NCBI RefSeq assembly: GCF_011683955.1
Contig: NZ_JAAQPI010000001.1
Span: 496,001-560,000, forward strand
Direction of reading: 5' to 3'
From: Pseudomaricurvus alkylphenolicus
GTDB lineage: Bacteria; Pseudomonadota; Gammaproteobacteria; Pseudomonadales; Cellvibrionaceae
DNA length: 64,000 nt
Part shown: positions 1-64,000 of the stretch, piece after piece
Position numbering within the stretch: position 1 is the first letter of the stretch
Layout: every line of letters begins with the position of its first letter
Translations under genes and position numbers: made by a program
The notes under the pieces: model-generated
What the model saw: only the letters and a program-made list of their open reading frames with translations
Told to the model about the DNA's origin: nothing
Databases searched by the model: none

Positions 1-441
1 CAGCCCAAGGTTATATCCCGAGTTCAAACAGAATATGCGATTGGCCAGATCCTGGTAGACATCCAGCCTCCCCTGGGACAGCAGCGGCTCAAGCACCTCA
101 CAGGTCAAAGCGCGAAAGCGTTCGGTTTCGGCCTTGACCGCCGGTGGCGTATAGGTGTCACGCACCAGACCCCGCCAGCGGCGATGGTCGCGGCCGTCCA
201 TGGTGGTAAAGGCGTGGGGTACGGGGTCATCAAGCAGGACCTGACCAGGGGTTACACCACGGGTAAAGGTCATATCAGACTCGTGGTTGACACTCACCGT
301 CCACACGTCTTCAAACTTCGTCAGGGCCCAAGCGTTGTATTGTTCGATAAAGTAAGGCTTGCCTTGTCTGCGCAACGCTGCGTAGACAGGTGTTGGGTCC
401 TGCATGGCGGCATGAGAAAAAGGATCATAGTCGATAGTCAT
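1..441 (-). CDS. Cytochrome P450, N-terminal part (runs off the left edge)
   Basis: Reading the minus strand from an ATG at 441 gives 147 open residues up to the window edge. The start has AGGA seven to eight bases upstream. The protein opens MTIDYDPFSHAAMQDPTPVY and contains MDGRDHRRWRGLV followed by TPPAV, which is the P450 C-helix region (family pattern D-x-x-x-H-x-x-x-R) with the heme-contacting Trp/Arg. The heme Cys loop lies outside the window. P450s of this soluble bacterial type hydroxylate terpenoids, steroids or fatty acids using a ferredoxin and a reductase. It is co-directional with the operon that ends at 600 and lies 158 bases beyond it, so it could be the last gene of that operon or have its own promoter. 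Family call is fairly sure; substrate unknown. Confidence 0.85.
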   Translation of the reverse strand, partial: MTIDYDPFSHAAMQDPTPVYAALRRQGKPYFIEQYNAWALTKFEDVWTVSVNHESDMTFTRGVTPGQVLLDDPVPHAFTTMDGRDHRRWRGLVRDTYTPPAVKAETERFRALTCEVLEPLLSQGRLDVYQDLANRIFCLNSGYNLGL

Positions 442-599
442 TGTTATTTCCTGCGGGTTAAGAGAACGCGAATTGCAACAAAGTTGGCTGTACAGTGAAC
501 ATTATCCAGAGAGGAGAGCGGACGATTCTTCGTCAGATCTAACTAGTGGAAATCCAATTGCATCAAGGTTTGATCTATCTCAAGTAGAGACTTTCCACC

Positions 600-1829
600 T
601 TACAGGCGCTCGATAATAGCCGCAGGTGCCATTCCGCCGCCGGTGCACATAGTCACCAGACCAAATTGCCGGTTACGACGCTCCAGCTCATCCAGAAGCG
701 TGCCGACCAGGATGGCGCCGGTAGCGCCAATGGGATGCCCAAGGGCAATGGCGCCGCCGTTGACGTTGACTTTCTCGTGATCAACACGCAGATCTCGGAT
801 AAACTTTTCCACCACCGAGGCGAAGGCTTCATTGACTTCGAACAGATCGATGTCCTGAAGCTGAAGTCCCGCCTTGGCCAGTACCTTTTTCGTCGCGGGC
901 ACCACAGCGTTGAGCATTAAGGTCGGGCAATCTCCCATAGTTGCCGTGGCGACAACACGTGCCCGAGGTTTGAGTCCGCGAGATTTGGCGTAATCTGGCG
1001 ACGCCAGCAGTACCGCCGCCGCTCCGTCCACGACACCGGATGAATTGCCGGCGTGGTGAACGTGGTTTATAGCCAGGTCGGGATACTTTTGCCGCATCAA
1101 ACCAATGTTGGTAGTACCGGCCTCATTCAATGGGTAGCTGAGATCGGCAAAGGCGGGTTTGAGCTCGGCGAGCGCTTCAAGCGTTGTGCCGGGGCGGGGA
1201 TATTCGTCCCGATCCAGTGCCAGGGTGCCGTCTTCTCTGAAAACCGGAATCAGGCTGTTGTCGAAGTATCCCTGCTCAATGGCGTGTGCAGCCCGTTGCT
1301 GGGACCGAAGCGCCAGCTGATCGAGCGCCGCTCGATCGATACCCTCCAGTGTAGCGATGGTATCGGCACACAGCCCCTGATGGGTTTGCGGGTGCATTTC
1401 CCGCAACCTCAGGTTATCCTGATCCATAGTTGCAAGACGGCCCGCCATTCGATCCCTGGCAGACATCTTTTCCGATCCTCCTCCGATCACCAGTTCTTCC
1501 ATTCCCGCCATGATGTTCGCGACGGCGAAATTAAAGGCCGTCAGGCCCGAACCGCAGAAACGATCCAGGGTAACCCCGGCGGAGTGAACGTCATAGCCGG
1601 CATCCAGCGCAGCCATACGGCCAATATTCCCGGCCTGCTGCCCGCCCTGCGCACTGGTCCCCCAAATGATATCGTCGATATCGGCCGTATCTATGTCCGA
1701 TCGCCGGGCCAGTGCCTTAAGCACAGTAGACCCGAGGTGATGGGGATGGATATCCACCAGCGCCCCCTTGTCAGCCTTGCCAATACCACGAGGTGTCCGG
1801 CAGGCATCAATAATCCATGCTTCGCTCAT
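600..1829 (-). CDS. Acetyl-CoA acetyltransferase / 3-ketoacyl-CoA thiolase
   Basis: A 409-residue thiolase starting [15 protein letters not shown]. The open frame extends further upstream, but that part overlaps the preceding acyl-CoA dehydrogenase; the ATG at 1829 lies ten bases after that gene's stop and is the sensible start. The catalytic set is visible: nucleophile Cys92 in DRFCGSG, His365 in GHPIG and Cys395 in CTGGG. Thiolases cleave 3-ketoacyl-CoA with CoA to release acetyl-CoA or propionyl-CoA, so this is the likely last step of the pathway encoded by the operon upstream (15046 to 600). Length and motifs are normal. The acyl chain it accepts cannot be read from the sequence. Confidence 0.93.
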
Positions 1830-1839
1830 AGTTAACGAC

Positions 1840-2976
1840 TCACTCTGCAAATTTGATAGAGGTTTCGGAATCACTGTCCAAGAGAAGACCGGCAATACGG
1901 CGCTCGAGGTATTCGGCGTCCCAGTGTTCGAGCTGCAGCTGCTTGGCGCGACGGTAATAAAGCTGTGGGTCGGCTTCGGTGGTAAACCCGATGCCGCCGT
2001 GAATCTGCAATCCGTCTTTGGTTGTGCGACGAATGGTTTCCCCCGCGTGCAATTTCGCCTGCGCCGCCAGCAACTGCCAGGCACAGCCGGCGCCCTGAGC
2101 CCAGGCCGCCTGGTAAGCCAGAGTCTTGCCGGCTTCCACTTCAACGGCCAGTTCCGCCATAGTATGTGACAGCGCCTGAAACTGCCCAATCGGTTTGCCA
2201 AACTGGACACGGGTTTTGGCGTACTCTGCGGTCGTATTCAGCATCTGCTCGGCGCTGCCGCTCGCCTGGGCCGACAGCGTTACTGCCGCAAAAGACATGG
2301 CTTCTTGCCAGAGTGGCCAGCTCTCGTCGCCCGCTGAAAACAGGGTCTCCACTTTCGCGTCGGTGAAGGTCAGCTGATAACTGGGGGAGGACGCAATATT
2401 CGCCTGGCGCCGAGCGTCAATGCCTTCCGAGTCTGCCGCAAGCAGTGCCAACACAATTTGACCGCTCCCCCGCTCACGGGCCAGGGTCAAGAAATGGGTG
2501 GCGGTGCAGGCATAGGGAACCAGCGTCTTGCTGCCGTTCAGGTGATTGTCAAAGCAATCCAGCGTAACGCCCCGCTCGTCATAACTGCCGCCTTCTTCCA
2601 GCTGTGCGCAGCTGATAACCACTTCTCCGCCGGCGATCAGAGGCAACCAGCGGGATTTTTGCTGCTCGGTGCCCAGAAGTTCTATGGCTCTGGCTGCCAG
2701 GATACTGCTGCTCAACAGCGGAGACGTGGACAGAGTTCTGCCCAGTTCCTCAAAAACAACCACCGCATCCAGCAAGCCCAGGCCGACACCACCGAAGTCT
2801 TCCGGAACCGTCAGTGCGGTCAGTCCCGACTCCACCAGAGCCTGCCAGAACGCCGGCGGATAACCCTGTTCGTTTTCCTCACAATCACGAACCGCCTCGA
2901 GCCCATAGTGTTGGTCACAGATGGCACGGGTGGTTTCACGCAACATGTTCTGTTCTTCGCTAAAATCCAAATCCAT
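1840..2976 (-). CDS. Acyl-CoA dehydrogenase (subunit-like, FadE type)
   Basis: A 378-residue flavoprotein with the ACAD fold: N-terminal helical domain (MDLDFSEEQNMLRETTR), middle beta domain, and C-terminal FAD-binding helices containing QFGKPIGQFQALSH and IHGGIGFTTE. ACADs form the alpha-beta double bond in acyl-CoA and pass electrons to ETF. The consensus Glu-containing YEG-type motif is not seen at its usual place near the C-terminus. It is directly followed by thiolase and preceded at 64 bases by a second ACAD. In cholesterol side-chain degradation, such adjacent pairs form alpha2beta2 heterotetramers with only one complete active site per pair; I infer the same may hold here. Confidence 0.9.
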   Translation of the reverse strand: MDLDFSEEQNMLRETTRAICDQHYGLEAVRDCEENEQGYPPAFWQALVESGLTALTVPEDFGGVGLGLLDAVVVFEELGRTLSTSPLLSSSILAARAIELLGTEQQKSRWLPLIAGGEVVISCAQLEEGGSYDERGVTLDCFDNHLNGSKTLVPYACTATHFLTLARERGSGQIVLALLAADSEGIDARRQANIASSPSYQLTFTDAKVETLFSAGDESWPLWQEAMSFAAVTLSAQASGSAEQMLNTTAEYAKTRVQFGKPIGQFQALSHTMAELAVEVEAGKTLAYQAAWAQGAGCAWQLLAAQAKLHAGETIRRTTKDGLQIHGGIGFTTEADPQLYYRRAKQLQLEHWDAEYLERRIAGLLLDSDSETSIKFAE

Positions 2977-3040
2977 AAGAAAGTCTCTCTGATTTCATTT
3001 TGCCGTTCGTGTTCAGACCTTCGCTGCCAAGGTAACCACT

Positions 3041-4231
3041 TCAGCTCGGGTTGGGCAGCTGCAGGTGACGACGAGCGATAATGTTCTTTTGGATCTGCGA
3101 TGTGCCGCCACCGATGGTATCGACCACAGTACCCCGCAGGGAATTTTCCCAGGCGCCATCGCCCACATTACCCGGCGCCGAATGGCTTAACAGGGCTTCG
3201 GGGCCCAGCAGGTCCATAGCCGCATTACTGATGTCCTGCCCCAGCTCCGTGGAGCACAACTTGCACATGGCCGACTCCACGGTCGGCACCCTGCCTTGGG
3301 CGGCCGCGCAAATCACCTTGCGTTGCAGTCCCTTTGCCGCCTCCACTCTGGTCGACAGACGGGCCAGCACTCGCTGCACGTGCTCATGCTGCGCCAGAGG
3401 CTTTCCATTTCGCTCGGTGTTTTTAAGCAGCTCCACCAGGGCATCCAGCTTCAATTTCACCGGACCGAAGGTGTAGAGCGCAAAACGTTCGTAGTCCAGA
3501 GCTTCGCAGATATAGCTCCAGCCTTTGTTGACTTCCCCGACCACATAATCGTCAGAAACCCACACGTCATCAAAGAACACTTCGTTGGTTCGATGAGCCG
3601 CCATCGTCTCGATCGCGCGCACGGTTATACCCTTCTGGTCAAGGGGAAGCATAAACAGTGTGATGCCCTTGTGTTTTGGCCCGGTACTGTCAGTACGCGC
3701 AGCCAACCAGTACCAGTCGGCGAAATTGGCCGACGTATTCCAGGTCTTCTGTCCGTTCAGACGCCATCCGTCGCCATCACGTTCGGCTTTCAGCTTCATG
3801 GAAGCCAGGTCTGAACCGGCTCCGGGTTCACTGTAGCCCAGCGCGAATTCCACCTCAGCGTTGAGAATCTTGGGCAGGAATTCCCGTTTCAGTTTGTCGG
3901 ACCCGTGGTGCATCAGGGTTTTACCGATAATGCCCACGCCCTTGCCGATCAGTGGCGCGCCGACACTGGCGAGTTCCTCGTTGACCAGGTAATCGTAGAT
4001 CCCCGGCAATTCCTTGCCGCCGTATTCACGGGGCCAGGTCAGACCGAGAAAACCCGCTTTGCCAAGCTGCCGGCAGAATTCACGTCGTTCCTCGCTGTCG
4101 GCCAGCTGTGCGTGCCCTTCCCGTTCCGGCGCCATGATTTCACTGGCATAGTCCTTTTCCGCTTCACGTTTTAAAAAATCCCTGACGCGTTCAATAAACG
4201 CCTGTTCTTCTTTCGTAAATTCAAAATTCAT
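3041..4231 (-). CDS. Acyl-CoA dehydrogenase
   Basis: A 396-residue ACAD. Signature parts are present in order: N-terminal helices, the substrate/FAD segment GYSEPGAGSDLASMK, the beta-domain LNGQKTWNTSANFADW, and the C-terminal DTIGGGTSQIQKNIIARR. In medium-chain enzymes the catalytic Glu sits just before GTSQIQ (YEGTSQIQ); here the position is Gly, so the base must come from another helix, as in isovaleryl-CoA dehydrogenase, or from the neighbouring ACAD. It lies between the CoA-transferase gene (50 bases upstream) and the second ACAD, in one operon. The likely role is desaturation of a bulky acyl-CoA. Confidence 0.92.
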   Translation of the reverse strand: MNFEFTKEEQAFIERVRDFLKREAEKDYASEIMAPEREGHAQLADSEERREFCRQLGKAGFLGLTWPREYGGKELPGIYDYLVNEELASVGAPLIGKGVGIIGKTLMHHGSDKLKREFLPKILNAEVEFALGYSEPGAGSDLASMKLKAERDGDGWRLNGQKTWNTSANFADWYWLAARTDSTGPKHKGITLFMLPLDQKGITVRAIETMAAHRTNEVFFDDVWVSDDYVVGEVNKGWSYICEALDYERFALYTFGPVKLKLDALVELLKNTERNGKPLAQHEHVQRVLARLSTRVEAAKGLQRKVICAAAQGRVPTVESAMCKLCSTELGQDISNAAMDLLGPEALLSHSAPGNVGDGAWENSLRGTVVDTIGGGTSQIQKNIIARRHLQLPNPS

Positions 4232-4281
4232 AAACTTAACTCCTATCAGGTTTTTGAAAAACGCAGTTTTTCTACAGCCTG

Positions 4282-5535
4282 CTATTGGCTTTGGAATGGA
4301 ATTCCAAAAACGCCCTTCTGCTTCAGTCGTTCTATATCTTCTATGCCGTAACCCAGTAAATCCCCCAGAACAGTTTCATCGTGTTCCCCGGCCGTGGGAG
4401 CCCGTGCCGGAACCGGAAGGGATTCTCCGACGAAGTGCACCGGGAAAGGCAGCATGTCGGCGCCGTGGCGATCCGCTCTTAACCAGGGAAAACGCACCTG
4501 AAAGTGGGGATCGTTCGGCAGGGACCTGGGCGTGTTGACCGGCGCCAGGGCGGTGTTGTGTTTGTCACCAAACGCCATCCATTGCCCGGTGGTTTTGGTT
4601 CGAAAGATATCGCGTAGTATGGTCTGTAACTCTCGATTGCCGGTAGCATGGTCACCGTATTTCTGACCCGGCCAGCGCTCGTACAGATCCATCCGACCAA
4701 TTCCCTCACAAAAATTGCGCCAGAACTCCTGCTCGGAAGCCATAAACAGAATGTAGCCATCCTGCGTCTGGTAATACTGGTAGCGAACCCCCCGTTCCAT
4801 TCCCGCAGTACCGGGGGCCCGTCTCTCATAGTTATCGGTGCGGTTGCCCGTCACCTCCGACTCCGGCCGCTCGTAGGCCTTCCAGCCCTCACTGCGAATC
4901 CAGTCTGTATAGGCGGCGCCGTCGGCCTGGGCCACATCCAGGCAGGCGCCCTTGCCGCTGCTTTTGGCGCGCAGTAGCGCCGCGCATATGGCCATGGCGC
5001 CCATCATGGGGCCGGTATGGATTCCACTGGAGGGATGCTCGGGGATATAACAGAAGCCGTCGTCATCAACCGCGGGTTTGATCAACCCCGCCCAACTGTC
5101 GAAGGCCAGGCCATGAGCCGGCATGTTACGGTAGGGGCCGTTCATGCCGTAACCGGAAACACAGCAGTAAACCAGCGCGGGGTTAATGGCCTTCAGGTCA
5201 TCGTAGCCGAGGCCTCTGCGGGCCAGGGCACCGGGACGCATGGCTTCGATCACCACATCGGACTTGCTGACCAGCGCTTTAAACACGTCTTTGGCTTCGG
5301 GCTGGCGCAGATCCAGCCGCAGGCTTTTCTTGCCGCGAGAGACATGATGATGCATCAGCGAGGCCCCCTCGATAATGGGCCAGGTCAGCTCGCGCACATA
5401 ATCACCGGCTGGCGGTTCCACCTTAATCACTTCTGCACCGAGATCTGCCAGGTGCATCGCCGTGGCTCCCGGAGCCAGCAATGAACAATCTATGACCCGG
5501 ATACCACTGAGTGGCGCACTTTCAGTTTCCGACAT
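4282..5535 (-). CDS. CaiB/BaiF family CoA-transferase
   Basis: A 417-residue class III CoA-transferase. The N-terminal Rossmann part reads GIRVIDCSLLAPGATAMHLADLGAEVIKVE, typical of the family, followed by LRLDLRQPEAK. These enzymes move CoA from an acyl-CoA donor to a free acid, thus activating the substrate for beta-oxidation without ATP. The family's catalytic Asp lies in a GHD-type motif; the region that aligns by eye here reads PAHGLAFDSWAG, with Gly at that position. Either my alignment is off or the subunit relies on another residue, as known for some heteromeric members. It sits 50 bases upstream of the ACAD pair, with the MaoC genes ahead of it, consistent with the substrate-activation step. 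Confidence 0.88.
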   Translation of the reverse strand: MSETESAPLSGIRVIDCSLLAPGATAMHLADLGAEVIKVEPPAGDYVRELTWPIIEGASLMHHHVSRGKKSLRLDLRQPEAKDVFKALVSKSDVVIEAMRPGALARRGLGYDDLKAINPALVYCCVSGYGMNGPYRNMPAHGLAFDSWAGLIKPAVDDDGFCYIPEHPSSGIHTGPMMGAMAICAALLRAKSSGKGACLDVAQADGAAYTDWIRSEGWKAYERPESEVTGNRTDNYERRAPGTAGMERGVRYQYYQTQDGYILFMASEQEFWRNFCEGIGRMDLYERWPGQKYGDHATGNRELQTILRDIFRTKTTGQWMAFGDKHNTALAPVNTPRSLPNDPHFQVRFPWLRADRHGADMLPFPVHFVGESLPVPARAPTAGEHDETVLGDLLGYGIEDIERLKQKGVFGIPFQSQ

Positions 5536-5604
5536 GAATCAACTCTCCAACTTTCAATGTTCCGACACCCTCTGCCCGTACAGCGATTTACCACCACGGC
5601 GAGA

Positions 5605-6096
5605 TTAAGGTTGCCATTGGGTGGCACGACGCTGCCACGGATGGTCCGAATCGGTTAGCGCCAGCGCGTAGCTTGCCGTACACTCACTCACCGTCTTGCC
5701 ACTCACCTGCATCTGCAGTTCGAGCTCGATCCAACCGCAGTCGGTCTCGTCTGTGAATCTACGTTTGACCCGCCCCATCAGGGTAAATTGATCGCCGGGG
5801 TAAACCGGCGTCTTCATCTTTACCCGCATGCGCCCGAGGCGCCCCAGGGGTCCGGCCCAGTCACAGAGATAGCGCTCAAACAAACCCGCCAGAGTGGGTG
5901 AATTGAAAAAGATATCCCTGTGGCCCGCCTCTTTTGTTGCGTAAGCGGCGTCATGGTGCAGGGGAGAATAGTCGCGGCTGGCGATTGCGCCTCCGACAAT
6001 TGCGGTGGCCGAAGCCCTGACCTCGATGCAGGGCAAGCTGTCACCCTCATTGACCTCTGACCACCACAGGTTATTGGCGTTGCTAATACACGTCAT
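5605..6096 (-). CDS. MaoC-like hydratase, hotdog fold
   Basis: A 163-residue single hotdog protein. I choose the ATG at 6096, which overlaps the previous gene's TGA in an ATGA junction (6093-6096); the longer reading frame start is inside that gene. The sequence RDYSPLHHDAAYATKEAGHRD carries the Asp and His of the R-specific hydratase 2 motif. It hydrates trans-2-enoyl-CoA. The gene just upstream encodes a FAS1-like dehydratase-domain partner that lacks these residues, so the two probably form a heteromer like ChsH1-ChsH2 of the cholesterol pathway, one subunit catalytic and one binding a bulky acyl group. Confidence 0.85.
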   Translation of the reverse strand: MTCISNANNLWWSEVNEGDSLPCIEVRASATAIVGGAIASRDYSPLHHDAAYATKEAGHRDIFFNSPTLAGLFERYLCDWAGPLGRLGRMRVKMKTPVYPGDQFTLMGRVKRRFTDETDCGWIELELQMQVSGKTVSECTASYALALTDSDHPWQRRATQWQP

Positions 6097-6635
6097 AATC
6101 CGTCGCCTTTGAGGTAACCAAAACACGAAAAGCGCTCGACCCCGACCCGCTGATCGCGCTGGTTCAAATACTCCACCTCAATGACCCAGAAGCGGCCACG
6201 CCCCAAACGGGTATCCTTGACGCTACTGACGGAGCGCAGGATTTGCCGGGATTTGAGCTGGTCGCCAACGAATACCGGCTCCAGGAAAATGGACTCCAGA
6301 TCCACCACAACAGCGGTGGGATAACCCAGTGACTCCTTCAAATCGTAATGAAGCTGCAATGCCTTAAAGGATTGACGATCTGATGGCGACCAGGGCTCTG
6401 GGCGACACCAGGCCGACAGCATCGCTGTTGGCGCCGGCTCTCCTCCGCAAACCGCAATGGATTGATCAACATCCCAATACATCGGGTTGGCATTTTCGGT
6501 GGCTGCCGCAAAGGCCCGAACCGCGCTGCGTTCAACTCGTACATTGGCCTCCAACAGGTACTGCGGTTGATCAATCATCCGCAGCAGGGATTGCGGCAAA
6601 TCGGCGTCAACCGGCATGTTGCTACGCGTCTCCAT
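6093..6635 (-). CDS. FAS1-like dehydratase domain protein (MaoC partner)
   Basis: A 180-residue protein with the N-terminal MaoC-dehydratase/FAS1-like domain (ENANPMYWD at the usual hydratase loop but without the Asp-His pair). The ATG at 6635 overlaps the stop of the ferredoxin oxidoreductase gene by one base (TGATG); a GTG six bases further upstream is less likely. The gene overlaps the next MaoC gene by four bases. Such tight coupling of a degenerate and an intact hotdog subunit is the pattern of heteromeric enoyl-CoA hydratases acting on steroid-like substrates. Function as a structural partner is inferred. Confidence 0.8.
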   Translation of the reverse strand: METRSNMPVDADLPQSLLRMIDQPQYLLEANVRVERSAVRAFAAATENANPMYWDVDQSIAVCGGEPAPTAMLSAWCRPEPWSPSDRQSFKALQLHYDLKESLGYPTAVVVDLESIFLEPVFVGDQLKSRQILRSVSSVKDTRLGRGRFWVIEVEYLNQRDQRVGVERFSCFGYLKGDGL

Positions 6636-9600
6636 CAGCACGCCAACTTCTCCAGCTCTTCCACTTCGGCCTCGACAGGTGCCTGGTGAAACTGCTCTAG
6701 CAGTGCAACTGTTTCTGCTTTGACGGTTTCGATACTGGCTTCCTTCACCAGATCATAACCGCGAATCTTCTCCGGTAATGACGCCAACGCCACGGCTTGT
6801 GCAAGATTGTGGTGACCAAGCCCGCTGATCAGTTCCTCCACCAGTCGTTCGTACTCCGCAATAAGCTGGCGCTCCTGGCGACGGTGATGACTGTAGCCAA
6901 ACAAATCGAATGGTGTACCGCGCAACACCTTCATGCGCGCCAGGATGTGGAAGATGCTCATCATGTAGCTACCGAATCGCATCTTGCGATAGCGACCGGT
7001 GTCGGGGTCGCGCCGGGATATCAGTGGCGGAGCCAAATTGAAGGACAGTTTCACATCCCCGTCGAACTGCTGGCGCAGGGAGTCCATAAACTCCGTGCGG
7101 CTGTACAGCCTCGCCACCTCGTATTCGTCCTTGTAGGCAAGCAGCTTGGCGTAGTAGCGGGCAACCGCCTCGCTCAGCGCCACACTGCCATCGCCCAACG
7201 CCTTCTCGGCTTGTGAGACACGGTCAACCAATTTGCGATAACGCTCGGCGTAAGCTGCGTTTTGATAGTCAGTTAACCAGCCTGCCCGGCTATCAATCAA
7301 TGCCTGCAACGGCTGATCGGATGCAGGCAGAGTGGCGTGATTACCCTCCGGCGAGGCATCCACGATGCGGACTACGTCCGGCAGGAATGCCAGTAGACTA
7401 TCGGGATTGGATACCGCCAGACGACCCAGGGCAAATGCGCGCAGATTCATTTCAACGCCCGCACCGTTAAGCCGGATGGCTTGCTCCAAAGCGGTGCTGG
7501 AGAGGGGAATCAAGCCCTGCTGCCAGGCGTAGCCGATCAGGAACGCGTTGGCACCGATGGCGTCACCGAGCACCTTGATTGCCAGTGTCGTTGCGTCAAC
7601 ACCGTAAACATTCCCGGCATCGGCCGCCTTGCGAATCGAGTCTTCCATTGCCTGGGTGGTAAAATCCAGGTCAGCATTACGGGCAAACTCGCTGGTAGGA
7701 ACGACATAGCTGTTATACACCACCGCAGTGCGACCGTCCCCCATCTTCGACAGTCCCTCGGCGCCTGCGGTTACCACCAGATCGCCGCCCAGGACGAGGT
7801 CGGCCGAGTGCTGTGGAATACGCGCCGCCTTGTCGCCATTGCCTGTCAACGTAATACGCACATGACTGGTGACGGGCCCGTTGCGTTGCGCCAGGCCGGT
7901 CAGGTCCAATACACTGCAATCCTTGTCTTCGAGATGCGCCGCCATGCCGATCAAAGCCCCCATGGTGACAACACCTTGCCCCCCAATGCCGGCAATCATC
8001 AGACTGAACGATTCGCCCCAATCCTGCATCTGCGGCTGCGGCAGGTTTTCCAGCAACCCCTGATCAAGTTGAGCGCCGTGATTGATCGTTGCCGGGCTGA
8101 TCTTTTTAAGCTGCCCACCGGTCACAGTGACAAAGCTCGGGCACATACCCTTTACGCAAGAGAAATCCTTATTACAGGAGGACTGGTTGATCTTTCGCTT
8201 ACGACCGAATTCAGTTTCCGCCGGCTCCAGGGCGATGCAGTTCGACTGCACACCGCAATCTCCGCAACCCTCGCATACGTCCTGATTGATAAACAGCCGT
8301 TCATTGGTGTCCGGGTACTTGCCCCGCTTGCGTAAACGACGTCGCTCCGTCGCACAGGCCTGTTCGTAGATGATCAGTGACACACCATCGAATTCCCGCA
8401 GCTCCTTCTGCACCGCATCAAGATCGTCGCGATGGTGAAAACTGACGATATCGGGGTAGTCGCCAGGGTTGTGTCGCGCCAGGTCTTCGCTGACCAACGC
8501 TATGCGGTTAACTCCTTCGGAATAGACCTGATGGGCAACGTGGGGGGCAGTGACCTCGCCTTCGAACTGTTCACCCTCGATGGGCTGCCCACCGGTCATG
8601 GAGATGGCGCCGTTGAGTAAAATCTTGTAAGTGATATTGACCTTGGCGGCCACGGTGGCGCGGATCGCCAACAAGCCGGAATGAAAGTAAGTGCCATCAC
8701 CGAGGTTTTGGAAAATGTGCTTGTCTTTGACAAACGGCGCCTGGCCGATCCAGGGTGCACCTTCGCCACCCATTTGATACAGGGTTTCCGTCCTGCGTTC
8801 GGGCAGCCACACCGCCATGCCGTGGCAACCAATACCTCCAAGCGCCCGCGAGCCCTCGGGCACCCGGGTGGAGGTATTGTGCGGACAGCCGGCGCAGAAA
8901 CTGGGCATGCGCATCAGCGCGCCGGCGGAGCCTCCATAGCCGACAGCCAGCGACTTTGATGGGGTCAGCTGCTGCAGTTTCTTAGCGAGTTCCTGGTCCT
9001 CGCCGCTCGACTGCAGCCGTGCGGCAATCGCTTCCAGGACCATATCGGGATTCAGCTCCCCAACAGAAGGGATCAGGGGAGCGCCGTTTTCATCGCTCTT
9101 GCCCAGCAGTCGCGGCCGTTCGCTATCGGCAAGATTGTAGAGTATGGCGGCGATCTGCTCCTCGATCACCGGTCGCTTTTCCTCGACCACCAAGAGCTCA
9201 TCGCAGCGTCGTGCGAAGTCGGTCAGCTGTTGCGGTTCGATGGGCCAAACCATGCCCACCTTGTATACCGAAAGCCCCAACTGCTCCGCTCGGCACTCGT
9301 CGATACCGAGCCGCGACAGCGCTTCCATGACATCGAGATAAGATTTTCCGGTGGTGACGATGCCCAGTTTGCGGGGCGAGTGATCATTCCCCACAGCCAC
9401 CCGATCGAGGCCATTGGCACGGGCAAAAGCCTGTGCTGCCTTGAGCCTTTGTTGATAGAGATGGGATTCCGCCACCAGGGGATAAACACCCAGGCGAAGG
9501 TTCAAACCGCCCTCGGGAAGGTCAAAGTCATCGGGCTGTTTTATGGTTACGCGATCGGGATCCACGCTGATGGATGCGGACCCCTCGATGGTGTCGGTGA

Positions 9601-10198
9601 CACACTTAAAGCCCACCCAGCAACCGCTGTAGCGCGACAATGCAAATCCAAGGAGGCCAAAGTCGACAACCTCCTGCACAGATGCCGGGTGCAGAATCGG
9701 CACACCAAAATGAATCAGGGCGTGGTCGCTCTGGTGAGCCGTAGACGAAGAGCGGGCGCCATGGTCGTCGCCACAGACGGCCAGAACGCCACCGTACTCG
9801 CTGGTGCCGGCGTAGTTACCATGCTTGATGGCATCCCCTGAGCGGTCCACGCCCGGTCCCTTGCCGTACCAGATGGAGAAGACGCCGTCGACCTTGGCCT
9901 CACCCATGGTCCCGACTTGCTGTGAACCCCAGACGGCAGTAGCGGCGAGATCTTCATTCACACCGGGCTGGAAGTGGATCTGATGATCTTTCAGGTGTTT
10001 TTCCGCCTGCCACAACGCCAGATCGTAAACCCCAAGGGGAGAACCCCGGTAGCCGGAAATAAAACCGGCGGTATTCAGACCCGCGGCCAGATCCCGCTGG
10101 CGTTGCATCAACGGCACCCGTGCCAACGCCTGGGACCCGGACAGGTAAACCCGTCCTGATTGCAGGGTATATTTGTCGTCCAGCGATACCTGTTTCAC
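6635..10198 (-). CDS. Fused indolepyruvate ferredoxin oxidoreductase family protein (IorAB-type)
   Basis: A protein of 1187 residues that fuses all domains of a 2-oxoacid:ferredoxin oxidoreductase. In order: pyrimidine-binding domain, a transketolase-C-like part, the TPP domain with FCAGCPHNTSTRVPEGS and GGIGCHG, a ferredoxin segment with CEGCGDCGVQSNC and CNKDFSCVKGMCP, and the gamma domain with GIGGQGVVTMGALIG. The GTG at 10198 has GGAGG seven bases upstream and is preferred over the GTG at 10222. The reaction is CoA-dependent oxidative decarboxylation of a (probably aryl) 2-oxoacid to an acyl-CoA with reduced ferredoxin. In this operon it sits between the hydratase pair and two VOC genes, so it may turn a ring-cleavage oxoacid into an acyl-CoA. 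Substrate unknown. Confidence 0.9.
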   Translation of the reverse strand: MKQVSLDDKYTLQSGRVYLSGSQALARVPLMQRQRDLAAGLNTAGFISGYRGSPLGVYDLALWQAEKHLKDHQIHFQPGVNEDLAATAVWGSQQVGTMGEAKVDGVFSIWYGKGPGVDRSGDAIKHGNYAGTSEYGGVLAVCGDDHGARSSSTAHQSDHALIHFGVPILHPASVQEVVDFGLLGFALSRYSGCWVGFKCVTDTIEGSASISVDPDRVTIKQPDDFDLPEGGLNLRLGVYPLVAESHLYQQRLKAAQAFARANGLDRVAVGNDHSPRKLGIVTTGKSYLDVMEALSRLGIDECRAEQLGLSVYKVGMVWPIEPQQLTDFARRCDELLVVEEKRPVIEEQIAAILYNLADSERPRLLGKSDENGAPLIPSVGELNPDMVLEAIAARLQSSGEDQELAKKLQQLTPSKSLAVGYGGSAGALMRMPSFCAGCPHNTSTRVPEGSRALGGIGCHGMAVWLPERRTETLYQMGGEGAPWIGQAPFVKDKHIFQNLGDGTYFHSGLLAIRATVAAKVNITYKILLNGAISMTGGQPIEGEQFEGEVTAPHVAHQVYSEGVNRIALVSEDLARHNPGDYPDIVSFHHRDDLDAVQKELREFDGVSLIIYEQACATERRRLRKRGKYPDTNERLFINQDVCEGCGDCGVQSNCIALEPAETEFGRKRKINQSSCNKDFSCVKGMCPSFVTVTGGQLKKISPATINHGAQLDQGLLENLPQPQMQDWGESFSLMIAGIGGQGVVTMGALIGMAAHLEDKDCSVLDLTGLAQRNGPVTSHVRITLTGNGDKAARIPQHSADLVLGGDLVVTAGAEGLSKMGDGRTAVVYNSYVVPTSEFARNADLDFTTQAMEDSIRKAADAGNVYGVDATTLAIKVLGDAIGANAFLIGYAWQQGLIPLSSTALEQAIRLNGAGVEMNLRAFALGRLAVSNPDSLLAFLPDVVRIVDASPEGNHATLPASDQPLQALIDSRAGWLTDYQNAAYAERYRKLVDRVSQAEKALGDGSVALSEAVARYYAKLLAYKDEYEVARLYSRTEFMDSLRQQFDGDVKLSFNLAPPLISRRDPDTGRYRKMRFGSYMMSIFHILARMKVLRGTPFDLFGYSHHRRQERQLIAEYERLVEELISGLGHHNLAQAVALASLPEKIRGYDLVKEASIETVKAETVALLEQFHQAPVEAEVEELEKLAC

Positions 10199-10222
10199 CC
10201 GATGCCCTCCTACTCTTTTCAC

Positions 10223-10627
10223 TCAGTCAATCTGTATCAGCTCAACGGCGTTACCGTCAGCATCCTCAACCTGTGCGACCCGTGTTCCAGGGCGCAAGGT
10301 CATGATATCCACCGACACCTTGAATCCGGCGGACTTCACGGCGGCGACGATTTCATCGAGATTGGCGATAACCAGCGTCAGGTAACGAATACCGGTCTGA
10401 CTCAGAAAACCTTCGGTAGATCCCTTGAAAGCCGGTTCTTCTTCAGCAATGACCAGCCTCAGCAAGCTGTTGCCGACCTTGAACCTTTTGATCACGCCCA
10501 CTCCGGGAAAGGACAGGTCACTTTCCTGGGGCAGGCCCAGGGTGTCTCGATAAAACAACATGGCCTGAGACTCGTTGACGGTCACCAGTCCAACGTCAAG
10601 TTGTGGTTGGGTAAGTTGTATCGCCAT
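10223..10627 (-). CDS. VOC-superfamily protein (glyoxalase-like), small
   Basis: A 134-residue single vicinal-oxygen-chelate module pair: an N-terminal half with SQAMLFYRDTLGL and a C-terminal half ending DADGNAVELIQID, both typical of glyoxalase/bleomycin-resistance folds. The first metal ligand position (LDVGLVTV) is not a His, so the usual dioxygenase metal triad is not obvious. It lies four bases after the extradiol dioxygenase gene and just ahead of the ferredoxin oxidoreductase. It could be an isomerase, epimerase or accessory protein. Function not assignable. Confidence 0.8.
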   Translation of the reverse strand: MAIQLTQPQLDVGLVTVNESQAMLFYRDTLGLPQESDLSFPGVGVIKRFKVGNSLLRLVIAEEEPAFKGSTEGFLSQTGIRYLTLVIANLDEIVAAVKSAGFKVSVDIMTLRPGTRVAQVEDADGNAVELIQID

Positions 10628-10631
10628 TGCG

Positions 10632-11594
10632 TTAAACCTTTATTTTTTCTGCGGTTTCTTTGATGGCAATGGGATCCAACCCATGATGCCCCCAGACATC
10701 GCCTTCGACGAACTGTCTCGGACGCCAGTTTTCATCGACAACAACTCCGTCATAGCCAATCTCGACTTCAAACCCGAACGGGCTGCTCATGTAGAAAGAC
10801 AGAATATTGTCATTGACGTGTCTGCCGAGTGTGGAGGTGACCTTGATACCCGCCTTCTGCACACGGTCCAGACAGCGGCCGACCATATCGATGTCTGTAG
10901 TTTCCAGCATCAGGTGATGCAGAGCATTCAAATCGCCGACCTTGGACAGACCAAGCGTGTGATGGCGTCCATTGCAGTGGTAGAACTCGACGCTCATGCC
11001 CGGCGCGAACTCCATATAGTCAGACAGTTTGAAACCGAGCAAATCTGAATAGAAACTTCTGCAGGCGTCGAGATCGGCGACGAACAGATTCATATGCCCC
11101 AGTCCCTTGTCGCCGGTCAGGAATTTCATCTGCCGGGACGACTCAAAATTAAAGTCCTTGGTCGGCCCATAATAGAGTTCGATTTTGTTACCCGCCGGAT
11201 CCTGGGTATAGGCAATACCGCTGACGGAGCGCTGGCGCGCCTGTTCGGCGCTGCCCATTTCCGCTTTGATATCTTGCCCCTGAAGTTCCAGCACCGCTTC
11301 GCGCAGTTCTTGCTCGGCTGCCAACTCCAGCCCCATATACATCAAACCCGCGTTGTCCTGACTGGGGTGCACCGCAATGCGCCACTGCTGTTCATCCATT
11401 TTCAGGTACACACTGCCATCTTCGCCGACGCCGCTGCCGCTACTGGCGGGCCCGGACCCCACCATCGGCACGCCCCAATCCTCACCGGGCAGCGCTCGGG
11501 CCGGCATCAACCCGAGAATTTCCATGCCGTACGTTAACCATTGTTGCGGATCCGGCGCACCGATGCCGAGGTAACCAAGACTGAGAACTTTCAT
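10632..11594 (-). CDS. Extradiol ring-cleavage dioxygenase (type I, BphC/HsaC-like)
   Basis: A 320-residue two-module VOC dioxygenase. The C-terminal module shows the full Fe(II) triad expected for 2,3-dihydroxybiphenyl 1,2-dioxygenases: His in GLGHMNLFV, His in LHHLMLE and Glu in FEVEIGYD. The N-terminal half is the degenerate module. These enzymes open a catechol ring meta to the hydroxyls. Its presence within an operon of CoA-dependent beta-oxidation enzymes says that the pathway includes a catechol intermediate, in the way HsaC acts in steroid ring degradation; no HsaD-type hydrolase is seen next to it. Confidence 0.88.
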   Translation of the reverse strand: MKVLSLGYLGIGAPDPQQWLTYGMEILGLMPARALPGEDWGVPMVGSGPASSGSGVGEDGSVYLKMDEQQWRIAVHPSQDNAGLMYMGLELAAEQELREAVLELQGQDIKAEMGSAEQARQRSVSGIAYTQDPAGNKIELYYGPTKDFNFESSRQMKFLTGDKGLGHMNLFVADLDACRSFYSDLLGFKLSDYMEFAPGMSVEFYHCNGRHHTLGLSKVGDLNALHHLMLETTDIDMVGRCLDRVQKAGIKVTSTLGRHVNDNILSFYMSSPFGFEVEIGYDGVVVDENWRPRQFVEGDVWGHHGLDPIAIKETAEKIKV

Positions 11595-11671
11595 AATCTG
11601 ACTCCAGACGTTTGGAATTCTTGCAAGAGGATGGTGTTATTTCGCAGCGCTGGTCGCTGGCGAATCAATTG

Positions 11672-12148
11672 TTAGCGGTAGAGCAATTTCATTTCACAGA
11701 TCAACGACGGTTTTTCACTCTCCAATATATGCACCGCTATTTGGAAGGTCGTTAATACTCCGCTTCGATGCTGCTGAACCTTGCACAGGCGGCAACGTGC
11801 GTGAATTCGACTACCGGCCACGACCGGAGAGAGAAAGCGTGTCTCTCCGGTTCCATAAACCACGGCCGATTTATAACCCGTAAAATGAAACTGGTTACGC
11901 TGAGGGTTGATGGACGGTATCAGTGCCAGTATCAACAGTCCGTGTGCTATGGTTGCCCGGAACGGGCTTTCCTTCTTCGCCCTTTCCACGTCCACATGTA
12001 TCCATTGTCGATCACCGCTCAACTCCGCAAACTGGTCAATCATGGTTTGCGACACGGTCAATGGCTTCCCCCATTGACCAAACTCATCGCTGATCATGGA
12101 TTCCAGTGCGCCCAGGTCGTCGAACCGTGCTGTTTTCGCATCAGGCAT
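11672..12148 (-). CDS. MaoC-like (R)-specific enoyl-CoA hydratase
   Basis: A 158-residue hotdog protein. I choose ATG 12148, which has GGAGGA eight bases upstream and overlaps the last codons of the gene before it. The motif SGDRQWIHVDVERAKKES with FRATIAHGLL is the hydratase 2 motif, containing the catalytic Asp and His. It would hydrate an enoyl-CoA to the R-3-hydroxyacyl-CoA. It is paired and translationally coupled with a second MaoC protein (12141-12611), so a heteromer is possible. Between it and the extradiol dioxygenase gene there are 77 bases with nothing notable. Confidence 0.86.
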   Translation of the reverse strand: MPDAKTARFDDLGALESMISDEFGQWGKPLTVSQTMIDQFAELSGDRQWIHVDVERAKKESPFRATIAHGLLILALIPSINPQRNQFHFTGYKSAVVYGTGETRFLSPVVAGSRIHARCRLCKVQQHRSGVLTTFQIAVHILESEKPSLICEMKLLYR

Positions 12149-12611
12149 GATCAATCTCCTCCAGTTCACTGGGTGTGGGTATCGGCATCATCACCACAGC
12201 TACCTGCTGCAGAACCACCTCCCGGTTCTGGTTGCGCATAATCTGCTCCACCCTGACGATTCCCCGTTGCGGTTGTGACGCCGACGCCCGCATATCGACT
12301 ACCCTGACGGTGAGCGTCAGCACATCCCCTGGATAAACGGGTTTGGGCAATGTCACACTTTCCGCCCCCAGGCCCGCATTGATGTCCAATTGTTGTGGCA
12401 TTCGATGTTGCAATATTCCCCGAATGCACTGGGTATGCATACCGCAGGCCGCCAGCTTGCCGAACAGGGAAGACCTGGCGGCTACAGGGTCAATATGAAA
12501 GGGCTGCGGGTCCCACTGACTGGCGAATGCGATGACTTCTTCCTGTTTAACCGGGTAGCCTTCGGAGGTTAATGTCAGCCCGGGGTAGATATCACTGTAT
12601 GACAACTTCAA
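12141..12611 (-). CDS. MaoC-like hydratase, hotdog fold
   Basis: A 156-residue protein beginning at an inferred TTG start at 12611 (L/M-KLSYSDIYPG). The TTG lies seven bases after AGGAG and overlaps the TGA of the enoyl-CoA hydratase gene; the first in-frame ATG-like start upstream would be inside that gene. The segment WDPQPFHIDP has the hydratase Asp/His arrangement, followed by FGKLAACGMHTQC. It probably acts with the next gene product (11672-12148) as a homologous pair. The unusual start codon is the main uncertainty. Confidence 0.82.
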   Translation of the reverse strand: MKLSYSDIYPGLTLTSEGYPVKQEEVIAFASQWDPQPFHIDPVAARSSLFGKLAACGMHTQCIRGILQHRMPQQLDINAGLGAESVTLPKPVYPGDVLTLTVRVVDMRASASQPQRGIVRVEQIMRNQNREVVLQQVAVVMMPIPTPSELEEIDHA

Positions 12612-13333
12612 AGAAAGTCTCCTCTTAACGCTCTGGCGAGCGACCACTCACGCTCTACTGCAGTTTCCAAACCGCAAGCCCCGTTATTGAGTAGTGCGGT
12701 TTTGATTGCCGTCAACGTGCCTGGCTTGCACTGTGTCGCCGCCTGTGCGAGTTCTACCGCCTTGCCGACCACATCGTCCGTCACGTAATCCACCAGGCCG
12801 ATGTCACAGGCCCGATCCGCATCAATTTTCCGCTGACAAATCAGCAGATCTTTTGCTTTCGAGAGGCCAATAAGACGAGGCAAAAAATATGTGGCGCCCA
12901 TGCCGGGGATAAGACCAAGCTCAGCAAAATTCAGCACCAGTCGACTGCCGCTGCGAACCACCCGAAGGTCCAGTGCCAAGCTTGCAGTCACACCAATACC
13001 CGCCGCGCTGCCATTGATGGCGGCGATGGTGAGTTTGGGGTGATTCGCCAACTCCATGGAAAAATCCCTCACGAATTCTTCCTCTCCCAGGCGCTTGCCA
13101 TACTCGCCTCGTTCGCCTTGCAGGAAGGCTCTGTCGGCACCGGCGCAGAATGCCCGGCCCCTGCCGGTAAGGACGACAACTTGTATCGAGTCATCCACCG
13201 CGGCACGTCGAAACGCATGCACCAACTCCTCGCCCATATCCGGGGTATAGGCATTGAGACTGTCCGGGCGATTCAGGTGAATGAAAGCCACTCGCTCTTC
13301 AATGCTGTACTCAATCGATGTGTAGTCCATCAT
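12608..13333 (-). CDS. Enoyl-CoA hydratase/isomerase (crotonase family)
   Basis: A 241-residue crotonase with start taken at the ATG at 13333 (MMDYTSIEYSIEERVAFIHL); an ATG at 13342 is also possible, and there is no strong Shine-Dalgarno sequence for either. Family features: LTGRGRAFCAGADRAF (oxyanion loop) and AAINGSAAGIGVTASLALDLRV (second oxyanion segment). The catalytic Glu pair of mitochondrial hydratase is not both present, so isomerase, hydrolase or retro-Claisen activity are possible. It follows another crotonase by 16 bases. Confidence 0.88.
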   Translation of the reverse strand: MMDYTSIEYSIEERVAFIHLNRPDSLNAYTPDMGEELVHAFRRAAVDDSIQVVVLTGRGRAFCAGADRAFLQGERGEYGKRLGEEEFVRDFSMELANHPKLTIAAINGSAAGIGVTASLALDLRVVRSGSRLVLNFAELGLIPGMGATYFLPRLIGLSKAKDLLICQRKIDADRACDIGLVDYVTDDVVGKAVELAQAATQCKPGTLTAIKTALLNNGACGLETAVEREWSLARALRGDFL

Positions 13334-13349
13334 TGCTCGCATCAGCCAC

Positions 13350-14135
13350 TTAACGGTAGGGCTGCCAACAGGCAGCTCGTTTTTCGCCAAACGCCTTGAT
13401 GCCTTCGTCAACATCCGGGTGTTGGCCCTGCTCCATAATCAGGTTCCAGGCGTTCTCCAAGCCCTGATGCAGGCCCATATCCTGAGCCTGCCAGATGGCC
13501 TTTTTGGTCCTGGCCAGGGCCGCAGGAGAATGATGTTTGATGTTGTCAGCGGTTTCCCTGGCGCGCTGCAGCAACTGATCGGCGGGAACCACCTCACCAA
13601 CCAATCCCAGCTCCTTGGCCTGTGAGGCGCTCAAGCGTTCTTTGCCACCACTGAGCGCCAGACGCATGACCGCCTCCATAGGCATCCGGCGACAAAGTGA
13701 AACCGGCTCCAATCCGGCGACCAGGCCAACCTTGACGTGGGTATCGGAGAAAACAGCGTGATCGGCAGCGATCACAATGTCGCTGTCGGCCACAAAGTGC
13801 AGACCGCCACCGACGGTAATGCCATTGACCGCACAGATCACCGGCTTCCAGACCCGGTTTTGCAGTGATGTCCAGCTAATCGACGCCAGTGTTCCCGTCA
13901 TGCCCTCGCCGTCGGTTTCCGGCAAGTCATGGAGGTCCGCACCGACGCAAAAAGCGTTATCGCCCACTCCGGTAATTACCGCCACTACCGCGTCGTTATC
14001 CTGTTCGAAATATTGCCAGACCAGTGGCAGCTCGCGACTCATGATCGAGTTCACGGCGTTGTATTGACTGGGACGATCCAGAGTGATCCAGGCCACCTTG
14101 TCTTCTACACGATATTCAAGCGATTCAAACTTCAT
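13350..14135 (-). CDS. Enoyl-CoA hydratase/isomerase (crotonase family)
   Basis: A 261-residue crotonase, start at the ATG at 14135 (MKFESLEYRVEDKVAWITLD). A TTG further upstream would overlap the SDR gene and is less likely. The oxyanion segments ITGVGDNAFCVGADLHDLP and CAVNGITVGGGLHFVADSDI are typical. It is the second gene of the long operon, between an SDR and another crotonase. Such paired crotonases often act on successive intermediates, for example one hydrates and one opens a ring; that is inference. Confidence 0.9.
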   Translation of the reverse strand: MKFESLEYRVEDKVAWITLDRPSQYNAVNSIMSRELPLVWQYFEQDNDAVVAVITGVGDNAFCVGADLHDLPETDGEGMTGTLASISWTSLQNRVWKPVICAVNGITVGGGLHFVADSDIVIAADHAVFSDTHVKVGLVAGLEPVSLCRRMPMEAVMRLALSGGKERLSASQAKELGLVGEVVPADQLLQRARETADNIKHHSPAALARTKKAIWQAQDMGLHQGLENAWNLIMEQGQHPDVDEGIKAFGEKRAACWQPYR

Positions 14136-14152
14136 GGGTGTTTTGTTCCCGG

Positions 14153-15046
14153 TCAATCTTCGTTATTGGCGAATACACCGCCATGGAAGGGGTAAGGTTT
14201 ACCCAGCATCCCGAAGGGGCCAAACTCGGCGGGCAGTTGTTGTTGAAAATGTTGATCGATACTTTCCAGCGTCCAGCCGCCCGGTCGAATCAACGTCTTG
14301 CCATAGTGAGGTTGAACCATATGGGCGATTCGTTCTCCCCCTACGCCAAAGATTTGGCCGCTGACATTGCACGCCTTGTCGCTGGCCAGATACACCACCA
14401 TGGGTCCATTGAGTTCAGGGGCCATAGCCATAGCTGCACCCGCCTTACCGGTTTCGTCTTTGTAAGTGGCGGACATGTGAGTTGCCGCCATGGGCCCGAT
14501 GGCGTTGACACGAACGCCGAACCTGGCCAGCTCGGCCGCCCAGGTATAGGTCATGGAGGCGATGGCGCCCTTGGCCGCGGCGTAGTTAGTCTGACCAAAG
14601 TTGCCGAAGTGTGCGCCGGACGTGGTATTGATGATGGCGCCACCGCCGCCCTGGGCCCGCATACGCAGGGCTGCTTCCTGGCTTACCCAGAAGGTGCCCT
14701 TAACGTGCACCAGCCATACACTGTCGAATTCTTCGTCGGTCATTTTCAGAAAGGTTCGGTCGCACAGATTGCCCGCGTTATTGACGACGATATCAACCCT
14801 GCCGAAGTACTCAACGCAATCTGTAATCAGTGACCGTGCACCTTCTCTACTGGCGATACTCGCCGTACTGGCCCTGGCCTTCCCCCCGGCAGTGACGATT
14901 TCGTCTACCACGGCGTTGGCAGAGTCAGGGTCGATATCGTTGACCAACACAGCCGCCCCCGCCTTCGCAAGGTGCAGGCAGTGACCGCGCCCAATCCCCC
15001 TGCCGCCACCGGTTACGATCGCTACACGTTCACCAAGAATATCCAT
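14153..15046 (-). CDS. Short-chain dehydrogenase/reductase (3-hydroxyacyl-CoA dehydrogenase type)
   Basis: A 297-residue classical SDR and the first gene of the 13-gene operon. The cofactor motif is VTGGGRGIGRGHCLHLAKAG, the NNAG motif is present (VVNNAGNLCDR), and the active site reads YAAAKG with the catalytic Tyr and Lys. It has a C-terminal extension beyond the usual 250 residues, as in the dehydrogenase part of peroxisomal multifunctional enzyme type 2. This fits oxidation of an R-3-hydroxyacyl-CoA made by the MaoC hydratases of the same operon. Regulation is unknown; no MarR palindrome is seen upstream. Confidence 0.9.
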   Translation of the reverse strand: MDILGERVAIVTGGGRGIGRGHCLHLAKAGAAVLVNDIDPDSANAVVDEIVTAGGKARASTASIASREGARSLITDCVEYFGRVDIVVNNAGNLCDRTFLKMTDEEFDSVWLVHVKGTFWVSQEAALRMRAQGGGGAIINTTSGAHFGNFGQTNYAAAKGAIASMTYTWAAELARFGVRVNAIGPMAATHMSATYKDETGKAGAAMAMAPELNGPMVVYLASDKACNVSGQIFGVGGERIAHMVQPHYGKTLIRPGGWTLESIDQHFQQQLPAEFGPFGMLGKPYPFHGGVFANNED

Positions 15047-15283
15047 TGACTACCTCGTTATTTACTTGTTGCAACAAACTGCCGGTTATCGCTATTGAAC
15101 AGCGATAGTAATTACAAGTCCGACGCGATTCGTCGTTAAAACTGAGTAATGAAAGATAAAACGCCGTACAGTTGCCTCAATGATTCAGGCGCGCATTCGC
15201 GCAATGGAGAGCGGCAGGCCTACACTCAGACGAGTAGTAAATCTGCTCTGAACGATGATGCAGGAAAGTCACACTATGAAATG
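15047..15283. other. Intergenic, promoter side of the catabolic operon
   Basis: About 240 bases upstream of the operon's first gene. I see no coding sequence and no copy of the palindrome found in region 3. The promoter of the 15046-to-600 operon should be here but no clear -35/-10 pair can be assigned by eye. Confidence 0.4.
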
Positions 15284-15319
15284 GGGTCAGAGCCTCGTTT
15301 AAGCTCGGGCCTGACCCCG
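15284..15319. repeat. REP-like imperfect palindrome
   Basis: GGGGTCAG at 15284-15291 pairs with CTGACCCC at 15312-15319, and the inner GCC and GGC also pair, giving a hairpin with a short AT-rich loop. Elements opening with GGGGTCAGAGCC are common dispersed palindromes in gammaproteobacteria, often associated with REP-associated tyrosine transposases. It lies between the TonB receptor end and the start of the operon. It could also act as a transcription barrier, but it has no following T-run on either strand. Confidence 0.55.
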
Positions 15320-15447
15320 GCGGCTATCGCCGCCGAGTCTACGCGGTCGTTTTATACATTGGCAGTGAGCGCCTGTGTAATAAAAACGAGAGCACCATCC
15401 AAGTCTGGGCCAAAACAATCCGTAAACTTTGCAGAAGCCCTTAAAAA

Positions 15448-17667
15448 TCAGAACTCGTAGGCAATGTCCACTCCATAAGTTCTAGGATCGCCCCAGACCG
15501 CCGCACCGGAGAATCCAGTCTGAAGACCAGTCGCCAGGTATTCCTTGTCGGTGAGATTCTTACCCCACAGAGCGACTTTCAGATCTCCCCGATTGGCTCC
15601 CAAACTCACATCAGATAGCGTCAACCGGGCATTGATGAGATCTTTGGAGTTGTGATGAACGAAATTGGCAGGATTCTGGAAGTAGGCTGCGGAACTGATG
15701 TAATTCAGGTTGGCGGATAGCCGTCCAAACGAAAACGGTTTGAAGCTGTAATCCAGCGAAAGCGTGCCATTGTGCCTGGGCAGACTCTGAATCTCGAACT
15801 TGTCAAAACCGTTGGTAAAGGGATTTAACTGCTCCTTAATGGAGCCTCCCATGTATTCGTAGGTCAGGTCCATACGCAGATTCTCCGTCAGCATGGCACT
15901 GATATCGAGCTCGAGCCCGGACAACTCTACGTTACCATTACTGGCGTTGATCGTTGCCGTGGCTGCCGGGTTTGCCGGGTTGGGAAAATCGACTTGCTTG
16001 TCGCTATAAGTCGTGTCCCAGTAGGCTGCGTTAACCCTCACCCGACCATTCATGAATTCCGCCTTGGCCCCAAGCTCCCAGCTGACCACCTCCTCTTCAT
16101 CATAGACGGCAAAGTCCTCAGAACGACTATTGGCGCCACCGGAACGATAGCCGGTAGCGTAACGCATATAAACGGTAACATCGGATTCAAAGTGGTAGCT
16201 AATAGTGGCCGTGGGATCGACACGCGTGGTTTCAAAGTCGAAGGTTTGATCGGTAGGTTGACCGAGGAATTGTGACCGCAGGGCGGATTTACTGTCATCG
16301 GTATAGCGCAACCCCAGAATCAGTTCCAACTGATCATTGAGGATCGGAGGCGTCCAGGAAACCTGCCCAAAAGCCGCCCAGGATTTTGTTTCAACATCAG
16401 CCCGATTGCCTGCATTGGTGACAAACAGTTCCGGGGCAGAGAACACAGGCACCCCAAAGAACGGAGTACCGTCCGGAAGTGTGGGCGAGAAAGCCAGAGT
16501 GCCATACTGCACGGCAGTATAGTCCGCAGTCTCCTTATACCAATAGAGTCCCGCAATGTATTCCAACCGCTCGGCGCTGCCGATAATTTGAAACTCCTGA
16601 CTGATTTGATCCTGATTGGTTTGACTCTGGGTATTGAACCCGGTCGCCAATACTCCGCCAAACTGGGCATAGAGATCTTCTTCCATATCGCGGTAGGCGG
16701 TTATGGATTTCAACGTCACATTTGAGCTGGCATCCCAAGTGGCAACCAGGCTATGGCCCGAGGTTTCAACCGTTGATGCCTCCAGTGGCAGAGGAAAGCG
16801 TGCCTGATCCTGACGACCGTCGTCCAACAACGAGTTGTCAAACAACTGGAAACCGGGAGCCAATTCCAGAATGTGGGTAAAGGTAAAATAGTTCGAGGTC
16901 GTTGTCAGCTTCGATTTTTCGTAGCTATAGTCAACTTCCAGCTCGTCTGACAAACTCCAATTCAGCGCCAGACGCCAGCCTTCGGAATCATTCTCAGAGA
17001 AGTCCTGTGCCCCGGGGTAGCTGTTTTCCACCAGCCCATCCCGGCGCGAAGTAACATAGGAGAGCTTGGTGCTTACGCCCATGGCTTCAGGCAAGTCAAT
17101 GTGGGTCACGCTCTTGAAATGGTCGTAATTGCCAAAATTCAGCTGCTGCTTGAAGTTAAGCTCACCGCTGGGTTTTTGCGAGATCATGTTGACGGCGCCG
17201 CCCAGGGAGTTTCGGCCATAGAGAGACCCCTGTGGCCCCTTGAGAACCTCTATTTGTGCCAGGTCCGCCAGGCCCAGTGACAGCCCTGTTGAGCGCCCGA
17301 GATACACCCCGTCAACATACACCCCGACACCGAGATCTTTGGTGATCTGCTCGGCGTCGGAGGTGCCGATTCCGCGCATGGCCAGCACCAGGGTACTATT
17401 TCCATTGAAGAAGGGCTGAACCTTGAGACTGGGAATGGCTCCCGAGGTTAGGTCCGACAAGTCGGAAATTCCGAGTGTTTCCAGCTGCTCAGCACCCAGG
17501 GCCGACACAGACAAGGGCGCATCCTGCAAGGACTCTTCCCGCTTTTGTGCAACAACAACAATTTCTTCAAGTGCGAAAATGTTGGCCTCAGTTCCGGCCA
17601 GTGAATAGGGGGCACTGGTCGCGATAATCGCAGCAATGGTCGATGCCAAGGGGGCGTATTTTGGCAT
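15448..17667 (-). CDS. TonB-dependent outer-membrane receptor
   Basis: A 739-residue receptor. It has an N-terminal signal-type segment (ending near LAG), a TonB-box-like LEEIVVVAQKREESLQ, a plug domain with DLGVGVYVDGVYLGR and the conserved VLKGPQGSLYGRNSLGGAVN, and a beta-barrel ending in the terminal aromatic F typical for BAM recognition. It should import a large or scarce substrate across the outer membrane. It is co-directional with the operon at 15046-600 but downstream-to-upstream order places it before that operon, about 400 bases away, so it is the likely uptake gate for that pathway's substrate. Confidence 0.93.
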   Translation of the reverse strand: MPKYAPLASTIAAIIATSAPYSLAGTEANIFALEEIVVVAQKREESLQDAPLSVSALGAEQLETLGISDLSDLTSGAIPSLKVQPFFNGNSTLVLAMRGIGTSDAEQITKDLGVGVYVDGVYLGRSTGLSLGLADLAQIEVLKGPQGSLYGRNSLGGAVNMISQKPSGELNFKQQLNFGNYDHFKSVTHIDLPEAMGVSTKLSYVTSRRDGLVENSYPGAQDFSENDSEGWRLALNWSLSDELEVDYSYEKSKLTTTSNYFTFTHILELAPGFQLFDNSLLDDGRQDQARFPLPLEASTVETSGHSLVATWDASSNVTLKSITAYRDMEEDLYAQFGGVLATGFNTQSQTNQDQISQEFQIIGSAERLEYIAGLYWYKETADYTAVQYGTLAFSPTLPDGTPFFGVPVFSAPELFVTNAGNRADVETKSWAAFGQVSWTPPILNDQLELILGLRYTDDSKSALRSQFLGQPTDQTFDFETTRVDPTATISYHFESDVTVYMRYATGYRSGGANSRSEDFAVYDEEEVVSWELGAKAEFMNGRVRVNAAYWDTTYSDKQVDFPNPANPAATATINASNGNVELSGLELDISAMLTENLRMDLTYEYMGGSIKEQLNPFTNGFDKFEIQSLPRHNGTLSLDYSFKPFSFGRLSANLNYISSAAYFQNPANFVHHNSKDLINARLTLSDVSLGANRGDLKVALWGKNLTDKEYLATGLQTGFSGAAVWGDPRTYGVDIAYEF

Positions 17668-18150
17668 TTAATCTCTCCTCAATAGTAATTCTGTTGTTTT
17701 CGGTTAATGCTCATTATTCGGTACCGATCGGATCTTGTGCTTCACCGTTGGAATTCCAAGATATCGCCCTGGGTTTTAGTGGTATACCTCAAAACTAACT
17801 ATAAAACCCTCTGCATCCATTAGAAAATCAGTTTCCTGCACGGTACTTGCCGTTGCTTGCCGGTCAATCAGTAGACAAAGCCGCAAATACTGGGTTGGCA
17901 CCACCAAGGCAATTAAAACCAAATCCTTAACGCCAATCGGTTATATAAACAGTCGACACAATCGGCTCATTCGCCATCTGTATCCAAGCAAAATATTACT
18001 GAGTGGAAGAGTACAACATGTTTCGGCTGTGATTCATACTCACAACTAACTAGGTTTTCAAGATCGGGAAAAAGCATGAAATGAGGGTTGTTTGGAGCAT
18101 CAATTTTTGCGTAGTATCTCTTCGTCTAACCAGCAGGGGAACATGGGAAT
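17668..18150. other. Divergent intergenic region
   Basis: 483 bases between the divergent TonB receptor and SDR genes. It must hold promoters for both. I see a short palindromic GGTATACC near 17790 but no convincing operator, RNA gene or small coding sequence. Confidence 0.4.
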
Positions 18151-18930
18151 ATGCAAAAATTTGATGGCAAAAGTGTCGTTGTTACCGGTGGTGGCAAAGG
18201 ACTGGGACTCGGCATCAGCGAAGCCTTTCTGGCCGCTGGAGCGAGCGTATTTATCTGTGGACGCAGTGAACCTGACACTCTGCCAAGCGCCGTCGGCAAA
18301 GTGGCAACCTTTGTTCGGGCAGATATTCGTGACCCGCAGGAAACCCAATCATTGATCGACAGGGTTATCGCAAGCAGCGGGCGTCTCGACGTCCTGATAA
18401 ACAACGCCGGTGGCAGCCCTCCTCTGGAGGCCGCCAACGCATCTTACAAAATCACTGATTCCATTATCAGACTCAATCTGATCGCGCCGTTGATCCTCGC
18501 GCAGCAGGCCTATCACGCGATGCGCGGAACAGCAAAGTCCGGCTCCATTATCAATATTGGCAGCATTTCTGCTGAGCGCCCGTCTCCCGGTACGGCGGCT
18601 TATGGGGCCGCCAAGGCTGGACTAGTAAATGTCACACGATCTCTGGCTCAAGAGTGGGGGCGGGATCGAATTCGCGTCAATGCTATCATTGCCGGTCTTA
18701 TTCGCACGGAAGCGGCAGAAGACCACTATGGCGGAGTAGCAGGTATTGAACTGATTGAAAGCAGTTTACCCCTAGGACGAATGGCCGTACCCACAGATAT
18801 TGCCGACGCTTGCCTGTTTCTCGCGGGGGAAGACTCATCCTACATTAACGGCGCGGCACTTGAGGTCCACGGTGGCGGAGAGTATCCCGGGTTTCTAAAG
18901 ACGGTAGAAGAAGCAGGCAGGCTTAGTTAG
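18151..18930 (+). CDS. Short-chain dehydrogenase/reductase
   Basis: A 259-residue classical SDR starting MQKFDGKSVVVTGGGKGLGLG. It carries the TGxxxGxG cofactor motif, NNAGG, the catalytic YGAAKAG and an N-terminal pattern typical of 3-oxoacyl-ACP reductase-like catabolic dehydrogenases (DRIRVNAIIAGLIRTEA). It oxidises or reduces a secondary alcohol/ketone using NAD(P). It converges with another SDR at 18955, and both share a terminator that overlaps their stop codons. Substrate unknown. Confidence 0.9.
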   Translation: MQKFDGKSVVVTGGGKGLGLGISEAFLAAGASVFICGRSEPDTLPSAVGKVATFVRADIRDPQETQSLIDRVIASSGRLDVLINNAGGSPPLEAANASYKITDSIIRLNLIAPLILAQQAYHAMRGTAKSGSIINIGSISAERPSPGTAAYGAAKAGLVNVTRSLAQEWGRDRIRVNAIIAGLIRTEAAEDHYGGVAGIELIESSLPLGRMAVPTDIADACLFLAGEDSSYINGAALEVHGGGEYPGFLKTVEEAGRLS

Positions 18931-18956
18931 TGCCCATTTGTGGATGGGCACTAACT
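18925..18956. terminator. Bidirectional hairpin spanning both stop codons
   Basis: A perfect 13-bp stem (18925-18937 with 18944-18956) and a six-base loop. It starts inside the final codons of the plus SDR, whose TAG is 18928-18930, and ends inside the TAG (18955-18957) of the minus SDR. No T-run follows on either strand, so it may need other factors to terminate. Confidence 0.7.
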
Positions 18957-19713
18957 AGAAGGAGGGGCCAGCAAGAATACCGCCGTCTGCTACAAATTCA
19001 GCCCCGGTGGAATAAGAAGAATCATCACACGCCAAAAACAAAACTGTCTTGGCAATTTCCTCCGGCTGCGCGATGCGTTTTAAGGCTACCATTGGAGGAG
19101 CTTCCGGTTCATTTTTATTTTCTAAGGAGGGCTGTTCTTCTTTGATATCGTTTAGCATGCCAGTATTGATTGCTCCAGGATGCAGAGAGTTGACACGAAT
19201 CCCCTTGCTTGCCAGCTCAAGTGCTGCCACTTTAGTCAATCCGCGTACAGCGAATTTACTGGCACTGTAGGCGGAAAGGCCAGGTAGCCCCTGAATACCC
19301 GCTGTTGAGGATAGGTTGACGATAGCGCCACCAGAATTCATCACTAAACCAGCGGTCTTCATTCCCAGGAAGCAGCCGGTTTGATTGGTATTCACAACAA
19401 CCTTGTATAGCTCGAGGCTGGTCTCCAGTAGTGGGCTGGCACGCATAATGCCCGCATTGTTGATCAAAATGTCAATGCCGCCAAATTCAGCCAAGCCTTG
19501 TTCAACAACTTTTCCCCAATTTTCCTCATCGGCGACATCGAGCATGACACCAATGGCGTTAGGTAGTGAGCCAGCCAGCGAATTTACAGCCTTGTTGTCG
19601 ATGTCCGCCAAAATCAGATTGGCGCCATGATCCGAGAATAACCTCGCGATAGCCTGTCCAAGTCCTCCTCCTGCACCAGTAATAATCGCCGTTTTATTCT
19701 GTAACTTTTTCAT
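18955..19713 (-). CDS. Short-chain dehydrogenase/reductase
   Basis: A 252-residue classical SDR (MKKLQNKTAIITGAGGGLGQ). Visible motifs are TGAGGGLG, the Asp of ADIDNKA that favours NAD over NADP, NNAG, the catalytic YSASK and the PGAINTGM segment after it. It is like 3-alpha/20-beta-hydroxysteroid dehydrogenases and cyclohexanol-type dehydrogenases; that places it with the catabolism of cyclic alcohols but does not fix a substrate. It converges with the SDR at 18151. Confidence 0.9.
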   Translation of the reverse strand: MKKLQNKTAIITGAGGGLGQAIARLFSDHGANLILADIDNKAVNSLAGSLPNAIGVMLDVADEENWGKVVEQGLAEFGGIDILINNAGIMRASPLLETSLELYKVVVNTNQTGCFLGMKTAGLVMNSGGAIVNLSSTAGIQGLPGLSAYSASKFAVRGLTKVAALELASKGIRVNSLHPGAINTGMLNDIKEEQPSLENKNEPEAPPMVALKRIAQPEEIAKTVLFLACDDSSYSTGAEFVADGGILAGPSF

Positions 19714-20226
19714 CGTTTATACTCCAGACGTTTCTTTGTTGACATCCCAATGTGAACTTAAATAGTAGCCATAAGGTTTCTTTGGTCGAAATATGTGAAT
19801 AGTGGGACCTGGTCTATGCCTGCTATTTAATGTGCGTTTCTTGATACTGTTGGCAAGAGAGAGCCAACAAACAGAAATAAGTTATGCTCTCTGACTATAT
19901 AGTGATGTGTCGAGATTGACATCCTTCGGATGAAGTAGTTTTGTTGTTTCTTTGCGGCAGTCCCAACTGGTCTGGGGCTGTCGATTTCTAGTCAAAATTA
20001 ACGTTTCTGATGCTTTGGCAACTCCCGATAATATGAATTTGACTAACAGTGAGGAAGATTCTGAAACAGTGGAATGCGGGGCGTATTATGAATACGTCGT
20101 CCATTGGCGGATAGCTTGAAGGCGCTACAACCACGCTGATGCCGAATGCCAAGGTTATTGTCCGGAAAAATTGCAGAGATGGGTGTTATTAATTCATTCA
20201 TAATTAGCAGTCAGGAGAGGCGGTGT
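19714..20226. other. Intergenic, divergent promoters of SDR and AraC gene
   Basis: 513 bases with no convincing gene. An open frame extending the AraC gene upstream to 20146 lacks a good ribosome site. The region should hold promoters for the minus SDR and the regulator. Confidence 0.4.
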
Positions 20227-21195
20227 ATGTCGATTACTGAGATTTTAAAGAACTATAAGCTCAACGAATGGCAGCAGCTTGTCAGCGAGCACTTGGGAGG
20301 CATCGATCTAAAGCTGGAAGGGAGTCAGGAGTGTCGCGCCGGAATACGAGAAAATCAGTTTGGTGAATTATCGTTTACCGAACTGTACACCGTACAATCT
20401 GTCGTCGTACGCCAGAATATACAAGCCGATGAGCAACACGCCTCCAATTATTTTCTATTTTTACTGTTGGGAGGCACCATTCGCCACAGTCAGCAGCACA
20501 AGACGTTTCGAAGACGGGGGAAAATCCTGACTTTGGTCGATGCTGTTAATCCCTACACAGCTCTGCTGTCAGAAAATGTACATAGTCTGATTATCACTTT
20601 GCCGGGAAGATTGTTGCTTCCGCATCTACCTAATCTCGAAACTGCCATCCTTAAGCCAAAAATAGTCTCGCGTGGCCTCGCTACAATCGCCTGGCGTTTT
20701 ATTATGGATCTATGGGAGGAGCGGGAATTCCTGACTCAAGAAGAGAGGCGACGGCAGCAATCACAGGTGATAAAGCTGGTGGCGCAGGTTTTACGATTAT
20801 CATCGGGTGACCCGGCTCCCGGGAAAGTGCGTGTACCGTCCCAACTGCAATTGACGCGTATTTACAATTATATGGATGATCACCTTCATGAACAAGGACT
20901 CAACGCAAATCAGATCGCTGAAGCTCTTGGTATATCAAGGCGCTACTTGCACCACTTATTGGAGCAATGCGGTCAGACAGTGGGTCAGCGAATCCTGCAA
21001 CAGCGCCTGGAACGGTGTCGGCTCGCCTTCCTTGATCCGGTGCACGACCATACTCAGCTTACGGAAATTGCCGTACAACATGGTTTTAGCAGTCTTAGCC
21101 ATTTCAGTCGCACCTTTAAAACTCGTTTTGGGGTATCCCCCAGCGAGTATCGTAAGCGGAAGCTTGTAATGCATGAAGGCGAACAGGTTTGTTAA
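20227..21195 (+). CDS. AraC-family transcriptional regulator
   Basis: A 322-residue regulator. The ATG at 20227 (MSITEILKNYKLNEWQQL) follows GGAGAGG by about eight bases, so I prefer it to the ATG at 20146. The N-terminal 200 residues look like the AraC-binding-like domain of FeaR-type activators. The C-terminal double helix-turn-helix is complete: NQIAEALGISRRYLHHLLEQ, then LTEIAVQHGFSSLSHFSRTF and FGVSPSEYRKR. Such proteins usually activate catabolic operons on binding an aromatic or hydroxylated inducer. Probable targets are the neighbouring SDR genes or the dehydrogenase at 21451. Confidence 0.92.
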   Translation: MSITEILKNYKLNEWQQLVSEHLGGIDLKLEGSQECRAGIRENQFGELSFTELYTVQSVVVRQNIQADEQHASNYFLFLLLGGTIRHSQQHKTFRRRGKILTLVDAVNPYTALLSENVHSLIITLPGRLLLPHLPNLETAILKPKIVSRGLATIAWRFIMDLWEEREFLTQEERRRQQSQVIKLVAQVLRLSSGDPAPGKVRVPSQLQLTRIYNYMDDHLHEQGLNANQIAEALGISRRYLHHLLEQCGQTVGQRILQQRLERCRLAFLDPVHDHTQLTEIAVQHGFSSLSHFSRTFKTRFGVSPSEYRKRKLVMHEGEQVC

Positions 21196-21450
21196 ACGGA
21201 CTACAACACAATAGATATTCCAGTTCTCACAGAATTCATTGGTTACAAACCGCAGCTCGCTTTGCATTAGCGTATTCATGCGGCATCACAGCCGCCGAAG
21301 GTATTTAAGCTCCAGTATGCCTTGATATAACTATAGCGAAGACTGGTTAAGTACATCGTGCCTTACGAGTTGCCTGCTCCAACTCATAAGGCACGTCCGA
21401 TGTGCACCGGCTGTTTTCGATAGGGGCTCGGATTCGACCCGCGTTATCCT

Positions 21451-22533
21451 TTATCGACGCAGCTTGTGCCCTGCAATAAGAGGCAGGTCCAGAGCGGAAA
21501 TCAACCCCGGTTTTGCTGCACAGACGGCAGGGATCGCGTTGACAAGCCGGGTTCCCGTTGCCAGGATGCCGCCGCTGTGGTGGTCGCCATCGGGCCCGAC
21601 GCATGTCATGTGACAGGTCATATTGGGGTCGCCATCGACGTAGACGTAATAACCCTCACCAAACTTTCCTTGCTCCCATTCCGGAGCCGATTCGGGTCGT
21701 AATCGTGTCACGTGTTCCAATACAATTACGGCCTCGCCGTTGACAATACCCTGAAGTTCAAAGCGGTAGGCTTCACGGGTACCTGGTTCAATTACACCGA
21801 GGCCCTCTACCTCAAACTGCTCCTTGGCTGGGTAGTACTCAACTACTTCACGTACTTCATCCAGCTCCACGCCCAGCCCCCTGGCTATAAGTGTCACCGG
21901 CCCAGACCAGACGTAACTCAGCTGGCCAGGCTTAAACAGAATGGGTTGGTAATCCATCGGGCGACCAAAACCCAGGATGTCTCCCATGATTTTCTCTGCC
22001 TCATTGGGTATATAAGTGGAATAATCGAGAATCTCTTGTACTCTGATCTTATGCCAATACTGGCTAATACCCGTAATTGTCAGCGGCAGGGTGTCACTCA
22101 TAAAACCAGGTTCAATACCAGACGTGAAATAGGAGGCATTGCCTTTAAGTGCAGCTCTGGTAAGTTTGTCATGTAGTGCCTGGTTGGGATGCACATCTGG
22201 GTCTATCATGCTGACGATCGAACTTGAGACTATGTTTATACCCCGCTCCAGAAAGCGGCTGTGGGCCTCCGCTACCCACTCTTCGCGGCCATCACCTCCT
22301 GCGCCGGAACAGAGGCAATCGGCATCCAGTTCTAATAGGGCATCGATATCATTGGTGGCCAGAATACCTGTTTTTTGGGTGCCGGCAATATCCCCCGCAT
22401 CCACGCCTACCTTGTCATCACTGTGCACCCAACAGCCCACTAGCTCCATGTCCGGGTGATCAATAATAGCACGCAATGCAAAGTGTCCAACAAAGCCGGT
22501 ACCGAATTGTATAACTCTAAACTTTTTACTCAT
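21451..22533 (-). CDS. NAD(P)-binding dehydrogenase, DapB/2,4-diaminopentanoate dehydrogenase-like
   Basis: A 360-residue protein (MSKKFRVIQFGTGFVGHFAL) with an N-terminal Rossmann fold like dihydrodipicolinate reductase and a long C-terminal domain ending in GGILATGTRLVNAIPAVCAA. This type occurs in many catabolic clusters of actinobacteria and proteobacteria, often next to steroid or terpene genes, but is rarely assigned a substrate. The ATG at 22533 follows GGTGG; earlier in-frame TTG and GTG codons are less likely. It is followed upstream by an SDR gene 61 bases away in the same direction, so the two are probably one operon. Confidence 0.8.
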   Translation of the reverse strand: MSKKFRVIQFGTGFVGHFALRAIIDHPDMELVGCWVHSDDKVGVDAGDIAGTQKTGILATNDIDALLELDADCLCSGAGGDGREEWVAEAHSRFLERGINIVSSSIVSMIDPDVHPNQALHDKLTRAALKGNASYFTSGIEPGFMSDTLPLTITGISQYWHKIRVQEILDYSTYIPNEAEKIMGDILGFGRPMDYQPILFKPGQLSYVWSGPVTLIARGLGVELDEVREVVEYYPAKEQFEVEGLGVIEPGTREAYRFELQGIVNGEAVIVLEHVTRLRPESAPEWEQGKFGEGYYVYVDGDPNMTCHMTCVGPDGDHHSGGILATGTRLVNAIPAVCAAKPGLISALDLPLIAGHKLRR

Positions 22534-22594
22534 TTTTTCCACCAAATTAATAATTGAAATATTTCACCTACAAACAAAAACGGGACTCTATAAC

Positions 22595-23371
22595 TTAGTG
22601 AAACCAGGATCCGGCATTAATACCGATACTTTGTCCCGTAATCGGCAGCCCCAGTTCGGAGGCGAGATAAACCACTGTTCCCGCCATCTCTCGGGCATCG
22701 GGAATGTAATTCATCGCAGATTGCGAGGCGAATTTGTCGTAAATTTCCTGGTAGGTGCAGCCCTGTTGTTCGGCTATTTTCGTGAACCAGTTCTTAAGTG
22801 CATCCCCCATAATGGTGCCGGGATGGATACCGTTGACCCGAATTCCTTGTGGCCCCAGCTCCGATGCCAGGTGACGGGTCACATTTTCCAGTGCTCCCTT
22901 GGACGCTGAATAGGATGCGAAACCCTGCTCTACTTGCCAGGCTTGTTGACTGTTGACCATGATAATACTGCTGTTGTTACCGCGCATCGCCGGCACTACC
23001 TTCTGGCACAAAGTAACTGCACCCAGCAGGTTGACATCTAATACTTTCCGCCAATCATCCAGGTCCGCCATCATCACTGTACTTTGCTCTCCTTGGTAAA
23101 AAGCGTTATATACCAATACATCTATACCACCAAAGGCCTCGCAAGCCATAGTGACCAATCGTTGACAGGAATCGGCATCGCAGACATCGGTCGGCAGGTA
23201 AACGACTCGACGGCCAAGCTGTTCAATTTCTGTCGCAAGTCTCTCAATTAGCTCATTGCGTCGAGCTGCCAGCACCAGGTCAGCGCCATTTCTGGCCAAT
23301 GCAAGGGCTGACTCGGTACCCATCCCCGGTCCTACGCCGGCTACCAATACTACCTTTCCGCTCATTAACAT
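22595..23371 (-). CDS. Short-chain dehydrogenase/reductase
   Basis: A 258-residue SDR (MLMSGKVVLVAGVGPGMGTE). The glycine-rich motif is the variant AGVGPGMG, seen in a catabolic SDR subgroup; the catalytic segment YSASKGALENV is intact. The ATG at 23371 lies nine bases after GGAGG. It is the first gene of a two-gene operon with the DapB-like dehydrogenase. A dehydrogenase acting on a cyclic or aliphatic alcohol is likely; the substrate is unknown. Confidence 0.88.
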   Translation of the reverse strand: MLMSGKVVLVAGVGPGMGTESALALARNGADLVLAARRNELIERLATEIEQLGRRVVYLPTDVCDADSCQRLVTMACEAFGGIDVLVYNAFYQGEQSTVMMADLDDWRKVLDVNLLGAVTLCQKVVPAMRGNNSSIIMVNSQQAWQVEQGFASYSASKGALENVTRHLASELGPQGIRVNGIHPGTIMGDALKNWFTKIAEQQGCTYQEIYDKFASQSAMNYIPDAREMAGTVVYLASELGLPITGQSIGINAGSWFH

Positions 23372-23819
23372 AACGTATTTCCTCCGATTAATGATCGTGA
23401 ACATTATTTCAAATAATCTCTGTAATCGTTATCACAGAAGTGCAATAGATTTATCCGAGAGTGAATAAAATTGGATCGCAGGAATTGTAATCTGAGTTCT
23501 GAGCATCCTAGTTCCTTAAAATATTGGTACTCTCAGTACTCTTTATCTGTGAGGCGGACACAATCATAACCTGACGACGTCTATGATTTCGTGACTAATG
23601 TAAGCGACGATGAGATGAGGTGACGTATGTCCTTCGGGTCAGCGTATCGCTAGCAGCGATAGCATATCATCGAGTAGGCTTTGGGTGGGCGCGGAAGGGT
23701 TATTCGAGTCTCTTGTCTTATACAGATAGCGTCTTGGGGGAATTTTCAATGTCTACCCTAGTGTCGTGAAAGTCAGCGTTTCATTTTTTCATAATCGGGA
23801 AATTCGTTTCTCGCAAGGA
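23372..23819. other. Intergenic with a small hairpin
   Basis: 448 bases without a recognisable gene. There is a 7-bp palindrome, TATCGCT at 23645-23651 with AGCGATA at 23655-23661, of unknown role. Confidence 0.4.
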
Positions 23820-24725
23820 TTAATGATTCCCGAAAAAGTCGTAATCGTCTTCCAGCAGGGATTTAGGCATGTCGACGTATCTTGGTTTCCAGCCCAATTC
23901 GCGGCGAGAAATGGGGCTGCGTGAACGACTACTGGCACTCATTCCAACTAAGGTGTAAAACTTGCCCCACACGTCAAACGCTGCATCTATTGTAATGCTG
24001 CGTGTCTTAACCCCCATACGGCCAGCAATCACTTCAGCGAGAAAGCGATTGCTAGTCTCTCCTGCAGCAGCATGATAGAGTGAGCCTCCTGTTCCCCTCT
24101 CCAGAGCAAGGCGATAGAGAATCGCAAGATCCTTAACGTGAACGTCCGTGTAGAGGTTTAAGCCAGAACCGACGTAACACGCATAACCTGTCTTTTCGAC
24201 GGAGTCTGCAATCAATTTCGCCATGCCGTTAACACCCTCTCCCCAAATGTTGGGCGGTCTAATCACCATGGCGCGACAGTCATAATAGCCTGAATTACGA
24301 GTCAACTGCTCAGTAATATAACGAGTTCGTACTATTTTTGATGGTATTACAATATCGTCTTCGGCGAAGGTATCTTCGCTCCACTGGCCATTCGTGCGCT
24401 GAGCAAGTACTCCAGTACCGGAAGTAAAAATAAACGCCTTGTCGGTATGAGCATAGGTTGTAAGCAGATCCATAACTATTTCCTGTTCATGCTCTTGATT
24501 CGGAATTTGTGGGGAAAACACGGTTGCATCCGCTTCAATTGCTACAGACATTAATGCCTCACGATTATTAATGTCTCCAATGAATGCTCTGGCTCCATGA
24601 GTTTCCAGCTTTTTGGAGCCTGCTTGATTTCGACAAAATCCGATGACTTCATGATCATGAGCAATCAACTCTTTTACGACATGAGACCCGACATAACCCG
24701 TTGCGCCGATAATAAATACTTTCAC
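23820..24725 (-). CDS. NAD(P)-dependent epimerase/dehydratase family protein
   Basis: A 301-residue extended SDR starting at a GTG (24725) seven bases after AGGGG. The N-terminus KVFIIGATGYVGSHVVKELI is the dinucleotide-binding motif. The usual YxxxK pair is not clear (RTRYITEQ is the nearest), so it may be an atypical member with NmrA- or flavanone-reductase-like function. Directly upstream lies a 44-residue relic that resembles its own first 40 residues. The link to nearby catabolic genes is by position only. Confidence 0.82.
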   Translation of the reverse strand: MKVFIIGATGYVGSHVVKELIAHDHEVIGFCRNQAGSKKLETHGARAFIGDINNREALMSVAIEADATVFSPQIPNQEHEQEIVMDLLTTYAHTDKAFIFTSGTGVLAQRTNGQWSEDTFAEDDIVIPSKIVRTRYITEQLTRNSGYYDCRAMVIRPPNIWGEGVNGMAKLIADSVEKTGYACYVGSGLNLYTDVHVKDLAILYRLALERGTGGSLYHAAAGETSNRFLAEVIAGRMGVKTRSITIDAAFDVWGKFYTLVGMSASSRSRSPISRRELGWKPRYVDMPKSLLEDDYDFFGNH

Positions 24726-24737
24726 TATTCATCCCCT

Positions 24738-24872
24738 TTACTGACTACATTTCAGATCGCCCAATTCTTCCGGCGTTATGGCAAGGGCGCTAACCTGGTG
24801 TCCTTGCCCCACGGCTTGTTTTACGACCGCCTTTCCGACGTAAGCTGTGGAACCGATAATTGGGAGCATCAT
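24738..24872 (-). pseudogene. Relic: N-terminal fragment of an epimerase-like gene
   Basis: A 44-codon frame (MMLPIIGSTAYVGKAVVKQA, then VGQGHQVSALAITPEELG) with a ribosome site (GAGGA) about seven bases upstream. It parallels the start of the intact epimerase next door (KVFIIGATGYVGSHVVKELI, then AHDHEVIGF), ending 12 bases before that gene's start. It is most simply read as the truncated front of a duplicated or partly deleted epimerase gene. A functional micropeptide cannot be excluded. Confidence 0.6.
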
Positions 24873-25172
24873 CTAAGCGTCCTCATTGACTGTGAAGCAA
24901 GTGGTACTGACGTCCTGTGAGTCATAAAGACTTTTCTTGATGCGCAAGAGTGCCCGCAACGGATATGTTTAAAAAATGGATATTAGAAGTAAGAAGTTAT
25001 ATCAGCTTGACCAACTTTTCATAGTCCAATCTAACGATGAGACTTATTTAAACGACTTTACCGTATCAATGTACTCAAAAAACCGTAATAGGCCAATTGA
25101 GTCGGAATAATGATTAATGGTTCCAGTCCGAACCTTATAGTTTAAAGAATCCTAGGTTTTAGGAGAGAGAAG
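24873..25172. other. AT-rich intergenic region
   Basis: 300 bases, visibly AT-rich compared with the surroundings. I see no gene. A GGAG-type ribosome site at its right end precedes the receptor relic at 25173. Confidence 0.4.
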
Positions 25173-25442
25173 ATGCTGAGATTTAACCCCTTAACTTCCG
25201 CAGTCAGCGCTGTTTTATTAACGGCTTCGGCGCTGTCTTCTTTTGAGGTTGTGAATGGCTCCAGCCTGTTCACGCTAGAGGAAATTACCAGGGATCTTGG
25301 GGTGGGTGTATACGTTGATGGTGTCTATCTGGGCCATGCCATAGGTACCGGAGGACCGGACTTCAAACGGTATGCTTTCTTCGGGGAAGCACCGCCAAGA
25401 AAGCCCTCCAGAAAACCCATAATATCAGTCTATTTCACATGA
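25173..25442 (+). pseudogene. Relic of a TonB-dependent receptor with internal deletion
   Basis: An 89-codon frame. It opens with a signal-like peptide (MLRFNPLTSAVSAVLLTASA), reaches LFTLEEI, which in intact receptors begins the TonB-box region, and then jumps straight to TRDLGVGVYVDGVYLG. That second segment is the plug motif found about 85 residues later in the intact receptor at 15448 (EQITKDLGVGVYVDGVYLGR). After another 15 or so residues similarity is lost and the frame closes. So an internal deletion plus loss of the whole barrel left a non-functional stub. It marks a scar at the left side of the MarR-regulated island. Confidence 0.8.
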
Positions 25443-25598
25443 TAACCTCTGAAAGGAGATTTAGACCCCCAACTTCCGACCTCCGCAGGAGCCTATTGCG
25501 ACACCTAATATCTCAGTACGTTACAAGCCACCATCCGATATACTCCTCTTCAGCTTGCTACTCAAAAGAGCCTGTGTACATGGCGGTCACAGCTTAGG

Positions 25599-26150
25599 TT
25601 ATGTACCACGTACGTCGCCACGATAGCCTTCCACTTCAGCGACCTTTCCATTGCCGTCAAAGGTAAGCGACTTGCGCCAGCCAAAGCGGACCGTATTGTC
25701 AGAGTAGAGTGCATCGAACGGGTCAACACGGAAAAATACTTGGCGCATCTCCTTGGTCTCGCGCTTAAAGACAGCATACATGTCAAACTCCCGGAGCCAA
25801 TCGTGCTTTTCATAGCTCAACGCCAGAACACGATCAAGCTCCTCCTGGTCAACAACTTTGGTAGCCTTACCCGACATCTGAATCGCTCGTAGGTTCATGC
25901 GATCTTCAAAGCCCGAGATGAGGCGATGTAGCTCGAAGCTGATCGCAGGGTTTTGGAGCAAGTGCTCATACTTGCGTGTGTAGATGTAGGTATGGAAGTA
26001 GACCGTTGTGCCATCGCTGACGATATGCATGCACGAAGCGTGTGGTTTATTGTCTTCAGAAACGGTGGCAAAGCTGGCCAGCTCGGTTTCCTTTAACAGC
26101 TCTACAACTCTGGATTCAAGCTCTGAGATTCCGGGTTCTTGTAAGGCCAT
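25599..26150 (-). CDS. Pyridoxamine 5'-phosphate oxidase-family (flavin-binding split barrel) protein
   Basis: A 183-residue protein starting at an ATG after GAGGATAAAGGT. It has the split-barrel pattern: FATVSEDNKPHASCMHIVSDGTTVYFHT, then KYEHLLQNPAISFEL and later AIQMSGKATKV, as in FMN- or heme-binding members such as general stress proteins and PNPOx-like flavoenzymes. The role could be a flavin-dependent reductase or a sensor. It is divergent from the cytochrome gene; the palindrome in the shared region lies close to the cytochrome and has its intact -35-like arm facing away from this gene, so regulation by MarR is doubtful. Confidence 0.78.
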   Translation of the reverse strand: MALQEPGISELESRVVELLKETELASFATVSEDNKPHASCMHIVSDGTTVYFHTYIYTRKYEHLLQNPAISFELHRLISGFEDRMNLRAIQMSGKATKVVDQEELDRVLALSYEKHDWLREFDMYAVFKRETKEMRQVFFRVDPFDALYSDNTVRFGWRKSLTFDGNGKVAEVEGYRGDVRGT

Positions 26151-26395
26151 ACCTTTATCCTCTAATTCTATGAATTTGTTTCAATACTGTGATTCAGAGA
26201 GATGAACAACAAAGTCATCCATCTCTTCAGCAACTTCCAGCTGCAACTAAAATGTCCATACTCGGAAACCGAGTCACATGAATTTAGATTGTCAACTTCC
26301 GTCACCTCCAAATCTTCGAGCCATCGTACCTGGTACCGTCCAGCTGCACATGACGGCAGCAGCGAAAACCCGAAAGACCACGTTAGACTACCATC

Positions 26396-26413
26396 TTGAC
26401 AGCATGCTGTCTA
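26396..26413 (+). promoter_or_regulatory. MarR-type operator 1 (cytochrome c' gene)
   Basis: TGACAGCATGCTGTC palindrome with TTGACA only on the plus-strand side; the right arm ends CTAA. It lies about 40 bases ahead of the cytochrome start at 26455. The intact TTGACA arm could serve as that gene's -35 element. Confidence 0.8.
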
Positions 26414-26454
26414 ATTGATAAGTTGGATTTACACCCGTGAACAAAGGAAAACTC

Positions 26455-26913
26455 GTGTTTAAAAAAGGAATCCAACATTTACTGTTGATCTCTGCCCTGT
26501 CATCCGGCGCAACTTTCGCTCTGGAGTTCGATGATGCCGCCTCCGCGATCAATTACCGGCAAGAGACGTTCGGGCACATCGAGAGTCAGCTGAAACTACT
26601 AAAACGTTCGATCAAAAAAAGCGATAATCTTACCAGTGGGGACGCCCTGGCTATTGTTAGGAATATCAGCAACGAGAGTCAGCACCTGATCGCCGCGTTT
26701 ACACCGGTATCCTATCAAGGAAAAACGAAAGCGGACGCTGATATATGGGACGAGTGGCCCCGATTCGAGCAGCTCATGAGCGACTACCTCGGCAATCTAA
26801 GAGATCTGGAAAGCGCGATACAAAGTAACCACAAGAAACAGGCTATGAATGCTCTTAGGAGCGCAGCCAGAAGCTGTAAGAGCTGCCACATCTCGTACCG
26901 GGATTTCTGGTGA
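26455..26913 (+). CDS. Cytochrome c'-like periplasmic monoheme protein
   Basis: A secreted protein of about 152 residues. I prefer the GTG at 26455, six bases after AAAGGA, over the GTG at 26437. A signal peptide runs to about ATFA-LEF. The mature part is an all-helical bundle pattern (INYRQETFGHIESQLKLL) and the heme-attachment motif CKSCH lies seven residues from the C-terminus, the usual place in cytochrome c'. Members bind NO/CO or shuttle electrons in the periplasm. It is preceded by a MarR operator, so it belongs with the aromatic regulon and may be a redox partner there. Confidence 0.85.
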   Translation: MFKKGIQHLLLISALSSGATFALEFDDAASAINYRQETFGHIESQLKLLKRSIKKSDNLTSGDALAIVRNISNESQHLIAAFTPVSYQGKTKADADIWDEWPRFEQLMSDYLGNLRDLESAIQSNHKKQAMNALRSAARSCKSCHISYRDFW

Positions 26914-27160
26914 ACCCCAGAAGCTATAGCTACACGTAACGTCCCGCAGCGGAGGCGACCGCGTGACCGGCATGTTCGCTGCCAGTACTCGTTACACCGT
27001 GAATGCGCGAATCAGAAATCACCGTCACTTAGAACGGCAGCTGTTCGTCGTTAACAGAATTGATGAATTTTGGCGACATATTTCTACTCTTGCTGACCAG
27101 ACTAGTGGAAATAATCCATTGAAGTTGCGCTCTCTGGTGTGGAATCCAGTTAGCATCAAT
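26914..27160. other. Intergenic between convergent units
   Basis: About 250 bases between the cytochrome gene and the terminator of the minus-strand dioxygenase operon. A short open frame at 26963-27286 overlaps the dioxygenase gene and has no recognisable protein features. Confidence 0.4.
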
Positions 27161-27192
27161 CAAAAAAGACGAAAGAGGATCACCCTCTTTCG
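27161..27192 (-). terminator. Rho-independent terminator of the bicupin operon
   Basis: A perfect 9-bp stem (27170-27178 with 27184-27192), five-base loop. On the minus strand it is followed by a TCTTTTTTG run, as expected for the end of the 31854-to-27228 operon, whose last stop is 36 bases away. Confidence 0.85.
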
Positions 27193-27227
27193 CCAAACTC
27201 ATCGCAGAGAGTTACGAAGAAGCGGAC

Positions 27228-28340
27228 TTATCCACGATTGGTATCAAACCCCATCTGCGCCCCCAGCAGTGCAGCGGGCTCTTTGAGATTCTCCTGCCAC
27301 AGCAGGGATTCCATCGCGATAGTCAACGGTTGGTCCTGAATCGTCAATTCGTATACGTAGTCATCGTACGAGGCATGGTTGTGAACGGCCCAACCTGGCG
27401 CAGACAACATCAAGTCCCCGGCTTTCCATTCGTATACGTTGCCGGCAACGGAACTGCGTCCTGAGCCATGGAAATAGTAGTTGATTGACGCAGAAGCATG
27501 ACGGTGTGGACGGTCGACAATTTTCGGCGGACGAATCGTCATTGTGGCAAAGAAGTTGGGCGTAGTACCGTTGGTCCTACCGGTAATCGGATTGTAAAGT
27601 AGGTACAGACGGCGTCCTATGTAGTCCTGACCAAGCGCTTCCAGTTTTTTCAGCTCCGCCTCAACCTTCTTCCAAGGCCAGTGCAAGGGGTTGGATTCCA
27701 CCACAGGCGGGTTGATCAGCTTCTCGTAGGGCATCAACATGGCGCCCTCGTCTGTCAATTGGAAGGTGCCGTAGGGGCTGATTCGACGCGGATTGATTGA
27801 GTCGTCATCTTCAACCGCGGCCTTCTCTGCAACGGTGATAGCTTCGCCCTCTTCAGTCATGTGAATTTGCATATGCTGCAGCAGAGGTACATTGGTGTAG
27901 GTCAACATCACCATCAGCTCGTCGGAATCGTTGCCATGGCAGTAGGGCACCCACGAGGGCATATTCCAGACGTCGTAACGTCCAAAGTCGGTGCGCTTGC
28001 CGGCGATGTTGACATGACCACGTCCTTGAATGCAAAAGTTCACTTCCGTTGCATTGTGGCGAAAAGGCACTGTTTGCTCGCCTGGCTTCAGAACATTCAG
28101 TGTGACCTGAATACCGGGAGCGAGGCCCGGCGTGGCCAAGCTGGCAGCCGGGTGCACAATCAGCGAAGAGCGACGGCCGTTCCCTGGTGCCGGCAGCGAC
28201 GCCAGACGGGAAATCTCATCATCAATTTGCTCCTTGGTCACAATCACGGGAGCCCAAGGCTCGTTCGTCTTAACCGGTATTCCGGTTTGGCACACAAAGC
28301 CCGCATGTCCTTCTTCAAAGGATTGTCTGAAATTATGCAT
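27228..28340 (-). CDS. Gentisate 1,2-dioxygenase-like bicupin
   Basis: A 370-residue double-cupin protein of the gentisate/salicylate/1-hydroxy-2-naphthoate dioxygenase family, which opens an aromatic ring carrying ortho or para hydroxyl/carboxyl groups. The N-terminal cupin (RHNATEVNFCIQGRGHV, with His95, Asn97, His135) has one ring-ligand His replaced by Asn. The C-terminal cupin (RPHRHASASINYYFHGSGR, with His279, His281 and His320/322) keeps a full His set, so iron probably sits there, whereas characterised gentisate dioxygenases use the N-terminal site. It is the last gene of a five-gene operon with a fumarylacetoacetase-type hydrolase, fitting gentisate-style ring fission and C-C hydrolysis. 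Confidence 0.83.
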   Translation of the reverse strand: MHNFRQSFEEGHAGFVCQTGIPVKTNEPWAPVIVTKEQIDDEISRLASLPAPGNGRRSSLIVHPAASLATPGLAPGIQVTLNVLKPGEQTVPFRHNATEVNFCIQGRGHVNIAGKRTDFGRYDVWNMPSWVPYCHGNDSDELMVMLTYTNVPLLQHMQIHMTEEGEAITVAEKAAVEDDDSINPRRISPYGTFQLTDEGAMLMPYEKLINPPVVESNPLHWPWKKVEAELKKLEALGQDYIGRRLYLLYNPITGRTNGTTPNFFATMTIRPPKIVDRPHRHASASINYYFHGSGRSSVAGNVYEWKAGDLMLSAPGWAVHNHASYDDYVYELTIQDQPLTIAMESLLWQENLKEPAALLGAQMGFDTNRG

Positions 28341-28363
28341 AGTCGAAGTTTCTCCTCATTAAG

Positions 28364-29356
28364 TTACACCGCGCGAAGCCTTGGCTGAACACGCTGGGGA
28401 TGCGGTATGGCACAGCCTTTTCCCTGCGCCAAAGCCTCATTCAGAACCACCAGTCCCAGAGACAGGTCTGAGATGCCCATACCCATCGCCTTGAACAGGC
28501 TGATATCGATATCCTCGGAGCGACCTGCACCACCAGCTACCAGATCACAAAGCGGCTTAACCGCGTTCCAGTCGTGTGTCGGGGCTTCATAGTAAGTCAT
28601 AAATTCACGGGAGAGCTTGGCAACAGCCGCAGGGTTGTCTCCGGCGATCAGGCCGGCGCGATCAAAGACATCCTGTGTGAACTCCTCACGCTCCGGCGTA
28701 ATGGCACCCACTGCATTCAAGTGAGTCCCTTTGGCCAGGTTATCGGCACAAATAAACGGCTGCTGCGCTCGGGTAACCGCCGTCACAATGCTCGCGCCCT
28801 CGGTGGCCGATGACACGGAGTCCGTCGTCATCACTTCAAAGTCAAAACCCTGACCACGCAGATGGGCGGCGAATTGCTCACGACTTTCGGGCCTGGGGCT
28901 ATACACACGGATACGTTTGAGGTCACGTACAGCCGCAACGGCGGCCACCTGAGTAATCGCCTGCTTACCCGTTCCGATCAGAGCCATGTCACTGGCATCC
29001 GGTGCGGCCATCCACTTGGTTGCAACTCCGGAAATGCCCCCGGTGCGCATCTGTCCGAGGGCAAACGCCTCAATGATGGCCCGCAGATTACCCGTAGCTG
29101 AGTCCCAAATAATCAGCAGCGGTGTTGCGCCACCGGCGGTGTGACCCCAGGTTTTGGTGCCAAACACGCCCGCGCCCTCAAAGGTTGCGCCAATGGCGTG
29201 CAAGGTGTGGCCGCCCTCCCACTTCACGTGGGTTTTGACCATGTTCTGTGCCTGGCCAGCAGCCTCTAGCTTTAAGCCACTCTCCAGCGCGTCAATCGCC
29301 TGCCCCAGGTGCATCAGCTCCACCACCTCGGCCTCGGTGATCCAAATAGGCTCCAT
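28364..29356 (-). CDS. Ornithine cyclodeaminase/mu-crystallin family protein
   Basis: A 330-residue NAD(P)-binding protein (PIWITEAEVVELMHLGQAIDALESGLK; MALIGTGKQAITQVAAVAAV). Family members include ornithine cyclodeaminase, ketimine reductases and alanine dehydrogenases. In aromatic clusters these are also found as reductases or dehydrogenases of small 2-oxo or imino acids. It lies between the bicupin dioxygenase (23 bases) and a CMD-like gene (17 bases), under the same operator. The exact reaction is unknown. Confidence 0.85.
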   Translation of the reverse strand: MEPIWITEAEVVELMHLGQAIDALESGLKLEAAGQAQNMVKTHVKWEGGHTLHAIGATFEGAGVFGTKTWGHTAGGATPLLIIWDSATGNLRAIIEAFALGQMRTGGISGVATKWMAAPDASDMALIGTGKQAITQVAAVAAVRDLKRIRVYSPRPESREQFAAHLRGQGFDFEVMTTDSVSSATEGASIVTAVTRAQQPFICADNLAKGTHLNAVGAITPEREEFTQDVFDRAGLIAGDNPAAVAKLSREFMTYYEAPTHDWNAVKPLCDLVAGGAGRSEDIDISLFKAMGMGISDLSLGLVVLNEALAQGKGCAIPHPQRVQPRLRAV

Positions 29357-29373
29357 TACTTACTCCTGAACAA

Positions 29374-29934
29374 TCAACCTGTAAAACCGTCTTCAAAAAT
29401 GGAGGGCACCGGCGGAGCGAGCTCCAGGCTGTTCACCATCAATGCATGGGTCATATAGCGCCCCAGCACCATCATGATGCCCACGGCGTCATAGGCGCCG
29501 ACTACATCGATCAACGCGTCGAGCTGTGCACTAACGCCGTGACCGTGCCCCTTGATAGCGGCAAGCACATAAGCCTGTACGGCTTTCTCGTCATCACCCA
29601 GAAGCGTTGACGACTGGGGATCGCAGGCTTCTACTGCCGTCACCCAGTCCCGCCCAAAGCCCAAACGGATACTGAGTCTTTCGTGTTGGTTGCGCTCATA
29701 GTTGTTACCGAGCGCCATCGCAGCTGTTAATGCAACAACTTCAACGAGGCGCTTGGACTGGCCTCTTTTTGATTCTTCAGTAAATTGCTGGAAGGCCAGC
29801 AGTGCCTGTGGTTTCGCAGCCCCACATTTGAAAAATTCTCCCAGATACCCCAAACGTTCTACCCTGGGCGCCAGGTATTGGGAAAGATCTTCCGGTAGCT
29901 CCTCCATCTCGAAGCGCCTGATCTTCTTAGTCAT
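29374..29934 (-). CDS. Carboxymuconolactone-decarboxylase/AhpD-like protein
   Basis: A 186-residue all-helical protein. I use ATG 29934, four bases after GGAGG; the longer frame begins inside the previous gene. Alpha-helical segments such as KRLVEVVALTAAMALGNNYE and YERNQHERLSIRLGFG resemble the carboxymuconolactone decarboxylase fold (family known for AhpD peroxidase and the protocatechuate-pathway decarboxylase). No CxxC of AhpD is present, so a peroxidase role is unlikely and a decarboxylase or lactone-handling role is more plausible. It is in operon with the hydrolase and dioxygenases. Confidence 0.65.
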   Translation of the reverse strand: MTKKIRRFEMEELPEDLSQYLAPRVERLGYLGEFFKCGAAKPQALLAFQQFTEESKRGQSKRLVEVVALTAAMALGNNYERNQHERLSIRLGFGRDWVTAVEACDPQSSTLLGDDEKAVQAYVLAAIKGHGHGVSAQLDALIDVVGAYDAVGIMMVLGRYMTHALMVNSLELAPPVPSIFEDGFTG

Positions 29935-29977
29935 ACCACCTCCGGTTTTGTTACCACTATCGAACTGAACTGTTGTA

Positions 29978-30841
29978 TCAGCCCTCAGCCACAATGGTAT
30001 TTTCGATGTAACCTATGTTTTCGACTTCGCAGCGAACCACGTCGCCCACTTTCAAAAATTGAGGAGGTTGCATCGCGACACCAACTCCGGAAGGTGTTCC
30101 AGTGGCAATAATATCGCCAGGCTCCAGCGTCATAACGGTAGAGAGATGCTCCACCATCTGGTAGCAATCGTGAATAAGGTCACTGGTATTTGAAGACTGC
30201 CGCAATTCGCCGTTGACATAGCACTTGAGGTCTAGCGTGTGCGGGTCTGAAATCTCATCTTTGGTTACCAACCACGGGCCAATAGGTCCATGGGTATCAA
30301 AGGATTTACCCATGGTCCAGGTTTGCACACGCAGCTGCCAATCTCTGACGCTGACGTCATTACAAACGGTATAAGCCGCAATAACATCGGCGGCATCTTC
30401 AACTTTAACATGTCGGCATCTTTTACCGATCACAAAAGCCAGCTCGACCTCATAATCCAGTTGCTCAGAGACTGTTGGCAACTCAACATCATTGAAGGGA
30501 CCAGTAATACACGAGACCTGCTTGTTAAACCACAACTGGTGCTCCGGTGGTGTAATACCCTTGGCTTTAGCCTCTTCGGCATGCTTCTGATAGTTCATAC
30601 CAATCGCCAAAAACTTACGCGGATTGGTGAGCGGTGCTTCCAGCGTAACGTCTTTCAGGCTCAGGGTAATATCCGCTGCTGCCAAGCGCTCATTGATCGC
30701 TGCCAGTGTACTTTCACTTTGTAGCAGCTCGATCATGCCACCATCAAAGCCCGGTATCAGCGCCTTGAGATCGACAATGCCATCGTCTTTAACGACACCC
30801 ATAGCAGTTATGTTATCGCGAGTATATCTAACTAGTTTCAT
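29978..30841 (-). CDS. Fumarylacetoacetate hydrolase-family protein
   Basis: A 287-residue FAH-fold enzyme. Motifs: FLAIGMNYQKHAEEA, the metal-binding DYEVELAFVIGKR, WTMGKSFDTHGPIGPW and GDIIATGTPSGVG. Members hydrolyse C-C bonds in acylpyruvates or act as decarboxylases/isomerases (fumarylpyruvate hydrolase, HpcE). Next to the gentisate-type dioxygenase this predicts cleavage of a ring-fission product to pyruvate plus a dicarboxylic acid. Second gene of the operon after the extradiol dioxygenase. Confidence 0.92.
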   Translation of the reverse strand: MKLVRYTRDNITAMGVVKDDGIVDLKALIPGFDGGMIELLQSESTLAAINERLAAADITLSLKDVTLEAPLTNPRKFLAIGMNYQKHAEEAKAKGITPPEHQLWFNKQVSCITGPFNDVELPTVSEQLDYEVELAFVIGKRCRHVKVEDAADVIAAYTVCNDVSVRDWQLRVQTWTMGKSFDTHGPIGPWLVTKDEISDPHTLDLKCYVNGELRQSSNTSDLIHDCYQMVEHLSTVMTLEPGDIIATGTPSGVGVAMQPPQFLKVGDVVRCEVENIGYIENTIVAEG

Positions 30842-30918
30842 TACAACTCATCCAATTGATTGACGTTGGTCTTTGCGGCCAGGTTAGCCAAAAACAGCAT
30901 TTTTGTTGCGTGGGAACC

Positions 30919-31854
30919 CTAAGCCTCACTGGCTTCATAGTTCTTGGTGAAATCGGCAGGCGGATTGGGCCCCCAGGTATGCAGAGAGTCCTCAAGTGGC
31001 CAGTTTGTGGCCGTCCAGTTATCGCTGTCGGCGATATAATCGATATCGCAGTAGTACTCCAGGTAGCTGTTCCAGGGATCGCGCACATAGTGGAAGAAGT
31101 TGGAGCCGATGGCGTGACGACCAAATCCCCAGCCTTCACTGCCCCACTTTTCCTGCATTCTGGCACCGGCCAGCCCCACTTCGTCGGGTGTCCCCATTTG
31201 GAAACTCGCATGATGAAAGCCAATCCCGTCGGACTGTGCCAGCGCGATCACATGGTGATCGCTGCCACCCTGACAGTGGAGAAACGCAACGGCCGATTGA
31301 CTGCGGTCCGACAGGCGCATACCCAATCCCTGCTCCAGAAACGCAATCGTTTGATCCAGATCGGGAGTGAACATCATCACATGCCCCAAGCGGCGAGGAT
31401 TGAGAGCGGGGATGGTGGACTTCGGCGGCAATGCTCCCTCATTCACCCGGTTGTAATTCCCCGGCGAGTTGATCTTGAACTCCGGTTCCTCTGGCAGCTC
31501 TGCCTCTCTCGCCACCACCACCACATGGAATATCGCCCCGTGAGGGTCGGACAGCCAAACACCGTCATCGGAATAGCCCTCAAGTGGCGACATAATGGTG
31601 CCGCCGCACTGCTGTATGTTCTCACAGATTTCTTTCAGCCCCTCTTCGCTTGTACCCATCGCAATATGGTGTAAGCGTTTTGCATTACCCGGAATGATAT
31701 GCAGACATTCATACTCACGGCCAACGCAGCGAAATGACAAAACAGAATCGCTGCTGGAGATTTCCAAACCAAAATCCGTATAGAAGCTTTGAGCCTCACT
31801 CATACGATCTTGTGGGACTTCCAGGGCCACATGTTTTAGGAAGCTTACCGCCAT
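30919..31854 (-). CDS. Extradiol dioxygenase-type VOC protein
   Basis: A 311-residue, two-module VOC protein and first gene of the operon. Three ATGs in tandem begin the frame; the third (31854, MAVSFLKHVALEV) has AGGAG six bases ahead. The C-terminal module keeps the likely iron triad: His in RRLGHVMMF, His in GFHHASFQM and Glu in YLEYYCDI. These enzymes meta-cleave catechols; related proteins also cleave quinol or act on hydroxyquinol-type rings. Regulated from operator 2, about 140 bases upstream. Which of the ring-cleavage enzymes here acts on the main intermediate is unknown. Confidence 0.85.
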   Translation of the reverse strand: MAVSFLKHVALEVPQDRMSEAQSFYTDFGLEISSSDSVLSFRCVGREYECLHIIPGNAKRLHHIAMGTSEEGLKEICENIQQCGGTIMSPLEGYSDDGVWLSDPHGAIFHVVVVAREAELPEEPEFKINSPGNYNRVNEGALPPKSTIPALNPRRLGHVMMFTPDLDQTIAFLEQGLGMRLSDRSQSAVAFLHCQGGSDHHVIALAQSDGIGFHHASFQMGTPDEVGLAGARMQEKWGSEGWGFGRHAIGSNFFHYVRDPWNSYLEYYCDIDYIADSDNWTATNWPLEDSLHTWGPNPPADFTKNYEASEA

Positions 31855-31992
31855 CATCATCTCCTGCTCTTTTTTCCGAAAGAATCTACGCCTTGCTGTA
31901 GATCTACGTTAGACCTTCATTGAACTCAGCGCTTATTGCACTTTGAAGCCTGGTTGCCGAATGGCTTTGACTGTCAATCTATAATCCCACAA

Positions 31993-32010
31993 ATGACAGC
32001 ATGCTGTCAA
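31993..32010 (-). promoter_or_regulatory. MarR-type operator 2 (dioxygenase operon)
   Basis: ATGACAGCATGCTGTCAA. Perfect 16-bp palindrome core at 31994-32009; the intact TTGACA hexamer reads on the minus strand, facing the 31854-to-27228 operon. Confidence 0.85.
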
Positions 32011-32157
32011 TAAGTGAAATGCTCGAAGTCCTATAAAACACCTTTGGGAACAAGCCACCATCTACTTATTCCAATCGAGACTAACTTTGCCTCGCTAGCA
32101 GGCAATATGTTGTTTACATGAGAACGCAACCTCTGAAATGCAAACAACCCAGCCTAT

Positions 32158-32175
32158 TTGACAGCATACTGTCAT
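32158..32175 (+). promoter_or_regulatory. MarR-type operator 3 (molybdenum enzyme operon)
   Basis: TTGACAGCATACTGTCAT. The intact TTGACA reads on the plus strand, facing the molybdenum enzyme genes that start about 85 bases further on. Together with operator 2 it lies in the 400-base divergent region, which otherwise holds no visible gene. Confidence 0.85.
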
Positions 32176-32260
32176 TGCTGTAGCTTTTGCTTCTGACCTT
32201 TTCGCTTCGAAAACCGCATGCGTCACAAAACTCCCAGACAGTAACTCTTAAGGGGAAATG

Positions 32261-35215
32261 ATGAAATTCTCGATACTTCTTTTCGGTATGGTACAAGCGT
32301 TGAAGTACACCGCTTGGCGGCATCCTTCATTCAAAGAGCGTCTTCAGCAGAAGAACCTGACGGTGCAAATAAAACTGCAGGACAACTCCAAAGGCCGATA
32401 CATTGTGATCCTGAACGGGAAAATCACTTCAAATCCAGGGATTCACCCTTCGCCCGACATCACCATGTTCTTCAAAAACCAGCGCATCGCTGAGAAAGTA
32501 CTAACCCCTCCTATTGACAAGGGCTTACAGGTCCACGCGGCGAAGAACTTTCAGATGGGCGTCATTGGGCCCGACGAACTGGTATGCTGGTTTTTGCAAA
32601 CCCTGACTATGATGGAAACTGCAAGCTGGCAGTATGGCGAACCAATGGGTAACGGCGAGACCCGTTACGTGAACTGCACCAATGGTGGTCCAGTTCACGT
32701 CTACGTCAAAGACGACAAGATAGTGCGCATCACGCCCATTGAGTTCACAGAAAAAGACGCGAAATCTTGGTCCATTGAGGCCCGCGGACAAGCATTCAGG
32801 CCACCGCGCCAGACCTCGGCGGCTCCCTACGCCCTGTCCTGGAAGTCTATGATCAATAGCGAGAAGCGCAATCTCTATCCAATGAAGCGAGTGGACTTTG
32901 ATCCAAACGGAGAGAGGAACCCCCAAAACCGTGGCGAGTCCGGATACGAGCGTATTAGTTGGGACGAAGCGCTCGACATTGTTGCTAGCGAATTCAAACG
33001 CGTCAAACGCGAGTTCGGTCCCGGAGCGATCGCCGTTAGCCATGGTTCTCACCACAATTGGGGCAATGTGGGTTACTACCTCAGCGCCCTGATCCGATTT
33101 TTTAACGGCGTGGGACACACAAAAGTCGTTCACAACCCGGACAGCTGGGAGGGTTGGTACTGGGGGGCCCAGCACCACTGGGGTCACAGCATGCGCCTCG
33201 GCATTGGCGAGCCCTTTGGTCAGGTTGAAGATTGCCTGAAAAATGCCGAATTAATGGTGTTCTGGTCCAGTGATCCCGAAGCCACCAACGGCTGCTACGG
33301 CGCCTACGAAGGCACCATTCGGCGGATGTGGGCCAAGGAACTCGGCATCCAGATGGTACACATCGATCCCCATTTAAACCATACCGCCGCCTTCCTTGGC
33401 GGCAAGTGGATAGCACCCAAGCCTGGCACCGACCCCGCGATGGCACAAGCGATATGTCATGTCTGGATATCAGAAGGCCTCTACGATAAAGCCTTTGTCG
33501 AAAAACGTACCACCGGTTTTAACGAATGGGCGGCACATATTCTCGGTGAGGACGACGGCATCCCTAAAACCCCCGAGTGGCAAGAAAGCGAAACCGGCGT
33601 ACCGGCGCGCGATGTACGCGCCCTCGCGCGCGAATGGGGCACCAAGCGAACCTATCTGGCGGCGGGAGGTTATGGCAACGGCTTTGGCGGCGCATGCCGC
33701 AGCGCCACCGGCTCACAATGGGCGCGCATGATGGTCATCATGATGGCGATGCAGGGCATCGGCAAACCGGGCGTTAATTTCGGCAACTTGCAACAGGGCG
33801 CGCCCGTGGACTATACGTTCTGGTTCCCTGGCTACGCTGAAGGTGGTATATCCGGTGATTTGACCAACACCGGTGCAGCTTTGAATACTTACCCTCGCAT
33901 ACCGCACGTAATGTCGATGAATCCCTCCAAGCAAATGATCCCGCGCCTGAAGCTCCCGGATGCGATTCTAAACGGCGAAGCTGAGGGTTATTTTACCGAT
34001 CCAACCTCCATGAATGGCCAATTCTTGCCCTTCAAATACCCTGCTCCCGGACACGCGGACATTCAGATACTCTACAAATACGGCGGCGCTCAGATCGGAA
34101 CCATGCCAGACTCCAACCGCTGGATCAAAATGTACCGCTCTGACAAGCTGCCCTTTGTTGTCAGTCAGTCTATTTGGTTTGAGGGCGAAACTCAGTTTGC
34201 CGACATTATTTTGCCCGCCTGTACTAACTTCGAGCGTTGGGACATTGGCGAATGGTCCTCCGCGGGCGGGTACGGGCATCAATTCTACTCACAGTTGAAT
34301 CACCGGGTAATTACCCTGCAACACCCTTGCGTCGAGCCCTTGGGCGAGTCGAAATCTGACTATCAAATCTTTTTTGAACTGTCTCAACGTCTCAATCTTG
34401 GGGCCTATTTCTCGGAAGGCTCCACTGAGCTCGATTGGGTAAAACGGATCTTTGATGGCTCCGATCTTTCGGACATGATCTCCTGGAAGGAATTTCTGAA
34501 AAAGGGCTACTTTGTTGTACCACCCGATGAGCCTCAAGCACGCGCCCCCACCGCATACCGATGGTTTAACGAGGGTCGAAAGAAGGATGTGCCGGAGCCC
34601 CACCCCCTGCCGGGTGATTACGGTGAAGAATTCCTGGATGGCCTGCAAACGCAATCTGGGAAGATCGAGTTTATACCCAACAGTCTTAAAGAGGTCAATG
34701 ACCCCGAGCGCCCCCCCCTTAACCGCTACACACCGAGCTGGGAAGGAACGCGATCAACGGAATTGAAGAAACGCTTCCCGTTGCAGTTGCTCTCTGCACA
34801 CTCACGTTACAGCTTTCACACACTGGGTGACGGAAAGGAAAGTGCGATTAACGACATCAGGGACCATCGCGTACAAATCAATGGGCACTACTATTGGGTG
34901 ATCCGCATCAACGCCCGCGACGCCGCCGAACGTAACATCAAAACCAACGATATTGTCAGGCTGTTCAACGAGCGCGGATCCGTATTGGGTGCGGCCTTTG
35001 TCACGCAGCGACTGAAGCCTGGCGTCGTTCATTCCTATGAGTCCTCGGCAGAGTATGAAGCCGTCGGCGAGCCTGGTAAATCTTGCGATCGCGGGGGTTG
35101 TGTGAATCTGCTGACAAACAATCGTTCGCAATCGAAACGCGCGAGCTCCATGGCACCAAACGCCTGTCTGATTGAAGTTGAACGATATCACGAAGACTCG
35201 GAGGAAGTCGCATGA
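32261..35215 (+). CDS. Molybdopterin oxidoreductase, pyrogallol-phloroglucinol transhydroxylase/resorcinol hydroxylase-like large subunit
   Basis: A 984-residue Mo-bisMGD enzyme. ATG 32261 is five bases after AGGGG (an ATG three bases earlier is too close). Residues 1 to about 115 look like an SCP2-type lipid/sterol-binding domain; the remaining ~870 match the length of the Pelobacter large subunit. From memory of that family, key residues are conserved: His264 in SHHNWGN, and Asp294-Ser295-Trp296 in NPDSWEGW (Ser is the Mo ligand, Asp/Trp line the site). There is no N-terminal Fe-S cysteine motif and no Tat signal, as in that family, so it should be cytoplasmic. Predicted reaction: hydroxyl transfer or hydroxylation on a polyphenol ring. 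It overlaps the small-subunit gene by four bases. Family is confident, substrate not. Confidence 0.9.
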   Translation: MKFSILLFGMVQALKYTAWRHPSFKERLQQKNLTVQIKLQDNSKGRYIVILNGKITSNPGIHPSPDITMFFKNQRIAEKVLTPPIDKGLQVHAAKNFQMGVIGPDELVCWFLQTLTMMETASWQYGEPMGNGETRYVNCTNGGPVHVYVKDDKIVRITPIEFTEKDAKSWSIEARGQAFRPPRQTSAAPYALSWKSMINSEKRNLYPMKRVDFDPNGERNPQNRGESGYERISWDEALDIVASEFKRVKREFGPGAIAVSHGSHHNWGNVGYYLSALIRFFNGVGHTKVVHNPDSWEGWYWGAQHHWGHSMRLGIGEPFGQVEDCLKNAELMVFWSSDPEATNGCYGAYEGTIRRMWAKELGIQMVHIDPHLNHTAAFLGGKWIAPKPGTDPAMAQAICHVWISEGLYDKAFVEKRTTGFNEWAAHILGEDDGIPKTPEWQESETGVPARDVRALAREWGTKRTYLAAGGYGNGFGGACRSATGSQWARMMVIMMAMQGIGKPGVNFGNLQQGAPVDYTFWFPGYAEGGISGDLTNTGAALNTYPRIPHVMSMNPSKQMIPRLKLPDAILNGEAEGYFTDPTSMNGQFLPFKYPAPGHADIQILYKYGGAQIGTMPDSNRWIKMYRSDKLPFVVSQSIWFEGETQFADIILPACTNFERWDIGEWSSAGGYGHQFYSQLNHRVITLQHPCVEPLGESKSDYQIFFELSQRLNLGAYFSEGSTELDWVKRIFDGSDLSDMISWKEFLKKGYFVVPPDEPQARAPTAYRWFNEGRKKDVPEPHPLPGDYGEEFLDGLQTQSGKIEFIPNSLKEVNDPERPPLNRYTPSWEGTRSTELKKRFPLQLLSAHSRYSFHTLGDGKESAINDIRDHRVQINGHYYWVIRINARDAAERNIKTNDIVRLFNERGSVLGAAFVTQRLKPGVVHSYESSAEYEAVGEPGKSCDRGGCVNLLTNNRSQSKRASSMAPNACLIEVERYHEDSEEVA

Positions 35216-36108
35216 AAAAGTGGAACATGATTATTGATGTTGCTAAGTGCCACAACTGTAACAATTGTTTTATCAGTACGAAAGACGAGTACTGCGGCAA
35301 CGATCATCCGGGATATTCCGCCGCGCAACCCGACAAGGGGCATCGCTGGGTAGATATCGAGCGCATAGAGCGCGGACAGGCACCTGTTGTCGAGGCAAAC
35401 TTCCGCCCGGTAATGTGTAACCATTGCGACAATGCACCTTGCATGGCTGCCAGCGAAAACGGCGCGGTTACCAAGCGCGACGATGGTATCGTACTGATCG
35501 ACCCTGTCAAAGCCAGGGGGCAGAGACACCTGGTTGACGCGTGCCCCTACAACGCCATTTATTGGAATGAAGAGCAGCAGATCCCTCAGGCTTGGATATT
35601 CGATGCACACCTGTTGGATCGGGGCTGGAAGAAAACAAGGCTGGATCAGGTGTGTCCGACCGGCGCGATCAAGACGGTAAAGATCACGGACAATGAGATG
35701 AACACCCTCATCAGCGCCGAAAATCTCGCGACCTTAAGGCCCGAACTCGATACCAAACCACGTGTGCACTACAAAAATAACCACTTGTTCGACACCCTAT
35801 TTATCGCCGGGACTGTGGTCTCGAAGACCGGAGACAACGAGGAATCGGTTGTGGGCGCCAGCGTTGTCGCATTTCTCGACCACACAGTCGTATCAAGTGC
35901 AACAACGGACGCGTTTGGAGAGTTTAAACTCGATCGGCTGCCCATGGGGAACACCACCGTCATCATCGCAATCAGTATTGACAGTTCCGAAGTTCACCGT
36001 TGTGAAGTGTCAGCGCAGGAGTCCATTTACCTGGGCTGTATCTCTATTGAACAACAGCACCAGACCGCTCACAAAGAAAAAGTGGCCACCATCGAGCTGA
36101 GTCAGTGA
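35212..36108 (+). CDS. Fe-S electron-transfer subunit of the transhydroxylase-like enzyme
   Basis: A 298-residue partner coupled by an ATGA overlap. Residues 1-170 form a ferredoxin-type domain: CHNCNNC (13-19) plus Cys28, CNHCDNAPC, DACPYNA and VCPTGA. The C-terminal third (AGTVVSKTGDN onward, with FGEFKLDRLPMGN) is a beta-sandwich of the carboxypeptidase-regulatory type, the same architecture as the Pelobacter small subunit. Oddity: where I expect a CTMC pair before AHLLD, the sequence reads AWIFDAHLLD, so at least two ligands are missing. Only nine ligand-type Cys are left in this domain, enough for two 4Fe-4S clusters instead of three. Confidence 0.9.
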   Translation: MKKWNMIIDVAKCHNCNNCFISTKDEYCGNDHPGYSAAQPDKGHRWVDIERIERGQAPVVEANFRPVMCNHCDNAPCMAASENGAVTKRDDGIVLIDPVKARGQRHLVDACPYNAIYWNEEQQIPQAWIFDAHLLDRGWKKTRLDQVCPTGAIKTVKITDNEMNTLISAENLATLRPELDTKPRVHYKNNHLFDTLFIAGTVVSKTGDNEESVVGASVVAFLDHTVVSSATTDAFGEFKLDRLPMGNTTVIIAISIDSSEVHRCEVSAQESIYLGCISIEQQHQTAHKEKVATIELSQ

Positions 36109-36155
36109 GGTAACTACCAACATGGCTGAGTAGAACATCTTCCCCCAAGATAAGA

Positions 36156-36180
36156 AGATAGCCGTCTTAGACGGCTATCT
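36156..36180. terminator. Hairpin between convergent operons
   Basis: Perfect 11-bp stem (36156-36166 with 36170-36180) and a three-base loop, 48 bases after the small-subunit stop and 105 before the TSUP stop. No long T-run; probably a bidirectional terminator. Confidence 0.65.
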
Positions 36181-36285
36181 AGCCCCCGCCGATCTCAGTA
36201 ACACCCTTCTATAAAACATCATACTTGGTCCTATATTCACCCTGTGGTCACAGCCCCCGATCGCGTACCTGCGGAAACCGCAGAC

Positions 36286-37044
36286 CTAAATGACGCTCAA
36301 TCCAGAAGCAAGCAGTTTGAAGCCCGCCAGCAGTAGGAAGCCATAACAACAACGATAGAATATCTCTTCATCGAGGCGTTGCTGCAGCCAAAAACCGAGC
36401 TGCGTGCCGATAACCGCAACCGGTATAAGTAGCGCGGATATCAACAGCGATTGATAGGTAAATAGCCCCATATAGGTGTAGGATAAAGCCTTTAGGATAT
36501 TGGTCAGTGCGATAAACGCCGATAGGGTCGCAACAAATGCCAACTTTTCCAACCGCTGAGGCAATAGATACATATTCAGGGGAGGACCGCCTGCATGGGC
36601 AGTAAAGCTGGTAAACGCCGCCAAAGCCCCCCAGAAATAGGAAGAGAACACGTGATCCCCAGGCGTGGTACCTTGATGGGGTGCTTTCAGTTTTAGGTAG
36701 TGATGTATAGTAAAGACTATCGCTAAGGCGCCGATGAGCAACTTCAGCACATTTGGGTTTAAGCTGACCAGACTGAGGCTGCCGATCATCGTGCCAAGTA
36801 GCGCTGCAGGGAATATTCTCTTGACGATTTCCCTGTCCCACTTGCCAAAATACCGATGGACATTCACAAAGTCCATGAAGATCAGAACCGGTAACAGGAT
36901 TGCCAACGCCAAAATCGGCTCTGCGACCAGCGATACAATGGGTACGGCCAGAATAACCAGGCCGCCCCCAAAACCGGACTTGCTAACGCCTGCAATCAAT
37001 ACGGCAAGTGCACTGATCAACAAGAGAGAATTATCAATACCCAT
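36286..37044 (-). CDS. TSUP (TauE/SafE) family membrane transporter
   Basis: A 252-residue polytopic protein with about eight hydrophobic segments and the family sequence SKSGFGGGLVILAVPIVSL near the N-terminus, plus a second repeat with AFTSFTAHAGGPPLNMYLLP. TSUP proteins move organosulfur or small organic anions across the inner membrane. It is the last gene of the nine-gene operon starting at 42350, directly after the TAXI protein. It may export or import a pathway acid; the substrate is not predictable. Confidence 0.88.
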   Translation of the reverse strand: MGIDNSLLLISALAVLIAGVSKSGFGGGLVILAVPIVSLVAEPILALAILLPVLIFMDFVNVHRYFGKWDREIVKRIFPAALLGTMIGSLSLVSLNPNVLKLLIGALAIVFTIHHYLKLKAPHQGTTPGDHVFSSYFWGALAAFTSFTAHAGGPPLNMYLLPQRLEKLAFVATLSAFIALTNILKALSYTYMGLFTYQSLLISALLIPVAVIGTQLGFWLQQRLDEEIFYRCCYGFLLLAGFKLLASGLSVI

Positions 37045-37113
37045 GCTCGTCTTCCACTTGCGCGCTCAAAAGCTGTCGATCTGGATGCGCTTTATTGAAC
37101 AGCGCGTCGGATT

Positions 37114-38088
37114 TTAGAGGTAACCATAATTCTCATAATGGCGCTTTGCCCCCGGATGCAGCGGTATGGGGGTTTTGGCCATCTTTTTGGGTTCCAGCGG
37201 ATAACTGAGCGGGCTGCGTTCGGGGGCGATATGCCGAAAGCGAGCCTCTATGGTGCCGCGTGTTTCCGTCAGGCACCATGCCAACAGATGAGCAACATCA
37301 TCCGGCATATCGTCTCTCACCAACAAAATGAAGTCGGAGAAGTCCAGGGTCGACAACTCACGGTCGAGATCCTTAAAATAGTTCTTTGGCAACAAGCCTC
37401 GACGACAGTGATAACTCTCTTCCAGATAGGTAAGAACCGACTCCTCCACCGGCAGATAATGCAAGGGCTGATCTTCAAGCATTTCGTGCCACCAAGGGGT
37501 CATGATCGCCTCTTGAACAACTGCATCAACCTCCTTGTTGTGCAACCATGAGAGCACGGAGTCGGGCCTCGCGGCTTGGTAGTAGCGTCCTCCCCAAGAT
37601 TCCACCTCGCGCTTACCGGCACCGGCCGCATCCATCAGCCGATGACTCAAAAAGCCGATATGATTGGAACCATCGTCTGCAGAGATTGCAACTTTCAGAG
37701 CGGGTTTCACTCTGCGCAAATCCTCAAAGGTGCAGATACCCAGCTCTTGCCGTACCGCTATCACCAAGCGGTCGTTCTGCGGCAATACCCCAATTGCTCT
37801 CAAGCCGGGGATCGGCTCTCCCAAGAGCAAACCCGTTCCTTCGAGGGCATTGACCGCCAGGCGTGCCGGTGTACTGATGGCAAGATCCATCGCCCCACTG
37901 CCAACGGCCCTGGCGGCACTGGCTCCGCCATCGCCATTCCAGACAGCTGTACGCGATTGCGAACCGGTTCGGTCCCCCAACTCTTGCATCAACCAACCCA
38001 AAATCATGTGAAAATTGGCCTGCCCCCAGTCACCTTGAAAGTTCAAATGCAGGGAGCGATCAATCTTGGGGCCTTCAACACAAACCAT
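37114..38088 (-). CDS. TAXI-family solute-binding-like protein without signal peptide
   Basis: A 324-residue protein of the TRAP-associated extracytoplasmic immunogenic (TAXI) type: GSGAMDLAISTPARLAVNALEG, then GIGVLPQNDRLVIAVRQELG-like folding and AVVQEAIMTPWWHEMLED. Normal TAXI receptors are exported, yet this one begins MVCVEGPKIDRSLHLNFQGD with no hydrophobic signal segment, and no TRAP permease is in the neighbourhood. It may be a cytoplasmic small-molecule binder or enzyme-like relative. It lies between flavodoxin and TSUP genes in the MarR-regulated operon. Confidence 0.8.
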   Translation of the reverse strand: MVCVEGPKIDRSLHLNFQGDWGQANFHMILGWLMQELGDRTGSQSRTAVWNGDGGASAARAVGSGAMDLAISTPARLAVNALEGTGLLLGEPIPGLRAIGVLPQNDRLVIAVRQELGICTFEDLRRVKPALKVAISADDGSNHIGFLSHRLMDAAGAGKREVESWGGRYYQAARPDSVLSWLHNKEVDAVVQEAIMTPWWHEMLEDQPLHYLPVEESVLTYLEESYHCRRGLLPKNYFKDLDRELSTLDFSDFILLVRDDMPDDVAHLLAWCLTETRGTIEARFRHIAPERSPLSYPLEPKKMAKTPIPLHPGAKRHYENYGYL

Positions 38089-38116
38089 AGTGATTCCTGA
38101 TTAATTAAAGTGAAAC

Positions 38117-38569
38117 TTAGAGCATTTTTGTCCAGGACACGATCCACTCCAGCGCTTGCTCCTCCGGGTAGTTCCCAGACTGTGCGTCGTGCTCACAGGA
38201 TTCACCCACCTTCTTGGCACCTAACGCTTGCATCAGTTCATCAAAGCTACGAGGGCCTCGGCAGAACGTTGCCGAATAGTGACTGCTGCCGAAACCCACA
38301 ACCCCATAGCGCACTGCGGACATGTCGGGGCGTGTCTCACTCAGTTCCGCATACAGTTTTTTGGCGTTGTCCGGAACTTCACCCTTGCCGGTTGTCGATG
38401 TACAAACTAAGATCAGCTTGTGTTGGTCGAATATGGATGCATCAACTTCATCCATGCTTTTCAATACAGGGGTGAAGCTCGCTTCTTCGAGGGCGTCAAA
38501 CAGCTCATCCGCCACCATCGCGGCCGTGCCACTGACGGTACCCACCAATATAGCAATATCGTTGGACAT
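38117..38569 (-). CDS. Flavodoxin-like protein (MioC type)
   Basis: A 150-residue FMN-binding-fold protein (MSNDIAILVGTVSGTAAMVADEL; phosphate loop GTVSGTA; LVCTSTTGKGEVPDN; VGFGSSHYSATFC). The ATG at 38569 lies about six bases after AGGTGG. Free flavodoxins carry one or two electrons between a reductase and an oxygenase or reductase. Here the likely donor is the FAD ferredoxin reductase in the same operon and the acceptor may be the molybdenum enzyme; this pairing is inferred. Confidence 0.88.
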   Translation of the reverse strand: MSNDIAILVGTVSGTAAMVADELFDALEEASFTPVLKSMDEVDASIFDQHKLILVCTSTTGKGEVPDNAKKLYAELSETRPDMSAVRYGVVGFGSSHYSATFCRGPRSFDELMQALGAKKVGESCEHDAQSGNYPEEQALEWIVSWTKML

Positions 38570-38595
38570 AATTTCCACCTACCTTTCGATCCGCA

Positions 38596-39291
38596 TTATC
38601 GCAAGTTCCTTGAAAAGAATTCCGCCGAACGCACATTTGCCAATTTGGCAGCACTTTCAACGTAACCTTGACCACCAACCCGGGCAAACGCATGTCCCGC
38701 ACCGGCATACGTGTGCAGATCAACCAATGGGTTATCGCCCAACGCTTCGTTGATTTTCGCTTGCGCCTCCGGTTGGCAGAGATGGTCTTCAGCGGGGATA
38801 TGCAGCATCAACGGGTTCTTGATATTGGGGGCCTGGTCCAAAACCGTTTCGATACCGACGCCGTAGTAACCCACCAAACAATCGGCATCGGAAGCAGTGG
38901 CCATATGGTATGCCAGGCGCCCTCCCATGCAATAACCCACAACGCCGACTTTTTCGCAGCGCTCTTTCATAAATGCCAGTGCTGCCATGCTGTCTTGCAG
39001 GCCCGTGGCGGGTTGAAACTTGCCAAACAGCTCCATCGCCTTCTCGCGTCCTTCTTCGCTGGCACTGTCAAGCTGTACGCCCGGTTCTATGCGCCAGAAC
39101 AGGTCGGGTACACACACGCGATACCCCATTTTGGCAAAGCCATCGGCCACATCGCGCATGTTCTGGTTAACACCAAAAACCTCCTGCAACACCACCAATC
39201 CGGGGCCGTCTGCGCCTTCCGGCTCGGCGATATAGGCAGAAAATTCACCTGTCCCATCAAATGCACTGATTTTGATCTCTGAGTTAGACAT
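38596..39291 (-). CDS. Dienelactone hydrolase-family protein
   Basis: A 231-residue alpha/beta hydrolase starting after an AGGAGG site. The nucleophile motif VGYCMGGRLAYHMA contains the Cys typical for dienelactone hydrolase, and AGAGHAFARVGGQGYV the catalytic His. It would open a lactone from ring-cleaved aromatics to a maleylacetate-type acid. In the MarR-regulated operon it is the clearest sign that lactones arise in this pathway, together with the CMD-like protein. Confidence 0.93.
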   Translation of the reverse strand: MSNSEIKISAFDGTGEFSAYIAEPEGADGPGLVVLQEVFGVNQNMRDVADGFAKMGYRVCVPDLFWRIEPGVQLDSASEEGREKAMELFGKFQPATGLQDSMAALAFMKERCEKVGVVGYCMGGRLAYHMATASDADCLVGYYGVGIETVLDQAPNIKNPLMLHIPAEDHLCQPEAQAKINEALGDNPLVDLHTYAGAGHAFARVGGQGYVESAAKLANVRSAEFFSRNLR

Positions 39292-39311
39292 TATTGCCTC
39301 CTTTTAACACG

Positions 39312-40541
39312 TTAAGGCGTTTTGGGTATGAGTGTTCTTAACTTTACGGAGTCGTCCCCAAGGCGCTGAGGATCAATACCAACTGTACCGATTAGGCGCT
39401 TGGCGATTGCCATCTCCTTGCCTTGATTGACACAAATGACGCCGACTACTTCTTCCTCCAGCCGTTGGAAAAGCGAAAAGGCACTGCTACCGATTTCTCC
39501 TCGAATAACCACCTCATCCCAGGCTTGGGGAGCTCCAGCAATTTGAAGGTTTACGTCGTATTGATCAGACCACACCCAGGGAGCATCAATCGACTTTGTC
39601 TCTGCCCCAGACATGGCACTCGCTGCTAACTCGCCCTGGGCCAGAGCATTTTGCCAAGATTCGTGTCGAAACGCGTAATCAAACGCGGGATGATAACGGC
39701 ATGCAATATCGCCAATGGCAAAAATATCACGATTAGAACTTCGGCACTGTTCATCCACCATCACACCGTTTTCAACCATCAGTCCAGCCTCTTTGGCAAG
39801 CGCGACATTGGGTACGATACCGATACCAACGACAATCAGATCCGCGCGGATCTCGCGTCCATCGGCGAGAACCAGATTTTCTGCCAGGTCTGTCCCCTTG
39901 ATTTCCTCTGGCATAACACCGAGGATGATCTCAACGCCTTCTTGTTGGTGCTTCTCGGTGAAAAAATCTGCTATTTCCGGTGGTACCACCCGCCCCATCA
40001 ACTGCTGCCCGGCCTCAATCACCGTTACATGACAGTTCAGCTTTCTCGCACTCGCTGCTACCTCGAGACCGATAAATCCACCGCCAATCACAACCACGTG
40101 TTTACCGGCATCGAGATATTCGCGGATTTTCTGGCTGTCTTCATAGGTTCGTAGATAACGAACATTCGGCAGATGGGTGCCCGGTATCTCCAGTCTACGA
40201 GGAGTCCCACCCGTTGCCAGCAATAACTGATCATACTCAAGCGCTTGGCCGTCGTTTAAAACCACTCGCTTCATGTTTACGTCAATAGCATCTACGCGGC
40301 AATCCAGCATTAACTCTATATCCGCCTCACGATAAGTTTCTTCCGGCGCAATCAGTGCGGGCGCCTCTTCGTCCCCGTCGGTCAGGACGTTCTTGGACAA
40401 GGGAGGCCTCTCATAGGGTAGGTGAAGTTCCTCCCCGATCAGTATCACTCTGCCTTTAAAGCCATAACGGCGCAGTGATATCGCCGCCTGACCACCCGCC
40501 GGACCGGCGCCCACAATCACAAAGGTTCTGCTATTGATCAC
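39312..40541 (-). CDS. FAD-dependent ferredoxin reductase (rhodocoxin/putidaredoxin reductase type)
   Basis: A 409-residue reductase. A GTG at 40541 with GGAGG five bases upstream is the start; the longer ATG frame runs into the preceding gene. It has the FAD motif VIVGAGPAGGQAAISLRR, the NAD motif VVVIGGGFIGLEVAASA and a second FAD segment NRDIFAIGDIA. It takes electrons from NADH and gives them to a ferredoxin or flavodoxin. The operon lacks a ferredoxin but holds a flavodoxin, a likely partner. Confidence 0.93.
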   Translation of the reverse strand: MINSRTFVIVGAGPAGGQAAISLRRYGFKGRVILIGEELHLPYERPPLSKNVLTDGDEEAPALIAPEETYREADIELMLDCRVDAIDVNMKRVVLNDGQALEYDQLLLATGGTPRRLEIPGTHLPNVRYLRTYEDSQKIREYLDAGKHVVVIGGGFIGLEVAASARKLNCHVTVIEAGQQLMGRVVPPEIADFFTEKHQQEGVEIILGVMPEEIKGTDLAENLVLADGREIRADLIVVGIGIVPNVALAKEAGLMVENGVMVDEQCRSSNRDIFAIGDIACRYHPAFDYAFRHESWQNALAQGELAASAMSGAETKSIDAPWVWSDQYDVNLQIAGAPQAWDEVVIRGEIGSSAFSLFQRLEEEVVGVICVNQGKEMAIAKRLIGTVGIDPQRLGDDSVKLRTLIPKTP

Positions 40542-40584
40542 AATGTCCTCCAAACGACAATCAAGAAATACACATTGCGAGGCT

Positions 40585-41028
40585 CTAAACCCACTTTTGC
40601 CAAATGATGGCGGCAAACGCTGCAATACCAACCAGAGTTCTCACAAGGTGAAGCCAGGTCCAGCGTTGCAAAAGTCCCCTGACCTCGTTCTTTTCATAGC
40701 GTGCGGACGGGTCCATCAAACGATGGAGCGTGGGGCCAACAACAAGGACGCTGTATGGGACGATGGCAAACAGCAGTACACAGACAACCAATATCGTCAG
40801 GTCAGACATCCCCGCCAGATACCAGTAGCCGCCACTGGACAATACCGCAGACAGGAGAATCAGGGGCAGAGAGTACTCAACATATTTGTGATCAGCCCGA
40901 ATGTGGGCCAATGCCTCCTTGTCGGAGCAAGCTAATCTCGCAGGGTGCACCACCGTTGATGACAGCAGACAGCCTCCCGCGTACAGACCGGTGGTGAATA
41001 CCACGATAAAATGCAAAAAAATTGTCAT
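40585..41028 (-). CDS. Small membrane protein, DUF1772-like
   Basis: A 147-residue protein with four predicted membrane segments (FLHFIVVFTTGLYAGGCLLS; SLPLILLSAVLSSGGYWYLA; LTILVVCVLLFAIVPYSVLV; C-terminal LVRTLVGIAAFAAIIW). The Asn-free N-terminus and the VVGPTLHRLMDP-like loop resemble DUF1772, a family that includes anthrone oxygenase-like proteins and often sits in aromatic clusters. Role unknown; it may act with the cytochrome b561 or the DUF2269-type neighbour. Confidence 0.65.
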   Translation of the reverse strand: MTIFLHFIVVFTTGLYAGGCLLSSTVVHPARLACSDKEALAHIRADHKYVEYSLPLILLSAVLSSGGYWYLAGMSDLTILVVCVLLFAIVPYSVLVVGPTLHRLMDPSARYEKNEVRGLLQRWTWLHLVRTLVGIAAFAAIIWQKWV

Positions 41029-41074
41029 TGTGTTGCCTCGTTTCCCTCATACTCTGTTCATGTTCCGAAAGAAG

Positions 41075-41674
41075 TTATACCCCAGCCGTAGTAGCTGTAT
41101 CGGAGTTCCACGGATACTTACTGGGTATATAGACTGAGAAGAACGTTGCCGTGACTATGGCTAGCGTTGAACCATAGAAGAATGTCGTCCAGTCAGTGGG
41201 TTTGAGTACAGCCAACGCAATAATCAAGAACAGAATGGGCAAATCCAGGAAGTGAGTGAATGTGGGTAAATGCTGGGCTGTCACCTTTTTCAGTTCCGGT
41301 GTAATCTGGCCTGCCTTGAGGGATTGCTCCGTAATACGGCCAACTTTGACAAAATAGACCCTGGTAATACTGTTACCCTCTATAAACTCGAATAGAAACA
41401 GAAAGATCATTCCCGCAAGCCAGGGCACCTTGATAAATTCCAGACCACCGTAGAATTCAACGACCAACCACACGCCCGTAACCAGCATCATCAGTGCACC
41501 CGGAAACGTCAAGCCGTTATAAAAAAGCGCAATATTCCGAATGGCCTCAGCGAAGGGAATGATGTCGTCGCGCAACTGTCGCGAGCGCAGGTCCGATATC
41601 CAGACGCCAATCAATCCGGCGCCCATTAGAACGGCGCCCAATACGTGGAAGAATTTCAGATATTGATAAGCCAT
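41075..41674 (-). CDS. Membrane protein, DUF2269-like
   Basis: A 199-residue integral membrane protein with about five hydrophobic segments, beginning MAYQYLKFFHVLGAVLMGAG, which has the conserved FxHxxGA pattern of DUF2269 proteins where the His may bind heme. Second gene of the nine-gene operon, 46 bases from each neighbour. Possibly part of a membrane redox module with the cytochrome b561. No further function can be read. Confidence 0.65.
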   Translation of the reverse strand: MAYQYLKFFHVLGAVLMGAGLIGVWISDLRSRQLRDDIIPFAEAIRNIALFYNGLTFPGALMMLVTGVWLVVEFYGGLEFIKVPWLAGMIFLFLFEFIEGNSITRVYFVKVGRITEQSLKAGQITPELKKVTAQHLPTFTHFLDLPILFLIIALAVLKPTDWTTFFYGSTLAIVTATFFSVYIPSKYPWNSDTATTAGV

Positions 41675-41720
41675 AAATTCGTACCCTGGTTGGATGTAAC
41701 AACTGTCTTCTGTGACACAC

Positions 41721-42350
41721 TCATTCCCGCTGTGCTTCTGTCTTTCCGATCTTTTCGATATCTCTATGGGGCGGAGAAGTCAGTTTGCGACCGGTAATCA
41801 TTGGCGTGAGTATGTCGTCCTTTAGCATCAAGTGAATAACCACCGAAAGGACATGAGCTGCAATCAAAAGCAATAGCAACCGGTAGTTCACCGCATGAAG
41901 ATTTCCGAGCCCCTCGGACCAATCGGCAGCGATCCATTCGGCCAAAGGTCCACTCAATGCAATACCATCACTACCAAACAGACCGGATGCAATCTGTACC
42001 GATATCACCCCTAAAAGAACGATTACCATCCATCCGGCTAAGGGATTGTGGCCCAGGAAGCGCTGTCTCTTCCCTGTCAACATGTTGGTCACGAATAGCC
42101 ACACATCGGCGGGTGAGTATAGAAAACTGCTGAACCTGGAATGGTAGCTTCCTCGAAATCCCCAGTAGCTGCGCCATACCACGAGAGCCGTCACAATTTC
42201 GCCCAGAAAGATATGCACACTGAGTTTATCTTCGCTATTGAACCCAGTCAGCGACAAAGCTGTAAAGAGTAAAACCAACGACCAGTGGAACGCTCTAGTC
42301 TGTCGGTCCCATACCATTGTTTTCGTTCTGAGTTTTTGTTCTGTCATCAT
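41721..42350 (-). CDS. Cytochrome b561/NapC-like di-heme membrane protein
   Basis: A 209-residue protein: MVWDRQTRAFHWSLVLLFTALSLTGF is the first helix with the heme-ligand His, followed by further helices with LSVHIFLGEIV and VIVLLGVISVQIASGL and a last helix with His residues (LLLIAAHVLSVVIHLML). It is like Ni/Fe-hydrogenase b-type and cytochrome b561 proteins that link the quinone pool to periplasmic or cytoplasmic partners. First gene of the nine-gene operon, 70 bases from operator 4, so it is co-regulated with the molybdenum enzyme and may reoxidise it. Confidence 0.88.
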   Translation of the reverse strand: MMTEQKLRTKTMVWDRQTRAFHWSLVLLFTALSLTGFNSEDKLSVHIFLGEIVTALVVWRSYWGFRGSYHSRFSSFLYSPADVWLFVTNMLTGKRQRFLGHNPLAGWMVIVLLGVISVQIASGLFGSDGIALSGPLAEWIAADWSEGLGNLHAVNYRLLLLLIAAHVLSVVIHLMLKDDILTPMITGRKLTSPPHRDIEKIGKTEAQRE

Positions 42351-42420
42351 TAATGCGTATTCCCGTTTATAGTCCGGAAAGAGCGGAATTCACGAAAGCA
42401 GGAGAAATCATCATTTCATA

Positions 42421-42438
42421 TTGACAGCATACTGTCAA
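42421..42438. promoter_or_regulatory. MarR-type operator 4 (divergent: TonB receptor and nine-gene operon)
   Basis: TTGACAGCATACTGTCAA, the full symmetric form: TTGACA reads on both strands. The region is divergent, with the cytochrome b operon on one side and the TonB receptor on the other. Possible -10 boxes with 17 to 18 base spacing are TACCAT (42445-42450, plus) and AATGAT on the minus strand. Confidence 0.88.
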
Positions 42439-42553
42439 TAAAAATACCATCGGAACCGCTAGCGGTGGTTAATAAACTGGCACTAGTTCCAAATGGGATA
42501 ACTACAGACCTTGTTATTCATAACAATTTATTTGATCTCCGAGGAGACACAGT

Positions 42554-44719
42554 ATGCATCGATTTAAACCTCGCACAGGCACGTCTGTCGCCGCAGGCTA
42601 TCTAGTCTCGATGTCTTTGATCAGCCCAACACTTTGGGCGACAGAGACCGCAACGAGCGACGACGAGTTGGCGTTTCAGATAGAGGAAATTGTGGTCACG
42701 GCCAACCGGCGGTCAGAATCCCTGCAAGAAGCCGCGGTTACCGTTTCTGCATTTTCCAGCGCCTCTCTCGATAAAGCCCAGATTGAACGTATCACGGACT
42801 TGCAATTCAGCTCTCCAGGGCTGAACATCGACAGTTTCAGCGGCGACACGCAAATCACTATGCGTGGCGTTGGTACCAACGCCTTTGGCATTGGTGTGGA
42901 CAATAGCGTTGCTGTCTATGTCGATGGCGTTTACATGTCACGCCAGTCGGTCGCGAATCAAGAGTTTATCGACGTTGAACGCATTGAGGTGCTGAAAGGA
43001 CCCCAGGCAACTTTGTACGGACGTAATGCCACTGGCGGCGCCATCAATATTGTCTCCAAAGCCCCGTCTGAGCAATTGGAAATGGAGATGGATGTACGAG
43101 TGGGCAACTACCAGAGCCGTCGCTATCGAGCGGCGATCAGCGGTGCTCTGGGTTCAAAGACGGTACTGGGTCGCATCAGCGTGATCAAATCGGAAAATGA
43201 TGGCTACAGCGAAAACCTACTTCCGGGTAGTGAAGATTTCGACCGCATTGATAACAACGGCGTCCGTGCGGCGCTGCTAATCACACCAACCGAGGATCTT
43301 GACATCACCCTGCGGGCGGACTACTCCGAGCAGGATGGCTCCGGCGTCGCTTATCAGCGTGTTGAGTCCACAGCACTTGCCTTCTCCTTTCCCTTTGGAC
43401 CCTTCGGTCCCAATGGCACCTATGATTCGAGCCCACGCAGGGCTTATCATAATTTGGAGGACAATCGACCGGCTCGGCAATACGGCTACAACGCCAAAGT
43501 GGAATACAATTTTGACTCGGCGACGGTTACCTCCATTAGTGCCTACAATCGCGGCGAAACCGGACCGACGTTTGAAGACCTGGACGACTCCGAAATTGAC
43601 CTCCTGCACAATAACGGCACCACGTCCACCTCCAGCACCTACTCCCAGGAGATCGTACTCACCTCCGCGCCAGGTGATGGCAGCGACGGAAATTTTGATT
43701 GGTTGCTAGGCGCGTTGTACATGAAGGACGATGCCCGCCAGAACGACAGTTATTTCGTCTACGGGCCGCTGCCGACGGAGTCCAAAACACTGGATAACAC
43801 CGCCTACGCGCTGTTTGGAGAAGCCTCCTATTACCTTTCGGAAAAACTGGTTGCCACACTGGGCCTGCGTTACAGCCACGAAAGCAAGGAAATGCTTGAC
43901 GTCAACTCTGGCATTGATTACCAGGATGATTGGTCCGATGTTTCTCCCAAGTTGGGTCTAAAGTATATCGTCAGCGACGACATCATGATCTATGCCAACC
44001 TCGCCAAGGGCTTCAAAAGCGGCGGTTACAATATACAGGACGCCAGCAACAGCTTTGATCCTGAAGAGCTTTGGAGCCTGGAATCCGGCATCAAATCCAC
44101 GCTGTACGATGGTCGCGTGCGGTTGAATGCCAGCGCTTTCCTCTATGATTATTCGGACATGCAGGTCAACCAGTCTTACTTGCACCCCTTCTTTGGGCCG
44201 ACCCTGTTTATTGACAATGCCGGCGAAGCCGAAGTGTTTGGTGCCGAGTTGGAGGTCCTGGGCCAGATCACCGACCGGTTGTCCCTCGGCCTGAATCTGG
44301 CCTATCTAAATGCCAAATTCTCCGACGGCATTGAGATTTCCGACCCCGATACCACCCTGCCGGTGGATGTAAGTGGCAATGCACTACCCAAATCTCCCGA
44401 CTGGAGCGCTTCCCTCAGTGCTCAGTATGCCATCCCGGTTTTCAACCTGGGCGAACTGTCACTGGGCCTCGAGTACTACTACCAGGGCGAGAACTACCAC
44501 AGTCCGTTTGAGGAGGACCTGATCCGCTCAGACAGCTATGACAACATCAATGCCAACGCCACCTTTACCAGTAACGATGAGCATTGGCATGTATCCGTGT
44601 TTGGTCGCAACATCACCGACGAAGAAATCGTCTCTGGCGTAACGGCCGACTCTTTTGGGCTGATCCACACCTACGCGGCTCCTCGAACCTATGGCATCGA
44701 AGTGGGTTACAAATATTGA
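42554..44719 (+). CDS. TonB-dependent outer-membrane receptor, MarR-regulated
   Basis: A 721-residue receptor with a GAGGAG ribosome site. It has a signal-type N-terminus ending near WATETA, TonB-box-like EEIVVTANRRSESLQ, plug motifs DNSVAVYVDGVYMSR and VLKGPQATLYGRNATGGAIN, and a barrel closing with GIEVGYKY. It should bring the regulon's substrate or a precursor into the periplasm. It lies 115 bases after operator 4 and ends at a strong terminator at 44755. Confidence 0.94.
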   Translation: MHRFKPRTGTSVAAGYLVSMSLISPTLWATETATSDDELAFQIEEIVVTANRRSESLQEAAVTVSAFSSASLDKAQIERITDLQFSSPGLNIDSFSGDTQITMRGVGTNAFGIGVDNSVAVYVDGVYMSRQSVANQEFIDVERIEVLKGPQATLYGRNATGGAINIVSKAPSEQLEMEMDVRVGNYQSRRYRAAISGALGSKTVLGRISVIKSENDGYSENLLPGSEDFDRIDNNGVRAALLITPTEDLDITLRADYSEQDGSGVAYQRVESTALAFSFPFGPFGPNGTYDSSPRRAYHNLEDNRPARQYGYNAKVEYNFDSATVTSISAYNRGETGPTFEDLDDSEIDLLHNNGTTSTSSTYSQEIVLTSAPGDGSDGNFDWLLGALYMKDDARQNDSYFVYGPLPTESKTLDNTAYALFGEASYYLSEKLVATLGLRYSHESKEMLDVNSGIDYQDDWSDVSPKLGLKYIVSDDIMIYANLAKGFKSGGYNIQDASNSFDPEELWSLESGIKSTLYDGRVRLNASAFLYDYSDMQVNQSYLHPFFGPTLFIDNAGEAEVFGAELEVLGQITDRLSLGLNLAYLNAKFSDGIEISDPDTTLPVDVSGNALPKSPDWSASLSAQYAIPVFNLGELSLGLEYYYQGENYHSPFEEDLIRSDSYDNINANATFTSNDEHWHVSVFGRNITDEEIVSGVTADSFGLIHTYAAPRTYGIEVGYKY

Positions 44720-44754
44720 GTCACAGGCCCATATGAAAATCTAAAGCATCGCTT

Positions 44755-44779
44755 AACGCCGCTTATCGCGGCGTTTTTT
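44755..44779 (+). terminator. Rho-independent terminator after the TonB receptor
   Basis: AACGCCGC (44755-44762), five-base loop, GCGGCGTT (44768-44775), then a TTTTTT run. It lies 36 bases after the receptor's stop codon. Confidence 0.92.
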
Positions 44780-44827
44780 GAATGATCCGGTGGAAATGGC
44801 GGAGAGTTGAAACAAGGCAGGCGCGAA

Positions 44828-45577
44828 CTAAACGAGCGGACGACCCCCGTCGACAGGAATGATGCAGCCGGTGCTGAATGTCAGCGTCTGAGCCGCAGCC
44901 AAGACAGCATTGGCCACTTCTGACGGTGATGCCAGCCTTTTCAGCGGCGTGTTGTCCACCTGCTGGTCTCGCCACGACGGGTCCAGCCCTCGAACAAACT
45001 CCGTATCCACTAGCCCCGGCGATACGGCAATCACCCGAATGGCGGGCGCCAAGGCACGAGCCAAAGAAAGGGTCATGTTGTTCATGGCTGCCTTTGAGGC
45101 ACAATAAGCGACGTTGCTGCCGTATGCAGTGAGCGCCGCAATTGATGAGATATTGATCACCAGCCCGTCTCCTTGCGCCGCCAGCAATGATCGAAATGCG
45201 CGTACACAGGCGAAAGCACCACGCCAGTTGGTATTAAAAATCTGGTCGATCAGTGCATCATCAAGACCGTCCAAATCTTCGTGAGCGACATAGCGTGTGG
45301 TTCCGGCGTTGTTGACCAAGATATCCAGACGCCCCAATTCCCCGGCAATTTCTACGGCAAGTTGGCTGAGCGCTCCGCTTTCGAGTACCGGCGTCTTCTT
45401 AACGACGTGGCCTTCACCGTGCAATCGCTGACACAGAAGTTGCGCTTTTTCCAGGCTACTGTTGTACCCCACGATGACACGCGCGCCTGCGTTCGCCAAA
45501 GCCAACGAAATGGCCTCCCCCATACCGCCGGTTGCGCCAGTAACAAGCACCACCTTTCCTGACAAATTTTCATGCAT
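44828..45577 (-). CDS. Short-chain dehydrogenase/reductase
   Basis: A 249-residue classical SDR (VVLVTGATGGMGEAISLALA; NNAG; YCASKAAMNNM). Third gene of the unit ABM protein, histidinol-dehydrogenase-like enzyme, SDR; the pair of a COG0141 dehydrogenase and an SDR resembles the partners used for dihydroxypropanesulfonate catabolism (HpsN/HpsO type), but the same set occurs for other diols. The other neighbour (44755) is a terminator. A diol or hydroxyl-ring oxidation is the likely role. Confidence 0.9.
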   Translation of the reverse strand: MHENLSGKVVLVTGATGGMGEAISLALANAGARVIVGYNSSLEKAQLLCQRLHGEGHVVKKTPVLESGALSQLAVEIAGELGRLDILVNNAGTTRYVAHEDLDGLDDALIDQIFNTNWRGAFACVRAFRSLLAAQGDGLVINISSIAALTAYGSNVAYCASKAAMNNMTLSLARALAPAIRVIAVSPGLVDTEFVRGLDPSWRDQQVDNTPLKRLASPSEVANAVLAAAQTLTFSTGCIIPVDGGRPLV

Positions 45578-45670
45578 AGATAAACGGCCAATTTTATGTG
45601 AACAACAAGAACACGCTCCCGGTGCTGTCGACCGGAAGCTGTTTTGTAGAGCGATAGGAAAGGTAGTGCG

Positions 45671-46954
45671 TCAGGCCACTTTGTAGCGCTTAACCCGAAG
45701 ATCGGCCTGCGCCTTGTGGCCCGCAAAGCCCTCCAGCTCGCAGAGGCGAGAACAATACTCGCCAATCTCCACCGTGGCCTGCGGTGTAACGCGCTGGTAG
45801 GTGCAGGTCTTGATAAACTTGCCCACCCACAGACCACCGGTGTAACGGGCCGCTTTACTGGTTGGTAAGGTGTGGTTGGTCCCAATCACTTTATCACCAT
45901 AGGATACATTGGTCTCCGGTCCAAGGAACATCGCCCCAAAGTTGCTCATGTTATCCAGGAAGTAGTCAGGATTCTCCGTCATCACCTGTACATGCTCAAA
46001 CGCTAGATCATCGGCCACTTTAACCATCTCCTCGTAGGAATCGCACACAACCACCTGCCCATAATCTTTCCAGGCTTGCCCCGCAATAGCCGCCGTGGGC
46101 AATGTTTCGAGCTGTCGATCGATTTCGACCATAGTCGCGCGCGCTAGCTGTTCGCTGTTGGTCAGTAAAATGGATGGTGAGTTGGGACCATGCTCGGCCT
46201 GACCAAGAATATCGGTAGCGGCCATCTCGGCATCACAACCAACGTCATCGGCAATGATCAGCGTCTCAGTCGGCCCAGCCAACAGGTCGATACCGACCCG
46301 TCCAAACAATTGGCGTTTGCTTTCTGCGACGAAAGCGTTGCCCGGTCCAACGATCATATCGACAGGTGCAATGGTCTCGGTACCGAGCGCCATCGCGCCA
46401 ACGGCCTGCACGCCGCCAAAACAGTAAATTTCATCGGCACCGGCTAACGCCATGGTTGCGACGATGGCGGGATTGGGCTCGCCGTTAAAAGGTGGGGCAC
46501 AAGCAATCACCCGTTTGACACCTGCGACTTTCGCAGTAGCGACACTCATATGGGCGGAGGCTACCAGAGGGTACTTACCACCCGGGATATAACAACCAAC
46601 GCTGTTAACAGGAATATTCTTGTGCCCCAGGGTTACACCCGGGCGGGTTTCGACTTCGACATCCTGCAAAGACTCGAGCTGAATCCTGGCGAAGTTCTTT
46701 ACCTGCTGCTGCGCGAATTTGATATCACGTACTGTCTCTTCCGCGAGGCTGTCGATACAGGCTTGGATCTGCTCTTGTGACAACCGGAATGTGTTCGGTG
46801 TCCAGTTGTCGAATTTCTCCGACAATTCTCTAACCTTGGCATCACCTTGCTCAGCAATTCCTTGAAGAATGGACTCAACGGTATCACGTACCTGAGAATT
46901 AACCTGAGTAGTAATCTCTTCGGATATACCCTCTTTTAAAAAACGAATCATCAA
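45671..46954 (-). CDS. Histidinol-dehydrogenase-family alcohol dehydrogenase
   Basis: A 427-residue enzyme of the HisD fold. It has [37 protein letters not shown], the segment [14 protein letters not shown] and [10 protein letters not shown] with metal ligand His, and [19 protein letters not shown]. Catabolic members act as zinc-dependent two-step alcohol dehydrogenases (sulfopropanediol 3-dehydrogenase and others) and are not histidine biosynthesis; no his genes are nearby. It follows the ABM gene by 28 bases. Confidence 0.86.
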
Positions 46955-46982
46955 CCAGTATCCTCTCTTTGGTAACGCTAAC

Positions 46983-47369
46983 TCAGCCTAGCGGCTTCAT
47001 TTCTCCCAGGCAGATACCTGGCACTTCGACGGTTTGAAATACGTGAGGAGAAGCCGTTACGCCCTCCGGATAAGCACCCCGAAGACGTTGAAATTCTTCG
47101 TCCATAAACGCATCGCGCAGCGCTGCCGAAGACTCCCAAACGGCATGGTTGATAAACATGTTGGAGCCACCAATCCCTCGATGTAACTGAGTGGAAATAA
47201 AACCCGGTTGGCGCTTCATATAATCAGCATCTTCTGTCCATGCCGCCAGGGTCGCCTCAGCCTTTCCCTCGGGAACCTGGAATACATTGATGAGAACGAT
47301 TGGACCCACGTCTACTTTTAACTGGTCCAGAAAGGAGATTTCTTTATCGAGCTGAACTAACTGTGCCAT
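46983..47369 (-). CDS. Antibiotic-biosynthesis-monooxygenase (ABM) domain protein
   Basis: A 128-residue small ferredoxin-like-fold protein. ATG 47369 follows GAGG by six bases and is preferred over the GTG at 47381. [20 protein letters not shown] and [13 protein letters not shown] with FINHAVWES match the ABM family, whose members are cofactor-free quinol or anthrone oxygenases, heme oxygenases or isomerases. A quinol monooxygenase acting on hydroxyquinol-type rings would fit the regulon. First gene of its operon, with operator 5 about 90 bases upstream. Confidence 0.82.
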
Positions 47370-47460
47370 CACATACCTCACAACAACATTTACGACGATT
47401 TTAAAGAGAAAGGCCCTGACAATTGAGCCTCTTTCAGCTTATGACAATAACGATCCCATA

Positions 47461-47478
47461 ATGACAGCATACTGTCAA
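47461..47478 (-). promoter_or_regulatory. MarR-type operator 5 (ABM operon)
   Basis: ATGACAGCATACTGTCAA. The intact TTGACA reads on the minus strand, facing the ABM gene; the plus-strand arm is ATGACA. Confidence 0.85.
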
Positions 47479-47611
47479 TATGGGATCGTTAAATTCCGTG
47501 ATGTTCAGACTATGGCTACCTCTAATTTCATAAGCAGACTTCTGCTTATACCTGCAGGAAATTTACCCCAGGCCTCTAGGCCGTATTTGCATAGATTTAC
47601 ATGCACGCATA

Positions 47612-47629
47612 TTGACAGCACACTGTCAA
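47612..47629. promoter_or_regulatory. MarR-type operator 6 (small membrane protein gene)
   Basis: TTGACAGCACACTGTCAA, symmetric form with TTGACA on both strands and one central change (CAC in place of CAT). It lies about 88 bases before the membrane protein gene at 47718. Apart from operators 5 and 6 the 47382-47717 region is empty. Confidence 0.82.
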
Positions 47630-47717
47630 CTTTGAGAGGATTCGTTACACCTTCCCCCCCATGGGTCATGGGTTCCACGAGCCTGCCCGATACTGACACT
47701 CTGTGATGGAGACCAAA

Positions 47718-48185
47718 ATGAAGACAAAACTACACGCAGCCGCTGCAACCCTTGCCTTTTTGATGATTTTTACGTTTTTTAGCTCAACAATCCTTGTGGA
47801 GCTGTTTGGCAGCCCCGATGCCGTTGCCACCGTGAAGCAACTTATCGTCTGGGGAATGGTAATCTTGGTACCGGCAATGGCCATTACCGGTATAACCGGT
47901 AACATACTCGGAAAAACGCGTAGGGGCCCAGTGATTGAACGCAAGAAGAAGCGCATGCCGTTTATCGCCATCAACGGTATTGCGATATTAATGCCCTGCG
48001 CTTTTTACCTTAACGGCATGGCTGCCGACGGCATCTTTGACAGTATGTTCTACGGTGTACAAGTGCTTGAACTGGTTGCAGGCTCCATTAACCTGACCCT
48101 GATGTCCAGGAACCTGATAGACGGCTTGCGGCTGACCGGTAAGTTAAAACCCGCTAGATCTCAGAAAACCGTCGCCAGCAGCTAA
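47718..48185 (+). CDS. Small membrane protein of unknown function
   Basis: A 155-residue protein with four hydrophobic segments (ATLAFLMIFTFFSSTILVEL; LIVWGMVILVPAMAITGIT; MPFIAINGIAILMPCAFYL; VQVLELVAGSINLTLM). The ATG at 47718 follows GGAG by six bases; the GTG at 47703 is a longer alternative. I do not recognise a named family. It is under a MarR operator, so it belongs to the regulon, perhaps as a membrane redox or transport component. Confidence 0.72.
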   Translation: MKTKLHAAAATLAFLMIFTFFSSTILVELFGSPDAVATVKQLIVWGMVILVPAMAITGITGNILGKTRRGPVIERKKKRMPFIAINGIAILMPCAFYLNGMAADGIFDSMFYGVQVLELVAGSINLTLMSRNLIDGLRLTGKLKPARSQKTVASS

Positions 48186-48299
48186 AAGGGATATAGAATC
48201 GATTGAGTTTGGGACAGTCCATCCAAAAACTGATGCCAATATTATGCGATCAAGTTTCTGGATGGGCGTGAACATAGGTGCTCTTCAGCTGGCGTATGT

Positions 48300-48764
48300 T
48301 TAGTTCTCTAGCCGAACACGCAACTCTCTAATGACGTCATGAGCACATTTCAGCTCTTTGGTATCGAGTCCCGCAGCGATGCTGTTGGCCCACTCACACT
48401 GTAACTTTTCGACCTTTTTCAATAAATTTTTTCCTTTGACCGATAACTTCACCAGCTTCGCCCGCTGATGACTGGGATTATCGATCAATACAAGCAATCC
48501 CTCATTGACCAATACATCGACAATACGCTGTACACTCTGTCGCTTCAAGCCCATTTTTCTTGCTATTTGGGAAACGGTCAGCGGCTCCTCCCCTTCCGCC
48601 GCCCCCATCACCTGCCAACGGGCACTGGTTAGCCCCAGTTCACCAACCAGTTCATCGCCTGCGGCGATGATCCGTCCGTTCAATCGGAAAATTTCAAGGA
48701 CTATATCGGTAAATGCAGCCCCACCAGTGGTGTGTTTAATATCAGATTTTTTGTTAGTAGCCAT
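48300..48764 (-). CDS. MarR-family transcriptional regulator (regulon repressor)
   Basis: A 154-residue winged-helix regulator: LTSARWQVMGAAEGEEPLTV, recognition part VSQIARKMGLKRQSVQRIVDVLVNEGLL and wing DNPSHQRAKLVKLSVKG. Helices at both ends form the dimer. MarR proteins bind short palindromes as dimers and release them upon binding phenolic or other ligands. The gene lies within the regulon, and its own upstream palindrome (operator 7) lies only 20 bases from its start, indicating autoregulation. ATG 48764 is used; a GTG at 48773 is possible. The assignment of the palindromes to this protein is by position and typical site size, and is inferred. Confidence 0.9.
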   Translation of the reverse strand: MATNKKSDIKHTTGGAAFTDIVLEIFRLNGRIIAAGDELVGELGLTSARWQVMGAAEGEEPLTVSQIARKMGLKRQSVQRIVDVLVNEGLLVLIDNPSHQRAKLVKLSVKGKNLLKKVEKLQCEWANSIAAGLDTKELKCAHDVIRELRVRLEN

Positions 48765-48782
48765 GATCAGCACAGTAATAAA

Positions 48783-48800
48783 ATATCAGCATGCTGTCAA
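48783..48800 (-). promoter_or_regulatory. MarR-type operator 7 (autoregulatory)
   Basis: Half-degenerate copy: ATCAGCATGCTGTCAA at 48785-48800. The intact TTGACA faces the marR gene on the minus strand; the other arm reads TATCAG. Confidence 0.75.
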
Positions 48801-48888
48801 TATTGAAGAAGAAAGGGCAGATAGGAAGGGAAAAGACCAACACCGCCATGATCGTAACTGTAGCGGGTTGGCCATACAGAAAACTGGC

Positions 48889-49437
48889 CTATGCCTGGCT
48901 CAATTCATCGGTAATCTCGGTCCAACGGTACAGTTCCAAGTTGACCTTGGGGTGCTCCGTACCACAACTGTTGCAATGTCGATCGGCGCTTGAGGCATTG
49001 AAAGCCTCGCAGGCGCGTTGATACCCCTGTTGTGGCAGTTCAATCGCGGTGTCCCAAATCTCCCTTTTAAGTTCCTCACCACAATTGTCGCAGTACCATG
49101 CAACACCTTCTAATCCGGCGTTTTCCGCCTTGTAACGGTACTGCACAGATTCCTCGCTGGGAGTATAGCGGTGCGGCGTTCCGGCTGGCAGGTACACATG
49201 GTCACCTGGTTTCACATCGTGATACAACATCGCAGAATCCTTCAATTCCAGCGTGCCATACCCTGTCATCTGCGCGAGAACCGTGTCTTTTTGACAAATC
49301 AGGTAAAACGGCTGCTGATGATTACTCCGACTCAGATGCATCTGCGGATCGATACCCGCTGTTAATATCGGATACTCATCATACTCGCTGCATTTGGCGC
49401 CTTCTTTAAAGGTATTGAATCTTCTCTTTCGTGCCAT
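48889..49437 (-). CDS. Cupin with C-terminal CxxC pair, 3-hydroxyanthranilate dioxygenase-like (degenerate active site)
   Basis: A 182-residue protein, start at ATG 49437 which overlaps the upstream gene's TGA by one base. The fold pattern (cupin core, then YCDNCGEE and CNSCGTEHPKV) matches bacterial 3-hydroxyanthranilate 3,4-dioxygenase, whose C-terminal rubredoxin-like iron site has two CxxC motifs. The core Fe site looks altered: the segment NHQQPFYLI has Gln where the catalytic Glu of EFFYQ should be, while LPAGTPHRY keeps the third ligand His. It may be the non-catalytic half of a heteromer with the gene just upstream. Confidence 0.78.
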   Translation of the reverse strand: MARKRRFNTFKEGAKCSEYDEYPILTAGIDPQMHLSRSNHQQPFYLICQKDTVLAQMTGYGTLELKDSAMLYHDVKPGDHVYLPAGTPHRYTPSEESVQYRYKAENAGLEGVAWYCDNCGEELKREIWDTAIELPQQGYQRACEAFNASSADRHCNSCGTEHPKVNLELYRWTEITDELSQA

Positions 49438-50168
49438 CACTTAATCTCCGATGAAACCTGATCCGCCCGCTTTTTACCGGTTAGCCCATTGAACTCAAAG
49501 TAGCTCTTCAGGCTTTGGTCAACACACCAGGCGTTAGTCATGTAATTGTCCCACTGCCACACGCCGATATTAAATGGCTCGTTCACAGTGCCGCAGTTAT
49601 CGCAAGTCCGCAGCTCCACGTTGGCGTTGAATTCCTGCGCGCCTGCGCCACACTCCATAATTGTGCCCAATGGGCCAAAGTATCCCCCAGGTACACCTGT
49701 GGACTCAGCGTAGTTTTCAACAGCATCAAATTTGCGATCAAGTAATACATGCTGGCATTCCGCGCAGTTGAGAGTAAATGCTTCCTGTTGCTTCACACCC
49801 TGCTCTGACTGGCGTTGGGTCACAACGATGAGAATGTATGAATTGGGGTCATCCTGCATAAAAGAGCCCACCACGTGGCTTTTGTCACCTACATGCACAT
49901 CTCCCGGCCGCATGCCCGTTCCCTCCGAAGCGAACACGACAGCCACCTCATCAACTGTGTTGAAGTGCTGAAACACACCTCCCAAAGCATCGCTGCCGCC
50001 ACGCATAATACTGGCGCAAGGCGCAATACAACCTTCAGAGATGTAAGGGAACAGGGGCGTCAGTGCGGAGTTAATGGTACGGGACGCTTCGAACGCATTT
50101 ACCTTTAACGACGGTTTTTGTCGGTCAGGCGGCGGTATTGTAAGCGCAGTATGAATATTGTGAGACAT
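49437..50168 (-). CDS. Cupin with CxxC motifs, 3-hydroxyanthranilate dioxygenase-like (intact active site)
   Basis: A 243-residue protein and first gene of its operon. VFQHFNTVDEVAVVF has His and Glu six residues apart, the same spacing as the first two iron ligands of 3-hydroxyanthranilate dioxygenase; VHVGDKSHVVGSF provides a possible third His. Two C-terminal CxxC-type pairs (CAECQH; CDNCGTV) suggest a second iron site. It likely opens an aminophenol or hydroquinol-type ring with O2. Coupled to the smaller cupin by a TGATG junction; the two are 95 bases below operator 8. Confidence 0.78.
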   Translation of the reverse strand: MSHNIHTALTIPPPDRQKPSLKVNAFEASRTINSALTPLFPYISEGCIAPCASIMRGGSDALGGVFQHFNTVDEVAVVFASEGTGMRPGDVHVGDKSHVVGSFMQDDPNSYILIVVTQRQSEQGVKQQEAFTLNCAECQHVLLDRKFDAVENYAESTGVPGGYFGPLGTIMECGAGAQEFNANVELRTCDNCGTVNEPFNIGVWQWDNYMTNAWCVDQSLKSYFEFNGLTGKKRADQVSSEIK

Positions 50169-50262
50169 TGCAATTACCTCTGTTTAAGTTGGCTTTAGGG
50201 GAATTTGATCAGATGGTGGGAATATCAACCACGTGCTAAAGCATGTGATCTACGTTAACCAA

Positions 50263-50280
50263 TTGACAGCGTGCTGTCAA
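50263..50280. promoter_or_regulatory. MarR-type operator 8 (cupin operon)
   Basis: TTGACAGCGTGCTGTCAA, perfect palindrome, TTGACA on both strands. It lies 95 bases upstream of the cupin pair. Confidence 0.86.
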
Positions 50281-50397
50281 ATAACCGTTCGAGAATAAGC
50301 CTTTTCAAGAGGTGAGATAAGAACGGAAAACCGTCTCTTTAGGCATATGAGCTATTTTGAGGCGGGCGTTAATAACCCAATAATATTGACTCTCTTA

Positions 50398-50415
50398 TTG
50401 ACAGCATACTGTCAA
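50398..50415. promoter_or_regulatory. MarR-type operator 9 (TonB receptor 50579)
   Basis: TTGACAGCATACTGTCAA, identical to operator 4. TCTGAT at 50421-50426 sits 17 bases beyond the plus-strand TTGACA and could be the -10 box of the receptor gene. The rest of the 410-base divergent region has no visible gene. Confidence 0.88.
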
Positions 50416-50578
50416 TATGGTCTGATGTTAACTACCGCAGAGCACTCTCCAGTGCAGGTATTTGGCGAGTGCTTATTTAAAATCCCTATAAGAAATATTA
50501 AACCTGAGATCATTCATTAATCGGCATCGCGCGGTAAGACCGGAATGACCATGGCATCAACAGTAGAGGCAGAGCAAT

Positions 50579-52831
50579 ATGCGTTGCAATTATAAAAAAT
50601 CGTTTAAAAGAAATTCAACATGGCTGCTTTTGGCGCCAGTGGTTGCCACGTTGGCTCAAACAACCAGCGTCTCGGCATTTGAGCTTGAGGAAATCATAGT
50701 TACCGCACAAAAGCGCGAAACCAGCTTGCAGGATACACCCATTGCTATATCGGCGTTTTCGGGCGATGGTCTCGAAGAATTGGGTATTGAGAACGCGGAA
50801 GATCTGACGCGTTTTGTGCCAGGGGCGGACTTTTCCACAAACGGTGGGGCTGTTGCCATCACCATTAGGGGCGTTGGCAGTGACGGATTAGCACAACCGA
50901 AAGACGACCCTTCGGTAGCGGCCCACCTCGACGGAATTTATCTTGCGCGACAAGCTTCCTTATCCGCCATGTTCTACGACATTGAACGCGTCGAGGTCTT
51001 ACGGGGACCACAGGGTACTCTATATGGCCGTAACGCCACCGGAGGCTCTCTCAACATCATCACGAAGAAACCCTCCGATGAACTTGAAGGTGCGATCGAC
51101 TTTTCAATTGGCAATTATGGAACGCGCCAAGTCAAGGGCATGCTCAATACGCCCTTGGTAGAGGATAAGCTCAATCTGCGCATGTCAGCCCTCTTCAACC
51201 GGCATGACGGTTACTCAACCGAATTAAACGAACTCTACAACGATCCGGACGATGCGGACGAGAAAGCCTACCGAGCCAAGCTTTCCTGGCAGGTTTCCGA
51301 CGATCTCAGCATCGACTTCGGGGCCAGCCTCTATGAATCGGATGCGGTAGGCCCCAACCGTACTGCGGCAGACACTACCAGCTTAATCGGTGTGACCGAT
51401 ATAAATGGCAACGTCTACGGAGGTGTAACCGGCGCCATTATTTTCGATCCGGCTGAAACCGCTAACGCGCTTGGAGATTCGCGCATTGCAACCGACGAAC
51501 GCACCTCCATGAGCGCCTTTGAGCAGAGCATGCTGATCGAGAGCGACACCTATACCATGGAGATCGAGTGGAAAATCAACGAGGCCCTAACGCTCAAGTC
51601 TCTCACCGGCTACACCGAATTTGCCCAGGATTCCCGGGACACCTCCTTGCAATACGTGGCAGATCCATTGCTCAATGCCACCTTTGACTATGTCACCGAA
51701 TCTGAGTCATTTACGGAAGAACTGAATCTTAGCTATGAAGCAGACAACCTCAAGGTAACCACGGGTCTCTTCTATTTCAGTGACGAGGGCACCAATGATT
51801 TCAGTGAAGTGCCCGGCGATCCCTCCCATTCGTTGACCATCTATTCGTTGCAGGAGGTAGAAAACGAGTCCTTTGCCGCCTATCTTGAGGGTACTTACTA
51901 CCTCAACGACAATCTTTCGATCACCACCGGCGTCAGGTACACCGATGAAAGCAAAGAGGGAGGAAGTGTTACCGATGTATCCCTGGCCGGCCCATTTGGC
52001 TTTATCGCTCCCACCTATGAATTGATAGCCGAATACGACGAGGAGTCCATCGACTACAAAATAGGCTTAGAATGGACGCCCAATGAAAATATCTTGGTTT
52101 ACGCCAGCTATTCAACCGCCTTTAAATCCGGCGGATTTAATACCGGTGCCCCTATCAACCTTACATACGAGCCCGAAGAAATAGACGCAATACAAGCGGG
52201 TATTAAATCCACTTGGCTCGACGGTCACCTCCAGGCCAATCTGGCAGCCTTTTCTTATGACTACCAAAACCTACAGGTGACTCAGGTATTGGGCGTCTCA
52301 CTGGAAACGCAAAATGTCTCCGATGCCGAAATCACCGGCCTAGAACTGGAGCTTCAAGCCGCCCCTACGGAATCGATCCTACTGAGGGCGTTTGCCACCA
52401 TCACAGATTCCGAATACCAAGATGCGGTAATCAGTGACATTCTGGATATAGATGCCTTCGGTGGCAACGTGTATGGCGAAATCGACATCTCCGGCAATCC
52501 ATTGCGTTTTACCCCGGATTATACGCTGGGTATTTCCGGTGCCTATACCATCTCAGCGTTTGGCGGTGAGATAACGTCACAGCTCAATGTATATTGGCAG
52601 GATGACTCCTACGCACGACCACACGGCTTGGAAGTTGACCGGATCGACGCCTATACCCGCACAGACGTCAGTATTCGCTATGACTCCGGTCAAGAGAACT
52701 ACTACATCGAAGCATATGGGCGAAACCTCGAGGACGAAACTGTATTGTCGGCTCGTTTTGTCAACCCGACTCATACCGTGGAGTACAAACCACCTCGCAC
52801 CTATGGCCTGAGTGTTGGCTACAATTTCTGA
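50579..52831 (+). CDS. TonB-dependent outer-membrane receptor, MarR-regulated
   Basis: A 750-residue receptor. N-terminal signal-type segment to about VSAFE, TonB-box-like LEEIIVTAQKRETSLQ, plug with DDPSVAAHLDGIYLAR and VLRGPQGTLYGRNATGGSLN, barrel ending in SVGYNF. It is the second receptor within the regulon (the other is 42554), so the regulon probably handles two substrates or a substrate and a metal complex. Preceded by operator 9; its ribosome site is weak (GAGGCAGAG). Confidence 0.94.
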   Translation: MRCNYKKSFKRNSTWLLLAPVVATLAQTTSVSAFELEEIIVTAQKRETSLQDTPIAISAFSGDGLEELGIENAEDLTRFVPGADFSTNGGAVAITIRGVGSDGLAQPKDDPSVAAHLDGIYLARQASLSAMFYDIERVEVLRGPQGTLYGRNATGGSLNIITKKPSDELEGAIDFSIGNYGTRQVKGMLNTPLVEDKLNLRMSALFNRHDGYSTELNELYNDPDDADEKAYRAKLSWQVSDDLSIDFGASLYESDAVGPNRTAADTTSLIGVTDINGNVYGGVTGAIIFDPAETANALGDSRIATDERTSMSAFEQSMLIESDTYTMEIEWKINEALTLKSLTGYTEFAQDSRDTSLQYVADPLLNATFDYVTESESFTEELNLSYEADNLKVTTGLFYFSDEGTNDFSEVPGDPSHSLTIYSLQEVENESFAAYLEGTYYLNDNLSITTGVRYTDESKEGGSVTDVSLAGPFGFIAPTYELIAEYDEESIDYKIGLEWTPNENILVYASYSTAFKSGGFNTGAPINLTYEPEEIDAIQAGIKSTWLDGHLQANLAAFSYDYQNLQVTQVLGVSLETQNVSDAEITGLELELQAAPTESILLRAFATITDSEYQDAVISDILDIDAFGGNVYGEIDISGNPLRFTPDYTLGISGAYTISAFGGEITSQLNVYWQDDSYARPHGLEVDRIDAYTRTDVSIRYDSGQENYYIEAYGRNLEDETVLSARFVNPTHTVEYKPPRTYGLSVGYNF

Positions 52832-52858
52832 TATGGCCTAACTTACCAACAAGTACGC

Positions 52859-52900
52859 ACTCACTATGGCGGTGCTGATCCCGGCATCATCATAGTGAGT
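52859..52900 (+). terminator. Possible terminator hairpin after the TonB receptor
   Basis: ACTCACTATG at 52859-52868 pairs perfectly with CATAGTGAGT at 52891-52900, with a 22-base loop. It starts 28 bases after the receptor stop. Loop is long and the T-run weak (GGTTTCTT), so this call is tentative. Confidence 0.5.
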
Positions 52901-53078
52901 GGTTTCTTGGATTCCATTTTTAATTACAGTTCGGGATAGATTGCGAATTCGAAGCACATTAAGCGGTTCAAACTCGGTTTGCGGTTTATGAAATTCAACC
53001 ATACCATCTCCACCAACTATTTTCGATTTCGTACGTATGCCACCTTAATCCAGACAGCACAACCTAACACCCTTTTCT
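52901..53078. other. Intergenic, no gene seen
   Basis: Roughly 180 bases before the integrase-like relic; nothing recognisable. Between 53187 and 53473 I likewise see no convincing gene. Confidence 0.4.
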
Positions 53079-53186
53079 TCAATCCAGAATTTCTGAAATG
53101 TGATGCGATTTCTTGTTGTAGTAGACCATTAGCCGGCGAATATCCTTGTATCCGATGACACGAGCCAAATCCTTCACTTTCAACTT
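53079..53186 (-). pseudogene. Possible relic of a tyrosine recombinase C-terminus
   Basis: The minus strand reads KLKVKDLARVIGYKDIRRLM followed by VYYKKSHHISEILD and a stop. This resembles the end of phage-type integrases (pattern LxRVIGHKDxRxLxxYY with the catalytic His and Tyr; here the His of GHKD is Tyr). Upstream on the same strand stops appear, so it is not an intact gene. The similarity is short and read by eye. Confidence 0.4.
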
Positions 53187-53473
53187 CTGCGCTCATTGAG
53201 TCGTTCCCTTCTGCTAAGATTTCTTAAACGACAAGCCATCTAGGCACTTCAGTAACCGCACCGCCTCCGTCCACAGAGGAACGGTCCAGGGATGGCAGTT
53301 TTAATCCGCATTGAATAAACCGTACACTTCTTGAAATCAATGTCATACGCGGGAAAGGAAAATGAAAATGAAGTCTTGCGTGCTGCAGAAAATTCAGCAG
53401 CAAGTCCGTTCCGGACCCACCCCGGGACACCAACTCGCCGGCGGCACGGGCCAGTGCACCGTGCCAGCGGCGG

Positions 53474-53800
53474 GTGGGCTGCCCATCCTTGAGCCAATCG
53501 GATATTGTTCTCGAATCGGTTAAACAACAACTGCGCGAGTTCTATCAGGACTTACGATTGACAGCCAAGACCAATGAAATCAACAAGGCTCGCATTGAGG
53601 GCTATATGCTGGCGGGGGTTCAGGTTGGACTGACCAGTAATGAAGAACTCAAGGGCCTGATGATCAATATACACGTTGAAGTTTTTGGAAAAAGCATTGA
53701 ACAGCGCCGACTGGAATATGCCTTGGAATACCGCTCGGAGGAACACTGGGAGATCTACGACAGCCCTTCCTTTACCCGCAATTCCAAATCTGACAGCTAA
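53474..53800 (+). CDS. Small conserved-looking protein of unknown function
   Basis: A 108-residue frame starting at a GTG. The well-behaved part begins around SQSDIVLESVKQQLREFYQD and continues as an acidic, helical protein (NEINKARIEGYMLAGVQVGL; KGLMINIHVEVFGKSIEQRR). Composition and codon use look coding, but I do not recognise a family. No ribosome site is clear, so the exact start is uncertain. It lies between the integrase-like relic and the ammonium-transporter gene. Confidence 0.55.
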   Translation: MGCPSLSQSDIVLESVKQQLREFYQDLRLTAKTNEINKARIEGYMLAGVQVGLTSNEELKGLMINIHVEVFGKSIEQRRLEYALEYRSEEHWEIYDSPSFTRNSKSDS

Positions 53801-54079
53801 GAAATCGCCAGATGCCTGCCGCTCCCCACGACAGCGATCGATCTCCTGGAGATTTGGGTCATACTCACAACAGCATGGAAATTCCGCCAGACGAGCCAGA
53901 GGATCTCTATTGCTATGGGGCTCTTGACGATCATACTCGCGCAGTCTTCCCCTCACAGCCTTCACTCAAGAGTTCACCACCGATAGACCATAGCTCAATC
54001 AATCTAAACTTTTTGATTGGCTTTGAGGATAGGTACTGAACCTGGCCGGATCAGTCATACTTATCCGCTTCTGGTTTTT

Positions 54080-56308
54080 CTAGACCTGATATCGCGAGGT
54101 TAGACCGGCCAAGCTAGTTGCCATATCGCTAACTTCACGGCTGCTGTCACCCGCTTCATCAGCTCGCCCGTTTAGCGCTTTAACCAACTTCGAGAGTGTA
54201 TCAACATCACGTGACGCTTCGTTGGTCGCTTGCTCCTGCTGTTGTACAGCAACAGCGACTTGTGCGTTCATCGAGTTAATTGCCTGCACGGCTTCGGTTA
54301 TTTCACCCAGTGATGTTCGTGTTTCTCCAGCACGCCTGGCACTGCGCCTTGCCAGGTTCAGGTTATCTTCCATGGCTGCACTGGCCCGAGAAGCATCCCG
54401 CTGCAGACTTTTTACTACATCGGCAATTTCAGCTGCTGACCCCTGAGCCTGGCTGGATAGTTCACGCACCTCCTGGGCCACCACGGCAAAACCTCGCCCA
54501 TGGTCACCTGCTCGAGCAGCTTCAATAGCGGCATTGAGTGCTAATAAATTAGTTTTTTCTCCAATACTTTGAATTGCATCAACGGCCAGAGTGATACTTT
54601 CTGCGTGCTGGTCGAAGTGGTTAACGACAATAGCGACGTCTTCCACTTTTTGCGCCAACTGTTCAATTTCGTGCAATGCCAGGGTGAGATCGGATTCACT
54701 TTCTGTGACGCTACTACTCACCTGGGTTGCTGCAGAAGCGGTTTCGTCTGCACGCTGAGCGATTTCACGAATTGCCATAGCAATTTCCAGCACTGACTCG
54801 CGAAGGTTATCACTGCTATCGGTACCAAGTCGCGCCGCTTGGTTTACCGACCCTGCGTTCTTTCGAAGGGTGGTGGCATCGTCATGCAGTTTGCCGGTAG
54901 CCTCGCTCAACTCACGCAGAGATCCCTGAAAGGCGTCCAGCATGCGGTTGAACATTGTTGCAGTTGCGCCAGCTTCAGTGCCGACTTCTTGAGGTGCACG
55001 CTTGGTTAAATCTCCGGTGTGAACGATATCTCGCATGGTATTGAGGGTTTCCAGCCATACGGTTTTGGCACCATGCTCTGAAACATTAAGACCCTCCTCC
55101 TCGTCTTCTTCGCTTACACGCAACATGTCCAGTGCTCGCAATACTCCGAAGAGTATAAAACCTGTGGCAAGACACCAGATCATTACGCTAAGCACGCCAA
55201 GCACTTGAATACCAAGTTGCGCAAGAGCACTTCCGGCACTGAGGTTTTCTGCCGGGGCGACGAAAACCAAGGCGATGGTTCCCCATGCACCAGCGAAAGC
55301 GTGGGCTGGCGCGGCGCCAACAGGGTCGTCAATCTTCAAAGATAACAGCAGCCCCTCGCTCATATAAACAACGAACCCGCTACTGAGGCCAATGATAATC
55401 GCGCCCATTGGTTCTACCACGGCACAGCCGGCAGTGATGCCGACCAGACCACCAATAACACCGTTGAGCACCTTTTCCGGCTCAACCCGAGCGCGAATCA
55501 CGCTGCTGATAATCATGCAGGCAACACCGCCGGCGGCGGCGGACAGCAATGTGTTAACAATAATGCCGGCGATATCACTGGAGGCTTCCAACGTGGACCC
55601 GGCATTAAAACCGATCCAACCAAACCACAAGACAAATACACCAATGGTTGCCAGGACCAACGAGTGCCCTGGAATATACTGCACCTTTCCATTTTCATCA
55701 AAACGGCCTTTGCGGGCTCCGAGACAGATAGCCCCAACCAGAGCCAACCAACCACCGACACTGTGAACTACGGTTGAACCGGCGAAATCAATAAAGCCTT
55801 TTTGAGCCAGCCAGCCGTCTCCGCTCCAAATCCAGTGACCCACTACTGGATAGATAAAGGCGACAACAGCAATAGCCACAATGATATAGCTATTGAAATG
55901 CATGCGTTCTGCTACAGCCCCGGAAATGATAGTGGCAGCGGTACCAGCAAACACCAGCTGAAAAACAAAAACGGCAAGCTCCATGGGTTCGTCAAGCCCT
56001 TCCATAAAGAAAAAGCTGGCGCCAACCCATCCCGATGCGCTCTCGCCAAACATGAAGGCATAGCCGACCATGGCGAACACCAAGCTGGCGATGGCAAGGT
56101 CAGATATGTTCTTCAAGGCGACATTGATGGTATTTTTTGCTCGCGTCATTCCAGATTCGTAAAGCGTGAAACCAGCTTGCATAAAGAGCACCAACGCTGT
56201 GCATATGCCTACCCAAATCAGGTCCACGTTTTCTGAAAGCTGCTCAGCTGCTCCCCATGAGGGCGAACAGAAACAGACCAGGACAGCGAGCAAGGGAGTG
56301 CACTTCAT
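54080..56308 (-). CDS. Ammonium transporter fused to methyl-accepting chemotaxis signalling domain
   Basis: A 742-residue two-part protein. A signal-type N-terminus (to about WGAAEQL) is followed by an Amt domain of about 11 membrane helices (residues ~25-420) with both pore His residues (VVHSVGGW and [11 protein letters not shown]). A short HAMP-like linker leads to a chemoreceptor cytoplasmic domain whose hairpin tip is exact: [20 protein letters not shown], then [14 protein letters not shown]. No C-terminal CheR-binding pentapeptide is present. The predicted role is an ammonium sensor, using transporter conformations to steer motility or a Che-like pathway; whether it still transports is unknown. 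It has its own transcription unit. Confidence 0.92.
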
Positions 56309-56528
56309 CTCTATAAAACCTCAAAACCTTAAATTCTCTGCAATCGAGACTTTTCAAGATGTGTGCCAAGTGCTTTTTATGACTTAAATGGTGTTTTTTG
56401 GTTTTTGACGCTGTTTCACCCGGACTTTTCGCACCAGAGTTGGGCGCAAGAATTGGAGAGACCCAACAAGGTGCGCACAGCTCGTTAATGTCTTTTTCCT
56501 GACACCCAGAAACTGCCTGATGTTCAGA

Positions 56529-56879
56529 CTAGTCGGCTGCCCCTGCATCGGTGCAAGGGTCCTCAATACAAGCAATCACCTTTACCCGACCTCCACAGCT
56601 TGCACAGGTTTCAATATCTATGTTGAATACCGGTTTCAACCGCTGAGCCCAACGCATAGCCCGGTGACGCTCTTCGGGCGCCTTGTCCAACCAATCCTGC
56701 CCGCTGTGACTGCTGCCGTTGGCAGCATTTGTTCTGCTCTTACAGCTGAACGCCACCAAGCGTTCAAACCGGCAGCTATCGCACTTTACTCGCAAAAAAC
56801 CATGCTCAAGGCGTCCGCACTCGAGGTAGTCCTCGAACTCAGCTCTCGGGGCGATGGCGCTCGTACTGCCGCCCTTCAC
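56529..56879 (-). pseudogene. IS91-family transposase relic with internal deletion
   Basis: A 116-codon frame. Its first part (EFEDYLECGRLEHGFLRVKC, then DSCRFERLVAFSCKSR) is the N-terminal zinc-binding start of IS91-type transposases. Its last part (APEERHRAMRWAQRLKPVFN, then IDIETCASCGGRVKVIACIE) is their C-terminal end. The large middle part with the catalytic Tyr is missing and replaced by a short out-of-family stretch. It is not a working transposase. Confidence 0.85.
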
Positions 56880-57129
56880 CCCTATGAGTGAGTTCTGGCT
56901 GAATAGTCATCGGACAACTGCCGCAGGTGTTGTCAGCTCCGGGTCTGCGCCATTCTGTACATATATTGACCACTCGATATCGCCTCCGACCAGCCCCTAT
57001 CAAGTGACGATTATCCGGCCTCGATAGAACCGGATTCAGTGAAGCTATACCGATGGCCATTTAAGATAACACCCGACGCGGCGAAAACCTCTACAATAAT
57101 TCTGAAACACCGGAGCGGAGAAGAATCCT

Positions 57130-58803
57130 GTGAGCAAACTGACCCAGAGTTACCTCTGTGGAGAGGCCAAGGCCCCTCTGCTGTATGAAACCATTGGCAA
57201 CTGTTTCGACCGTATCGCCGACACATTTCCGGACCGGGAAGCCCTGGTAGTTCGTCACCAGGGTATTCGTTGGAACTATCGCCAATACCGACAGGAGGTC
57301 GAGCTGCTGGCCACAGGGCTGCTCAGGCTGGGCATCGGCCCCGGCGACCGGGTCGGTATCTGGGCGCCCAATTGCTACGAGTGGTGCCTGACCCAGTTTG
57401 CCACTGCCAAGATTGGCGCGGTGATGGTCTGCATAAACCCCGCCTATCGACTTTACGAACTCGAATACGCCCTCAACAAGGTGGGATGCCGGGCGCTGAT
57501 CACCGCCGAACAGTTCAAGACCAGCGAGTATTTGTCCATGCTGCAAGAGCTGGCACCGGAGCTGCAGCAGTGCCAGCCGGGGCGGCTCAAGGCCGAACGC
57601 CTGCCTCATCTGGAGATGGTGATTCGCATGGGCGAAGAACAAACCTCCGGTATGCTGAACTTCCCCGAGGTCTGTGCCCTGGGCACTGAGGAGGACATGC
57701 AACGTCTGCAACAACTCAAAGGCGAGTTACAGCCCGACGACGCCATCAATATCCAGTTCACCAGCGGCACCACCGGCAGCCCCAAGGGCGCCACGCTCAC
57801 CCACTGCAATATTCTCAACAACGGCTACCAGGTGGCCCAGGGCATGGGCTTCAGCGAACGCGACCGACTCTGTGTGCCGGTGCCCCTCTATCACTGTTTT
57901 GGTATGGTGATGGGCAACCTTGCCTGCATCACCCATGGCGCCGCCGCCATCTTTCCCAACGATGCCTTTGAACCCCTGACGGTACTGCAGACGGTACAAG
58001 AGGAGCGTTGCACCGCGCTTCACGGCGTACCCACCATGTTTATCACCGAACTGGAACACCCGCAGTTCGGTGAATTTGATCTGAGCAGCCTGCGCACCGG
58101 CATTATGGCCGGCGCCCCCTGCCCGGTGGAGGTGATGAAACGGGTGATCAACGACATGCATATGTCCGAGGTCACCATTATGTACGGCCAGACCGAAACC
58201 AGCCCAGTCAACCATATGACGGCGCTTGATGATCCCATCGACAAGCGTGTCGGTACCGTCGGTCGTTGCGGCCCCCACCAGGAAATCAAGATTATCGACG
58301 AGAACGGACGCGTGGTCCCCATCGGAGAAAAGGGTGAACTCTGTTGCCGAGGCTACTCGGTGATGCTCGGATACTGGGACGATGAGGAAAAGACTGCTGA
58401 GACTATCGATGCCGCCGGCTGGCTGCACTCGGGTGACCTGGCGATTATGGATGCAGAGGGTTATGTGCAAATCGTCGGGCGGCTCAAGGATATGATTATC
58501 CGCGGCGGTGAGAACGTCTACCCCCGGGAGGTCGAGGAATTTCTCTACACCCATTCGGCTATTCAGGAAGTGCAGGTGTTTGGCATTCCCGATGAAAAGT
58601 ATGGTGAGGAAATCTGTGCCTGGGTTCAGGTCAAGGAAGGCTCGTCATTGACGCCGGAAGAGGTGAAGGGGTATTGCAAAGACAAGATCACCCACTTCAA
58701 GGTGCCACGTCATATCCGACTGGTGGAGGAATACCCGATGACGGTGACCGGCAAGATTCAGAAGTTCAAGATGCGCGAGGCCATGCTGGCGGAGCTTGAA
58801 TAA
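57130..58803 (+). CDS. AMP-binding acyl-CoA synthetase (fatty-acyl-CoA ligase)
   Basis: A 557-residue adenylate-forming ligase starting at a GTG with a purine-rich site upstream. AMP-binding signature [16 protein letters not shown] (around residue 215), second motif [12 protein letters not shown]/hinge region [16 protein letters not shown] and C-terminal catalytic Lys in [13 protein letters not shown]. It activates a free carboxylic acid with ATP to the acyl-CoA. In this window it could supply either the 15046-to-600 pathway or the general fatty acid route. It follows the IS91 relic and stands alone in its direction. Confidence 0.93.
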
Positions 58804-59264
58804 CCCCTTTAAAGTCCAAGCACAGTTCCGGGTCAGCAGGGCCAATGCTTTGGCCACCCGGAGCAATTGATAGCGAGCTCATCCATCAAACCTGTCTGTT
58901 ACACTGTAATTTCTTCAGCCACTCTCGACGGGGCAGAACCGCGTGACAGTAAAGCAGATTGACCTCAGAGGCCGACTGTTATCTCAATGGGCCAAAACAC
59001 CGTGCCGAACAAGGATGGAAAAATGAAAAAGAAAAATATCAAAGGGTCTTTCGAAAAATTTGTGGGTATAACTATTCCTAAAAGAGCTTTAGCTATTTGA
59101 AATTAGTCGCAGTTTTTTTGCCTCTCCGCTCTTTCTGTTTGGATCTGATTTGGTAGCAGGTTTAGGCATCATCTTCTAGGCAGTAGAGTGCCATAACCGG
59201 AAGTTCATAATCCTGGTTCAGGGCACCATGGGCCTTCGATGATGTCCGCAACGGCCGCACGGAT
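58804..59264. other. Intergenic, mostly empty
   Basis: No gene seen before the REP-like palindrome. A 25-codon frame at about 59023-59100 (MKKKNIKGSFEKFVGITIPK) has an AGGA-like site but no other support. Confidence 0.4.
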
Positions 59265-59306
59265 GTAGGGGATTAGAAGCGCTTTGCGCTTCGTAATCCG
59301 ACCTAC
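59265..59306. repeat. REP-like palindrome
   Basis: GTAGGGGATTAGAAGCGC pairs with GCGCTTCGTAATCCGACCTAC to form an imperfect long hairpin. This sequence type (GTAGGTCGGATTA... GCGCTTCG) is a dispersed palindrome found in many gammaproteobacteria. One copy is seen in this window. Confidence 0.7.
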
Positions 59307-59520
59307 GCGGGAAGAAAATCCTGTCGTTTCGAACGGCAGCTCCTGGCACGAAAAAGACATCACAACCCAAGGTCAAAATCATGATAACCCACAGATTTTC
59401 CTGAAGACCCATATAAAATAATGGATAGAAGATACTATGAAAGCAGAACCCAGGCCCGACAGGGTTGGCGCTGATCCCCTTCGGGGCTGGAGTGGTTGTG
59501 AATGTTGTCCACAGCCATGC

Positions 59521-60930
59521 TCACTGCTTGGCGGTATTGATCACCTGTACCCGGGTGAATTCCTCAATCCCTTCGCTGCCCCATTCCACCCCAACACCGG
59601 ACTGCTTGCAGGTAGGAAAAGGGATATTGGGCGCAAATGCCGCGTGCTGGTTAATCCAGGAAGAACCACATTCCAACCTTGCCGCCACCGCCTGTGCACG
59701 TTCGATATTGGACGACCATACCGAGCCGCCCAGCCCAAATTCAGACCCGTTGGCACATTTGATGGCGTCCTCAAGATCGGTATAGCGAATAATGGGCAGA
59801 ATGGGTCCAAACGGCTCTTCATCCACTACCGCAGTACCATCCTCGATATCGCGCACCACCGTCAATGGTAGGATAAACCCCGGCCCCTCTGGAATAGTAC
59901 CGCCAGCGATAACGTTGCCGTGAGCTTTAGCGTCGGCAATATAGGCGCAGACCTTTTCATATTGAGCCCGGTTTTGCACCGGTCCGAATTGTGTGCGCGG
60001 ATCAGACCCATCGCCCACAACCGCAGCTTTGGCCAAACCTGCAATCTCATCACACACTGCGTCGTAGATGCTGTCATGCACATACAGGCGCTTAAGAGCG
60101 GCACACACCTGGCCACTGTTCATAAACGCAGTGGCAAAGATGCCCGGCGCCACCTCTTTCGGGTCGGCATCATCAAGAACGATGCCAGCGTCATTGCCGC
60201 CCAGCTCCAATGTCAGGCGTTTAAGCGTGTCGGCGCCGGCGGCCATAATCTTGCGTCCGGTGGGCGTGGAGCCAGTGAAAGTGACTTTGGCAATATCGTC
60301 ATGAGCGCAGAGCACCGGGCCCAGGTCATTGTTGTCCGCCAGCACATTCACCACCCCGGCTGGAAATACCTGATTGGCCAGTTCACCCAGCCTTAGGGTG
60401 GTTAACGGAGTCATGGGCGAGGGTTTGATAATAATGGTGTTGCCCGTCAGTACCGCCGGCGCCAGTTTATAGACGGCCTGCACAAAGGGAAAATTCCAGG
60501 GTGTGATACCTGCCACCACACCCAGCGGTTTGCGCACCAGCTCCACCTTTTGCACTTCATCATCGATCAATACCTTATGCGCCACTCCCTGTTCGGAAAA
60601 ATAGCCGGTAAAGACCTCGGCAAAAGTCATTTCCATATTGGCACCATCCAGGGGCTTGCCCTGTTCTTTGACCAGCAGTTCTGCCAGATCATCGGCGTTG
60701 TCCTTAAGCAGTGTCACCAGTCGACGCAGACAATTCTGTCTTTCAGCAATGGGCGTCTGACTCCAGCTGGAAAAAGCGAGTTTGGCGCCATTTATCGCTG
60801 ACGCCAGTTGCTCCGGTGAGGCGGTGGCAACCGTTGCCACCAGCGACTCATCGGCCGGGTTAATCACTTCGAGGATGGAGCCCTTCCCCTCAACCAATTG
60901 TCCATCGATCAATAATTTATATTCACTCAT
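59521..60930 (-). CDS. NAD(P)-dependent aldehyde dehydrogenase
   Basis: A 469-residue ALDH. Catalytic Glu in LELGGNDAGIV, nucleophilic Cys in NSGQVCAALKRLYVHD (the Cys and the preceding GQ are in their usual places), and the NAD segment GFTPWNFPFVQAVYKLAP-like ITPWNFPFVQAVYK. It oxidises an aldehyde to the acid. It sits between the acyl-CoA synthetase and a TonB receptor, all on mixed strands, and could turn a pathway aldehyde into the acid substrate of the synthetase. Confidence 0.94.
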   Translation of the reverse strand: MSEYKLLIDGQLVEGKGSILEVINPADESLVATVATASPEQLASAINGAKLAFSSWSQTPIAERQNCLRRLVTLLKDNADDLAELLVKEQGKPLDGANMEMTFAEVFTGYFSEQGVAHKVLIDDEVQKVELVRKPLGVVAGITPWNFPFVQAVYKLAPAVLTGNTIIIKPSPMTPLTTLRLGELANQVFPAGVVNVLADNNDLGPVLCAHDDIAKVTFTGSTPTGRKIMAAGADTLKRLTLELGGNDAGIVLDDADPKEVAPGIFATAFMNSGQVCAALKRLYVHDSIYDAVCDEIAGLAKAAVVGDGSDPRTQFGPVQNRAQYEKVCAYIADAKAHGNVIAGGTIPEGPGFILPLTVVRDIEDGTAVVDEEPFGPILPIIRYTDLEDAIKCANGSEFGLGGSVWSSNIERAQAVAARLECGSSWINQHAAFAPNIPFPTCKQSGVGVEWGSEGIEEFTRVQVINTAKQ

Positions 60931-61102
60931 GACTTACCCACCTATTCTGTAATATGTTTGTCGCAGACCGTGGAATATTGAGCACGACCAGCCACAAGAC
61001 TGTCCATCTACCGTTTTAACAGCTTGCGCAGGGAAAAACCTGTGTAAATGATTAGTGATAGCGGCCACTTTTAGACCACAGGGGCCATCTTGCTGAGAGA
61101 AC

Positions 61103-61133
61103 AAAAAAGGCAAGGGTTCCACCCTTGCCTTTT
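61103..61133 (-). terminator. Rho-independent terminator of the TonB receptor gene
   Basis: A 13-bp perfect stem (61105-61117 with 61121-61133) and three-base loop. On the minus strand it is followed by TTTTTTG. It lies 32 bases after the receptor stop. Confidence 0.92.
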
Positions 61134-61164
61134 CGATCTCCTAAGACCTGGAGCCCTATCTGAA

Positions 61165-63375
61165 TCAAAGATCCATGGAGAACTCCAACCGATAGGTACT
61201 GCGCAGGGAAGGTACAGACACCAGCCCCAGCACTTCCACAATATGATTGCTGTATTCCTCGTCACCGATATTGTCGCCCACCAGCGCCAGTCCCCAACTA
61301 TCATCGGCGGAACGGTAACCGATACGGGCGCCAATCACCTCGTAGCTGCCCTGACTGAACCGGTTATTGGCGTCGAAGTACTGCTTACCGGTATAACTGT
61401 AACTTCCACGCAGTTCCACTTCTCCCAGATCACCCAATGGCAGACTGTAGTTGGCAATCAGGGTGCCGCTGTTCTTTGGCGCCCGTCCGAGAGTGTTGCC
61501 CTTGACCGAAAGACCTGCCGCCATTCCCTGTTCAAACTCCGCATCCATATAGGTGTAGTTGCCCTGCAGACTGAAATTCTCTGTCAGTAAAATCTCACCG
61601 TCCAATTCCACACCCTGCGAAGTGGCGTCTGCGGCGTTTTCAATTACAAAAACCAGGTTCTGGGTGTTTTCAATTTGCAGGTCGGTATAGTCGTACTTGA
61701 ACACGGAGGCATTCAGACGAGCGCGGCCGTCCAACAGGGTGGACTTGATACCCAGCTCCAGCGCTTTGTTCTCCTCCTCATCAAAGCCGGCGATCTGTTG
61801 AGTGCCCGTGCCAATTGGCGTGTTCGGAGCCTGGTTGAAGCCACCGGACTTGTAACCGGTAGAGAAACTGGCGTAGACAAGAATATCCCCACTCAACTGG
61901 TAATCCAGCGCCACGCGCGGATCAAAGGAAGACCACTCGTCTTTGGCGTTGAGCAGCCCATCGGTCGCCCCCTTGAAAATATTGTCGCCTGCCAGCGTTG
62001 ACACCGCATCGGGTGAAAGCAGGGAGATATAGTCGAATTCCTTTTCGTCCTTCGAGTAACGACCACCCAGGGTAAGCTTGAGGTTCTCAGTAATGTTCCA
62101 GGCCAGATCACCGTAGACCGCAACACTGGTATTGAGGGTATTGGCCTTGGTCGCGTTCTGCGCCGCACCGCTACAGGTCAGCAAGGTACAGAAATCGAAA
62201 CCCAGTGCAAACAGGTCTATGGCGCCCAGGGTATTTTCGTCATAGGTATAGGTGGTGGCGGCGTCCATATTTTCGCGGAAGTAGCTCGCGCCAACAAACC
62301 AGTCGAAATCACCACTGGCACCATTCAGGCGAAACTCCTGGCTGAACTGATCCATATGCTGGGGCTCTTCAAGATTCAGCAGAGGAATCGCCGCCAGATC
62401 CGCGTCCACACCTAAGCTATAGTCGTTGGTGTAAAAGCCGGTGTTGGACACCAGGGTCAGTTGCTCGCTGATATCCCAGGTAGTGCGACTGCTGGCACGC
62501 ACATAGTCATAGCCATTATTGCCGTCATACTCTGAAGCGCTGCGTTCAGAAAAGGCCAGCGGTGCACCAAAGGCATCGGCGTCGGCCTGATTCAGATAGC
62601 CGACCCCATAGTTACCGCGGGACAGACCACGCTCTACGGCCAGGGTGGATTCCACCGTATCACTCCAGGCGTAGAGTGCACTGAGCCGAACATTGGTATC
62701 GTCGACATTATTGAGTTCATTGCCTGTGACATCACTTTTCAGGGAGCCGTCCTTCTCTTCGTCCCGAACTGCCAGGCGCAAGGCCAGTTTGTCGCTCACT
62801 GCCCAGTTCACAAAGCCTTCGACTTTTTTCTGCCCCCAGGTTCCCGCCCCCAGCAATACGGAAGCACTGTTTTCAGCCAGGTCGGGCTTATTGGTGACCA
62901 CACTGATGGCACCGGCGGAGGTATTGCGGCCGAACAGAGTTCCCTGGGGTCCCTTTACCACTTCAACCCGCTCAACATCGAAAAAGGAACTGGCGGCAAT
63001 GGCCGGGCGTCCCAGGGCGATGTCATCGATAAATACACCCACACTGCTGTCCACACCGATGCCGAAGGCAGCGGTACCCACGCCGCGAACAGTAAACACA
63101 CTTTCCGTGTTGGAATAGGCGTTGCCGTTTAAACCGGGCGCGTGCGCGGTTAAGTCACCGACATTGGTGATGCCGGACTCCTGCACGAAATCACCGCCGA
63201 AAGCGCTAACCGCAATGGGGATATCCTGTACGCTTTCCGCGCGCTTCTGCGCGGTGACCACGATTTCTTCCAGCATAAAGCTATCAGCACTGTCGGCAAC
63301 AGCACTTTGCCCCATCACAATGCCCATTGAAGCAAACGCCACCGCTATCGCCAGCTTATTGTTGTCGTGTTTCAT
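61165..63375 (-). CDS. TonB-dependent outer-membrane receptor
   Basis: A 736-residue receptor. The ATG at 63375 (MKHDNNKLAIAVAFASMG) follows GGAGAG and opens a normal signal peptide; the open frame upstream to 63405 is less likely. Plug motifs DSSVGVFIDDIALGR and VVKGPQGTLFGRNTSAGAIS, barrel ending in YRLEFSMDL with a terminal hydrophobic residue rather than the aromatic one most common in these proteins. It belongs to the same catabolic receptor class as the others in the window. Ends at a strong terminator. Confidence 0.93.
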   Translation of the reverse strand: MKHDNNKLAIAVAFASMGIVMGQSAVADSADSFMLEEIVVTAQKRAESVQDIPIAVSAFGGDFVQESGITNVGDLTAHAPGLNGNAYSNTESVFTVRGVGTAAFGIGVDSSVGVFIDDIALGRPAIAASSFFDVERVEVVKGPQGTLFGRNTSAGAISVVTNKPDLAENSASVLLGAGTWGQKKVEGFVNWAVSDKLALRLAVRDEEKDGSLKSDVTGNELNNVDDTNVRLSALYAWSDTVESTLAVERGLSRGNYGVGYLNQADADAFGAPLAFSERSASEYDGNNGYDYVRASSRTTWDISEQLTLVSNTGFYTNDYSLGVDADLAAIPLLNLEEPQHMDQFSQEFRLNGASGDFDWFVGASYFRENMDAATTYTYDENTLGAIDLFALGFDFCTLLTCSGAAQNATKANTLNTSVAVYGDLAWNITENLKLTLGGRYSKDEKEFDYISLLSPDAVSTLAGDNIFKGATDGLLNAKDEWSSFDPRVALDYQLSGDILVYASFSTGYKSGGFNQAPNTPIGTGTQQIAGFDEEENKALELGIKSTLLDGRARLNASVFKYDYTDLQIENTQNLVFVIENAADATSQGVELDGEILLTENFSLQGNYTYMDAEFEQGMAAGLSVKGNTLGRAPKNSGTLIANYSLPLGDLGEVELRGSYSYTGKQYFDANNRFSQGSYEVIGARIGYRSADDSWGLALVGDNIGDEEYSNHIVEVLGLVSVPSLRSTYRLEFSMDL

Positions 63376-63747
63376 GAACTCTCTCCGCTTGTTTGTCGTT
63401 GTCATTCGAAATGATCACAAAAATCATATCTACCCTGAGGTCGATAGATTCAACATAGCACTAGCGCGGACTTGAGGAACCCACTTCAGATTGACGGTAA
63501 TGGCCAACCCATTCACACCATTGGCCACCTTCAGCAGTTGCAGTATCTTTAACACTAGCACCATAACAACCACTCGCCAGCGGTCGGACAAACCGCCCAA
63601 AATTCAGTCACTTAGAATAAGGTAAACGGCAAGATTAGCTTCAGCGGTCAACCCTTACCCTGACAGGCCAAAGGACTGATCTCCTCTATCAAGGACCAAA
63701 GTCGGCAATCATAATGAAGATCTTCAGCGGTCTTAGAGGAAAGCCTT
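63376..63747. other. Divergent intergenic region
   Basis: 372 bases between the TonB receptor and the amidase. It must carry both promoters. No RNA gene, repeat or MarR palindrome is seen. Confidence 0.4.
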
Positions 63748-64000
63748 ATGCGACTGAATGAATACGCCGGTTACGATGCCATGGGGCTGGCGGAGCTGGT
63801 TAGAGGTCGGGACATTGATGCCGCGGAACTCGCTCGTCTGGCTCTGGCGGCCATGGAAAAACTCAACCCGTCACTCAACGCGGTAATTGAGACCTACCCG
63901 GAACGTGGAACATCCTCTCTGGCCACCCCAGTCGCAAACGTTCCTTTTGCCGGTGTTCCCTTTCTGTTAAAGGACACTGGCGCAACCGAAGCAGGAAAGG
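63748..64000 (+). CDS. Amidase-signature family protein, N-terminal part (cut by right edge)
   Basis: The ATG at 63748 has AGAGGA seven bases upstream. The 84 visible residues open MRLNEYAGYDAMGLAELVRG and reach FAGVPFLLKDTG, containing the catalytic Lys of the amidase signature (Ser-cisSer-Lys triad). The Gly/Ser-rich catalytic part lies outside the window. Members hydrolyse amides or nitrile-derived amides, or act as Glu-tRNA amidotransferase-like proteins. Confidence 0.88.
   Translation, partial: MRLNEYAGYDAMGLAELVRGRDIDAAELARLALAAMEKLNPSLNAVIETYPERGTSSLATPVANVPFAGVPFLLKDTGATEAGK

Follow-up and report, generated by a model that had tools for sequence, protein, structure and literature searches.

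Two overlapping genes in the window, the whole 64,000-nucleotide stretch of DNA analysed here, are predicted to encode a molybdenum enzyme of the transhydroxylase family. We give about even weight to the reading, drawn from sequence, that this pair is a putative hydroxyl-transferring enzyme of an SCP2-extended branch of respiring Proteobacteria, and that it shares a regulon with an extradiol dioxygenase and a hydrolase of the FAA type. The large subunit (32258..35215, + strand; 985 aa) is a Mo-bisMGD protein carrying PF21423, PF00384 and PF01568, and its start is marked by adjacent ATGs at 32258 and 32261 with AAGGGG in front. Its ORF overlaps by 4 nt that of the small subunit (35212..36108, + strand; 298 aa), which has a ferredoxin-like domain and a beta-sandwich tail.

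An earlier note, made from the sequence, had assigned the pair to the transhydroxylase family, and the searches bear this out. PF21423 (AhtL-like_1st) matched the large subunit at 94.9 bits against a cut-off of 27, and the closest solved structure was 4v4c_A, the Pelobacter pyrogallol-phloroglucinol transhydroxylase (E 1.5e-298, query residues 135-984). Other DMSO-reductase families, a comparison proposed in that note, lay farther off, the next solved relative being a DMSO reductase at E 8.4e-72; this grouping is carried by sequence comparison, as the 98-row tree holds no other DMSO-reductase family. The two-subunit layout and tail were likewise recovered: the small subunit matched 4v4c_B over residues 1-277 (E 1.6e-66), and its AlphaFold model aligned with that chain at TM 0.85/0.92 over 282 columns, tail covered. 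Equivalents of Pelobacter H144, D174, S175, W176 and Y404, residues with catalytic or Mo-ligand roles, are kept in the window protein, among them the Asp-Ser-Trp and His that the note had placed in the active site, and none of the five varies across the 87 large subunits compared. Likeness to the Pelobacter enzyme thus covers both subunits, the Mo-ligand Ser, the other residues of this set, the domain order and the tail.

Family membership stands, but a plain match does not, because the window pair has an extra SCP2-fold domain and has lost the ligands of one cluster, two features that the note had not mentioned. Residues 1-134 of the large subunit (32258..32659, + strand) fall outside the 4v4c_A match, which begins at 135, and were modelled by AlphaFold at a pLDDT of 86.7. 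Foldseek placed UbiJ-SCP2 6h6o at the top for this segment (E 3.0e-6, TM 0.53/0.60), with other SCP2 chains also matching at <1e-3. The Pfam SCP2 profile (PF02036) gave no match in the window protein and reached 14.1 bits in one relative (L010), below the cut-off of 21.3. As modelled, the N-terminal 134 residues are an extra SCP2-fold domain that is absent from the Pelobacter enzyme.

In the small subunit, T23, W128, D131 and L144 replace four of the twelve cluster cysteines of 4v4c_B, and the other eight are kept. The four are exactly all the positions assigned to one [4Fe-4S] cluster, on a presumed assignment and order that follow NarH logic, with a total of three such clusters in Pelobacter-type small subunits. 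We infer that the window subunit has ligands for two clusters, at the FS1 and FS3 positions. The W/D replacement occurs in 53 of 77 small subunits, marking a Proteobacterial clade (2 changes on the tree versus 20.6 in shuffles), and in 13 of 13 further small subunits belonging to long forms. Among the 53, C23 is kept in 15, C145 in 28 and both in five, whereas all 24 CxxC-keepers have both. Such retention counts against the main reading, as does locus L080, where the four ligands are all still in place. Relatives outside the W/D clade retain all twelve cysteines. A further difference lies at position 153, which is Tyr in the window protein and Arg in the Pelobacter enzyme. SCP2-extended relatives outside the Proteobacterial clade (Moorella, Desulfofustis, Dehalococcoidia, Myxococcia, Actinomycetota and others) share the long form and one tree group with the window protein; they differ from it in keeping 12 Cys, in having Trp at 153 (20 of 20) and in their neighbours, which are often reductive-pathway genes.

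Divergent to the molybdenum genes lies a VOC-type extradiol dioxygenase (30919..31860, - strand; PF00903), which matches homoprotocatechuate 2,3-dioxygenase 1f1x at E 2.9e-12. It keeps H159, H216 and E267 together with H202, H248 and Y257, in HPCD numbering the metal ligands and the acid/base residues. It resembles HpaD/HPCD in these positions and departs from it in a Trp for R243 and in low overall similarity; the HpaD equivalog cut-off was not reached. On the same strand follow an FAA-hydrolase family protein (29978..30841; PF01557 E 2.5e-74, HpaG 1gtt E 2.9e-58), the inferred ring-fission product hydrolase, a weak carboxymuconolactone-decarboxylase-like protein (29374..29994; PF02627 E 0.0034, below cut-off), an ornithine cyclodeaminase/mu-crystallin family protein (28364..29356; PF02423 E 1.1e-48) and a gentisate/aminosalicylate dioxygenase-like cupin (27228..28340; NF049978 E 9.3e-22 and TIGR02272 E 5.1e-18, both below cut-off). 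Elsewhere in the island are a flavodoxin (38117-38578), a dienelactone hydrolase family protein (38596..39291, - strand; PF01738 E 1.1e-46), a Pyr_redox_2/Reductase_C protein, or flavin reductase (39312-40631), a b561 gene (41721-42350, - strand) and a TonB-dependent receptor (42554..44719, + strand; PF00593). The flavodoxin and flavin reductase could supply electrons.

The Mo genes and the ring-cutting dioxygenase appear, from shared palindromes, to be under a common genetic switch. A 16-bp palindrome, spotted by eye and counted afterwards with <=2 mismatches allowed, has 10 forward matches in the 8.88 Mb genome, 9 of them in the window; the reversed-pattern control gave 2. Two operator-like copies, at 31994..32009 (perfect) and 32159..32174, lie between the Mo genes and the divergent dioxygenase/FAH operon. 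Others stand upstream of the cytochrome c' gene at 26437 (26397..26412, 1 mismatch), between the b561 gene and the TonB receptor at 42554 (42422..42437), upstream of 46983-47381 on the - strand (47462..47477) and of 47703 on the + strand (47613..47628, 1 mismatch), at 50264..50279 (1 mismatch), and between 50168 (-) and a TonB receptor at 50579 (+) (50399..50414). The remaining copy (48784..48799, 2 mismatches) is about 10 bp upstream of a MarR-family gene (48300..48773, - strand; MarR_2 50.8 bits, cut-off 27), the candidate island regulator, which matched an HpaR-like profile at E 4.3e-8, below cut-off. Regulator and hydrolase resemble HpaR and HpaG. The setting among dioxygenases that had been described holds, the VOC extradiol enzyme and the sub-threshold cupin both being credible, and is strengthened by the palindromes.

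A second contiguous large-small-dioxygenase-FAH set occurs in the same genome, its dioxygenase 60% and its FAH 54% identical to those of the window; of the genome's 19 PF01557 matches, the two FAH genes rank highest. A same-genus genome carries a large-small-dioxygenase set (dioxygenase 60%). The family had been described as known from anaerobes; confinement of close relatives to anaerobes does not hold, as 60 of the 80 loci retained come from Alpha-, Beta- or Gammaproteobacteria or carry just the label Pseudomonadota, a share biased towards the window's branch because the loci are best matches to the window's own protein. A VOC or FAH gene lay <=5 kb away in 19 of 60 branch loci by local search, many contigs being short, and reductive-pathway-like genes instead in 2 of 60 (L070, L056), so coupling to O2 is not universal in the branch. 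Window-branch neighbours included 9 Glyoxalase/VOC and 7 FAA_hydrolase domains in a Pfam tally of 150; the CxxC-branch tally of 109 held 5 3HCDH, 4 BKACE and 4 CoA transferase. We know of no activity for any member of the SCP2-extended Proteobacterial branch.

The host has three COX1-family (PF00115) genes, perhaps with a nitric oxide reductase among them, as well as one full NarG, and on this evidence looks facultative rather than simply aerobic. The island had been called apparently aerobic, a description that this corrects. NarG would also allow anoxic use of the pair.

We tentatively propose, as a possibility well short of even chances, that this branch of respiring Proteobacteria runs the anaerobes' reaction backwards, turning phloroglucinol-type meta-polyphenols into vicinal pyrogallol-type rings by means of a redox-insulated Mo enzyme fed by its SCP2 domain, with O2-dependent extradiol cleavage pulling the equilibrium and with middle-cluster loss and Trp-to-Tyr at 153 as its marks. 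On the main reading, to which we give about even weight, a two-cluster small subunit would no longer form a continuous electron wire, so the Mo site would be redox-insulated and would carry out redox-neutral hydroxyl transfer between phenols, not net oxidation or reduction. The SCP2 domain would probably bind or present a hydrophobic substrate, and the hydroxyl would be put where it gives the ring the vicinal diol cut by the divergent dioxygenase, after which the FAA hydrolase would split the ring-fission product. The MarR repressor (48300-48773) would probably free all operons once substrate appears.

A net oxidative hydroxylase like RhLS, adding water-derived oxygen to the ring and passing two electrons to an acceptor, is unlikely. 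PMC10100899 names Azoarcus anaerobius resorcinol hydroxylase RhLS and the transhydroxylase together as Ser-ligated hydroxylating enzymes, the host respires, flavodoxin and b561 genes are in the island, and the FS1 position is kept, leaving a place near which an acceptor could dock. However, the middle-cluster ligands are all lost here and two of them are free to vary across the branch, so that the usual electron exit would be broken, and no acceptor gene was recognised by eye beside the second copy. Ligand loss also counts against a reductive dehydroxylase that takes a hydroxyl off an over-hydroxylated ring, which we hold to be quite improbable. Mo-dependent catechol dehydroxylases are known (PMC7028382), and the island could provide electrons from its flavodoxin and reductase, yet relatives of these two were not found beside the second copy, and in the relatives' loci searched the flavodoxin had no match and the reductase a single one (L037).

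Rather improbable, too, is an ordinary pyrogallol-to-phloroglucinol transhydroxylase used at low oxygen and standing beside dioxygenases by chance. NarG fits it, and so does the presence of reductive-pathway-like genes at 9 of the 20 loci of CxxC-branch relatives. Beside relatives of that branch recur the cyclase, BKACE and 3HCDH families of the Clostridium scatologenes anaerobic phloroglucinol pathway (PMC10470551). None of these three families of reductive phloroglucinol genes turned up in the scanned island genes, which hold extradiol cleavage genes instead; moreover, the palindromes are common to the Mo genes and the dioxygenase operon, and the second module also has a dioxygenase. Brown-algal phloroglucinol polymers had been floated as substrate; nothing in the data points there.

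If the proposed coupling of hydroxyl transfer to ring cleavage is right, aerobic bacteria would prepare polyphenols for ring cleavage by an O2-independent hydroxyl shuffle that replaces the monooxygenase in a hybrid pathway, spending neither NAD(P)H nor O2 on hydroxylation and re-using an enzyme regarded as belonging to fermenters. Cluster loss would amount to a natural experiment on the role of Fe-S clusters in a transhydroxylase, given its redox-neutral reaction. The branch is common: it makes up 60 of the 80 retained best matches and has members on rhizobial, burkholderial and Salipiger plasmids. Four annotated plasmids of named strains carry VOC and FAH genes <=12 kb from the pair, which in all four regions is annotated just 'molybdopterin-dependent oxidoreductase', so that a considerable part of aromatic metabolism may lack a name.

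The molybdenum enzyme of the island is encoded by a large-subunit gene (32258-35215, forward strand, 985 aa) and a small-subunit gene (35212-36108, forward strand, 298 aa). By far the nearest solved structure to the large subunit is chain A of the Pelobacter transhydroxylase (4v4c_A; E 1.5e-298 over query residues 135-984), with DMSO reductase as runner-up (E 8.4e-72), and the nearest to the small subunit is chain B (4v4c_B; E 1.6e-66). PF21423, the family's first domain, scores 94.9 bits in the large subunit against a cut-off of 27. The equivalents of H144, D174, S175, W176 and Y404, to which we ascribe catalytic roles in the Pelobacter enzyme, are invariant in 87 of 87 aligned large subunits. 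Together, these matches and the retained active-site residues bear out the earlier note, which had placed the pair in the transhydroxylase family. The window pair carries a clean, testable structural mark in an unusual pathway setting.

This mark lies in the small subunit. Twelve Cys residues lie in the ferredoxin-like part of the Pelobacter small subunit and, following the NarH pattern, presumably bind three [4Fe-4S] clusters (C13, C16, C19 and C149; C23, C126, C129 and C145; C68, C71, C76 and C109). In the window protein, C23, C126, C129 and C145 are exactly the positions that have changed, to T, W, D and L respectively; the remaining eight are Cys. In an alignment of 77 small subunits that includes the window protein and a second copy from its own genome, W and D replace C126 and C129 in 53, while the other 24 keep both and, in fact, all twelve Cys. 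Both C23 and C145 are present in 24 of 24 of the latter (the CxxC branch); among the 53 W/D proteins, C23 occurs in 15, C145 in 28 and both in only 5. Once W and D are set, the remaining two ligands drift. Seven of the other eight Cys are present in 77 of 77 proteins and C16 in 71, and the modelled fold is still that of 4v4c_B (TM 0.85/0.92). These substitutions make the predicted loss of the second cluster well supported, although the members that retain C23 and C145 (L025, L026, L032, L034 and L054) could still carry an altered cluster. Ser replaces C16, a first-cluster ligand, at loci L011, L013, L014, L015, L017 and L018, and likewise at L113 and L115.

The substitution follows descent. 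A scan of species genomes gave at least 590 confirmed relatives, and the best 80 loci by match to the window protein, which are no census of the family, split into 60 in a single large-subunit clade and 20 outside it. The 53 W/D small subunits all belong to the clade, which comprises 38 loci from Alpha-, 12 from Beta- and 8 from Gammaproteobacteria, plus 2 labelled only as Pseudomonadota. The 20 outside loci are from Myxococcia, Desulfobacteria, Desulfobulbia, Deltaproteobacteria, Syntrophobacteria, Clostridia, Dehalococcoidia, Anaerolineae, Actinomycetota and Acidobacteriota, or are unlabelled; many of these groups, though not all, are known for anaerobes. The W/D label requires 2 changes on the large-subunit tree versus 20.6 in shuffles, and likewise 2 on a small-subunit tree made without those columns (quick-mode LG+G4 trees, with support by SH-aLRT only). 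W and D also occur in 13 of 13 further small subunits adjoining long-form large subunits, drawn from the same-genus relative, 4 genomes in the family of the L049 genome, 6 plasmids and 2 marine alphaproteobacterial genomes. Small subunits beside two shorter relatives (L138 and L139) have all twelve Cys. The sole clade member with all four ligands is L080, whose sister L054 keeps two; its ligands are either an ancestral state retained or a state regained. In the large subunit, a single column, Pelobacter position 153, which we take to be near the substrate, has different commonest residues in the two branches, each above 85% in its own branch. The CxxC-branch long forms carry Trp there (20 of 20), those of the W/D branch Tyr (62 of 63, all but L060), and the four short forms either Arg or Lys.

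The two branches also keep different neighbours. Pfam tallies, in which only families with more than two members are shown, returned 3HCDH (5), BKACE (4) and CoA transferase (4) among 109 proteins at 19 of the 20 CxxC-branch loci, with Glyoxalase and FAA hydrolase absent from the 25 commonest families there. For the W/D branch, the nearest 150 of 372 proteins at 56 loci, leaving out L012, L063, L079 and ORFs over 750 aa, gave Glyoxalase (9) and FAA hydrolase (7). Anaerobic phloroglucinol breakdown in Clostridium scatologenes uses a 'cyclase', a BKACE-family lyase and a 3-hydroxyacyl-CoA-dehydrogenase-like enzyme (PMC10470551). Genes of these three types, identified up to about 8 kb away from similarity clusters that took their names from the tally and from inspection by eye, occur at 9 of 20 CxxC-branch loci versus 2 of 60 W/D-branch loci. 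Conversely, an extradiol dioxygenase-type (VOC) or FAA-hydrolase family (FAH) gene lies within 5 kb at 19 of 60 W/D-branch loci versus 0 of 20 CxxC-branch loci; the queries all came from the W/D branch and so favour finding such genes there, a fault that the Pfam tallies do not share. Fisher tests on these branch contrasts, which ignore relatedness, gave 0.0022 and 2.9e-5.

In the W/D branch, 29 VOC and FAH genes lie within 5 kb of the pair (483.5 kb of sequence) and 7 further out (344.1 kb); in the CxxC branch there are none in either zone (156.0 kb and 120.5 kb, respectively). A 2.5-kb limit weakens the W/D contrast (17 in 272.5 kb versus 19 in 555.2 kb). The window's own genome has 64 PF00903 and 19 PF01557 matches in 8.88 Mb, a rate obtained by a detection method that differs from that of the locus counts. 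In these comparisons, near copies (L063/L064 and L073/L079) are counted separately, and ORF picking at GC-rich loci takes in some false antisense ORFs. Eight plasmid records contained close matches, and six regions were read, two of them unannotated. VOC and FAH genes lie near the pair together with OmpW genes on plasmids of Burkholderia stagnalis and Paraburkholderia sp. PGU19, with an outer-membrane transport protein gene in Ensifer canadensis, and with dienelactone hydrolase, cupin and TAXI transporter genes in Salipiger abyssi. The link to O2 within the W/D branch is not uniform. By eye, four marine alphaproteobacterial loci (L063, L064, L071 and L072) have a long form with no adjacent small subunit, directly behind HmgA-like and fumarylacetoacetase-like genes; a P450-like gene follows the large subunit at L064, and the genomes of L064, L071 and L072 have a small subunit outside those loci.

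In the island itself, a VOC-fold extradiol dioxygenase gene (30919-31860) lies divergently upstream of the molybdenum genes. Its product matches homoprotocatechuate 2,3-dioxygenase (E 2.9e-12) and keeps H155, H200, H214, H248, Y257 and E267, with R243 replaced by Trp, in what we take to be the numbering of that enzyme. Behind it are an FAA hydrolase matching HpaG (E 2.9e-58), a weak CMD-like protein, an ornithine-cyclodeaminase-family protein and a gentisate-like cupin; 3' of the molybdenum genes are TauE, a TAXI-type binding protein, a flavodoxin, a dienelactone hydrolase, a flavin reductase and TonB receptors. By eye, the TAXI-type protein (37114-38088) has no recognised adjacent TRAP permease and no obvious signal peptide. 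Outside the island, the window holds a further VOC-type gene (10632-11594; PF00903 at G000:C11:506758-507105 of the genome). The host is probably facultative: it encodes one full NarG and three PF00115 proteins, a nitric oxide reductase perhaps among the latter.

The core of this arrangement recurs in the same genome (8.88 Mb), which has two PF21423 genes. The second copy, on contig C5, is 57-58% identical to that of the window and belongs to a contiguous module in which the two subunit genes, large then small, are followed by those for an extradiol dioxygenase and an FAA hydrolase (60% and 54% identical, respectively, to their window counterparts); the FAA hydrolases of the two modules rank first and second among the genome's 19 PF01557 matches. 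Of the 57 relatives searched, one same-genus genome alone has a close, near full-length homologue, a distribution that suggests mobility or loss; there, too, large subunit, small subunit and dioxygenase follow one another.

A 16-bp palindrome, TGACAGCATRCTGTCA, occurs twice in the 397 bp that separate the dioxygenase gene from the large-subunit gene. It was spotted by eye and counted afterwards: allowing 2 mismatches at most, the genome contains 10 forward matches, 9 of them in the window at 26397-50414, and a reversed-pattern control gave 2 forward ones. When 3 are allowed, the window yields 19 strand matches versus 0.80 expected, a number reached in 0 of 100 shuffles. The nine window sites lie before genes, two TonB receptor genes among them, or between divergent genes. 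Because palindrome copies are common to both fronts, the molybdenum genes and the dioxygenase operon are most likely under one regulator. The natural candidate is the product of a MarR-family gene (48300-48773; MarR_2, 50.8 bits) with a palindrome about 10 bp upstream. The palindrome core is missing from the stretch of the second module and from the relatives' loci searched, and the regulon argument therefore holds for the own-genome island alone. Two adjacent cupin genes (48889-49440 and 49437-50168), 3-hydroxyanthranilate dioxygenase-like and far under the family cut-off, stand behind two palindrome copies.

Net hydroxylation or dehydroxylation usually requires an electron wire. Transhydroxylation is redox-neutral, and a broken wire therefore does not stop it. 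With the active site preserved and the middle cluster apparently lost, we favour hydroxyl transfer as the reaction that the pair would catalyse. A flavodoxin and a flavin reductase in the island could instead serve as electron partners of the molybdenum pair, but they have no counterpart near the second copy and do not recur across the relatives' loci, leaving this only a rival to hydroxyl transfer. Neighbours in the CxxC branch would often reduce a meta-polyphenol; those in the window's branch would often cleave a vicinal diol with O2. On the simplest reading, hydroxyl transfer would now arrange the hydroxyl pattern for ring cleavage, perhaps running in reverse relative to anaerobes with O2 pulling it. 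Titles and abstract openings in the open-access literature yielded no transhydroxylase-family member in an O2-dependent pathway or with a lost cluster, which is weak evidence of absence.

Large-subunit residues 1-134 have no counterpart in 4v4c_A, and Pfam recognises no domain there in the window protein; the relative L010 matches SCP2 at E 0.06, below the cut-off. An AlphaFold model of this region from 42 aligned sequences (pLDDT 86.7) matches UbiJ-SCP2 (E 3.0e-6), alkylsulfatase SCP2-like domains and several SCP2 proteins. This long form is widespread: it is present at 80 of the 80 best loci (of at least 590 relatives), 3 of which have an extra short form, and the 83 long forms among the 87 large subunits form a single group in the tree (SH-aLRT 100). 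A hydrophobic substrate is hinted at by the SCP2 fold and by what lies near relatives: acyl-CoA synthetases, and OmpW-like or outer-membrane transport proteins. The brown-algal, marine phlorotannin substrate raised as speculation in the earlier note found no pointer in the gene content, and titles and abstract openings in the open-access literature gave no aerobic phlorotannin breakdown with a transhydroxylase-family enzyme. Short stand-alone ORFs resembling the N-terminal domain occur in same-order genomes (G038:C187:6274-6648, G051:C34:15549-15905 and G055:C4:69663-70001), one of them with an internal TAG.

In the family of the L049 genome, 14 of 297 genomes contain PF21423. Six regions from it comprise W/D-branch long forms (L140-L143), a short form (L138) and a distant form (L139), and no large subunit of resorcinol hydroxylase (RhL) was identifiable by name among them. 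The distant form is 36% identical and stands beside an ORF that by eye is UbiD-like; its transhydroxylase-like pair (L139, 5864-9246; 36-38% identical) is possibly a separate subfamily. By eye, L140 and L143 lie near genes like hydrophobic-compound transport sets, with an FAH-like ORF immediately upstream at L143.
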